Assembly: GCA_004123355.1 (NCBI GenBank)
Contig: SCHM01000006.1
Location: 1,302,001 to 1,366,000, forward strand
DNA from: Amphirosellinia nigrospora
Lineage: Eukaryota; Ascomycota; Sordariomycetes; Xylariales; Xylariaceae
DNA length: 64,000 nucleotides
Direction of reading: 5' to 3'
A program made the position numbers and the translations under genes. The notes beneath the pieces were generated by a model. That model made no database searches and was not told the DNA's origin. It worked only from the letters and a program-made list of their open reading frames with translations. Within the stretch, counting starts at the first letter, position 1. Each line of letters starts with the position of its first letter. Shown here piece after piece: positions 1-64,000 of the stretch.

Positions 1-1052
1 ATTTTATTTATTTATTTTTATTTTATTTATTTTAAATTATAAAATTAATATTTTATATATAATATTTTATAATATATATATATTATAAATAATTAAATTT
101 TAATTTATATTAAAATTTTATTAAAATTATAATTTTTATTATTTAATTATATTTAAATTATTATTATTTTTTAAATTATATAATAATATATAATTTTAAA
201 ATTTAATTATAAAAATAATTAAAATATAATATATTATATAATAAATATAATTAATTAATTTTTTATTTTAAATTATTAATATAATAAAATATTATAATTT
301 ATAATATATATAATATATTATATAAATATTTATATATATAAATATTTTATTTTTTTTTATATTTTATATAAATAATTAAAATAATTTAATTATAATATAA
401 AAAATTAATTAAATTTAATTAAAATTATTTCGTTAAATATTTTTATTTTATTTTAATATATATATATATTATATTTAAGCTTATTATAAATTTTATAATA
501 TTATTTATTTTAATATTTTTTTTATATAATAATTATTTAATTATATTTTATTATTTATTTAGTTTTTAATAGCTTTTTTAGTTTTTTAATTTTATTTTTT
601 TTATATAATAAATGTTTTTTAATTTAAATTTATTTATTTTTATATAATAATATTAGTTTAATTATAATTTATTTTTTAAAGTTTAATTATTTTAAATTAA
701 AATATATAATTTAAATTTTAATATATTTATATATTTTTTTATATTAATTAAATTATATTTAAAATAATTATAAAAAAACTATTTTAATATATATAATTTT
801 AATTTAATATATTAAACTTATAATTTAATATTTTTTATATTTAAAATATTTATAACTTTTAAATTTAAAATTTATTAAATAATTTTAAAAATATTTTAAT
901 TAAATCTTTAAATAAAAATATAAAATAATATATTTTAAATTATATAAAATAAAGCTAGTTTTTTAAAAACTTTTTTTAATATTTTTAATATTATTATAAT
1001 ATTATATATAATATAAATAATATAAAAAATTTTTTTTTTTAAATATAAATAC
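1..1052. other. AT-rich RIP-degraded DNA, no gene
   Basis: Almost pure A/T with no ORF of useful length. The few G/C bases sit mostly in AGCT, AAGCTT or CG contexts. Probably an old repeat copy. A short stretch near 130-280 resembles one near 4080-4170, but I could not define element ends. Confidence 0.7.
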
Positions 1053-1054
1053 TA

Positions 1055-2654
1055 GAGGCCCTTTAATTTAGGGGCAAAAATGCTTGAGTTTTTAAGAACT
1101 ACGTATTTAAGTTAATAAGTAAATTATAGTTGCCGGTTATACTAGTTTGCTTTTTTTTAATAAATTATATATAATAAAACCTGCTATTTTATTTTAATTT
1201 ATTAACTATAATATTTGTTTTTTTATATAATTATATAATTACGTTATAAAAATATTCGGCCGTTTAGTTAATAATAGCAATAAATTTGCTTAAAATATAA
1301 ACATTAATATATAATATTTTTATATATCTGTTTTATTAATAGTAATAATATACGCTAAAATTATACTATTATTTTATAATTAAATTATAATTTCGAGCTA
1401 TAAAATAAAATTAAAGAATTAAATATTATAACGAATAATTAATTTTTACTTTAAATAAAAAAACTTATATATATAAAATTTTTAAAACAATTTTTAACCT
1501 AAATAAAATTAAAAAAGTTCTTTAATAAGTAAAATTATTATTTTAAATCTTAAATATAATTATAAGCTATTTTTAATTTTAAATATAACTATAAGTTATT
1601 TTTAATTTTAAATATAATTATAAACTTTATATTTTAAATAATAGCGCTATTATATAAATATATTAATTTTTATAAAAGTAATTAAATTTTTTTATTTTTT
1701 TAAAAAAAAGCTTAAGCTTATTAATAAATTTAAAAAAACTTTATAATTAGCTAAAACGTTTAAAAAAAAAAAACTTTTTAAAAAAGCTTAAGCTTATTAA
1801 TAAATCTAAAAAAAACTTTATAAGCTAGCTAAAACGTTTAAAAAAAAAACCCTTTAAAAAAAGCTTAAGCTTATTAATAAGTTTAAAAAAACTTTATAAA
1901 TTAACTAAAACGTTTAAAAAAAAAAACTCGAAAACTTAAAAATATATTTATTATAATTAATCTAAAGCTTTAAAGTTTTTAAAAACCTAAAAACTACGCT
2001 TAAAATATTTAATAAAAAATAAAAAAATAAACAAAAAAAGTTATAACAAATACCCTATAAAAATACCGCTATATTTATTACGCTAATATAATAGTTAATT
2101 TTATAGCAACTATAGTTTTTAAAAAATAGCTTAATAAAATTATATTTAAATAAAGTTTATAATAGCAATACTAGTTTATAACTTAAAAATAATAAATATT
2201 TAAATTAATATTAAATTAAAAAAAACAAAAAAATAAATAACTATAAATATAATTAAATAAATAATATTAAATAATTATAATTAATATAACGTATAACTAT
2301 TAAATAATCAGGTTTAATAAAACGTATAACTATTAAATAATTAAATTTAATATAAAATTAAATTTAATATAATTTATAATAAAAAAAAATTAAAAATAAA
2401 ACTTTATAATTTATTTATATTATATTATTATTTTTAATATAAATATTTAACTTTAAATTATTTTATTAAATTTATAGTTATTTATATAATAAAAAATAAA
2501 TGCTAAAACTAAATATATAATAGTAAATAAAAACAAAAAGGTTTTTAATTTAAATAAAAAAATTTCCTATTTAAAATATAAAAATAAAAAAATTTTTATT
2601 AACAAAAAAACCTTTTTTTTATTTAGTTATACCTCCTTTATAAAACTTAAGCAA
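1055..2654 (+). mobile_element. TA-flanked DNA-transposon-like element, copy 1
   Basis: A 1.6-kb unit bounded by TA on both sides (1053-1054 and 2655-2656). It is defined by comparison with the reverse-oriented copy at 58062-60470: both share the outer end (here GAGGCCCTTTAATTTAGGGG, then GCAAAAATGCTTGAG), the adjoining AATTATAGTTGC stretch near 1125, and the other end (TTAGTTATACCTCC, then TTTATAAAACTTAAGCA). A TA duplication is typical of Tc1/mariner/Fot1-like transposons, and the length would fit, but the coding region is destroyed. The two ends are only partly inverted: TGCTTGAGTTTTTA lies 26 bp inside one end, and TGCTTAAGTTTTA ends the other. The superfamily is therefore tentative. Confidence 0.6.
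1701..1928. repeat. Three tandem ~77-bp repeats inside TA element copy 1
   Basis: Three consecutive units each start with an A run followed by AGCTTAAGCTTATTAATAA, continue through AAAACTTTATAA, and end with CTAAAACG then TTTAAAAAAAA. The units differ by few bases. A shorter triplication (TTAAATATAATTATAAGC type) lies just upstream at about 1550-1625. Confidence 0.75.
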
Positions 2655-2656
2655 TA

Positions 2657-4674
2657 TAAACTTAAGCTAATTTATTAATTTATTTATTATATAATAATTT
2701 TAAAAAATTAAAATAATTAATATTTAAAAACTAAATTTATATAATAAATAATAAATATATAAAAAATAATAATTTTATATTTTTAATATACGATTTAAAT
2801 TTAATAAAATAATAATTTTATAACTATTTAAAATTAAAAAATAATAAATATTTTTATATAATATATTATATATATAATTAAAATATTTAATTTAATTTAA
2901 ACTTTTTTTGTTTATAATTTAGCTATTTTTTATTATTTTAATTTTTTAATCGGTTAATAAATAGTTATTTTTATATTAAAATAATAAATAAATTAATTTA
3001 GCTAAAATATATAATATAAAATAAAATAATTATATAATAAAATAATATAAATAATTAATTTATTTTTAATTATTTTATTAAATAGTTTTAATTATTTATA
3101 CGTTTATATAATATTATAATTATTTTAAATAATATTTAATTTATTATTAATTTATTTTATTAAAATTATAATATTTATTTCGTAAATATTTTAGCTATAA
3201 TTATATTTATATAAGTTTAAACTATTTTTAATATTTATTAAAATTTTTTATATAAAATTTATTAATAATTAATTTAATAATTAAATATATTTAAAATTTA
3301 AATAATTATTATATAAAATTTAAAACTTAATTAATATTAATAAATAATATATTATATTATATAATAATTAATTAGCTATATTTTTAATATTATTTAATTT
3401 AAATAGAAATTTTTATAAATTTAAATTAAATATATATATATAATTAATTTTTTTTCGAATTTTAATAATTTATATATTATTAATTATTTAGTTTATTTTA
3501 ATAAAATTTTATTATAATATATATAAAAATTAATTAAAAATATTATAAATTTTTTTAATATATTATATAATAATTTTTTTATTATATTTTATAGTTTATA
3601 AATAAGCTATAAATTGTTTTTTTTATATAATAGCGTATTATTAATTATTAAAATATTTAAAAATAAAAATATAAAATATAAAAATAAAAAAATATATATA
3701 AAATATTTATATAATATATTATATAATAATTTATTAATTATTATATATATTTATTTTATTATATAATATTATAATAATTTTTATTATATTTTTAAAATAT
3801 TTTTTATTAATATATTATAATAATAATATTTTAATATATATATAATAATAAATTATAAATTTTATAAAATTTATTATATATTTAATTTTATATATAAAAT
3901 ATTATAATATATAATATTTATATTAATTATTTAAAATAATTAATTTTATTAATTAAATTTATTATAATTTTATATAATTAAATATATTTTAAATATAATT
4001 ATATTTTTTAAAATATTAATATTATTATAATTATTATATTTATATATAAATTAATATATATTAATATTTATTTTATTTTTTATTTTATATAATAATATAT
4101 AATTTTAAATTTTAATTATAAAAATAATAAAAAATAATATAATTATTTAATTTTTATTTTAAATTTTTTATAATAAATATAATTTAATAAAATTTTAAAA
4201 TAATTTTATATAATTTAAAATATATATTAAATTAAAAATTTAAAAATAATATAAAACATATATAATAATATATTAATAATTAAAATTAAAAAAATTAATT
4301 ATATAATATATATTTAAATTAAATTTATAAAAAAATTTATTTATATTAAATTATATTAAAATATAATATATTATTTATTAAAATTAATTAAATTTTAAAT
4401 TTTATATAATAATTATTTTTTATTATATATATAATAATAATAATATTATAAAATATTAAAAAAAAATTTAATAATATATTTAAATATTTTATAATATAAT
4501 AAATTTTTTTTATTTTTTTTTAAATTATAAAAATATTAAATTTAATTAAAAAAATAAATATATTAAAATATAAACTTATATTATTTGAATTTAAAATAAT
4601 TAAATTTTAAAAAATTAATTATAAATTAAATATATATTATATAAAAAATAAATAAATTTAAAAAATTAAAAAAA
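2657..4674. other. AT-rich RIP-degraded DNA, no gene
   Basis: No ORF, RNA gene or recognisable element end. Before element A inserted, this sequence was contiguous with 35928 onward. Confidence 0.7.
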
Positions 4675-4679
4675 TTATT

Positions 4680-4879
4680 TAATAAAGCCCCCAAAAGGTT
4701 TGTATTGTTGTAGCTTCTTTGCGCGGAGCGTAAAAAGAAACCACTTAGCAATACTTATATTTAAATAAATAGCTAATATATTACTAGTTAAAAAATCTAT
4801 TATTAAATTTATTACGTAGATTTAATAATAAATTTTTTTTTTAATTAAGCTTTATTTTATAATTTATAATATTTTTTTA
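4680..4879 (+). repeat. Left LTR of element A
   Basis: Begins TAATAAAGCCCCCAAAAGG and ends in a T run plus A. It contains two strong hairpins: one around TATTGTTGTAG...AACCACTTAGCAATA (about 4701-4753) and one around AAATCTATTATTAAAT...ATTTAATAATAAATTT (about 4794-4833). It is the least mutated copy at its 5' side, with GCGCGGAGCG retained at 4722-4731. The same sequence recurs at 35719-35922 and, inverted, at 56443-56645. Confidence 0.82.
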
Positions 4880-6669
4880 AAATAGTATTTATTACGTAGT
4901 TTTATATAAATATTAAACTATACTAAAAATTATTTGTTTTTAGATTTTTCGAAATCAAAAAATATAAATTTTTTAGCAGCAATTAGCGTATAATTTATAT
5001 ATATCTATTAATTAAAGCAAATATTGCGCCCTAATATTAATCTATTTTATATTTTTATTTTTATATTTTTTATAAAGCTTTTAAATAAACTAATTATTTA
5101 GCTTTAAAAAAAGCTTAATAAAATATTTTTATATTTTAAATATATTAGTTTTTATAATATAGCTAAAATTATTATAAAGTTATAAATATTATAAATTTTT
5201 ATTAATTAATTATTTTAAATATTTTAATTTTATTATAAAGTTTTTAAATATTTTAGTTTATTATTAAAGTTTATAAATATATTAGTTTTATTATTAAAAT
5301 ACGGTTATAAATTATATATATTTATTTTATTTTTATTTACGTATAATTTATTTTGTTTTTAAAATATTATTTATAATATATAAAAAATAATAAATATATA
5401 AAAATATAATAATAATTTTTTTATATATATTTAATTATTTATTAAATTAAATATTAAATTTATTATTAAAAAACTTTTATTTAAAGTTATTTTTTTTTTA
5501 ATTTTTAGCATAATAATTATTAAAATAAATATTATTATTATTAATATAAACTTTATTAAAAATATTTATAAATTATTTAATAATATAATTTAAAAAATTA
5601 AAATAAAACAAAAAACAAAAATTAGCGTAAAAATAACCGAAACTAAAACTAATATTAATATAAATAAAATTTTTAGTAATAATAAATTAAAAACTTATAA
5701 AGTTTTTATTTAAAAAACTAAACTAATATTTAAAATTTAACGTAAAAACTATAAATATATTTTTAAAATAATAAGAAAATAATAATTTTAAACAAAATTA
5801 AATTAAACTAAATATAAAAAACTATAAAAAAATATCGAATAAATTAATAATAAATTTAATTTATTATATAAATAAATTAAAATTTTAACGCTTTTATAAA
5901 TTTTAAAAAAAATCGATATTATATTTTTATTAATATTTATTTTTAACTATATTAAACTAACAAGCTTTTATAGTATAATAATTAACTTTAATAATATAGC
6001 TATAAATAAAAAAAAAACGATAATATATTCTTGCTTTTATTTCCGAATATAATAAGCGTAGCAATACTCTTATTTTTATTTTTTTTTATTGCTTTAAAAA
6101 TAATATAAAAAATATAAAAATATATCTTTTAATTAAAATAAATAATAATAATAATAATAATAAAATAATAATAATAAAGCAAATAATTTTAATAATAATT
6201 TAGATTTATTAAATAATAAAGCTAGCTTTAATAGCTATAATTATAATAATAAATAATATTATTATAAACTTTATTTTTAATTATATTTATAATAAAAGTA
6301 TTTATAAAATTAAATATAAAAATATTAGAATTTTAAACTTTAATTAAAATAACTTAAAAAATAAAAAAATCGTTATAAATAAAAAAATATTATTATATAA
6401 TATATATATATTTTTTAATATATTTAAATTATATATAAATTTAATAATATAAAATTATTAAATAATAATTAAATTTTAAAACTATTTAATTATTTTTTTA
6501 TAAGTTTTATTTTTTTATAATAAAATAATAAAATTAAGCTTATTAATTGTTATATTTAATAAAAAATAAGCTTAAACTTAATATTTAAAAGCTAAAAAAA
6601 TAATTTAAAATACGCTTTAAATATACTATAAAAAAGTTTTTCGAAAATAATTTTTTTTATTCGATATAA

Positions 6670-7285
6670 TATAAAATGGCAATTGATACGGGGCATGAAG
6701 AATTAATACGGGGGCATGACCTTAGGGGGCATGACTTTTATAACCCTTATATTAGCTATTTAAAAAATTCCGAAAAATATAACAAAATACTCGAATTTTT
6801 GTTATTTTCTGCTCTATACAATAGTATAACTTAAGGTTTTATAGCCCTAAGTATAGCTAAGCTATATTTTAATTTATATCGAAATTTTGCTAAAAGTATA
6901 GTTTTTGTAGTTTAGCTATAATTTAAGCTATTACTTAAAAATATAAAAATATAAAAATTTTTATTATTTTTCGGGCTATATAATAGTATATAGCCCTAAG
7001 CTCTAGCCACAAAAGTGGCTAAAATATAATATATTATATAACATAATATAATTAACCGATTTTTTGCTTCAAGTTATATATAATAGTAATATCTCAGCCA
7101 TACTTAGGGCTAGAGCTACAGACTTTATACTATAAAATAAAGCAAAAAATAACAAAAATCAAAGTGTTTTAACTTTAATTTTATGATTTTTATATAGTTA
7201 ATATATAGCTAAGTAAAAGTCATACCCCCTAAAGTCATACCCCCGTATTAATTCTTCATGCCCCCGTATCAATTGCCTATAAAAT
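6670..7285. mobile_element. Foldback MITE with 8-bp TSD (hAT-like), nested in element A
   Basis: The element proper is 6678-7277 (600 bp). It has ~63-bp near-perfect terminal inverted repeats starting GGCAATTGATACGGGGCATG, and weaker inverted similarity continues inward for another ~100 bp (TTTTTGTTATTTT and TAGCCCTAAGTAT occur inverted in both halves). The motif GGGGCATGA occurs three times in each arm. TATAAAAT flanks both ends (6670-6677 and 7278-7285), a perfect 8-bp duplication of the hAT type. There is no transposase, so it is non-autonomous. The arms differ by one G and three C/T transitions, two of them CA to TA. The G+C content is well above its surroundings, so it has suffered far less RIP. 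Confidence 0.85.
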
Positions 7286-7624
7286 AAAAATATATTTATT
7301 TAATTTGTTTAATATAAGCTATAATATATTTATAAAAAAAAAACTTTAGCCCGAAATAATTTTAATTAGTAAAATATTATAAAAAATATTTATAATTAAT
7401 AAGCTAAAAATATAATTATTTATTTATTAAAAAAAATATATTAAATAAATATATAAAAAAAATTAACGAAATATATTATAAATTAAAATAAAAATAAAGC
7501 ATAAATTTTAAACGTTAAACTTTTTTATAACTATTTAAAAAATAATAATAAAAACTTTTAAAATTTACGTTTTAAATATAATAATTATAAATATTTTAAT
7601 TATTATTAATTAAAAAATAAATAT

Positions 7625-7935
7625 TATAAAATAATATTAATACTAAAAATAATACTAGGTTAGTTAGCTTAATTAGTATATTCGTACTATTATATATTTT
7701 TATTTTTAATTATAAATTAAGTAAGCTATTCTTTTATTAAATACTAAAAAATCTGCTTAAGTAGCTATAGCAGCCTAATATTTTTTTTATCCGCGTAAAA
7801 AGGCTTTTCTACGCGTGTTATATAATATTAGCGTATATATAAAGCTACGTACTATTATACTATATAGCTACTTAAGTATTAATAATTACGTAATTTATTA
7901 TTAGGCTAATTAAGTATTAAATATATATATTAATA
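7625..7935 (-). repeat. 3' LTR of E1 (left)
   Basis: 311 bp, from TATAAAATAATATTAATACT to a terminal ATATATTAATA. Conserved landmarks are GTTAGCTTAATTAGTA, GCTATAGCAGCCTAATA, ATCCGCGTAAAAAGGC and CTACGTACTATTATACTATA. Confidence 0.82.
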
Positions 7936-10900
7936 CTTTTTTTAGCTATAAATATTATAGTATTATAAGCCTTAAAAGAAAAAATAACAAAAACTTTAAA
8001 TTAATTTAGTGCTATAATTGAAACTTTTTTTTTATAATAAAATATATAATTAACTAATTAAATAAACGTAATATTTATATATATATACAGGCTATATACC
8101 CCGTTTTAAAACGGACCTATTTTTTACTTAGTTTAAAATCGCTATTTATAAACGCTTTTATTACTACTATAATTTTAATATAATTTTATTTATTTTAAAG
8201 TTTAAAAAAAAACTTTTAAAATATTTTATTTTTTACAGAGTATATAAAACAAAATAGTACTGTTTTTTTATACTTATTTAAGTATTTATTAAATAAGCAA
8301 CTAGATAGCGCTATTTTTTAAAACCTTGGACCTTTTTAAATTTAAACTTTTAAAACCCTTTAAATTTAAAAAATAAATAAATAACGCTAATTATTTTTAG
8401 CTAAATATTGTTTTTTTAATATTTAATAAGCTTATTAATTATATAATAAAATAGATTAAATTAGTTATATATAAAATTTATAAGTTTTAAAATATTATAA
8501 GTATTAAAATATTAAATTAATTATTTTTTAAAAAGTTAATATATTAGTAATTTTTTTTTTTTAATAGTAATAAACGGGTTTAAGCTATTAACTATTTATT
8601 ATATAAAGTTCTAAAAAAGCTAGCTTTGTTTTTTTTTTTATTAATTTTTTTAACTTATAAATTAAATAAAAATAAAAACTTTTAATATTTAGTTTTTTTA
8701 ATAGTTTAGTTAACTATTAATTAAATTATTTTTTAATTTATATATATTAGTTTAATATAATTAGCTTATACTTTTTAATATAATAATATATTATTTTATA
8801 TATTTTTTTTGTTTAATATAATATATATTTAAACTAATTTATAGTTTTTATATTATTATATAAAAAAATAATAAAACTATTTAATAATATTTTAAATTTA
8901 TTTAAAAAGTTTTTTATTTACGCTAATTATTTATTATTTTATTTATTATAATATATTTATTTTTAATAAAATTTTTTGCTATAATTAATTATAGTTAAAA
9001 TATTATAATATTAATATATTATTTAAAATATAATATATTTTATTAATAATTTATTATTTTATAAATTTAATATTAAAATAGTATTAATAATAGCGAAAAA
9101 CTTATATTATTATAAATTTTATATAAATAGCTTTTTTTAGCTTATTATATTTAATTTATATTTAAAGTATTTTTATATATTTAGCTAATTGTTTTATATT
9201 TTTAATATTTATTAAAAAATTTATTATAAATTTTATTTAAATAAAAGTAGTAAAGTTTATATTAAGCTTTATAATTTAAGTAAAAAAACTTAATTTATTA
9301 AATAAAAAATATAATTAAATATTTTATTTTTAAAAACAAGTTTTTTTTACGTTTTATAATATAAATTATTTTTTTAGTATTTATAAATATAAAATATTTA
9401 TATTAAACTTAAGCTAATAAAATTAATACTTTTATATTATTATTTTAATTAAAGTTTACGTTATTATTAATTTTTTTTTATAATTTATACGTTTAAAAAC
9501 TAATTAGTTTAGCTTAAATTGCTTATTAAAATTATTTTATTAATTTTTATAGCGATATTTTTTAAATAATTTAAATTAAATTTTATAATTAAAAAATTAT
9601 TTATATAAAATATTATAACTTTTTTTATTTCGTAGTTAATATATATATATTATTAAAATTATAAGCTTAAATTTAATTTTATTTATAATTTTTTTAGTTT
9701 TAATTTATTATTTATATTTTAATTATTTAAAGCTATATAAAAGCTTTATTAGTTTAATAATTTTTTTAACTAGCTAATTATATTTTTTTGTTTTAATTTA
9801 AAAGTTTTAAAATATTTTTTTAATATTTTAAACTATTTTATAAATATTTTTTATAAAAAGCTTTATTAAAATATATGCTATAAAATCGATTTAAATAACG
9901 TATTATTTTTAAATAGCTATTAAAACTATTAAATTTTTTATAACGTTATTTAAGCTATAAAAATAAAAATTTTATTATAATTAATATTTTTACGTAAATA
10001 AACTTATAAATATAAATTTTAGCTTTATATTTATTTAGTTTATTAGTTAATAAATATTTTTTTTAAATATTTATGTAAAATTAATAAAATAGCTATAAAT
10101 AGCTTTTATATATTTTATAAATTTTAAAATATTATATTTAAATAAATTATATATTTTTTTAAATATAGTTTAAGCTATTTTTTTTTATTTTTTTTTATAA
10201 GTATTTTTTTAAAATAAGTTTATTAAAAATAAATATTTTTATTATAAATTTTTTAGTAATTTTTATAAATAATTTATATAAAAATAGCTTTTTAAAATAT
10301 AAAAATAGTTTAATTATTTAATTTAGCTTTTTATAAACTATAAATATTATATTAATTTTTTAAGTTTTAAATTTATTTATTTTAGCTTTATATTTTAAAT
10401 CGCTTATAAAATTATTTATATATATATTTTATTTTTTTAGCTTAATATTATATTTAAAGTATAAATTATATTAAATAATTTTTGTTTGTTTTATATAGTA
10501 AATATAAACTTTTAATTAAATTTTTTAAAGTTTTTTTTTATTACGCTTAATAATAAAAGTTAGTTTTATTGTTTATTTTTATAATTAGTTATATTTTTTA
10601 GTTTGCTTTTATTATTTATAATATTATTTTTAATAATTTATAATCGTAGTTTTATATTTAAATAAAATTTTTAATCTTTTAATAATATTATTTAAATTTA
10701 CGTTATATTTTAAAAAATAATAAACGTATAATATCTTTAAAATTATAAACGTTATTTATATTTTTAATACTTTTATAAAAAGTTTATATAAATATATAAT
10801 ATTTTATTACTTTTAATAAGCTAAACTATATAATTAAATATGCTTTTATAATCTAAAAATATAGCGTTAGCTTTTTTAGCTTTTAGTTTTTAGCTAATAT

Positions 10901-12596
10901 ATATAGATTTATTAATAATATATATAATATATATTATTATTTATAAATTACTAAAATTAAGTTTATTATTTTTTTTTTAATTTAAATAATTAAAATATTT
11001 TTTAGCTAAAATTATTTTTTTATTATAAATTAATTTATTTTATTAAAAATATATATAGTTATTAAAACTTTATATATTAAAATATTAATAATTTAGTTTA
11101 TAAAAATAAAACCTTAACTTTATTTTAAATAAAATTTATCGATTTTTTAACTATATTGTTTTAATATTAATTTATAAATAATAAAATAATAATAGTTATT
11201 TTTATTTTATTATAAAATATTTCTAGATTTTTTATATTAAACTTTTTATTATTATTTATATATAAAATATAATATTTTTTTTAGTAGTTTTTATTAAATT
11301 AAAATATTTAAAATATTAATTTTTTATTTATTTATTATAAATATATTTTAATAATATTTTTATTTTATTTTTTGTTTTATATATTTTAAAAATATAATAT
11401 TTATTATTATTATTTATTATAAATAAAAAATATTTATATTTTTCGATTAAAATTAGTTTATTTAGCTAAAGTTTATTTAAATTATTTTTTTAAATAATTA
11501 GTTTTTTAATAGTTTTTTTAAAATATATTTTTTAATTTTAGCTTAATTATAAATAAAATAAAAAATATTTAACTTTTTTAAGTTTAATATTAATATTTAT
11601 AGTATATTTAATTGTTTATATTAACTTTTTAATATTAAAATAGCATAGCTAACAGTATTAAAAAATTAGTTTATTTTAAATTTTAAAAGTTATTTTTATT
11701 TTTTTTTTAATAATAATTTAAATAATAATTCTTTTAACGTTTAATTTTATTTATTATATTTAACGCGAATTTTTATAGCTTTTTTAAAGTTAATATATTA
11801 TATAAAGTTTTTTTTTTATATATTTATAAAAAAACTATACTATTATATATTAAAATCTATAATAGCTGTTTTATAGCTATTTTTTATAATATATTTATTT
11901 AAATAATTTTTATTTTATATAATTATTTTTTAAAAATATTTAATAAAAACAATAAATAAATAAAATATATTTTACGCTTATATTACGTTTATTTTTATTA
12001 AAAGTTTAAAGTTTTTTAATAATACTAATTTTTTAATTTATATAAGTTTACTTTTTATATAAACTATATATTTTTTTGTTTTTTAGTTAAATTTATTATT
12101 AATTTTTTTTTAAAATCGTTTATTATTATATATTTTTATATTTAATTTATATTAAATAAAATATAATACTTATATATTAAAATATAATAATTTTTAAAAT
12201 ATAAATATACCAAAAGTATTACTATTTTTTATATAGTAATTTTAATATTTAGTCCGTTATATTAATAATTTTAATATTTAATACGTTTTTTTAATTTAAG
12301 TTATTTAAAATTGCTATTAAAAATAAAATATAAAAATAAATATAATTAAAATATTATATTATAGTTTTTATTTAATAATTAGTTTAATAATTAGTTTTAA
12401 ATTATTTTAGATTTATTATATTAAAACTAGCTTTTATTTAATAAAAAAGTTTATTATTTTTAATTAATAAATAGGCTACTATAATAAATAAGTTCGTAGT
12501 TGTTTTTTTTTATAAAAAGTTTATAATAATTTTTTATAAATAAATTTACTATTGTTTTTTTTAGTTTAATATAATTATCGAGCTAAAGCTATTTTT

Positions 12597-12676
12597 TAAA
12601 TTAAAATCTTTTAAATTAAAGTTTTTTAAAGTTTTTAAATTAAAGTTTTTTAAATTAAAGTTTTTAAGCTATAATA
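12597..12676. repeat. Short tandem repeat in E1 (TTTTTTAAATTAAAG units)
   Basis: About five imperfect units of a 15-bp motif near the right third of E1. The homologous position in E2 (25262-25370) carries about seven units, so the array length differs between sister elements. Confidence 0.7.
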
Positions 12677-14458
12677 ACTTTTTAGCTTAAAATTATTTAT
12701 ATAACGTAGTTTATTTATAATTAGTAATATTATAGTTATTTAAAGTAAAAAAAAATAAACTAAATATAATAAAAAAAAATTAATATTTATAGTTATAAAA
12801 ATTTATTAAACTTTATAAAATATTTATATTTATATAAACAAAATAATTAAAATTATTTTTAAAACTTATAAATAGTTTTTAACTTTTAATCTTATTATAA
12901 ATATTATAAGTTTTTAATTATTTAAAGTTTTAATTTTAGTTATTATTATTTTTATTAAAGCAATTTTTAATAATATAATTTTATTAGCTATATTTAAAAC
13001 ATTTAAGCTTTTTTTTTTTATATAGTTTTTTTTTTTAAAATTAAATTTAAAGTTTAATTTATAATTTTTATTTTTGCTATTATTTTTGCTATAATTTTAT
13101 TTTTATTAATAACGTTATTATTAAATTTTTTTTTTTAGTTTTTTAATTTAAGCTTTTTTTTTATATAGTTTTTAAAATTATTATTAAATTTATTAATTAA
13201 ATTTAAATATAATATTTTTATATTTTATAATTTTAGTAGTAATATTATATTAAGTTATTATTTTATTTTTATTATAGCTATAATATTATAATTTATTAGT
13301 TATATTTATTTTTTTTTTAGTTTTTTATATTATTTTATATTTTTAAAAATTTAAATATAAAAAATATTAGATTTTTTTATTATATTTATAATTAATAATA
13401 TTATTTTATATATTTTTTTAGTATATTTAGCTTATTATTTATAGTTTTATTAAAAACTTTTAGTATATATAACTTTTTTTCGATATTTTTAACTAAGTTT
13501 AAAAAAGCTAGTTTTAATATATTAATAATTATTTATATTAGTATTAATTTTTTATATAAACTAATAAAGTTTTTAAAATTATATTAATAATTTTTATAAT
13601 AAATATAAATTATATTAATATATTAATTAGTTTTAAGTTTTTTTAAATAGTTTTTTTATTAAGTTTTAGTTAAATTTATATTATTTTAGTTTAATTTTAT
13701 TTATAATAAAAGCTTTTTTAAGTTTTTTATAATAAATAATATTTATATTTAATATAAATATTATTAAATTTTTTTAAATTAACAATAATAATAATAAATT
13801 TAATAAATTTAAGTTTAAATTTTAAATAAAAATAACTTTTTTTTTTTTTTTTTTTAAACTTTTTTTAATAAAATTACGTTTCGGTTTTTTTTTTTAAAAT
13901 CGATTAATTTAAAAAAAATTTATTTATTTTTTTTACCGCTTTATCTAAAAAGCCTAATATTTTTAATTACTATTTTAATAATATTATTTATTATTAAATA
14001 TTTCGAATATATTTTTATTAGCTAATTAGTTAATTAATTAAATTAACTAAATTAATTAAAACTAATTTTTATTTAATTTATTTAATTTTTTTAAATTATT
14101 AATAATTTTAATTTAAATTTATTTTTATTTATATTTATAATTAATAAATTATTTTTAATCTTTTTTTTAAAGTTTCCGGTAATTTTATTATATTTTTTTT
14201 TTCTAATATAATTTGCTTTTATATATTTTAAAATTATATATTATTACTTTTAATTATTACGCGTTAATTTATTAATTAGTTATTTTATTAAATAAATATT
14301 AATATTTTATTATTTTAATTTTTAAATTTAAATAACTTTTTTTAATTTTTTAGTTAGTATTTATTAATTAAACAATTAAATTAATAACTAAAAATAGCTA
14401 AAATACGCTAATTAAACGTTTTAAAAATCGATTAATTATAAAAATGCACTAGCTACTA

Positions 14459-14771
14459 TATAGAAATAATATTAATATTAAAAAACAATATTAAATTAAT
14501 TAGCTTAATTAGTATATTTATATTATTATATACTTTTTATTTTTTAATTATAAACTAAATAAGCTATTTTTTATTAAATACTAAAGAATTTGCTTAAGCA
14601 GCTATAATAGCTTAATATCTTTTATCCTATGTAAAAAAGGCTTTTTTTACGCGTATTGCGCAATATTTAACGCATATATAAAGCCACGTACTACTATGCT
14701 ATATAGCTACCTAAGCACTAATAATTATATATTTTACTAGGCTAATCAGGTACTAGATATATATATTAACA
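14459..14771 (-). repeat. 5' LTR of E1 (right)
   Basis: 313 bp, ending ATATATATTAACA with the CA terminus kept. It is better preserved than the left LTR (GTGCACTAG-like sequence at its inner edge, CCACGTACTACTATGCTATA inside). Followed by TSD AATAT. Confidence 0.82.
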
Positions 14772-17534
14772 AATATTAATTTTATTATAAACGTTATTAT
14801 TATTTTAATAATAAAATAATAAATAATATAATAATAATTATAATAAAATCGTAGCTATTATAAAAAAAACAATAAAAAAAATACTTATAAAAATAAAAAA
14901 TATATAATAAAAATAAAAATATAATAATATTATAATAACAATTAAAATAACTATAATTATAATTATAGCTATAATTATAACTATAATATAAAGTAATTAT
15001 AAGCGTTATATAATAAAAAACATAATAATTATTATAAATATATTAAACTAATAATATATATTAAATAAAAAAAATCTAAATATAATATTAAAAAATATTA
15101 TAATAATAATATTTTATTATATATTTAGTTTAGCTTTTATTTATTATAAATATTATAAAAATATAAATTATTTAATACTTTTATTTTATATATATAAAAA
15201 TATAAGCTATATATTTTATTAAAATATATAATATATATATTAATATTTTTTTATTTATTATTTTTAACAATATATATATAAATATTATATTTAAATATTA
15301 TTTTTACGAAATAAATTTTTTTAATATTTAAACTAATATAAATTAGCTAAAAAAAATATAATTAAAAAATAAAATATTTAACGATAATTTATTATTTATA
15401 TAAAATAAATTTAAATAAAATCTTTAAATTAAAAATATTTATATTTAAAACGTTAAATATAAATATATAATAAAGCTTTATATTTAAACTATATATATTT
15501 TCGTTTTTATATTATATTTATTAACTAAATAAAATATAAAAAATATATTAATTTAAATATAAAAAATTATAATTAAAATAAATATTTTAATACGTTAAAA
15601 TATATAAAAAAAACGTAAAAATTAAATAATTATTATTAAAATAAACGCGTAAAAATAATATATTAAGCTAAATTTAAATTTTTATTTAAAAATTAATAAT
15701 AATAAATAGTTTAAAATTATAAAGTATAAAAAAAAAATTAAATTATAAATAAAAAATTATAACTAAATATATTAATTAATAATAATTTTTTATTTTTATA
15801 AAGTTATTATTAATTATTTTAAAAATTTTATTATTTTTATAACTTTAATAATTTTACTATTAATTTTAAAGTTTTAATTTATAGTTATAAATATATATAA
15901 AAAATTATTAATATATATATTATAATTATTATAGCTAGCAAAAATATATATTTATAAATTAAATATAAGCTATTATTTATTAATTATAATTTTTATTTTA
16001 TAATAATATATAAAAATATAATAAATATTATAATAAACGTAAAAACTTTTAAAATTATTTTAATTATTAATATTACGAATATTTTAATTAAAATAAATAA
16101 AAATATTAAACTAAAATAAATCCGTAAAAATTATATAATAATATATATATTAGCTTATAAAAATTAATTATAAAAACTTTAATTATTATAGTAGTTATTT
16201 TAATAATATTATTAGCTAAAATAATTAGCTTAAAATTTTTAATTATTTTAAATTTATTTATTATTATAAATATTAAATTTAATAAATATAATTATTATAG
16301 TTATTATAACTAATATAATATTAATAAAACTAATATTTATAAATAAACTAATAAATTTTATAGTTATTTTTATAATAATATTTAATAAAACTAATAATTA
16401 TATATTAATTTTATAAAAAAATTATATTTTTATTTTTAATTATTAATATTTTTAATATTTAGCTTTTAAATATTTTTTTATTAATATAATATATAACTTT
16501 ATTATAAATATTAAAACTATATTATTATTAAAAAACTATATATATTAATATTAAAAAAGTTTTTAAGCTTAAGTTTTTAAAATATATTTTATTTTAAATA
16601 TTAAAAAGTTTATAAATTTTTTTAAAAATATAATTAATAAAATATTTATATTTATATTAAAAAACTTTTAAAATAGCTAAGTTTGCTAAAATTATTAAAG
16701 TTTATAATATTTAAATAAATAAAAATAAAATTAATATTTTTAAAATAAAATAGCTTAAGATTTTTTTTATTAATAATTAGCAAAAAATAAAACTAAATAT
16801 AAAAGCTTATTTTTTTAGTCGAAAAAATATAAAAATTTTTAATAAAACTTATAATAAATTTTATAAAATAAATTATATAATTTAAATAAATAAAACTATA
16901 TTTTTTATATATTTTATATTTATTATTTAAAAAAAAGTTTATAATATAAATAAAAGCTAAATAATTATTAATTTATAATAATTAATAAAATTATTATTTT
17001 TAATAGCTATTTTTTTTTTTTATAAAATAAAATAATTAAAAGTTTTTATAAAAAAGCTTACGTTATTTATATTAATATAATAGGTTTTTTTTATTAATTT
17101 TTAGTTTATTTTAATTATAAAAATAAGTTTATTATTATTAGTTCTTATAATATAAAATAATTTAATATTATATTAATAAAATATATAAATTTTTTTAATT
17201 ACGTTTAAAAATATATAAATAAATTTTTTATTTTATTTTTATTTTTATTGTTATTTTATTAATAATATTATTATTTTTTTAATACGTTTAAAAATATATA
17301 TAATATTTAAATTATTTTTAGCTTATTTTAATTAAAAAATATCGCTATTACCGAAGAAATTTTTATTAGTTATTTTTTATTAAACTTTTTAAGTTTTATA
17401 TTAATATTTTAAAAATATTTATTATTAAACGTATATAAACGTTTAAGCAGCTTATATTTCTTAAGAACTTTTAAACTTTTAAGCAATATTTCGGCGCAAA
17501 TAAATTCTTTTATAATTTTTCTTTATTATATATA

Positions 17535-17881
17535 TATAAAATACTAGCGTACTTTTATAGCTTAATAAAAAATTAAACTAATATATATAAATAAGCGTAC
17601 TAAAGTAGTTTTAAAAGATTTAATAAATTAAGTTTAATTATAAAATTTAGTTTATAGTTTTATATTTATATATATATATATATATAAAATATAGTTAACT
17701 TATTTAAAGCTAATAAAGCTTATTAAGCTTATTTATAAGCTTAAATATATTTAAGCTTATTAATATATTTTATATGTTTTATTTTTATTTAAATAAACTA
17801 GCTAGGCTATATACTTTAGTTTTATTTAAGCAAGCTAATAAAGCTAGTATATTTAAATTAAAATAAAGCTATTTTATTATA
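17535..17881 (-). repeat. Left LTR of E3
   Basis: Starts TATAAAATACTAGCGTAC and ends ATTTTATTATA (CA to TA). It contains a (TA)n run around 17670-17690 and repeated GCTAG motifs. Direct partner at 32742-33089. Confidence 0.8.
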
Positions 17882-18240
17882 TATTTTTTAAATAAATATT
17901 TTTTAGCTTCGAAATTTAAAATAAAAGTTTACTACGTTTATTAAAAGCGCTCGGTAAAAATAGTTTTTTTTTTTCGTTTATATATAAAAATATATAAAAA
18001 AAATAATAATTATAATTACTTTAAAAGTTAGCTATTTTATTATATAATAATAAAATACTCGTATATTTTTAACTAGGTTAGCGCGCGTATTAAATAATAT
18101 AATTACCGTTTAAAAATAAAAAATATATATATATTTTTTGCGTATATAAACAATCGTAATACGTATAATATTCGGATAACATATATATAATAATAAATAA
18201 TAATAAAGTATATAAATATTATAGCGGTTTATAGCTAATA

Positions 18241-18324
18241 ATTATATATTAATTTATATATATAAAGCTTTTTTTTTTTTTTTTTTTTTTTTTAAGCTTT
18301 ATATAATTTATATATTAATAATTA
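18241..18324. repeat. T25 tract inside an inverted repeat
   Basis: A run of 25 T (18269-18293) separates AATTTATATATATAAAGCTT from an inverted counterpart AAGCTTTATATAATTTATAT. The arms are about 30 bp each. It lies in the left interior of E3. Confidence 0.7.
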
Positions 18325-18672
18325 AAATTGCTTAGTATTTTTTATATTATTTTAAAATTTTAATTAATTTTTTTATTATAATTAAAGTTTATTTAATTAT
18401 TATTTTATATTAATATTATTTATTTTTATATAATTATATACATATATATAAATTATATAATAATAATTAATTTATATATAATAATATATAATTTTTTATT
18501 TTGCTAATATATTATATTTATATATTAATAATTATTTTAATAATTTAATTAACTTAATATTTAGTTTATATATCGTTATTTTTACCGCTATTATTATTGT
18601 TAAATTATAAGCTTGTTTAATTTTTAGCTTTAGCTATAAAATTAATATATTAACTAATAATTATTAAGCTTA

Positions 18673-18673
<1 letters not shown>

Positions 18674-18698
<25 letters not shown>
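18674..18698. repeat. Poly-T tract (25 T)
   Basis: Uninterrupted T run in the left interior of E3. Confidence 0.9.
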
Positions 18699-18703
<5 letters not shown>

Positions 18704-19840
18704 TTATAGTTAAAAAAATATAACTATAATAGCTTTATTTAACTATTTATATAGCTTTAATTTTATTTTTATTTTTATAAACGTTATTATTTAAGTTATA
18801 AATATATTTTTAAACTTAATTAATAAACTTTAGCTAATTATTATATTAAGCGATTTTTTTATTTTTTTTTAAAAAAATAATAAAAAATTAGCTTAAGTTA
18901 ATTTAATTAATTTATTATTTTTTACGCCCGCGTTATATTTTTTTATTTTTACCGGACTTATTAACTATTAATATTTTTATTTTATACTATATTTATTTTA
19001 TTATAATATATTTATTAGTTTAGTTTTGCTAGTTCGTTTGTTTAAGCTGTTTATTAACGGTTTAAGTAGTTTATTAGTAAAGTTAGCGATAATAAAAAAA
19101 AAAAGAAAAAAAGCAATTTTAAATACTAATCGTTTTATATTACGCTTATATTAACTTTTTAAGCTTTTATAAAAGCGTTATTATATTAACGTTTTTTTTT
19201 ATTTTTGCTAAGTTTGCGTTTATAGCGTTTTTGTTAGTCCGCCGCTACTAATTAGCTTTTAAGCTATATTTTGTTTAAATTACGCTTGTTTAGTTTTTAT
19301 AGCAAATTATATAAAAATATATTATTTTTAATAGTTATATTTTTATTACGGCCGTTATTATAAAAAACTATAAATATAAAAAAATATAAATTAATTAAAA
19401 CTTATAATTTATATTTAAATAATATTAATTTATAATATATATAGTTTTTTATACGTAGTTTTTTTACTATTGTTTTTATTAACGTATTTATTATTACTAT
19501 TAAAAAAAAAAAAAAAAACGAAAAAAAATTATTAATTAATAATAATACTACGTTTATTAAACGTATTCTTATAAATATATTTTATTATTTAATATATTAA
19601 ATTATTTAGTATATTTTATTATTTATTTAAATATATTAAATTTTAGCGTATTTTATTATTTTATTATTATATTTATAAAATTATATTAATATAATAATAA
19701 AAATTAATTATGCTTTAATTATATTTAAATTACGTTAAAGCTTATTTTAGCGCGGTTTTATAAATATATATTTATTAATAATATTTTTTTAAAATAATTT
19801 ATATTTATTTAACTTTTATTTTTATTTTTATTACTACTAT

Positions 19841-19841
<1 letters not shown>

Positions 19842-19874
<33 letters not shown>
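19842..19874. repeat. (ATA)n microsatellite
   Basis: About eleven ATA/TAA units in the left interior of E3. Confidence 0.9.
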
Positions 19875-19927
19875 TAATATATATTAGTATATATTTAGCG
19901 TTATTTATATAATAACTAGCGTTGCTA

Positions 19928-19933
<6 letters not shown>

Positions 19934-19962
<29 letters not shown>
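19934..19962. repeat. Poly-A tract (29 A)
   Basis: Uninterrupted A run followed shortly by TTTTTCGCGCCCCTGC, one of the few GC-containing remnants in E3. Confidence 0.9.
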
Positions 19963-19964
<2 letters not shown>

Positions 19965-20274
19965 ATAATATTTTTCGCGCCCCTGCTTATTATTGCTGCT
20001 ATTTTTTTTTTTTTTTTTACTTTTTTATAACGTTAAAATTATATTATAATATAGTTAATAAATAAAAATTAATATTTTTTTATTAAGCTTAGCTTATTTA
20101 TTATAAATATATTTTATTTAAAAACTTTATTTTAAATTAATAAAATTTTTTATAATTATTTAATATTAATTTTATTTTTTTATAATATATAATTTATATT
20201 TTATAAGTTAATAAACGTTTAAAATATTTAAATTAAATATATAAAAAATTTTAGTAAATTTATTTATTAATATT

Positions 20275-20582
20275 TATAAAAATAATATTAATATTAAAGG
20301 GCAATATTAAAATAGTTAGCTTAATTAATATATATATTATTATATATTTTTAGTTTTTAGTTATAAATTAAATAAGCTATTTTTTATTAAATATTAAAAA
20401 TCTGCTTAAATAGCTATAATAGCTTAATATTCTTTTTATTTTGCGTAAAAAAGGCTTTTTTTATATACTACGTAATATTTAATATATATAAAACTATATA
20501 TTATTATACTATAGCTATTTAAATATTAATAATTATATAATTTATTATTAAGTTAATTAAATATTAAATTTATATATTAATA
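20275..20582 (-). repeat. 3' LTR of E2 (left)
   Basis: 308 bp, heavily RIP-mutated, ending TTATATATTAATA. Confidence 0.8.
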
Positions 20583-23500
20583 TTTTTTTAGCTATAAATA
20601 TTATAATATTATAAGTTTCGAAAAAAAAATAATAAAAAACTTTAAATTAATTTAATATTATAATTAAACTTTTTTTTTTATAACTAAAATATATAATTAA
20701 CTAATTAAACTAAATATAATATTTATATATATATAAGCTATATATTTTATTTTAAAACGGACTTATTTTTTATTTAGCTTAAGATTATTATTTATAAATG
20801 TTTTTATTATTATTATAATTTTAGTATAATTTTATTTATTTTAAAGTTTAAAAAAAAAACTTTTAAAATATTCTATTTTTATAAAATATATAAAATAAAA
20901 TAGTATTATTTATATTTATTTAAATATTTATTAAATAAGTAATTAAATAGCGCTATTTTTTTAAAACCTTGGATTTTTTTAAATTTAAACCTTTAAAACT
21001 TTTTTAGATTTAAAAAATAGCTAAATAATATTAGTTATTTTAGCTAAATATTATTTTTTATTATTTAATAAGCTTATTAATTATATAATAAAATAAATTA
21101 AATTAATTATATATAAAATCTATAAGTTTTAAAATATTATAAATATTAAAGCATTAAATTAACTATTTTTTAAAAAATTAATATATTAGTAATTTTTTTT
21201 TTAGTAATAATAAATAAGCTTAAGTTATTAATTATTTATTATATAAAGTTTTAAAAAAGCTTAGTTTTATTTTTTTTTGCTAATTTTTTAATTTATAAAT
21301 TAAATAAAAATAAAACTTTTAATATTTAGCTTTTTTTAATAGTTTAGTTAATTTATTAGCTAGATTATTTTTAATTTTATATATACTAGCTTAATATAAT
21401 TAGCTTATATTTTTTAATTAATATAATAATATATTATTTTTATATATTTTTTATTTTAATATAACTATATATTTAAATTAATTTATAGTTTTATATTATT
21501 ATATAAAAAAATAATAAAACTATTTAATAATATTTTAATTTATTTAAAAAGTTTTTATTTATGCTAAATTATTTATTGTTTTATTTATTATAATATATTT
21601 ACTTTTAATAAAATTTTTACTATAATTAATTATAGTTTAAAATATTATAATATTAATATATTATTTAAAATATAATATATTTTATTAATAATTTATTATT
21701 TTATAAATTTAATATTAAAATAATATTAATAGTAATAAATAAACCTATATTATTAGATTTTATATAAATAGCTTTTTTTTAGCTTATTATATTTAATTTA
21801 TATATTTAAAATACTTTTTATATATTTAGCTAATTATTTTATATTTTTAATATATTTATTAAAAAAATTTATTATAAATTTTATTTAAATAAAAATAATA
21901 AGCTTATATTAAGCTTTATAATTTAAATAAAAAAACTTAACTTATTAAATAAAAAAATATAATTAAATATTTTATTTTTAAAAATAAGTTTTTTTTTACG
22001 TTTATATAAATTATTTTTTAATATTTATAAATATAAAATATTTATATATTAAATTTAAACTAATAAAATTAAATATTTAATTATATATTATTTTTAATTA
22101 AAGTTATATTATTATTAATTTTATTTTTTATAATTTATATATTTAAAAACTAATTAGTTTAGTTTAAATTATTTGCTAAAATTTTTTATTAATTTTTATA
22201 ACGATATTTTTTAAATAGTTTAAATTAAGTTTTATAATTAAAAATTATTTATATAAAATATTATAACTTTTTTATTTTATAATTAATATATATAATATTA
22301 TTAAAAATTATAAACTTAAATTTAATTTTATTTACTATTTTTTTAGCTTTAATTTATTATTTATATTTTAATTGTTTAAAATTATATAAAACTTTATTAA
22401 TTTAATAATTTTTTTAATTAATTAGTTATATTTTTTTTATTTAATTTAAAAGTTTTAAAATATTTTTTAATATTTTAAATTATTTTATAAACATTTTTTT
22501 ATAAAAAGCTTTATTAAAATATATTATTATAAAATTAATTTAAATAATATATTATTTTTAAATAGCTATTAAAACTATTAAAATTTTTTATAACGTTATT
22601 TAAATTATAAAAATAAAAGTTTTATTATAATTAATATTTTTACGCTAAATAAACTTATAAATATAAATTTTAGCTTTATATTTATTTAGTTTATTAATTA
22701 ATAAATATTTTTTTTTAAATATTTATATAAAATTAATAAAATAGTTATAAATAGTTTTTATATATTTTATAAATTTTAAAATATATATTTAAATAAATTA
22801 TATATTTTTTTAAATATAGCTTTAAGTTATTTTTTTTTATTTTTTTTTAAATATTTTTTTAAAATAAATTTATTAAAAGTAAATATTTTTACTATAACTT
22901 TTTTAATAATTTTTATAAATAATTTATATAAAAATAACTTTTTAAAAATAAAAAATAGTTTAATTTATTTAATTTAGTTTTTTATAAGCTATAATATATA
23001 TTAATTTTTTAAGTTTTAAATTTATTTATTTTAATTTTATATTTAAATTATTCGTAAAATTATTTATATATATATTTTGTTTTTTTAGCTTAATATTATA
23101 TTTAAAATATAAATTATATTAAAATAATTTTATTTGCTTTATATAATAAATATAAACTTTTAACTAGGTTTTTTAAAGTTTTTTTTTATTACGTTTATAA
23201 TAAAAGTTAGTTTTATTATTTATTTTATAGTTAGCTATATTTTTTTAGTTTATTTTTACTATTTATAATATTATTTTCGATAATATTATAATTATAGTTT
23301 TATATTTAAATAAAATTTTTAATTTTTTAATAATATTGCTTAAGTTTATATATATTTTAAAAATAAAAAACATATAATATTTTAAAATTATAAATATTAT
23401 TTATATTTTTAATATTTTTAAAAAATTATATATATATATAATATTTTATTATTTTAATAAACTAAACTATATAATTAAATATATTTTATAATTTAAAAAT

Positions 23501-25261
23501 ATAATATTAGTTTTTTAGCTTTTAGTTTTTTAGTTAATATATATATAAATTTATTAATAAATATTATATAATATATATTTATTATTTATAAATTACTAAA
23601 GTTAAATTTATTATTTTTTTTTAATTTAAATAATTAAAATATTTTTTAGCTAAAGTTATTTTTTTACTATAAATTAATTAGTTTTATTAAAAATATATAT
23701 TATTTTAAAATTTATATATTTAAAATATAATTAATAATTTAGTTTATAAAAATAAAGCTTTAGTTTTATTTTAAATAAAATTTATCGATTTTTTAATTAT
23801 ATTATTTTAATATTAATTTATAAATAAAAAATAATAACGGTATTTTTATTTTATTATAAAATATTTTTAAATTTTTTATGCTAAATTTTTTATTATTATT
23901 TATATAAAACGTAGTATTTTTTTTAATAATTTTTATTAAATTAAAATATTTAAAATATTAATTTTTATTTATTTATTATAAATATATTTTAATAGTATTT
24001 TTTTTATTTTATCTTTCGTTTTATATGCTTTAAAATATAATATTTATTATTATTATTTATTATAAATAAAAAATATTTATATTTTTCGATTAAAATTAGT
24101 TTAATTTAATTAAAGTTTATTTAAATTATTTTTTTTAAATAATTAGTTTTTTTAATAGCTTTTTTTAAAATATATTTTTTAATTTTAGTTTAATTATAAA
24201 TAAAATAAAAAAATATTTAATTTTTTAAAGTTTAATATTAATATTTATAATATATTTAATTATTTATATTAACTTTTTAATATTAAAATAATATAACTAA
24301 TAGTATTAAAAAATTAACTTATTTTAAATTTTAAAAATTATTTTTATTTTTTTTTTAATAATAATTTAAATAATAATTCTTTTAATATTTTAATTTTATT
24401 TATTATATTTAGCGCGAATTTTTATAGCTTTTTTAAAGTTAATATATTATATAAAGCTTTTTTTTTTTATATATTTATAAAAAAAACTATACTATTAAAT
24501 ATTAAAATTTATAATAGCTATTTATAGCTATTTTTATAATATTTATTTAAATAATTTTTTATTTATATAATTATTTTTTTAAAAATATATTTAATAAAAA
24601 TAATAAAATAAATAAAATATATTTTATATTTATATTATATTTATTTTTATTAAAAGTTTTAAAGTTTTTATAATAGTATTAATTTTTTTATTTATATAAA
24701 TTTATTTTTATATAAACTATATATTTTTTTTTTTTTAGTTAAATTTATTATTAATTTTTTTTTAAAATTAGTTTATTATTATATATTTTTATATTTAACT
24801 TTATATTAAATAAAATATAACGTTTATAAGTTAAATATAATAATTTTTTAAAATATAAATATATTTAAATATTATTATTTTTTTATATAATAGTTTTAAT
24901 ATTTAGTTTGCTATTATTAATAATTTTAATATTTAATATATTTTTTTAATTTAAATTGTTTAAAATTGCTATTAAAAGCAAAAATATAAAAATAATATAA
25001 TTAAAAATATTATTATTATAGTTTTTTATTTAATAACTAGCTTAATAATTAATTTTAAATTATTTTTAAATTTATTATTATTAAAGCTAGCTTTTGCTTA
25101 ATAAAAAAGTCCGTTATTTTTCGATTAATAAACGGGCTTATTATAGTATATAAATCCGCGGTTGTTTTTTTTTTTATAAAAAATCTATAGTAATTTTTCC
25201 GTAAATAAATCCGCTATTATTTTTTTTAACTTAATATAATTATCGAAACTAAAGCTATTTT

Positions 25262-25370
25262 TAAATTAAGATTTTTTAAATTAAAGTTTTTTAAGTTAAA
25301 GTTTTTTAAATTAAAATTTTTTAAGTTAAAGTTTTTTAAATTAAAATTTTTTAAGTTAAGGTTTTTTAAA
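25262..25370. repeat. Short tandem repeat in E2 (TTTTTTAAATTAAAG units)
   Basis: About seven 15-bp units alternating AAATTAAA and AAGTTAAA, longer than the array at the same place in E1. Confidence 0.75.
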
Positions 25371-27175
25371 CTATAATAATTTTTGGCCTAAAATTATTTA
25401 TATAACGTAGTTTTATTTATAATTAATAATATTATAGTTATTTAAAATAAAAAAAAAAACTAAATATAATAAAAAAAAAATAATATTTTATAATTATAAA
25501 ATTTATTAAACTTTATAAAATATTATATTTATATAAATAAAATAACTAAAGTTATTTTTAAAACTTACGGTAATTTTTAACTTTTATAAGTTTGCTATAA
25601 ATATTATAAGTTTTTAATTGTTTAAAATTATAATTCTAGTTATTATATTACTTTATTAAAATAATTTTTAGTAATATAACTTTATTAATTATATTTAAAA
25701 TATTTAAGCTTTTTTTTTTATTATAATTTTTTTTTAAAATTAAATTTAAAGTTTAATTTATAATTTTTGCTTTTATTATTATTTTTGCTAAACTTTATTT
25801 TTATTAATAATATTATTATTAGATTTTTTTTTTTATAATTTTTAATTTAAGTTTTTTTTTATACGGTTTTTAAAATTATTATTAAATTTATTAATTAAAT
25901 TTTAAATATAATATTTTTTATATTTTATAACTTTAATAGTAATATTATATTAAGCTATTGTTTTATTTTTTATAGCTATAAATATTATAATTTATTAGTT
26001 TATACTTATTTTTTTTTTTAGTTTTTTATATTATTTTACGTTTTTAAAAAATTTAAATATAAAAAATATTAGATTTTTTTTATTATATTATAATTAATAA
26101 TATTATTTTATATATTTTTTTAGTATATTTAGCTTATTATATTATAAGTTTTACTAAAGATTTTTAATATATATAACTTTTTTTTAATATTTTTAACTAA
26201 GTTTAAAAAAGCTAGTTTTAATATATTAATAATTATTTATATTAATATTATTTTTATACGAACTAATAAAATTTTTAAAATTATATTTAATAGTTTTTAT
26301 AATAAAATATAAATTATATTAATATATTAATTAATTTTAGGTTTTTTTAATTAGTTTTTTTATTAAGTTTTAGTTTAAATTTATATTATTTTAGCTTAAT
26401 TTTATTTATAAATAAAATTTTTCCGAGTTTTTTTATAATAAATAATATTTATATTTAATATAAATATTATTAGATTTTTTTAAATTTAATAATAATAATA
26501 ATAAATTTAATAAATTTAAGTTTAAATTTAAAATAAAAGTAATTTTTTTTTTTTTTTTTGCTTTAAACTTTTTTTTAGTAAAATTACGCTTTAGTTTTTT
26601 TTTTTTAAAATCGATCGATTTAAATTTTTTAAAAAATTTATTTATTTTTTTTACTACTTTATTTAAAAAGTTTAATATTTTTTAATTATTTTTTTAATAA
26701 TATTATTTATTATTAAATATTTCGAATATATTTTTATTAGCTAAATTAGTTTAATTAATTAAATCGATTAAAATTAACTTTTTATTTAATTTGTTTAATT
26801 TTTTTAAATTATTAATAATTTCGTTAAATTTATTTTTTATAAGCTTTATTTTATATTTATAATTAATAAATTATTTTTCGATTTTTTTTTTAAAATTTTA
26901 GTAATTTTATTATATTTTTTTTTTTTTAATATAGTTTTTTTATATATTTTAAAATTATATATTATTATTTTTAATTATTATTAGGCGTTAATTTATTAAT
27001 TAGTTATTTTATCGAATAAATATTAATATTTTATTATTTTAATTTTTAAATTTGCGATAATTTTTTTAATTTTTTTTTAGTTAATATTTATTAATTTAAA
27101 TTAATAATTAAAAATAGCTAAAATACGCTAATTAAACGTTTTAAAAATTAATTAATTATAAAATACATTAGCTAT

Positions 27176-27490
27176 TATAAAAATAATATTAATATTAAAA
27201 ATAATATTAAATTAATTAGTTTAATTAATATATTTTATTATATATATTTTTAGTTTTTAGTTATAAATTAAATAAACTATTTTTTTATTAAATATTAGAA
27301 AATTTATTTAAGCAGCTATAGCAGCTTAATATTTTTTTTATTCCGCGTAAAAAAAGCTTTTTCCACGCATGCCGCGCAATATCCAGCGTACACACAAAAC
27401 TACGTGCCACTATGCTATATAGCCACCCAGGCACCAGTAATTACGTAATCCATCACTAGGCCAATTAAATACTAGATCTATATGCTAACA
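27176..27490 (-). repeat. 5' LTR of E2 (right), half of it barely mutated
   Basis: 315 bp. From about 27345 to 27490 normal composition returns: CCACGCATGCCGCGCAATAT, CTACGTGCCACTATGCTATA and AGCCACCCAGGCACCAGTAA are intact, while its other half and the three sister LTRs are RIP-mutated. This patch gives the best view of the ancestral LTR start on the minus strand, TGTTAGCATATAGATCTAGT. Confidence 0.85.
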
Positions 27491-30400
27491 ATATTTAATT
27501 TATTAATAAATATATTATTTTAAACGTTTTTTTGCTATATTTTTATTTATTTATATATTTTATATATTTATATATTTTAATATAGTATTAATTTTATTAT
27601 TTTATTTATAATAAGTTTAATTGTTTAAATATTATTTAAAAGATTTTTTATTTTTATTTAAAACGAAATTTAAATTTTTAAACAGTTTTTAAATACTATA
27701 ATTTTTTTTTATTATTTTAAATATATTAAGTTTAGCTTTAGTTATAAATATAAAAATAATAGTTTATTTTATTATTTTTATATAATTATATTATTAATAA
27801 TAATATAATATATTTATATAAAAATCTTTTTATTTTAATATTATTAATAAATAAAGCATTTTTTATAATTATTAAAGCTTACATACGATCGTTTTATATT
27901 TTATATATAATTTTTAAAAATTAAATATTATATATAAATTAAATTTAATTTATTGCTTTTAAATATTTTTCGTTTAAATTAATAAAATATTTTAATAGTT
28001 AAATAGCTATATATATTATATTTAATTATAATATAATAATTATATATAAAATCGATTTAATTTGTTTTTAATATGTTTTAATTTATATTTTTATTATTAT
28101 ATTTAAGTTTTTAATAAGCTTTTTTATTAATAATAAAATTATAAACGTTTAGTTATTATTATTTAAATTATAATATTTTATTATTTTTTAATATATTAAT
28201 TATAAATTAAAATAATAAATTTAGCTTTTTAGTTACGAATAATTTATATTTTAAAAAACTATGCTATATTATTTTATTTTTTAAGTTTGTATATTTTTTT
28301 AATATTTTTTAAATATTTTAGCTTATTTAACGTATTTTTTCGAAAAAATATTAAAAAATTATTTATATAAAGTATTAAAAATATTATTTTATTTTTCGTA
28401 TAAAATAAATATAGTTTTTTTAATAAAATATATATTATTTATTATTAATATTTTTACGAAATTTTTATATTAAAATAAAAAAAATTTTATAGTTTATATA
28501 ATACTTTATTAAATAAGCTTATTATATTATTTTAAAAAAACTTTTTAATAATTTAATTATTATTAAAGTTTTTTTTTTTTATAATATTTAAAAATACTTT
28601 AATAATATCGAACTATTTAATTTTTATATTAAAACGTATAATTATTATTATTATTAAATAAAATATTTTAGTAGTAATATTATTATATAAATTAATTAAA
28701 AAGAAATATTTTTTTATAAATTTTTTTAAATTATTAGTTATATTTTATAAGTTTTTAAGAATTTTTTTTATTTTATTTATATATAAATATTTATTTTAAA
28801 AACAATAATATATTTATAGTTTTATTTTTAAAATAAGCTTTAATATTTTTTTTTTTATAGCTATTTATATTTTTGTAAATATTTTATTTAAATTATTTTT
28901 TTAGTTAATATTTTATAAAATTTTTCTAGCTTTTAAAAAATAGTTTAAAAAAATTAGTTTTATAAAAACGTTTTTTTTTTAAAATTTATAAAAATCCGTT
29001 TTATTTTTATTAATTTATTATAGCTATAAAAACTATATATAATATTTTATATTTTTAGTTTTTTTAATAAATAGTTTTTTATTAATTAAATATAAAAGTT
29101 TTTAAAAATTTAACTAGTTTAAATTTATAAAAAAAATTATTTTATTTTTATATATACGATTATTATAAATATAATATTTTATTACGTTTTTATAAATTTT
29201 CGGCTTTTTTAAAGTTTTTACTTTTAATTTTCTAGCTTAAATATAAAACTAAAAAATAAATTATACGGATATATTTTTATTTAACTAGTTTAAAATTATT
29301 TTAATTTAAATAATATTTTTATATATTTTATTTAATTTTATATTTTATTATTATATATTTTTAAATAAAAGTTTAAAAATTATTATTATTTTTTTATTAT
29401 TATTAAAGCTTATTTTTATATTAGTTTATTATTTTTTAAATTTAGGCGTTTTTTAAAAATTATAAGTTTATATAGTTAACTTTTATATATTATATTTTTA
29501 TTTTTTTTAATATATTAAATATTTTTATTTTAATTTTTATTTTTTATTAAATAATAAAAAGCTTATTAAATAAATTAAAAGCTTTTTTTTTTATTTAAAA
29601 CGTTAATATTTAATTTATATCCTATTTTTTTTGCTTATTTTTATATATTAATAATTTATTTAGATTTTTTAAAAAAGTTTAATAATTTTAATTTTATTAA
29701 TTTATTAATAGCTAATTTTAATCGTAAGTTTTTTATATTTTTTATAATAAAATAGTTTTTATTAAATTTTATATTTATATAATAATTATTTATTTTAACT
29801 AAAAAATTTATATTTAATATAAATTATTAGCTTTATAGCTTATTAAATATTTAATATAAATTTACGTTTTAATTTTATAAATTTATTAATTTTTATTAAT
29901 AAACTTAAGTTTTTTTATTAAATACGCTTAATATTTATATATATAAATTTTATTTAGTTTAGTTTTAAATTATTTATTAATATTTATATTTTTTTAATTA
30001 ATATTATTTAAAATATTATATAAATTATATATAAAATATTTTATAAAATATATAAAATTATAAACTTTTAATAAGCTTATATTATATAGTATATTATTAT
30101 TTAAGCGATTTTTAACTATAAAAAAACTAAAAAGCTTATATTTAAAATATTTTAAAAGTTTTTTTAATAATTTTTTTTTTAGCTTTTTTTTTTTTGCTTA
30201 AAAGCTTATTATTATAAAGTAAAAATAATTTAAAGTTAATTTTTATTTTTAGTTTAAAATTAATAATAAGTTTTTTATTTATTATAATTATTATTTTTTA
30301 TTATTATTATATATATTATAATCGGTAATTAATATTTTTTATACTTTATTTTTAAACTTTTAAATTTTTTTAAATATTTTTAGTAAGCTTTTTTTATTAA

Positions 30401-32741
30401 TAAAAATTTAAATTATTTATTATATTTATTTTTAAGCTAAATAGCTAATTTAATTTATTATATATTTTAAAATAATTAAAAAATTTTAATAAATTTTATA
30501 AAAAAAACGCGCTATATATTTTTTAAAACTTTTTAAATATAATTTAATATATTATTATAAATATATAATATTTATATTTTTTTATAAAATTTTATTTATT
30601 TTTATATTTTTATTTTAGCTATAAAAGTTTTAAAAATTTAAGCTTAAATATTTTATTTTTAAATATTATAGCTATTTAAAATTTTATTTTAGTTTTAATA
30701 AGTTTTTTAATAATATATAAACGTTTATTAAATATTTTATAAATAGCTTATATAAAATTAATTTATATATATTTATAAAAATATTTTATAAAAATAAAAA
30801 AAATTAATTATAAACGTTTTAATTAAATAAGATTTAATAAAATTATATTAAATAAAACTAGGTTATATTTTTAAACTAATTAAATAATTAAATTATTTTT
30901 TTATAATTTTATATTTAAACATATAATTAAATTTTAAATATTATATCTAGTTTTTATAAATATATTTTAAAAATAATATTTATATAAAACTTTTTTATAA
31001 ATAATTATATTATTTAAAATTAAATTTTTTTTTTATTTTTATTTTTAGTTAAAAAAATCCGTTTAATAATTTTTATTTTTTTTAAAAATAAAAAACTAAA
31101 CGTTTTTTATATTTATTATTTTATTATTTTTTATTTTAATAAATAACCTAAATTTAAATAAGTTTTTATTATTAATTATATAAATCGTTTTATAATTATT
31201 AATAAACGTATTATTTAATAAAACATATAATATTTATAAATATATTAAAAAAATATTTAAAGTTTAACTTAATATAATAAAATTAATAATAATATATATT
31301 ATATTATTTAGCTATTTTATTTTATTTTAATTAAGTTATTTTTGTTTTATTAAAACGTTTTAACTATTTTTAGTAATTTATTTATATATATTGTTAAACC
31401 GGGTATATATTTATCGTTTTTTAATATTTTCGACTTATTTTAATAAAAAAATCCTAAATAACTAATAATTAGTTTTATTAATTATAATATATTATAAAAT
31501 TTTATAGCTATTTAATAATTATAAATATATTTTATTTATTAATTTTTATAAACATAATAATATTTTTTAATATTTTATTTATATATTTAGCTTAATAAAA
31601 ACAACTATTATTTCGGTTAATATTATTTAATGTTTTATTTTTATAAATTAATAATATAAACGCTAGCTTTTTTTTAGCTTTAAATATATTATTATAAATA
31701 ATAGTAATAAAAATCTTATTTTAGTTTTTAAGCGATATAATCGGAGTTTTAAACGTTTTAGCTTTAATAAGTTTAATATATTAATTAATTATTTATAAAA
31801 ATACTAGCTTAATATTAATTACGTTAAAAAAGTTTTAATAAAAAACATATTAAATATATCGGAAATTTTTATTACTTTCGTTCGTTAATATATAATTTCT
31901 TAATTTTTAATTTATTTTATAATATTAATATTATTATTTATAGCTTTTTTAGTACTATTTTATAATTTTATTAAAAATTAATATATATAATTAATTTAAT
32001 AAAAATAAAATTATTCGTAGCGTATTAATTAAATTTTAAAACGTTAAATATTTTTTTATATTAATTTTTATCATATTATTTTAAATAATAAAAAAATTAT
32101 TTTATATTTAATTAATATAATTACGTTATATTTAATTATTATAAATAATAAATATTTTAATATATTTAAAATATTTATTTATTAATTAATAAATTATTTT
32201 TCGATTTTATTTTTATAAGCTTAATTAATTTATAAATAAATAGTTTTTTTAATTAGTTTATATTATTTACTAGCTTATTTTATTTAATTAAATTTTATAA
32301 ATAAATTTAACGAACGTTTTATTTTAAGTTTTTAATAATTTTTTTTTTATAAAAGCTTTAATAATTATTTTAAAATAAAGCTTATTTTAAAAACATTAAA
32401 GTTTATTACGCTTTAAATGCTTTATTTTTATATATATTTAAAGCTTAATATTATATTAGCTAATTTTATTATTTTTTAAAAACTACGTTTTTTAAAATAG
32501 TTAATAAGCTTTTTAATATAATAATAATTAAACTTACTAGTAAAATTAATATATATATATATATATAATTAAAAAAAGCTTATAAAATAAGCTTAAAATA
32601 TTTAGTTTAATATTATATATACTACGTTATATAACTAGCTAAAGTTAAAAAAATTTAAAAAAAATAAAATCGTATTATTAGCTTTAAAAAAATTACCGTA
32701 TTTTAAAAACACTAGTTCTATAAACAAACTAAGCTTATAAT

Positions 32742-33089
32742 TATAAAATACTAGCGTACTTTTATAGCTTAATAAAAAAATTAAACTAATATATATATAA
32801 ATAAACATATTAAAGCAGTTTTAAAAAATTTAATAAATTAAATTTAACTATAAAATTTAGTTTATAGTTTTATATTTATATATATATATATATATAATAT
32901 AATTAACCCGTTTAAAACTAATAAAATTTATTAAGCCCGTTTATAAGCTTAAGTATATTTAAGCTTATTAATATATTTTATATACTTATTTTTTATTTAA
33001 ATAAGCTAGCTAAACTAGCGTGCTTTAGTTTTATTAAACAAGCTATTAAAACTAGCGTGCTTAAATTAAAATAAAGCTATTTTATTACA
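32742..33089 (-). repeat. Right LTR of E3
   Basis: 348 bp, ending GCTATTTTATTACA with a canonical CA terminus. It has two AAACTAGCGTGCTT repeats about 45 bp apart that are decayed in the left copy. Confidence 0.8.
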
Positions 33090-33094
33090 ATATA

Positions 33095-35718
33095 ATTAGC
33101 TAAACCTTTATAAAAACGTAAAACAGCTTTATTAGCTAAAAGTTATTAAAAAAATAATAATAAATAATAACCCGGGTTATTATAAACATTATATATAAAC
33201 TATATATTATAACTTTATATTAGTTAAAATAGTTTTTTTTAATATTATTTAAAACATTATTTGTTTTAAAACTACGCTTTATTATTATAACTTAAATTAT
33301 ATTTTATATTTATAAATTAATAAATATTTCGAATAAAGTTTTAACGTTATAGTTTTTTATACTAAACTAAATTTTAAATAAAAACTAGGCGAATTTATAC
33401 TTTTTACGTAAATATAACTAGTTATATATTTAAATTAATATTTATTATAAACTAAAACTAAATATAGCTTTTTTAAATAAAAAATAGCGTATTTTATATA
33501 AACTATAAAAAAGCTTTATATAATAATTTATTTAAATAAATACTATATAATAGTTTTAATAAATTATTTAGTTATAAAAAATATTATTTATTAAACTTTA
33601 TTAAATATTTTTATTATTAATAAAGCAAATAACTAGCTTATTAATTTATCCGTTTATTTATTATAATATAGTTTTTAAATGTTTTATTTATTAAAACGTT
33701 TTAATTATATTTTAAATATGCTAAATTAATTTATAATAATATAAAATACTATAAACTTAAAAAATAAATTAAAATAATTATAAAAATTATTATATTAAAC
33801 TATAAAATATAATAAAACATACTATAAAAATAATAATAAATAACGCGTTTAAATATAATTTCGAGCTAAAATATAAACAAATTTTTATTATAAAAAATCT
33901 TAAATAAACTTTACTAAAATTAATTTCGCGAATTATATAATAATAAAACGCTATTATTTTTTTTAAAGCTAAATATTTATTTTTTATTATAAACGGTTTA
34001 ATTTATAATAAATATAAAAAAATCAAACAATTTTTATTTTATATACGATACGCGATAAATATTATTATATATATTAAAAAGTATTATTTTAAACTTAATT
34101 ATATAAAAAACTTTAAAACTATATTTAATTTATAAAAAATTATAATACGTTAAAAAATACTACGAATATTATTTAAAATATAACGTTAATTATAATAATA
34201 AATAAAAACCGGTAAATAGCTTACGTTTAATTAAACTTAAAAATATATTATTAATATAAATAATTATAATTAATTTTATTTTATTATTTTTTTATTAAAT
34301 TATAAAATATTTTATAACAACTAAATAGTTTTAATATATATTATATAATAATAATTTTTATTATACGTTTAAATAAACGTTTATAATCCTTAGTAATATA
34401 AAGTATACTATTAAAAACTAAGCAATAATATTAATTAAATAATTATTTTTAAATAATTAAAATATTTTTAAAAAAATTATTTTTAATTATAATCGTAAAT
34501 TATTTTTAATTTTTAAAAAAATATATAAAAGCATTAAATATTAAATTATTAATAACTATTACGTATTATTTATAAAAAAATAGTTTATTTTAAAAAAAAA
34601 AACTAAATAATTAAAATTATAATATATTTTTATAATTATATATATTTTAAGTCGAACTAGCTTAATATAGTTTTTATTTTATAATAAAACTTTAATTTTA
34701 TGTTTTTATAAGCTATATAATTTATTTTATATAAATAATTATTTAAATTTAAGCTTTTTAGCTTTTTTAATATATTTACGGCTAAATAAATATATAATTT
34801 CGAAAATATAAAATCTTTATATAATTATTTATAACAAAATATTAAATTAACTATAAATTTTATTATTATTATAATAAAAAAATATTTTAATAATAAATAC
34901 TAAATATTAAAATTTAAACTAAATAATAAAGTTTTTTATTTATATAATAGCTACTATTTACTTAATAAGCTTTTTAGAAAATATTTATAATAATAAGCTA
35001 AACTTTAAATTATTAAGCGTAAAATTAATAATTTAGCTTATAAATTAAACTTTTTAAATATTATTATATATATTTTATTATTTTATTACGTAGTTATAAC
35101 TATATAAAATAATAAAAACTTTTTTAAACAAACAATATTATTATTAAAGCTTATTAAAGCTAACTAATATTCCGATAATAATAAAAATAATATTTATAAA
35201 ATTAAAATTATATTTAAATATTATTTTAACTAAAAAAAAAACAACTTCGATTATTTAATTAAATAAAAAAATAAAATTATAAATATAACTATTAATATTT
35301 ACCGTATTATTTTAATATTTATAAAACTTATTAATAAATATTAGTTTAAATATAGTTTTTATTTTATACTACTAAAAAAAAAAAGTTTTTTATAAAGCTA
35401 TTATTTAAACTTATACTTAAAGCAAAAAAAACAAAAAGTAAGCATTTTTATAATAACCACATAAAATAATTATTAAAGCTTTAGCATTAAATTTTATTAA
35501 TATCTTTATTATTAACGCCTTAGTATTTAATATATTTATAAATAAGTTTTTACTTTTTAATAAAGCTTTAAATTATAATAACTTATAAATAAAGTAGTAA
35601 AAAAAATAAAATAAACAACAATATTATTTAATATTATATAAAAAAATTATAATTATAATATAGCTTAGCTAAATTAATTTATTAAAGTTAGCAAAGATTT
35701 TTTTATGTTTTAGTATTT
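33095..35718. other. Last interior segment of element A, no readable gene
   Basis: A-rich on the plus strand, with scattered CG and AGCT. No ORF or RNA gene. It is the distal interior of element A after E3 is removed. Confidence 0.65.
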
Positions 35719-35922
35719 TAATAAAGCCTTTAAAAGGTTTATATTGCTAGTAGTTTTTTTATATAAAACGTAAAGAAAAACTATTTAGCAATACTTATAT
35801 TTAAATAAATAGCTAGCATACTACTAGTTAAAAAATCTATTATTAAATCTATTATATAAATTTAATAATAAATTCTTTTTTTTAATTAAGCTTTTATTTT
35901 ATAACTTATAATATTCTTTTTA
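35719..35922 (+). repeat. Right LTR of element A
   Basis: 204 bp, TAATAAAGCCTTTAAAAGG to ATATTCTTTTTA, followed by TSD TTATT. Both hairpins of the left LTR are present (TATTGCTAGTAG...CTATTTAGCAATA, and AAATCTATTATTAAAT with its inverted partner). Confidence 0.82.
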
Positions 35923-35927
35923 TTATT

Positions 35928-36375
35928 AAAAATTAAATATTATTATAAAATTTATATATATATTAAATAAAATAAAATATTTAATTAAATTTTTATATTA
36001 TAATTAAATTATTTTAATTATTTATATAATTTTATTAAATAATTATTTAATATATTTATATAATATATTATATTTAAAATTAAAATTATAAATTTTATAT
36101 TAATAAAAATATATAAATTAATAAAAATATAATATTTTAATTATAATTTTATAATTTTTTTATAATTAATATTTTATTTTATTATTTTTATATTTTTTTA
36201 AATTTTTATATTAATTAATAATAAAATTTTAAATAAATAATATATATAAATATTTATTTAATAAATTTTAAATTAAATAATATATATATAATTATATATA
36301 TATATTTAAATATATATTTAATTATAATTATATAATTAAAATTAAAGTTATTATATATAAAATTTTATTTTATTT
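35928..36375. other. AT-rich DNA between element A and the palindrome array
   Basis: No gene or repeat landmark. It was contiguous with 4674 before element A inserted. Confidence 0.65.
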
Positions 36376-39300
36376 ATTAATCGATTAATATTTAATTATT
36401 ATTCGATTATTAGTTTAAATTTAATTTTTTTTTTTAAATAATAATTTTAATTTTTTACGATTATTTTTTAGCTTTATAACCCTAAGTTTTTTTTATTAAA
36501 GTTTTAATTATATTAATAATATATGTTTTTAAATACTAAGTATATTAGCTAAAATTATATTTTTATAAAAATTATTACGTATAATTAATTAATAATCGAA
36601 CAATAATTTATTAATAATTAATTATATTTTTTATATCGTTTTTTTTTCAATTAAGCTATTATAAAAAAAATAAACTTAATCGAACTAAAAATACTATATT
36701 AAAATAAGCTTTAAATATTTAATAATTATATAAAATTAAAAAGAAATTAATATTATTAAATAATAGCTAAAAACTAAATATTTAAAAAAATAAAATTTTT
36801 ATTTTTTTTAGTATTTTTTATTTCGAATAATTAATTAATTAATAATTAATTAATAATCGATTATTAATCGATTATATATAATAAAATAAATTATTATTTT
36901 TTATTATAAATTTTTTAATTCGATTTATAAATAAAACAAAGCGATATAAATATAATATATTATATTTATAATAAATTGCTACTAATATAAAATTTTTATT
37001 ATTAAGTTTTTAATTATTAATCGATTAATAATTAAATAAAAATCGATTAAATAGTTAATTTATTTATATATTTTATTAAATATTAATATTTATTATTATA
37101 TAAATAGCTTATTAATATTAAACTTTAATTAGATTTATAGTTTTAAATATTTTATTTTAATTTTTAAAAACAATTTTAAAGCAATTTAAATTAAAGCTAT
37201 AATAAATAGTTTTATATTATTTATATATAGCTTAGTTTTAAATTTATTAAAAACTATTTATAATAGGTTAATAATTAATTATTAATCGATTATTAATCGA
37301 TTTTATATTATATATTTATTTAATATTAATAAAGTTATAAATATTTTAATTTTAATTATATATAAAAAAGCTTTATATATTAATTGAAAAAAAATTAAAA
37401 TTTTAAACTTAAATATTATTAATTAAACATTAATCGATTAATAATTAATTATATATATATATTTTACTAGTTTTTTAATTTTACGTTAAAAATATATTAT
37501 ATAATATTAAATAATATATTTTACGTGCTATAATTAAACCCGATATTAAAAATTAACTTTTTATAAATAATTTTAAAGCTTTATATTCGATTAATAATTT
37601 ATTAATAATTAATTAATAATTAATTATATTATTAATAATAATTTTTAATTTTAATTAATTATAAATTTAATAAATTTATTTTTAATATTAATAAATATTT
37701 TTATAAAATAATATAATTTTATTTTTTTTTAAAAATTCGAAATATTATTTCAAATATAAAAACCTATATTTTAACTATTTTAAAGTTAATAATAACTTTA
37801 ATAAACATAATATTTAAATATTAATTAATAATTAATCGATTATTAATTAATTATTAATAAATTATTTATTATAAAATATAAATTTATTAAATATTATTTA
37901 GATTATTTTTAGTTATTTAATTTATTAAATATTTATAATTTATATTAATCGTATAAATATATAATAATCGAAATAGCTTAAATTATTTATTATAAAAACA
38001 AATAATTATAAAATTATTTAAATTTTAATAAACTTTATAAATATATTAATAATTAATTAATAATTAATTAAAAATCGATTAATAATCGATTATTTATTTT
38101 AGTTTATTATTTTATTATTTAATATTTATTATATTGCTATAATATTAAACTAGCTAAAAATACAAAATATAATATTTTCGAATTAAATATTAAATAATAT
38201 TAGCGTTATTTAATAAAAAATAAAAGCTTAAAAATTTATTATATTTAGTTTTTTAATTAAGCTTATATAATTAAATTTTCGAAAAAAAATAGCTATATTT
38301 AATTAATAATTAAATATTAATTAAATAAAAATCGATTAAATATAAATTATTATATATTATAAGCTTAAATTATTTATATACGTTATTAGTTTTTAGATTT
38401 TTTTTTTAAGCTTTTAATTAGTTTATTTAAAAGTAATAAAAATAAATATATTCGCTATAACTAATTAATAATATATATAAATTTAATTTTAAATTAATTA
38501 ATATATAAATATTTTATTTTATTTAATATTATAATTAAATAATTTTACTAAAGTTTTATAAATAAATATACGTTATAATTAATTAATAATTAAATAATAA
38601 TTAAATAATAATTAAATAATATTTATAATATATATTTTATACTTAATATTTTAAACTATATAATAAAAAAACTAAACGTATATTTGTTATTTTAATTAAT
38701 ATATTTTATAATAAATCGATTATATAATTATATTAATAAAAAACTTAAATATAAAAATACTTTTAATTATTTAATCGATTAATATATAGTTATATATTAA
38801 TATAACTAATAAAATATCGTTTTATAATAAAAATTATTTAAATAATTAATTAATAATTAATTATTAATTCATAATTAATTAATATTTATTTATTTTAAGT
38901 TTTTTTTAATTTATAGTTTATAAGTTTTATTTTAAAGCTTATATAGTTTTTTTTTGTTATAATATTTATTTGCTTATAATTATTTAATTTTATAAAAATT
39001 AATTAATAATTAAATAATAATTAAATAATAATAAAATTAATTAAATATTAATTAAATATAAATTAAATAATAATAAAATAAAAATTAATTAATAATTAAT
39101 TATTAATCGATTATTTAAAATATATATATATTAACGCTTTTATTTATAACTATTGTTTATTTAAGTTTTTATTTTAGTTTTTATAATTTTTAATCGATTT
39201 TAAATTAATTTAATAACTTTAATATATTTTATATTTTTATATTTAAAATATATATTTATATATTTTAATTTTTATATAATTAATTATTATTTAATTATAT

Positions 39301-39674
39301 TTAAAATTATTTAAAAAAAACTATAATTTAACGTTATAATATAATTAATAATTTATAAAATTATATTTATTTTTTATTAATATTCGATTAATAATCGATT
39401 AATAATTAATTATTATTTATTAAATTAAAAAATTATATTATATTTTTTTTTGTATTTTTTTTATTAATAATATAGCAAACTTTTATTTTATTTATAATTA
39501 AATAATTTAAAAAACTAAATATTTAAATAAACGTTTTTATTAATAAAAAACGATTAGTTTAACGATTAAACTTTAATAAAATTAAAGTTAAATTTAAATT
39601 ATTAATTTTTAATAGTTTTTTAAAAATATTTAGTTTTTATAATAATCGATTAATAATTAATTAATAATCGAATA
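36376..39674. repeat. Interspersed palindromic-block array (TTAATCGATTAATAATTAA type)
   Basis: Sixteen blocks of about 25-115 bp are built from ATTAATCG, TTAATAAT and AATTAATT words, many with the palindrome TTAATCGATTAA. They lie at 36376-36412, 36581-36625, 36827-36874, 37011-37060, 37268-37303, 37416-37452, 37587-37627, 37819-37860, 38045-38093, 38299-38340, 38577-38622, 38764-38787, 38841-38884, 38998-39114, 39378-39415 and 39641-39674. Centre-to-centre spacing is mostly 150-280 bp. The spacers show no evident similarity to each other and hold no ORF. Two further blocks beyond E4 (46553-46614) show the array continued before E4 inserted. Function unknown. Confidence 0.65.
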
Positions 39675-39818
39675 TTAAAAATTTATTTTTTTTTTTTTAA
39701 TAAGTTATAAAGTTTATAAATAAACGAATTTTATAATATTTTAATTAATTTGTAATTAATTAGCATTATTTTTTAAAAATATTAAATAATTTTATTAAAA
39801 TTAAAAATATATATTTAA

Positions 39819-40083
39819 AGTTATAAATTTATAAGCTTTAATAGCTATGCCCCACTATTAGCTATAACACCCGTAATTTTTACTTATAATAACTATATAA
39901 CTATTATTCGTAATAAATATAATATAGTAAATAAAAGCAAATATTAGTAATAAATATAGCTATTTTACAAGTATTTAAATAGCTATTTATAATATAAACT
40001 TAAACTTTTTTTTTTTTTTTTTATAAATTTTTATATAATATTATATATTAAAGTTTTATTTTTTTAAATATATAAGTATAATT
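39819..40083 (+). repeat. 5' LTR of E4
   Basis: 265 bp, starts AGTTATAAATTTATAAGC and contains GCTATGCCCCACTATTAGC and a T run near 40006-40022. The shared sequence that continues after it (TTATAAATTATTTAAAA) also follows the 5' LTR of E5, so it is internal. Confidence 0.82.
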
Positions 40084-43000
40084 ATTTATAAATTATTTAA
40101 AACATTATAAAGTATTAAAACTATTTTTATAATATTTTTAATTAAACTAAATAATTAATTTAACCTAAAAATATTAAAATATTTTTTAAAAAAAAACTAA
40201 AATAATAAGCGCATATAGCTATATATATTAAAGTTTTTATTAATTTTAAACTTATTTATTTTAAATATTTAAAATAATAAACTTTTTATAATAAAACTTT
40301 AATAAATAATAAAAAAATATATTTATTTTAGTTTTTTAAATTATATAAAAACTATATAATAAGCTATAAAAGCTAACTATTTTTAATTAATTTAATATAA
40401 TAATTTTATAATATTATTAATAATTATATATTTAAAAAATAAAAATTTAATATAAATATTATTAGCTTTAATTAAATAGTTTAATATTTAATTAATAATT
40501 ATATAAAACTATAAATAAAAATATTAAGCTTAATTTTTATTTTAAATTAATAATATATTATAATAAAATAATTTAGCTTAGCTTTAATAAAATATAAATT
40601 AAACTAATATAAATAATATATATAAAAATTTTATTATTATTTTTAAAAATAAAAATATATGTTTTTTAATAATATTTATTATTTTTTATTATTAATTTAT
40701 ATATATTTATTAAAAAATTAAATAAATAAAATAAAGTTTATTTAATTAAATAAAAAATAAAATAAAATTATTATTTTATAATAAAATATATATTATATTA
40801 ATATATTATTAATATTTTTTAATTTATAATTAAAAATAACTTTAATTAATAATAAATTAACTAATAAATTATTAATTAATTATTAAATAAATTATAAAAA
40901 ATAATTAAATAATATAATTATATTTAAAATAATTTAAATATTTCGAACTAATAAATAATTAATTTATTAAATTATTAAAATAATTTTTATTTTATTAAAT
41001 AATAAAAAATAATTAATATATAATTAAAATATTAATATTTATTTTTATAATAATATAATTAAATATAAACTTAAATTTAAAATATAAATTTAAACTTATA
41101 AAATTGTTTTAAATTTAACGTTAATTAGTTTTATAATAATATAGCTAAAATAATTAATATTAAAATTTATATTAAAAGCATATAGTTAATAATTTTTTTT
41201 TTATTTTTTTTTAATTATTTTAACGTATTATTAATTTAAAAACTATTTTAAAATATTTCGAAAAAATTTATATAACGTTAATTATAATAAAAAAGCTAAA
41301 ATTAATTTTAATTATTTAGTTTTAATTAATATATATTAGCTAAATTTTTTAAATTTTAAATTATTTTTATTTATTTAATTAATAAAACTAAATTTAATAA
41401 AACTAAATAAAATAAAAAATTTAAAAATAAATTATTTTTTAATTAATAATTAAAACTATATTAAAATATTTAAAAAAAATATTAATTTTAATATTTATAT
41501 AAAAATTATTTTTAAATAATTTATTATTTAATAATAATTAATTATAAATAAAATAAAACTTATAAAAAAAAATATAAAAATTTATTATTATAATTTTTAT
41601 TTTTTTATTTTTATTTTTATTCGAACAATTTTTATTTATTTTTAAAACTAAATAATAATAATAATAATAATAATTTTATTTAATTATTTAAACTTAACGT
41701 TAATAAAATATAATAATAATTTTAATAATAAATATTTTAATTATTATTAATAAAAATATATTTTAAAAAAATATTTTTTAAAAAATTAAACTTTAATAAA
41801 AAAAAGCTTAAGTTATTATTATTCTAGCTATATATAATATATTAAATATTAAGCTAGCTAATATATAAAAAATAACCTTATAATAAATATAAAAAAAAAA
41901 AATAATTTTAAAAAAAATATTTTTAAAAATATTATTAATTATAAAATAAATCTATAAAAAAGTATTTAAATAAAAAGCTTTTATTATATATTTATATTTT
42001 ATATAATAATAAACTTTTTTTAATTATAAATAATTTTTTTAAAAATATAAAATAAATATATATAAAATATAAACTAATAATTCGTAAAAAAAATTATTAA
42101 ACTATTTAATTTATTATTATTATAAACTTTTTTGCTAAAAAAATTATAAAATATAATAATAAAAGCAAAAAAAATATTAATTAAATTTTTTATTATTATT
42201 AAAAATATATAAAAAGATTTTAAAAATAAATTTATAACTATTATTAATTTAATTTATAATATTTTAAATAAGCTATAATTTAAATATTATAATATTTTAT
42301 TAAATTATTAATAAAACTATTTAATATTTTTATTTTAATTATTTTTTAATTATAATATAAAATATTATTTAATAATAAATAAAATAAATATATAGCTATA
42401 ATATTTAGTTTATTAATTTAATACTAATTAATAAAATTATAACTTTAAAATTAAAAAAATATAATATTAATAATAATAATAAAATAAAATAATATTTAAA
42501 TAATATAAAACTAAAAATATTTATTTTAAAATATAATAATTTAATATAAAAAATTTTAATAAAATAAAATAAATAATATTTAATCAGTTTTTATTAAAAT
42601 TATTTTTAAAAAATATAAGCTATATTTTTTTATAAAAAATATAATTTCGATTTTTATTTAAAAATTTAATAAAAAAAACTTTTATTATATAAATAATAAT
42701 ATTAATTATATAAAAAAAACTAATAATTAAAATATTAGCTTAAATATAATTATTTTTAATATAATAATAAAAAAAACAAAGTAAAAAACGTTTATATTAT
42801 TAATATTAATAAAGTTAATAAAATAATCGGAAAATTAAAAAAAAAAAAAAAATAACTTTTTAAAAAAAAAAATAAAAAATTAAAATAAAAAAACGTAAAA
42901 AAAATACTTAAAAAATACTAAAATTTAATATACGTTTTTAATTAAATAAACTTTAATATATTATTATTATATTATTTATAAATAAACTAAAAAATAAAAT

Positions 43001-44789
43001 TTTTAAAAATAAATTTAAAACTAATTTAAATTATAGTTTTTTATATAAAATATTATTAAATAAATTAAAAGCTATATAAAATTTTTAATTAAAAACTTAT
43101 ATAAAAGTTTTATTAAATTTAATAATATTTTATATAATATATTTATTTTATTTATAAAAAAACAAATAATAAGTTTTATTTTTATATAATATTATAAACT
43201 AAATAAAATTATAAAAAAAAACTAATATTTATTTTTTTTATTAAAAAAACTTTAGTTATATTATTAAAACGAAAATTTTTATTTAATTTTATATATAATA
43301 AATATTTAATTATATTTATATATTATTTAAAAATAAAATTATATAATTTTTTATAAAATATAATATATATTAATTATAAATTATTATTTAATTTTATTAA
43401 TAAACTTTTAACGTTTAATAATATATTAATAATATATTATTTAATTTTTAAACGATTTTTATAATATATATATTAATAATGTTATTATTTATTTAAAAAT
43501 AATAAAAAAATATATTATTTATATATATTATATATTAAAATAATTAATTTAAGCTAGATTATAAATTAATTTAAAAAAATTTAAATTTTATATTATTAAA
43601 ACTAAGTTTTTAATTATATTATTAATATTAAAAAAATTTAAATAAATTTTATTAAAATTAATATTATATTAAAATAAAAAACTTTTACGTTAGTTAAAAA
43701 TATATAATTTCTTTTAAAATTTTATAATTTTTATAATTTTATTAATATTTAAAGTTATATTATTATATTTTTAAACTAATATATATAAAAAAATATATTT
43801 TTATATAAATTAAAAAATATAAAAAATTATTTTATTAATTTAAAAAAGTTTTAATATTTTTTTTTATTAAAATATTTTAATTATAATTTATTAATAAAAA
43901 TTAAAACTAATTTTTTTAATAATATTAGCTTTAATATATATTATAATTATATAATAAAATTTAATATTTTATAATATATTTTTTAAAAATATTTTATAAT
44001 ATTAAATTAAACTATAATATTATAATAAAAATTATTAATAATTATATTATATTTTAAAAATAAAAACTTAAACTAATTAATAATTATAATAAACTTTTTT
44101 AATATTTATTAATAATTAAATATTAAAAACTTTTAGTAAAAAATAATATTTTAATTTAAAATAAACTAAATAAATTAATTTTTTTTTAAAATATAATTTT
44201 TTAATATTATATTATTTTAAAAAAAATAATATATTAATTAATATTTTATTATAAAAATAAAAAAACCTAATAATATAAAAGCTAAAAAAAATATAATATT
44301 ATTTTATAATATTTTAATTAATAAATAATATATATAACTAATTTTTATATAAATAAAATTATATTAAATAAGTTTTATCGAAATATATAACGAATTAAAT
44401 ATTTTTATAAAATTATAATTAATTAAATAAATTTTTAAAAAAAAACTATAAAAATATAAATATAAAATTTATTATTAATAAAAAAATAATAAACTAAAAA
44501 ACTTATAAAAACTAAAAAAATAAATTAATTATATTTTTATAAATATTTAGTTATTTTTAATTTTTTATATTTAAAATAATTTTATTAAAAAATATATTAT
44601 TAAAATATTTATTATATATTTAATAAAAATAAAATATATAAATTTATTATTAAATATTATTAATAGTTTAAACTAAATAAAAATTATAATTATTATATAA
44701 TAAACTATATAAAATATAAATTTATTTAAAATATTTAAAAATAAAACTTTTAATAAATTTATATTTTTTTTAATATTTAAATATATATA

Positions 44790-45266
44790 NNNNNNNNNNN
44801 NNNNNNNNNNNNNNNNNNNNNNNNNNNNNNNNNNNNNNNNNNNNNNNNNNNNNNNNNNNNNNNNNNNNNNNNNNNNNNNNNNNNNNNNNNNNNNNNNNNN
44901 NNNNNNNNNNNNNNNNNNNNNNNNNNNNNNNNNNNNNNNNNNNNNNNNNNNNNNNNNNNNNNNNNNNNNNNNNNNNNNNNNNNNNNNNNNNNNNNNNNNN
45001 NNNNNNNNNNNNNNNNNNNNNNNNNNNNNNNNNNNNNNNNNNNNNNNNNNNNNNNNNNNNNNNNNNNNNNNNNNNNNNNNNNNNNNNNNNNNNNNNNNNN
45101 NNNNNNNNNNNNNNNNNNNNNNNNNNNNNNNNNNNNNNNNNNNNNNNNNNNNNNNNNNNNNNNNNNNNNNNNNNNNNNNNNNNNNNNNNNNNNNNNNNNN
45201 NNNNNNNNNNNNNNNNNNNNNNNNNNNNNNNNNNNNNNNNNNNNNNNNNNNNNNNNNNNNNNNNNN
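44790..45266. other. Assembly gap (477 N)
   Basis: Unknown bases inside E4. E5 without its own insertions is about 6.61 kb against 6.71 kb for E4, so the gap size is roughly right. Confidence 1.
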
Positions 45267-46240
45267 TTTTTTAATATTATTTAATTTTAATTAAAAAAAT
45301 CGGACTATAAATAAAAAGCTATAAAAGCTTTTTAAAAAAAAAAAACAATTTAAACAAATATATAAAAAAAAATAAAAAAAATAATATAGTTTATTAAATT
45401 AGCTAAAAAAAACTTATAATATATTTAAAAACGTATAATTAATTAAATTAATAAAAATTAATATAAACTTAATTTTAATATAAAAAATTATATATTAATT
45501 TTAAAAAAAAAATAGTTTTAAAAAATAAACTATTTATTAAATAAACTAAATTTTTTTTTAATATAATAAATGTTTAAAATATATAAAAAAAATAAAAACA
45601 TTTTTATATTAAACGTTTTTTTAATTTAAAAAATATTAAATCGTTATTATATAAATCGACTATAAAAATATTTTAATAATTTATTATTAAATTAAAAAGC
45701 AAAAAACTTAAAAAAAAAATAATAAAACTTAAAAATAAAAAAAAGTTTACTATTAAAAAAATATAAATATTTTAACTTTATTATTAAAAATTATAATACT
45801 AAATAAATTAAAAAAATTAAAACTTTAATAATATATAATATTTAGCAAAAAATTTTAAAAATAATATAAAAGCATTAAAAAACTTTTATAATATAAACTT
45901 TAATTTAGCTAAACTTTTAATAAAACTATAAATATAGCTAAAAATAGCGCAAAAAAACAAACTTAATAAGCTATATTTAGCTAATAATAAAGCTATAATA
46001 TAAAAAAAAAAAAATAACGCAAAAAAAAAACGCGTAAATAAAAAAAATATATAAATATTATATATATTTAAATATTATATTAAGCAAAAAAAACCTTAAA
46101 TAACGTATAAAAAAACTAGTATAATAATTTAATAGTATAAAAGCTTTACGAAAAATTATATTAATAAAAACCCGAAACAATTTTTTTTTTCGCTAGAAAA
46201 CAGTTATAACTTTAACCTTAGTTAAATTATTCTTTTTTTT

Positions 46241-46251
46241 AAGGGGGGAAT
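46241..46251 (+). other. Polypurine tract of E4
   Basis: AAGGGGGGAAT directly before the 3' LTR, the expected place for plus-strand priming. The equivalent place in E5 is all A/T (53974-53991). Confidence 0.8.
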
Positions 46252-46530
46252 AGTTATAGATCTACAAGCTTTAGTAGCTATGCCCCACTACTAGCTATAG
46301 CACTTATAATTTTTACTCGTAATAAATATATAACTACTATTTACAATAAATATAATATAATGAATAAAGGCAAGCATTAATAGTAAATATAGCTGCCCCG
46401 CAAATATTTAAGCAGTTATTTATAACGTAAACTTAAACTTTTTTTTTTTTTTTTTTTTTTTTTTATAGATTTTATATACAATATATTATATATATTAAAG
46501 CTTTATTTTTCGAGTATATAAAGCATAACT
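46252..46530 (+). repeat. 3' LTR of E4
   Basis: 279 bp, AGTTATAGATCTACAAGC to AAAGCATAACT. It keeps more G/C than the 5' LTR (GCTATGCCCCACTACTAGC, GCTGCCCCGC) and has a long T run at about 46439-46464. Confidence 0.83.
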
Positions 46531-46552
46531 TTTAATATTTTATAATAATATA

Positions 46553-46614
46553 TTTAATCGATTATTAATCGATTAAATATTTAATAATATATAATTAATT
46601 ATTAATCGATTAAT
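46553..46614. repeat. Two palindromic blocks, continuation of the 36.4-39.7 kb array
   Basis: TTTAATCGATTATTAATCGA and ATTAATTATTAATCGATTAA lie immediately right of E4 and its TSD, showing that E4 inserted into the array. Confidence 0.7.
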
Positions 46615-47242
46615 ATATATTTTTTAGGAAAAAATAATTAAAAAAAGAACTTTTAATTATTTATTTGCAGAATTAAAAAATATAAGTTATTTCGACCTTT
46701 GCAATATTAAATTAAGCCAACTAGTACTAAGGATCTAGCGCTGCAGATCGGGCCCACAAATCCCTCCAAATCTGGTCACTGGTCATATAGATCGCAGGGG
46801 TATAGGTCATCCTGTCAGGCCCCTCATCACGATAACGTTCAAGGATTTTCAATCTGCATTCCTCAACACAACCGTGCGCCAATGAAATACTATGAAAGGA
46901 TCTTCATCCTAGCAGTCTTATTCCTACGCGTCCATCTGCATTTGTTTACGTCTTACCTAATACACTGTCGCCGTGCCGACCCTTCCGGCGTATTCCCCGT
47001 GTTGATATGACCCGACTAGGGTTGACTGGGGTAATAGAATGCGGGGAGTTAAGCGCGACTTTTCGGTGCCTAGTTTCTTCCACCGCCTCGAAAAACGTCC
47101 ATAGTACACGTAATCACAGACCCTGACTCTAATAATGCCTGTAGGTGGTTCTTATAAAGAGATGCCACATCTCGACAGAGATACGCGCCGGTCTAAGACT
47201 TCTAGTTTGCACGCTGTAGTCTGAATATTTGCTGTCAATATA
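46615..47242 (+). promoter_or_regulatory. AT/GC boundary and upstream region of the esterase gene
   Basis: Composition changes to normal at about 46690-46740. No gene is recognised here. Two matches to the CreA consensus SYGGRG, CTGGGG (47026-47031) and GCGGGG (47041-47046), lie ~200 bp before the start codon. A TATA-like CTTATAAAG lies at 47151-47159. CreA sites are short and common, so carbon-catabolite control is only a suggestion. Confidence 0.35.
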
Positions 47243-48886
47243 ATGCTACCTCCACTAGGCGTTCGCCTAGCCGCACTGGGGAGCCTAGTCCAGATCTGCT
47301 TAGGCTCCTCTCTCCCCCCTTTCACAGATTGCTCGTCGCTGACCGTGACGCCTCCCGAGGGAGCTTCCCTCATAAACGCCACCGCGACAGAGCGCTACAA
47401 CGTCACCTACGATGGCGTCACTTACAATGGTGTCGCCGGCATTGTCAATATCTGCGACGTAGAGGTTTTCCTAACGCATGGAGATGCGGGCGACGCTGTC
47501 CGGATCGCCGTTTACCTACCGCTCGACGGATGGAATGGTCGGTGGCAGGGCACTGGAGGTGGCGGTGTGAGTCCACTTGAAATGCCTTATTTCTTTCGTA
47601 AAACGGCCTTGGCTAACTTCGTGGCTCGCTCGTAGTTCGCAGCAGGCTATTTTGACCTTGAACTCGTGCCGGCCGTGACCAGTGGATACTCCGCCGGGTC
47701 GACAGACGCCGGAGTGCCCCTGGACGGCAACACCGACGTTTGGTATAACTCGACTCAGCTAGTCGAGAACTTCGGTGTGTATTAAAATTAGCTAACAACC
47801 AGGAGCAGTAGCAAGAGACTAACCTGGCATGTTGTAGTCCACTTGTCTTTCCACGAAATGACAGTCATTGGCAAAGACTTGTCGGAGAAGTTTTACGGGA
47901 AGAAACCGGAGTATAGCTACTGGTTCGGATGTAGCACCGGCGGACGCCAGGGTATGAGCGAGGCTCAGCGCTATCCAGAAGACTACGACGGTATTCTGGC
48001 CGGTGCCCCAGCCATCAACTGGGACAGGCTTCTAGTAGGGGACTACTGGCCCCTTACGGCGCAAAGCCAGGACGGCGAGCCCGTCTCTATATGCAAGCTA
48101 GGTGCCATCGGGAACGCGAGTGTCGATGCCTGCGACTTGCTCGACGGTGCTGCTGATGGGCTAATAAGCAATCCACTCAAGTGCAAATTCGATGCGAAGA
48201 GTGTGGTGGGCATGGAAGTGCAATGCGATGGGAACACTACTATCACGGAGCGGGATGCAACTGTGTGGAATAAAATCCGGGATGGTTTCACAGACGAAAA
48301 GGGTAACCTCTTGTGGTATGGGCTGCAACCAGAAACGGATTACCAAGACCAGGCGGTACAACCAGGCTTTCTTCCCACAATTCAATGGATCGCGGATTTC
48401 TTACTACGGAGCCCCGGCCTCGACGTTAGCGATGTCCAACAGGATCAACTTGTAGATCTGTTCCATCAATCTGTATCAGAATCTCACGAACTCTGGGGCA
48501 CCGACAACCCTGACCTTTCGGCCTACAGCGCGCGCGGCGGCAAGATATTGACGTGGCATGGATGGGCGGATCAACTCATCTCGCCATTGAGTACTCTGGA
48601 ATACTGGCAACGGGTTGTAGACCTGGCCGGTGGAGAGGAGAAGACGGATGAGTTCTACCGCGTCTTCATGGCGCCCGGTCTGGGCCACTGCGCAGGGGGT
48701 CCTGGTCCTCAAATTCCAATTGATCTGCTGGCCCCTCTTATTGAGTGGGTCGAGGAGGGTAATGCGCCCGAAACAATGTTGTTTTCTGGAAATGGACAGT
48801 CAAGAAACATATGCAAATTCCCAAAGGGACTAGAATATAGCGGGAGCGGGAACATTAGTGATGCGGCGAGCTGGAAGTGTGTATAA
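47243..48886 (+). CDS. Secreted tannase/feruloyl esterase family protein
   Basis: An intact gene of three exons (47243-47566, 47636-47774, 47838-48886) encoding 503 aa. The start is bounded by an in-frame TGA 21 bp upstream. Residues 1-23 form a signal peptide (core VRLAALGSLVQICLG). Family landmarks occur in order: DGWNGRWQGTGGGG ending at residue 108, AVTSGYSAGSTDAG, GCSTGGRQG with nucleophile Ser187 next to Cys186, the DLLDGAADG calcium loop (about 254-262), Asp399 in GWADQLISP, and His438-Cys439 in GLGHCAGG. This is the CS-D-HC catalytic arrangement of the tannase/FaeB family, where a disulfide joins the cysteines beside Ser and His. Such enzymes hydrolyse phenolic esters outside the cell. 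Whether the substrate is gallate or feruloyl/coumaroyl esters cannot be told from sequence. A possible poly(A) signal, AAATAAAA, lies at about 49065. No premature stop, although E4 ends 0.7 kb upstream. Confidence 0.93.
47567..47635 (+). other. Intron 1 of the esterase gene (69 bp)
   Basis: Starts GTGAGT, has branch site GCTAAC 27 bp before the end, and ends CGTAG. Its length is a multiple of three, so the reading frame runs through it until the TAG of its own acceptor. Removing it joins GTGGGG to FAAGYF, matching the oxyanion region of the family. Confidence 0.9.
47775..47837 (+). other. Intron 2 of the esterase gene (63 bp)
   Basis: Starts GTGTGT, has branch site ACTAAC 14 bp before the acceptor, and ends TTGTAG. 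It splits a codon after its first base. Splicing gives LVENF-V-HLSFHEMTVIGK, as in family members. Confidence 0.88.
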
Positions 48887-49756
48887 GCCAAGAAGATATT
48901 GGAGGATGATATGTCTATTCTCGGACATTCCCAGTACTCCTCAACTTATTTTCGATACCTAGAGCTTATATGCAGAGTTGAAATTTTAGTTAAACTACTA
49001 GAATTCTTTCAAGGAGTGCAGATTGAGCCAACCAGTAGCTTCTTTTAAGTAAGGTTATAGAAGGAAATAAAAAGGATAGTGGGAGCAAGGTTGATCGTTG
49101 CAGTGGCCTAGGCAACCCTCAAGTCCGGAAAGGGATCGTCTTCACTGGAAACCTTGAGTGTGGTGAGTCGGCCCTACGGAAATGAAACCTTGCTGATGCT
49201 TTGCCATTGATATAGTTTCATAGAAGGGTTAACTACCTCGCTCCACGAACCGCCCGCGAAGCAAGGACACCTCCTGGCTAATGCCCTGGGGTTCAGGAGT
49301 GGGAGTCGTAGTCGTAAAATGCCCTGCTGGCGAAGGCGATGTGCCGCTTTAAGTGAGCCCTATATCGTTTCTGGCTGCATTGTAGTATGGTCGGTAACTG
49401 ATGTTGATTGGTAGAAGAGAAGCTGGTATGCTCTTGAACAGACGTCTGAAAAAGTACCTATCCAGGTATTCTACAGTCGGCAGATTCTATATGGTACTGC
49501 GGTTTGTCTGTATTTAGACTAGCGGATACTCCCACCACCCAATCATCTACTCCCTGTCATGCTCTGGCAGATTCTTAGCCAAAATAGGCAGTAAAATAGT
49601 AGGTCATGACATCATACTTCGAAACGTTTTTGGAGCGTTAGATGTTGGTAGCTATAAACATTTTGATACAAGACACACACCCAAGGCCACTCATATTTGT
49701 AGCAGCTCTAAGAGGCCAATTCGGTTCTTTGCATGTCCCCTTGCTAGCCTTGCAAG
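48887..49756 (+). promoter_or_regulatory. Intergenic region between esterase and ankyrin genes
   Basis: 870 bp of normal composition with no gene I can support. A TATA-like TATAAA at 49653-49658 lies 104 bp before the ankyrin start codon. Confidence 0.4.
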
Positions 49757-51503
49757 ATGGTGAAGGTACTTCCTCCATTGAAGGTAGATATACCGGAGCC
49801 TCCCGCAGGCCAGGTATGGCACATAGCTCCCGCTGGTCATTATCTGTGGCTGGAGGATCCCGAGTATTACGATGAAATGGGTCGAGATCCGCTTCAGCAA
49901 GCGAAGATATGGACAATTATCGACTCCGATCAGCGGGCTGAGAAATTCGGAGAGATTGTCAAAAAGTACCCGAAACAAAAACATAGGCGCGACATGTTAT
50001 ACGAGGCAGCCAGACGAGGTGACACAGTATTGGCGCGAACTGTTGTTCAAATCGGATTGAAGATACACCCAGATATCCAAACAACTCAGGAGATGGAGGA
50101 CAAGAGCAACGAAGAAGACCAGGATGAACCTGGAAGTACCCTCGATAAAGATGACCTAGCTGTCACGCCAGTTCATATAGCAGCGAGTCTCGGCCATCTA
50201 ACTTGCGTGAAAATGTTTATCGAAGAGGCTAGCGTTGAAGTTGATGTTCGGGACGAGTTTGGACGCACCCCTCTGATTGCAGCTTACAACCAACTCGAAG
50301 TCGTGCGATACCTGTTAGCGCAAGGTGCGGAGCCCAGGGCGAGAACTGTTGGCGAAGGTGACCGTGCGGACACGCATGCCACACAATATACGGGTCCAAA
50401 TGTCCTCGAATGCGCTGTTGGCAGCAATAACGTGGATGTGTTGAAGATACTGTTGGATCATCCATCTCTCAACTCAGCAAACGACTGGCTTACATCTTTA
50501 GCTATCAAAAATGCAGCAAGAGGAGGTTTTGAGTCCTTAAAATTGGTTTTGGAGCGAGGGGATATCCAATGGGGACAGGAATGACACTACCAAGGCTAAC
50601 CTGCTGAGCGAAGAACAGAGGCAGAATATCATCGAGGCTACGCCAATAGCAGCTGAGCAGGGTGACTTGGACTCGTTGAAACTGCTTCTTAGTTATCAGT
50701 CGTTAACCAACAAGTATGGCTACGGCTACTTTCCTTCTTTTGAAGTCCCGGAGACTTGGTATAAGCCATTCATCTATGGCATGTACAATTCCATGGTCAC
50801 GAATCGACCAGACAAATTCGAGTTCCTCAATGATTTTGGGTTGAAAGAGCACGAATCGATGTCATTAGATAAGCTACCGGAAGATCAAAACGTCAACAAG
50901 CAGCACCTGCTCGAAAAGGCTGTAGAATCAGGCTCAATTGATAGTGCTAATCTCATAATCATCAAATACGGCGCAGAACCGAACCAACATCGTATCCCTC
51001 CAGGCTTGCAGCCATTGTACATTGCTGCGCTCCGGGACAAGACTGAGATGCTTCAATATCTACTGGACAACTACGATATAGATATCCACCTTGGGAATGG
51101 TCGCTATTTGTCAGGCCCTACGGCCCTCTGGGGTGCTATAAACCTGAAGTCGCTTGGAAGCATCGCAATACTTCTTCAGCGTGGAGGGCCCATCGACCGT
51201 ATCGACGAGGAACTTCGCAATGTTGAACGGCCCACAACCGCTATTCTTAGGGGCACTTGGCCTGCACCGGGAAGTCGACCAATGGTATTTTTGGAAACGG
51301 AAGAACACACCCGGGAGTACGTCGAATGGGCACGCCATACCTGGCAAAACTTGAATCCTCATTACGTCCGCCTAGAGCTTGGCCCGGAGGATAAGGAATG
51401 GATCAACGCATTGCAGTTGCGAAAGGGGAATGAGGAGTTAAGAGAGACCGGGGACACTGCGAGGGAGTCGAGTGAGCAAGACGAGACTGACAACAAAGTC
51501 TAA
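49757..51503 (+). pseudogene. Ankyrin-repeat protein gene, broken by one extra base
   Basis: Two open segments in different frames, 49757-50584 (275 codons) and 50667-51503, form one gene. The second frame is open back to the break and reads DRNDTTKANLLSEEQ, then ATPIAAEQGDLDSLKLLL. Dropping one G from the GGGG at 50571-50574 would restore a 581-aa frame. Ankyrin-type repeats lie at about residues 78-106, 137-165 (TPVHIAASLGHLTCVKMFI), 169-198 (GRTPLIAAYNQLEVVRYLL), 214-243 and 247-272, and more follow in the second part (QPLYIAALRDKTEMLQYLL). The start has a good context (CAAGATGG). There is no signal peptide or membrane segment, so it is probably a cytosolic binding protein of unknown partner. 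It could be a true frameshift or a sequencing error. An intron is less likely because no good GTRNGT donor or YAG acceptor fits. Confidence 0.8.
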
Positions 51504-51635
51504 ACAATAATCTGCGAAAGCGCATGCCTCCTATGCCAACGTTCTTAGACCGAGAAACTGAATTAAGGAATGATGATGACCTCATCCCAGAGTTCAAACC
51601 CTACGCAACCGCGCCGGGGTTCTCAGATAGATTAG

Positions 51636-51982
51636 CAGGTAACCCGGAAGTTTTTTAGCACAACAACAAAGACTTATGAGCAAGTATTTTCGATCTTTCC
51701 CGGGACTAAAACATGTATTGCTGGTTTCTTCTTCAATAAACGCTATACCTCGCTCGAGCACTTGCCATTGGGAATGTTACACTCGTTGCTCTATCAGATT
51801 CTGGAGCTTTATCAGTTTAAACTTGCGACGCTTATGAGCCTTTGTAAAGAGGACACATCTCGGTATTGCAACTCTATAGCTTACAAGACATATTCAAGGC
51901 GTTTTCTTTAACCAGCCTAATGACGGGAGGCCCTCAGCCTCTAATTGCTTTCCTAAGCCACACAATGAAAAAACACTGTTAA
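51636..51982 (+). pseudogene. Remnant of a NACHT/AAA-type (STAND/NLR-like) NTPase
   Basis: The frame open at 51636-51911 reads CIAGFFFNKRYTSLEHLPLG, then MLHSLLYQIL. This resembles the segment after the P-loop in fungal NACHT/NPHP3-type NTPases (FFF...R....E.S..GMLRSLLYQ). After a frameshift, 51881-51982 continues with LQDIFKAFSLTS and GPQPLIAF, where the Walker B strand region is expected. Neither the Walker A P-loop nor the acidic Walker B end is present, so the fragment cannot bind nucleotide in the usual way. An open stretch just upstream (about 51504-51655, with MPPMPTFLDRETELRND) may belong to the same gene but is unrecognised. The family call rests on my recollection of the motif pattern. 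Confidence 0.6.
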
Positions 51983-52383
51983 CTCCAAGAGACAGTATTC
52001 TTCGCACAACCAACTTACTTTTTCATCTTAGTGTTTACAGGTTGAACTCCCTCTCATTTTCTCGCTTCACATACTATATGCTGTAAGCACGAACCCCCTC
52101 ACCCCCTGACGCCCCAATGGAGCTAGCCCCGCGCACGAGAGCGAGGCCACGCACTATTAGGGGGCTGCCTTCGTTGCTTTGGTTTATGTGATCTGCATGG
52201 CTTGCTTGGTCTGCGTGGCCTGTGTGACCTATGGCTATATAACCTAAAAACGAAGGCTTCCTTGCCCCTGGTAGGATGGGCCTCTAGTCGATAAGGTATG
52301 ATTCTTACGGATATATAGGAAGAAGGACCGCACAAGGATCTTGCACAGCAGAATAAGTTAAAAAAATACAAAATAAAGTTCCG
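51983..52383. other. Unassigned 400 bp with interleaved inverted repeats
   Basis: No gene supported. Two perfect inverted pairs interleave: AGGCCACGCA (52144-52153) with TGCGTGGCCT (52212-52221), and GCCTTCGTT (52167-52175) with AACGAAGGC (52249-52257). An imperfect 18-bp direct repeat (TCTGCATGGCTTG / TCTGCGTGGCCTG) and a TATA-like CTATATAACC (about 52235) lie between them. It could be an LTR fragment, since TGTAAGCACGAACCCC at 52082 looks like an LTR start, but no TSD was found. Confidence 0.4.
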
Positions 52384-53512
52384 CTATCTAAACCAGCCCA
52401 TCCTCTCTAGCGCATCAGCTAACGCATTTATAATTTCATGTTTTTTGATAACGCTATACTTAAATAATCTGGAAGCGGCAGGGTGGGAAGGATGCCCTCG
52501 GACTCGACAAGTTCGCCCTCTGATAGCTGCTCGCGCCACTATTCGATGTTTCTGTGCTCTTTCTAAACTCCTGTGTTGGCTCTTTGGCTCCGAGTCCAGT
52601 ACCGGTCTGAGAACAAAATAGACACATACGCTATCCAAAAGGCAGGGAGTCTCCTCGACGGACATGCGCAGTGACGATTCCCAGCAGTCTATTCTTTGTG
52701 ATAAAGTACGTCTTTCCAACAATTTCTTTGAGACGGACAGCAAAAAAATCTCTGGTTTCTCTGTCAGGGTAGCTATCAGTCTCAAGATGTAGACACAAAA
52801 ACAACATCACAGTGTCCAACCCAACCATGCTGTTTGCCTGGGTCCCCTGAATTCGTTGATGGATGTGAGTTGCGAGCCGGGAGACAGTACCGAACAAATC
52901 AGGGTCGCCTTCCTTCGCGATAACACCCACCTCATCGATATCATCGACATTTATCCCGTCACAGAAAAGAGTAGTAGGAGTGGCGAACATCTAATTCAGA
53001 GCCTTTCGTTAAGACTTCTGGACCTTGTAAGCATTATGAAATAGAAATCCGTTCAAAGTAACCACAGAATTTCCACTGCTTGCTATTCTATTGCTGTGTA
53101 CATCCGAGTCGCTATAGCTGAAATCTAACACCCAGGACGGGTAGGTAGTAGCCTCGCCATCAGCCGCTAAAGTGCTTTTGTTAACCATAGTAGCAGAGTC
53201 GATAAATAAGTCAAAGTTCACCGCTAGATTATAGTTTTGTTAAGAGTTAACAGAACGAGCGGTTATACATGTAAATATTAATTTATAATCTTTATTGTAG
53301 TCAATACAAATAAGCTTCCCCATACAACAAGGAAGAAGAGACTCTAGGGCGTAAATCTTGTCTCCTGGATCGGTAGCTCGGCACGCCGCCGTTTTGTCCG
53401 ATAGGTTGTATAAATAGCTAGCAGTAGAATCATCGCCGGGCTGCTGACGTAGGCTAAGCAGTAGCGGTTCGCGATACTTTCCAACGCCCTTTTGTCCTAA
53501 AAACTTTAACAT
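52384..53512 (-). pseudogene. HET-domain (heterokaryon incompatibility) gene, 5'-truncated pseudogene
   Basis: Read on the minus strand from 53512, one frame gives ATDPGDKIYALESLLP (the end of a HET domain, compare ATDPRDKVYALLGL), ICIDYNKDYKLIF, then PSWVLDFSYSDSD, LFCDGINVDDIDEVG and GKTYFITKNRLLGIV with HVRRGD. These are typical landmarks of HET proteins downstream of the core. The frame has stops at 53240-53242 (TAA), 53009-53011 (TAA) and 52991-52993 (TAG). After a one-base shift near 52650 the next frame gives CLLDSVCVYFVLRPVLDSEP. The true C-terminal end, somewhere down to 52384, is uncertain. The N-terminal HET core is missing at the edge of the AT-rich block. Intact HET proteins trigger cell death on contact between incompatible strains. 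This copy cannot be functional. Confidence 0.82.
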
Positions 53513-53682
53513 TTTGCATATTTCCTGTGTTTTTTCATTTATAATTCCGAGTATTAGTACATATTAGGCTAGTTGTTTAAACTAGACGTACTAAACATAT
53601 AGCAATGTTATACTTTTAGCGCTTAACGTTATATTATTAACAAAAGATTAAAATAATACTTAAGTTTTATAAAAAAAATATA
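53513..53682. other. Right edge of the gene island
   Basis: Composition falls back to AT-rich between about 53520 and 53640. It should have held the 5' part of the HET gene, but nothing recognisable remains. Confidence 0.6.
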
Positions 53683-53687
53683 ATTAA

Positions 53688-53973
53688 AGTTACGCTTTAT
53701 ATACTTAAAAAACAAGGCTTTAATATATATAATATATTATATATAAAATCTATAAATAAAATAAAAAGAAAAAAAGTTTAAGTTTACGTTATAAATAGCT
53801 ATTTAAATACTTGCGGGCAGCTATATTTATTATTAATGCTTGTTTTTATTTATTACATTATATTTACTACGAATAATAGTTATATATTTATTATAAATAA
53901 TAATTACTATAATAGAAATTATAAGTGCTATAGTTAATAAAGTATAGTTATTAAAGCTTGTAAACTTATAACT
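53688..53973 (-). repeat. 3' LTR of E5 (left)
   Basis: 286 bp, from AGTTACGCTTTATATAC to GTAAACTTATAACT. The A/T-only tract that follows corresponds to the G-rich polypurine tract of E4. Confidence 0.82.
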
Positions 53974-56437
53974 ATTTTTTTTTAAAAAAAAAATAATTTA
54001 ACCGGGGTTAAAATTGTAACTATTTTTTAGCGAAAAAAAAATTGCTTTAAGTTTTTATTAATATAATTTTTCGTAAAGCTTTTATATTATTAAGTTATTT
54101 TTTTAGTTTTTTGTACGTTGTTTAAAATTTTTTTTATTTAATAGTATTTAAGCTTTTATAATATTTATATGTTTTTTTTTCGTATTTTTTTTTTTTTGCG
54201 CTATAGCTTTATTATTATTTAAATATAGCTTATTAAAAGTATTATTTTGCGCTATATTTAGCTATATTTATAATCGTATAAAAAATCTAGCTAAATTAAA
54301 GTTTACGTTATAAAATTTTTTAATATTTTTATATTATTTTTAAAATTTTTTATAAAATATTATATTATCGAAGTTTTATTTTTTTTAGTTTATTTAATAT
54401 TATAGTTTTTAATAATAAAATTAAAACGTTTATATTTTTTTATAATAAAATTTTTTTTATTTTTAGGTTTTATTTTATTTTTTTTAAATTTTTTGCTTTT
54501 TAATTTAATAATAAATTATTTAAATATTTTATAATTAATTTATATAATACCGATTAAATATTTTTTAAATTATAAAAACGTTTAATATAAATATATTTTT
54601 TTTTTTTTATATTTTAAACTTTTATTATATTATAAAAAATTTAGTTTATTTAATAAGCGGTTTATTTTTTAAAATTGTTTTTTTTTTAAAATTAATATAT
54701 AATTTTTTATATTAAAATTAAGTTTATATTAATTTTATTAACTTAATTAATTATATATTTTTAAATATAATATAAATGTTTTTTAGTTAATTTAATAAAT
54801 TATATTATTTCTTTTAATTTTTTTATATATTTATTCGAATTTTTTTTTTTTAGTAAAAAATCTTTATAGCTTTTTTTTTATAATATAATTTTTTTAATTA
54901 AAATTAAATAATATTAAAAAGCTTATTTTTATTTATAAAATAATAGTTTTATTAAAGCATAAAAATTAAAACTTATATATAATTTATAATAAATATATAT
55001 TAAATTAATTATTTTAATAATAATTTATATATAATTTTAATTTTTAATTAATATATTTATTTATAATTTATTTATTTTATAATTTTATAATAATTTCTAA
55101 TAGCTAGTATATATTTTATGCTTATTAGTTTATATAGTTTATTTATAAAAATAAAAATAAATTAAAGTTTATAGTTTAAATTATTATTATAAATATTTTA
55201 AAAACTTAAAAAAGTTTTTTATAATATATTTTAATAGTATTTTTTTAATTATTTTTATAATATAAAATATTATTTATATTTATTTATTTAAATAGTTTAT
55301 TATAATTAATATATTTATATTATATTTTTAAATATTTATTTAAAATTAATAATAAAATAATATTATTATATTTAAATATTAAAAAAATATAAATTTATTA
55401 AAAGTTTTATTTTTAAATATTTTAATAAGTTTATATTTTATATAGTTTATTATATAACGGTTATAATTTTTATTTAATTTAAACTATTAATAATATTTAA
55501 TTTTAAATTTATATATTTTATTTTATTAAAATATATAATTAGTATTTTATAATATATTTTTTTAATAAAATATATTTTTAAATAAAAAATAAAAATAATT
55601 AAATATTTATAAAATATAATTAATTTATTTTTTAATTTTTATAAATTTTTTAGTTTATTATTTTTATTTATTAATAATAAATTTTTATATTTATATTTTT
55701 ATAGTTTTTTTTAAAAATTTATTCGATTAATTATAATTTTATAAAAATATTTAGTTTATTATATATTTTAATAAAACTTATTTAATATAATTTTATTTAA
55801 ATAAAAATAAATATTATATTATTTATTAGCTAAAATATTATAAAATAATATTATATTTTTTTTTTAGTTTTTTATATTATTAGGTTTTTTATTTTTATAA
55901 TAAAACGCTAGCTAATATATTTTTTTTAAAATAATATAATATTAAAAATTATATTTTAAAAAAAAATTAATTTATTTAGTTTATTTTAAATAAAATATTA
56001 TTTTTCGCTAAAAAACTTTAATATTTTATTATTAATAAAAACTAAAAAAGCTTATTATAATTATTAATTAATTTAAGTTTTTATTTTTTAAAATATAATA
56101 TAATTATTAATAATTTTTATTATAAATATTATAATTTAATTTAATATTATAAAATATTTTCGAAACATATATTATAAAATATTAAGTTTTATTATATAGT
56201 TATAATAATATATTAAAACTAATATTATTAAAAAATCGGTTTTAATTTTTATTAATAAATTATAATTAAAATATTTTAATAAAAATAAACGTATTAAAGC
56301 TTTTTTAAATTAATAAAATAATTTTTTATATTTTTTAATTTATATAAAAAATATATTTTTTTATATTAATCGGTTTAAAACGTAATAATATAATTTTAAG
56401 TATTAATAAAGTTAATAAAAAATTATAAAACTTTAAA

Positions 56438-56650
56438 AAAAATAAAAAAAATATTATAAGTTATAAAATAAAGCTTAATTAAAAAAAAAAATTTATTATT
56501 AAATTTATTATATAGATTTAATAATAGATTTTTTAACTAGTAGTATACTAGCTGTTTATTTAAATATAAGTGTTATTAAGTAGCTTTTTTTTACGTTTTA
56601 CGTAAAAAAACCACTAGTAATATAAACCTTTTAAAGGTTTTATTAAAAAA
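56438..56650 (-). mobile_element. Solo LTR of family A inside E5
   Basis: The LTR is 56443-56645 (203 bp), inverted relative to the LTRs of element A, and flanked by AAAAA on both sides (low-complexity TSD). The corresponding region of E4 (about 43715-43735 on its plus strand) is uninterrupted and serves as the empty site. The hairpin AAATCTATTATTAAATC and its partner are kept. Confidence 0.78.
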
Positions 56651-58059
56651 TTATATATTTTTAATTAATATAAAAGTTTTTTATTTTAATATAGCGTTAA
56701 TTTTAGCAAAGTTTATTTAAATTTTTTTAATATTAATAATATAACTTAAAAACTTAGTTTTAATAATATAAAATTAAAACTTTTTTAAATTAATTTATAA
56801 TTTAGCTTAAATTAATTATTTTAATATATAATATATAATAATATATTTTTTTATTATTTTTAAATAAATAATAATATTATTAATATAAATATTATAAAAA
56901 GTATTTAAAAAATTAAATAATATATTATTAATATATTATTAAAATATTAAAAATTATTAATAAAATTAAATAATAATATTAATAATTAATATATATTTAT
57001 TTTATATAAAGCGTTATATAATTTTATTTTTAAATAATATAAATATAATTAAATATTTATTATATATTAAATTAAATAAAAACTTTTATTTTAATAATAT
57101 AAACTAAAATTTTTTTAATAAAAAAAATAAATATTAGTTTTTTTTATAATTTTATTTAGTTTATAATAATTTATATAAAAATAAACTTATTATTTATTTT
57201 TTTTATAAATAAAATAAATATATTATATAAAATATTATTAAGTTTAATAAAGTTTTTATATAAATTTTTAATTAAAATTTTTATATAATTTTTAGTTTAT
57301 TTAATAATATTTTATATAAAAACTATAGTTTAAATTAATTTTAAATTTATTTTTAATAAATTTTATATTTTTATTTATAAATAATATAATAATAATATAT
57401 TAAAATTTATTTAATTAAAAATATATATTAAATTTTAGTATTTTTTAAGTTTTTTTTATGTTTTATTTTAATTTTTTATTTTTATTTTTAAAAATTATTT
57501 TATTTTTTTTAATTTTTTAATTATTTTATTAACTTTATTAATATTAATAATATAAACGTTTTTATTTAGTTTTTTTTTTTTATTATAAAATAATTATATT
57601 TAAACTAAATATTTTAATTATTAGTTTTTTTTATATTAATTAATATTATTTTATTTTATATAATAAAAACTTTTTTTATTATATTTTTAAAAATAAGTTT
57701 TAATAAAAACTAATTAAATATTATTTATTTTATTTTATTAAAATTTTTATATTAAATTATTATATTTTAAAATAAATATTTTTAGTTTTATTTTTTTAAA
57801 TATTATTTTATTTTTTTTATTATTATTAACGTTATATTTTTTCGATTTTAAAATTATAATTTTATTAATTAATATTAAATTAATAAACTAAATATTATAA
57901 TTATATTTTTTATTTTATTTATTATTAAATAATATTTTATATTATAATTAAAAAATAATTAAAATAAAAATATTAAATAGTTTTATTAATAATTTAATAA
58001 AATATTATAATATTTAAACTATAATTTATTTAAAATAATATTATAAATTAAATCGATAA

Positions 58060-60472
58060 TAATATTTAAGTTTTATAAAAAAGTATAACTAAATAAAAAA
58101 AGGTTTTTTTATCGAAAAAAAAAAATTTTTAGCTTTATTTTTTAAAAAAAAATTCGGGTATTTTAATTAAAAACTTTTTTACTTTTAGCTATTAATTTAA
58201 CCTATTAATATATAACGTTATAATAATTTATATTATATTTATATTATATTTTTAGTTAATTTATATTTATTTTTAATTATTTATATTTTATTTTTATTTA
58301 TAAGCTAAAAGTTTTATTTATTTAATAATTAATGTTTTTATATTTATATAATAAAAAAAAAATTCGGTTTATAATTTTATTTTAGCGTTAAAACTATTTC
58401 CGAAAATAATTATATAAAGTTTTATTATTATTAAAAAAAATATATTTTAATTTATTAGTTTATTTCGGTTATAATTTTAATAAATTTATAGCTTTTTAAA
58501 AACTTTTAAATAAATACTAGCTTTTTTAGCGCAAAATTTTTTTGCTTAAATAAATATATATATTTAAATTTTATTATAATTATAGTTTTTATTTAATATT
58601 TAATATTTATATAATTTATAAAAATTTAACGCTATTTTTTATTTTATAAAATACTAAAATAATTAATTATTAATATTTAATTATATAATAATAATTATTT
58701 ATTTAGTTTAATATTATAAAATAAATCTTTATAATAATAGCTATTTTAAATTTTATTAAATATATTATAAATATAATTATAGTTTTAATATATATAATAA
58801 TAAAAATAAAAATAATTTTTTTTTTAAATAAAATATAATTTATATTTATTATATTTTTAGTTAGCTTTTATATAAATTTAATTTTATATTTATAGTTTTT
58901 TATTAAAAATTATTAAATAATAAATAATCCGTATTTTTTAAACGTAAAATATTTTAAAAAAAAAAAACCTAACTATAAAATATTAATTAATTAATATGTT
59001 TAAAAACTTTTATTATAATTAAACAATAATTTAAATATTTATTTATTAATTTAAATTTATAAATATATAGTTTTAAAAAATTTTTTAATTATAAATATAA
59101 TAATAATATTAATTTTATTATTTTTTAACGTATATACGTTTAAAAAATATTTTATTAAATAAAAATTAATATACGTTATTAAAATAGCCGATTAAAGCTT
59201 AAAATTTTTTAATTAAGTAGAAATATTTATTTTTTTTAAATTTATTTTTAAAAAATTTTTACAAAAAATCTACTAGCTATATAATTTATATTATAAATAA
59301 GTCCAAACTAAAAACCGCTTTATTAAATATTATAAAAAACGTTTATAATATAAATTAATAACTATATATTTATTTTAAAGCTATTATAATATTATAATAT
59401 TTTATTTTAAGTTTATATTATTTAAATTTATAATTAAAATAAAATATTAACTAGCTTTAAAAAAGCTTTTATAAATAATTTTATTTTAGAAACTATTTTT
59501 AAACTTATTATTTAACAATTTAAAAATTATTTATTTTATTAAAGTTTAGTTTAATAATATTTAATTTTTATTATATTTTAAAAGTTTAAATATTAAAATC
59601 TTTTTTTTATATAATAATAATAACTTGTTTAAATTTTTTAGTATTTATTAAACTATTTTTTAAAATAATTTTTTTTAATAAACTAAACTATAATATTAAT
59701 ATTATTAATATTATATAGCTAAATTTATTAAATAATTAAAAATAAATATATAATAGTTTTAAATTAATTATAATAAACGCGGTTTTTAGGTTATAAATTT
59801 TTTTTTTAAACGTTTAAACTATTTTAAAGTTTTGTTTAAATATATTAATAAAATTAAACTTTTATTAAAAAAGGCCTAAAATATTATAAAAATTAATATA
59901 TTTTATAAAAAAACTTATAAATTTTTTTATAAAAATCTTTTATTTTTTTTTAAATAAAAATAAATAATTAATAAAAATATAATAGCGCTACTAACTAGTA
60001 CTTAAAAAAACGTACTTTTACTACTAATTAATACTTAAAAAAAACGTACTTTTATTATTAACTAGTATTTAAAAAAACGTACTTTTATGCTTTATTTATT
60101 ATAGCTAATAAAAAATTATAATTTTAACTTTTAGTTTAAAATTATAGTTTAACTATAAAATAATATTATAACTTTATTTATATAACTATTATTAATATAA
60201 TAAATAAATAATATAAATATAAAATTAATTATAATAATTAAATTATAATATATAAATATATTTTATATTTTTAATTTAATTATATAATAAAAAAAACTAT
60301 TATAATTAATAATAAATTAAAATAAAATAATAAGTTTAACTATATATAAATTATTTAAAAAAACTAAGCTAGTATAACTAGCAACTATAATTTATTTATT
60401 ATATATTTATTAAAATAAACATATAAATCCTAAAAACTTAAGCATTTTTACCTTTAAATTAAAAGGCTTTTA
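58060..60472 (-). mobile_element. TA-flanked DNA-transposon-like element, copy 2, inside E5
   Basis: The element is 58062-60470 (2.4 kb) between TA dinucleotides. E4 provides the empty site, AATTAATAATAGTTATAAAT-like, at about 42228-42258 read in reverse. Its right end (TTTTTACCTTTAAATTAAAA, then GGCTTT) and left end (TATTTAAGTTTTATAAAAAA) match the two ends of copy 1 in reverse. It is 0.8 kb longer than copy 1, so copy 1 may be internally deleted, or copy 2 may contain something extra. No transposase is readable. Confidence 0.62.
59991..60090. repeat. Three tandem 33-34-bp repeats in TA element copy 2
   Basis: The units contain CTAACTAGTACTTAAAAAAA followed by CGTACTTTTA. AGTAC and GTACT within a unit form a small inverted pair. 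Not seen in copy 1. Confidence 0.8.
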
Positions 60473-62649
60473 GTTATAAATTTATTTTTAAAAGTTTTTT
60501 ATATATTTTTAATAATAATAAAAAAGCTTAATTAATATTTTTTTTATTTTTTTATTAAATTTTATAATTTTTTAATAAAAAAGTTTATATAATAATAAAA
60601 TTAAATAATTTAATATTTTTTTTTATAAATTATTAGTTTATATTTATATATATATTATTTTTATATTTTTAAAAACATTATTTATAATTAAAAAAATTTA
60701 TTATTATATAAAATATAAATATATAATAAAAATTTTTATTTAAATATTTTTTATTAAATTTATTTTATAATTAATAATATTTTTAAAATTATTTTTTTTA
60801 TAAAAAAGCTATTTTTTTTAAAAATTATTTTTTTTTAATATTTATTATAATTTATTTTTTTATATATTAATTAGTTTAATATTTAATATATTATATATAA
60901 CTAAAATAATAATAATTTAAGTTTTATATTTATTAAAGTTTAATTTTTTAATAAATATTTTTTTAAAATATATTTTATTAATAATAATTAAAATATTTAT
61001 TATTAAAAATTAATTATTATATTTTATTAATATTAAATTTAAATAATTAAATAAAATTATTATTATTATTATTTAATTTTAAAATAAAATAAAAAATTAT
61101 TTAAATAAAAATAAAAAAATAAAAAATAAAAATTATAATAATAAATTTTTATATTTTTTTTATAATTTTTTTTTTTATAATTAATTATTATTAAATAATA
61201 AACTATTTAAAAATAATATTTTATATAAATATTAAAATTAATATTTTTTTTTAAATATTTTAATATAGTTTAATTATTAATTAAAAAAATAATTTTTTTT
61301 TAAATTTTTTTTTTATTTAATTTTATTAAATTTAATTTTATTAAATAAATAAATAAAAATATTTTAAAATTTAAAAAATTTAATTAATATATATTAATTA
61401 AAACTAAATAATTAAAAATTAATTTTAATTTTTTATTATAATTAATATTAATATAAATTTTTTTAAAATATTTTAAAATAGTTTTTAAATTAATAAATAT
61501 ATTAAAATAATTAAATAAAAAAAAAAAAAAATTGGTTAATTATATAACTTTTAATATAAATTTTAATATTAACTATTTTAGCTATATTATAAAACTAATT
61601 AATATTAAATTTAAAATAATTTTATATAATTTAAATTTATATTTTAAATTTAAATTTATTTTTAATTATATTATTATAAAAATAAATATTAATATTTTAA
61701 TTATATATTAGTTATTTTTTTATTATTTAATAAAATAAAAATTATTTTATAATAATTTAATAAATTAATTATTTATTAGTTTAAAATATTTAAATTATTT
61801 TAAATATAATTATATTATTTAGTTATTTTTTATAATTTATTTAATAATTAATTAATAGTTTATTAGTTAATTTATTTTTAATTAAAATTATTTTTAATTA
61901 TAAATTAAAAAATATTAATAATATATTAATATAATATATATTTTATTATAAAAAATAATAATTTTATTTTATTTTTTTATTTAATTAAATAAAATTTTAT
62001 TTTATTTATTTAATTTTTTAATAAATATATATAAATTAATAGCTAAATAATAATAAACTATTATTAAAAAAATATATATTTTTATTTTTTAAAAAATAAT
62101 AATAAAATTTTTATATATATTATTTATATTAGTTTAATTTATATTTTTATTAAAGCTAAGCTAAATTATTTTATTATAATATATTATTAATTTAAAATAA
62201 AAATTAAGCTTAATGTTTTTTATTTATAGTTTTATATAATTATTAATTAAATATTAAACTATTTAATTAAAGCTAATAATATTTATATTAAATTTTTATT
62301 TTTTAAATATATAATTATTAATAATATTATAAATTATTATATTAAATTAATTAAAAATAGTTAGCTTTTATAGCTTATTATTATAGTTTTTATATAATTT
62401 AAAAAGCTAAAATAAATATATTTTTTATTATTTATTAAAGTTTTATTATAAAAAGCTTTTTATTTCGAATATTTAAAACAAATAAGTTTAAAATATTTAT
62501 AAAAGCTTTAATATATATAGCTATATATACTTATTATTTTAGTTTTTTTTTTAAAAAATATTTTAATATTTTTAAGTTAAATTAATTATTTTGTTAAAAA
62601 ATATTATAAAAATAATTTAATATTTATAGTATTTTAAATAATTTATAAT

Positions 62650-62917
62650 AATTACGCTTTATATATTTAAAAAAACAAAGTTTTAATATATAATAATATA
62701 TTATATATAAAATTTATAAATAAAAAAAAAAAAAAAAAGGTTTAAGTTTATATTATAAATAGCTATTTAAATACTTATATAAAATAGCTATATTTATTAT
62801 TAATGCTTGCTTTTATTTATTATAACTATATTTATTATAAGTGGCAATTATTATAAGTAAAAATTATAAATGCTATAGCTAGTAAAGCATACTATTAAAG
62901 CTTATAAATTTATAACT
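62650..62917 (-). repeat. 5' LTR of E5 (right)
   Basis: 268 bp, AATTACGCTTTATATA to AAATTTATAACT, strongly RIP-mutated. The sequence just inside it matches that inside the 5' LTR of E4. Confidence 0.8.
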
Positions 62918-62922
62918 ATTTA

Positions 62923-63040
62923 AATATTTTAAAAAATTAAATAATATATTATTTTTATATTTATTATTATTATATATAAGTTAAATCGCTTTTATATTAT
63001 TTTTTATTTTCTTTTATTTTATATTTTTTTTACGCGCGTA

Positions 63041-63075
<35 letters not shown>

Positions 63076-63205
63076 TTTATATATATATTTTAACTAATTT
63101 TATAACTTATATAATATTAAGTTTAATAATTATTATATAAATAAATATAATATTAATAATAATATTAATAATAATATTAATAATATATAATATTAATAAT
63201 TATAA

Positions 63206-63240
<35 letters not shown>

Positions 63241-64000
63241 AAGTTTTTTAAGTTTTTTTAAATATTATATTAATAAATAATTAAAATAAAATTATTATTA
63301 ATATTAATAATAATTATTATTAAACTTATTAATTTTATTAAGGTTTTTATTTATATTTTATATTTTTTTATTTTTAATAATATTATATAGTTTTAAAACT
63401 TTATATATTTAAAAAATAATAACGCTATAAAAATTTATAGTTTTTTAACTAAAATTAAGCTTATAAAGCTTTTATATTATATTTATTATAAATATATATA
63501 TATTTATATTTATTTATTTATATAAATAATTTTTTTTATATATTTTAATTAATTTGTTTTATATATAATAAAATAAAAAAGTATAATTATTTTATATTTT
63601 TTATATAATATTATTTTTTAAGTATTTTTAACTATTATTTTTATTAATATATAAATAAAATTTATTTATTAAAAAAATATTTATAATACGATTTTATTTA
63701 AAATTATAGCTAAATTATCGTTTTATATTTAATAGTTTAATAATAATTATATATATTATTATTAAAATATTATTATTTATTAAAATTATATAATATTAGG
63801 TTTTTAAAGCGGCGTTTATAACGTTTATATATAATATATATAATATTATTATTTTTATTATATATATGTTTAAGTTTAAAAAAAAAAAAAAAATTAATTA
63901 TACGTATTTTTCGGAATATAAATTTTAGTTATTATTTTTGCTATAATTTTTAATTTTTTTATTATTTATATATAATATTTGCTTTTTAAATATTTATATA
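62923..64000. other. AT-rich DNA with microsatellites, no gene
   Basis: Holds a (TA)n run at about 63045-63074, TAATAT/ATTAATA repeats at 63150-63200 and (ATT)n at about 63204-63235. A few CG-containing spots remain (TACGCGCGTA at 63031-63040, GCGGCG near 63810). No element ends or ORFs recognised. Confidence 0.7.

Follow-up and report, generated by a model that had tools for sequence, protein, structure and literature searches.

Palindromic blocks in AT-rich DNA of Amphirosellinia nigrospora probably mark the introns of an old DNA transposon changed by RIP-type mutation

Transposon relics mutated by RIP are known from filamentous ascomycetes. RIP depends on repeats, a sexual cycle and the RIP enzymes. 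MITEs are miniature non-autonomous DNA transposons. The closest published analogue of the locus described here is the transposon VANDAL21 of Arabidopsis with its anti-silencing VANC21, which is also covered in PMC10398659. As reported in PMC5735166, VANC21 binds a 9-base motif (YAGTATTAY) that is dense in the non-coding regions of VANDAL21 and rare in other transposable elements. The same report places tandem repeats bearing this motif, variable in number, in introns of both VANC21 and VANB21, as well as upstream of VANA21. Introners are a further source of short introns with shared sequence. The introner families reported in PMC9860276 have median lengths from 30 nt, and those of ascomycetes are given there as having neither target-site duplications nor terminal inverted repeats. 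Among the titles listed in a literature search, none described a fungal transposon whose introns bear arrays of a motif.

The locus resembles each of these systems in part. As in VANDAL21, a short motif is concentrated in non-coding DNA of a single transposon family, including introns in the one copy for which a gene was modeled by hand. It differs in its fungal host with RIP-type mutation, its 11-bp palindromic unit and its 8-bp duplication. A VANC-like protein and its binding would be putative here, and membership of the Arabidopsis family is not claimed. Compact members of the family are like MITEs in their inverted-repeat ends, their high identity and, in most, 8-bp duplications, but differ in an AT-rich core that holds palindromic blocks at intervals. 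In the large element, the left arm has fallen to a few percent GC through directional C>T/G>A change, as is typical of RIP relics. Unlike in such relics, intron motifs persist as regular landmarks and the dinucleotide preference is weak. The short introns with shared sequence recall the introners of fungi (PMC9860276), but they occur in one transposon family rather than in many host genes, and only an 11-bp unit is shared.

The window is the whole stretch of 64,000 nucleotides that was analyzed (C8:1302001-1366000), within a 48.1-Mb genome of 11 contigs. Its main block array occupies 36376..39672, with no strand assigned. The array motif is an 11-bp unit, ATTRHTAATCG, with the palindromic core TAATCGATTA. 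Counts in this 3.3-kb stretch were compared with 200 dinucleotide shuffles of it. ATCGAT occurs 18 times (shuffle mean 1.14, maximum 5), exact TAATCGATTA 12 times (mean 0.05, maximum 1) and TAATCGATTA with at most one mismatch 21 times (mean 0.97, maximum 4). The array proposed in the earlier note is therefore real, and its density is far beyond that of the shuffles. The note had counted sixteen blocks every ~150-280 bp; this slightly overstates the regularity, since the 21 sites fall into 14 clusters 87-476 bp apart. Within several clusters two sites lie at a distance of 11 bp. Over the whole window, the 12-mer with two mismatches is found 73 times against 46.3 expected, a number reached by none of 100 shuffles; this excess is modest because AT-only look-alikes dominate.

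The spacers had been called unrelated, and they are. Pairwise alignment of 12 of the 13 inter-cluster intervals (those of at least 60 bases; one shorter was left out) gave a mean score excess over shuffles of 0.85 (sd 4.66, largest 13.2) in 66 pairs, with no long-period repeat and thus no ordinary satellite. Six-frame translation of the array met 130-156 stops per 1,107-1,108 codons, and no usable protein emerged. In other AT-rich DNA of the window, TAATCGATTA sites with at most one mismatch number four in 1-36375 and one in 54000-64000; there are none in 39673-46530. The two additional blocks that had been noted beyond the main array were found at 46554..46613 (no strand assigned). They are separated from it by a decayed LTR retroelement (about 39.82-46.53 kb), so the interval 36376-46614 given earlier holds the array but also takes in an LTR element inserted in it.

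Analysis of the surrounding DNA revealed that the array lies inside a single DNA-transposon insertion of 52,365 bp (C8:1296461-1348825). Its left end is 5.5 kb before the window and its right end is at window 46825. The in-window part, 1..46825 with no strand assigned, is defined by matched ends, target duplications and composition. The insertion is flanked on both sides by the identical 8 bases ATCACGAT, a perfect target duplication; one copy is at 46826..46833 (no strand assigned) and its partner just left of C8:1296461, outside the window. The ends of the family, read inward, are GAGGGGCCTGACAGGATGACC and GAGTAGTTGCACGAGATGACC, identical at 13 of 21 positions. The terminal inverted repeat GAGGGGCCTGACAGGATGACC is at 46805..46825 on the minus strand. 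It belongs to a right transposon end of near-normal GC on the same strand (46705..46825, C8:1348707-1348825), recognized by its match to the compact-copy ends (86% identity over 118 query bases). Genome searches allowing up to three mismatches, with 0 control hits, found GAGGGGCCTGACAGGATGACC seven times, at all five elements of the family and two other places. GAGTAGTTGCACGAGATGACC was found nine times, at all five elements, C9:80150, C9:235785 and two other places. Both ends are thus present at 5/5 elements. The shared flanks and ends place the AT-rich DNA of the window, as far as 46.7 kb, within one insertion, which was later filled with other elements and became AT-rich through mutation.

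The decayed LTR retroelement is on the plus strand at 39819..46535, with approximate boundaries drawn from the alignment of its LTRs (about 39819-40100 and 46253-46535). A purine tract precedes the second LTR, and no target duplication of this element was found. Within it, 477 consecutive N at 44790-45266 mark either an assembly gap or a withheld stretch. When the 52-kb element, with roughly 40 kb between its two parts of the array, was searched against itself with GC-weighted words, one direct and two inverted repeat pairs were obtained. A 76-bp tandem repeat (three copies) at window 1699-1928 has an inverted counterpart ~2.5 kb leftward at C8:1301187-1301284, and the two are perhaps the arms of another nested element. 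GC-rich short tandem motifs, AATTAATACGGGGGCATGAAG and TCATACCCCCGTATCAATTCT, stand at 6681-7274 amid a stretch of 14-17% GC. To the right of the transposon end is a GC-normal island. It contains a tannase/feruloyl esterase gene at 47243-48886 (PF07519, E 1.3e-82 for 47843-48883), followed at 49757-51503 by one with ankyrin repeats (PF12796, E 4e-18 for 49757-50581).

Relatives of the array are dispersed in the genome. A genome-wide search for block clusters with the double unit TTAATCGATTATTAATCGATTA (at most one mismatch) gave 41 listed matches, every one of them in the C8 element or at one of four C5 sites; no match came from the reversed control. With the 15-mer ATTGMTAATCGATTA, all three exact matches are in the transposon family. 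At one mismatch 37 of 43 are, the other six being scattered singles, although the reversed control at this stringency gives 82 hits, more than the pattern itself. The four C5 places are compact relatives. Two are contiguous, of 948 and 1,231 bp, with the array between ends of normal GC, and the remaining two are split by kilobase-scale inserts. The 1,231-bp element contains a foreign, GC-rich insert of 223 bp (copy 2, L010:3768-3990, C5:4957267-4957489) with TGACACAG/CTGTGTCA-like inverted ends, apparently another small transposon. In the one compact copy examined, no ORF of at least 40 codons lies wholly within it. A further C9 locus, L044:986-5800 (C9:235785-240600), has a family left-end fragment and, 4.8 kb on, a compact-type fragment, the two flanking other inserted sequence.

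The 8-bp target duplication is perfect at two of the five elements, C8 and compact copy 1 (CACGGCCA), where it cannot be extended. It matches at 7/8 bases in copies 3 and 4, and none was found for copy 2. Copies 1 and 2 sit in GC-normal DNA on both sides. These observations bear on the proposal that the array is centromere- or origin-like, or a satellite. Repeated palindromes within a long AT-rich tract would fit such an array. However, transposon ends and target duplications bound this one, its spacers do not align with one another, and its relatives are dispersed, two of them in DNA of ordinary composition. We therefore consider a centromere, origin or satellite array extremely improbable and do not retain the centromere- or origin-like option of the earlier note.

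The blocks of the compact copies are nearly invariant. Among copies 1-3, one of 138 block columns varies compared to 42 of 498 spacer columns (Fisher p 0.0004), a block count that omits copy 4 and uses block columns set on the consensus, which favors low counts. The right half of copy 4 differs from the other copies at 4/70 block columns and at 24-32 of 285-289 spacer columns, and its left half at 2-3/46 and at 10-12 of 155-175, respectively. Only 3/231 end columns vary among copies 1-3, and these near-identical ends suggest that the compact copies moved fairly recently. Copy 1 contains two neighboring units ~137 bp apart that are identical at 91/105 positions, a local tandem duplication. To see whether the compact core is a shortened RIP copy of the C9 gene described below or of the window array, it was compared with both; GC-weighted scores stayed inside the null. 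A purine/pyrimidine code, which is unaffected by RIP-type mutation, gave 172.5 and 164.0 for the two strands against the window array (null maxima 151 and 148); near-equal scores on both strands are expected from shared palindromes. In this code the scores of the core against the C9 locus and against the C8 left arm were at the null maxima.

One relative on C9 (L043, C9:80150) is the unmutated left end of the same transposon, followed by a gene. In a genome-wide DNA search it recovered its own locus, the C8 left end at 85% identity and fragments at C9:235785-235857. The gene model starts at an ATG at 1360 and contains seven GT-AG introns, each 52-74 bases long. Through exons 1-5 the reading frame stays open for 131 codons, against 4 and 12 stops in the other two frames. 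Across exons 6-8 the sole in-frame stop is the terminal one, and the other frames have 2 and 6. Exons have 50.4% GC and introns 30.6%, and GC by codon position is 0.606/0.402/0.496 in exons 1-5. A right transposon end was not found for this copy, and the frame slips once, at intron 5, indicating that the copy is broken. Pieces of the gene product matched no Pfam family. The first piece had no credible relative of solved structure (best E 0.14), and the joined pieces had no relative in IMG/VR. One low-scoring protein hit, at C5:6928689 (E 0.08), was dropped as a relative because by eye it resembles a Zn-cluster transcription-factor gene.

The introns of this gene carry the array motif. ATTRHTAATCG is present in 7/7 modeled introns, several of which repeat it at 11-bp steps, and all nine ATCGAT between the ATG and the stop are intronic. 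The introns were drawn by eye with knowledge of the blocks, and their placement is therefore not independent of them. Three more ATCGAT (2570, 2642, 2653) follow the modeled stop. Two alternative explanations of the shared unit have to be weighed here.

The first is that the introns are introners, copies of one intron-generating element spread in transposon genes and sharing the motif by descent. A unit common to every modeled intron is consistent with this, as are the short median lengths reported for introner families and the missing duplications and inverted repeats of ascomycete ones (PMC9860276). Outside the unit, however, the seven introns look unrelated by eye and differ in length. The matches to the 15-mer give no motif family in host genes, and near-identical introns in many unrelated genes were not seen. 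The blocks also persist in compact copies that have no gene. Introners are therefore a rather unlikely source of the array. The second explanation invokes the splicing environment only, a branch-point region such as TGCTAAT having become fixed in a gene of many introns. The unit stands 9-34 bases upstream of the modeled 3' splice sites and includes a string that presumably resembles fungal branch sites. This string is uncommon in the rest of the genome, a full palindrome in 11-bp steps exceeds what a branch site needs, and the blocks are conserved in the compact copies, where there is no gene to splice. We judge a pure splicing signal to be about as improbable as introners.

Comparison of the C9 gene with the C8 element revealed the effect of mutation. 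Between L043 1360-2383 and the C8 left arm (L014:1962 onward) there are 337 C>T/G>A changes, 5 in the reverse direction and 53 transversions. Of the exon G/C sites, 249/313 are changed. In the 209 bases ahead of the gene the numbers are 16, 7 and 10, respectively. Changes affected 93/110 CA, 75/94 CT, 100/135 CG and 69/89 CC dinucleotides. The relationship is also evident in the purine/pyrimidine code, with a score of 844.5 against a null maximum of 251 in 20 resamplings. At the level of sequence comparison, the left arm is the same gene after RIP-type mutation, in which exons have turned into spacers and introns into blocks. In this arm, at L014:3520-3790, a block-bearing unit of ~72 bp is repeated ~4 times, by eye a local expansion of one block.

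The same comparison speaks to the idea that the blocks are only a residue of RIP, stretches whose TCGA escaped mutation and that share no origin. In the left arm ATCGAT was kept at 4/9 sites and other CG at 10/58 (p 0.083). Better survival of ATCGAT may sharpen blocks without selection, and part of their persistence may reflect sequence context. However, the C9 introns, which are unmutated, contain the repeated motif too, and exons mutate into spacers without making blocks. A residue without common origin is very unlikely. For the window part 36376-39672, no unmutated relative was found in the 48-Mb genome, so we infer the intron/exon arrangement there from the same element: the 14 clusters would be introns, and the spacers exons, of the same or a second transposon gene.

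The element has the anatomy of a DNA transposon of the cut-and-paste type, with defined ends and inverted repeats common to copies at separate sites (5/5 elements). The hAT group has 8-bp duplications and the terminal consensus YARNG. An 8-bp duplication is present in 4/5 copies when one mismatch is allowed, but the ends begin with GAG, and we did not file the element as hAT. Mutator-like elements, including VANDAL, duplicate about 9 bp, which does not fit the 8-bp duplication here. Profile searches for MULE and hAT domains found PF10551 (8 matches) and PF05699 (5 matches) elsewhere in the genome and none inside the C8 element, where RIP may hide a transposase domain. The earlier statement that the locus matches no known element stands in that no named family was found, but not as regards its anatomy.

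Taken together, the array is probably a RIP-mutated old DNA transposon whose motif-bearing short introns remain as blocks. Its gene or genes would have been interrupted by many short introns, each with one to three 11-bp units. RIP-type mutation would have reduced the exons to featureless A+T, in which the introns stay visible, and later transposons, the LTR element among them, would have inserted into it. Of the origins suggested in the earlier note, a decayed repeat-rich gene comes nearest, in that the left arm is an intron-rich gene with blocks in its introns. For the blocks themselves, the suggestion of a RIP-eroded protein-binding array may be right as well. Three findings favor a function of the motif at the DNA level: it is clustered in the family, present in every modeled intron and almost unchanged in compact copies 1-3. 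Our leading, though tentative, interpretation is that the motif could be a cis-acting signal, with many closely spaced sites to which a dimeric protein encoded by the transposon or the host would bind. Such dispersed sites would be kept where they leave coding undisturbed, in introns because exons cannot carry them, and might be needed for mobility or chromatin control.

A more specific version, a fungal counterpart of VANDAL/VANC, is drawn by analogy and is doubtful. Its intronic tandem 11-bp palindromic sites would be recognized by the transposon's own putative protein, for which the product of the left-arm gene, which contains Cys and His, is a possible candidate. This protein could shield copies from silencing or RIP, or alternatively assemble the transposition complex over the full length of the element. 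Compact derivatives would retain the sites and be served by this protein too.

A RIP-mutated transposon is a familiar kind of ruin; the unusual design is the repeated palindromic motifs in its introns. An unexplained array thereby becomes a sequence of events, from transposon to RIP to nested insertion, and introns can outlast exons as visible landmarks in RIP-mutated DNA. The fairly recent movement suggested by the ends of the compact copies would make the binding of the motif testable. If a protein does bind it, this family would be a non-plant case of a transposon with dispersed intronic recognition sites.
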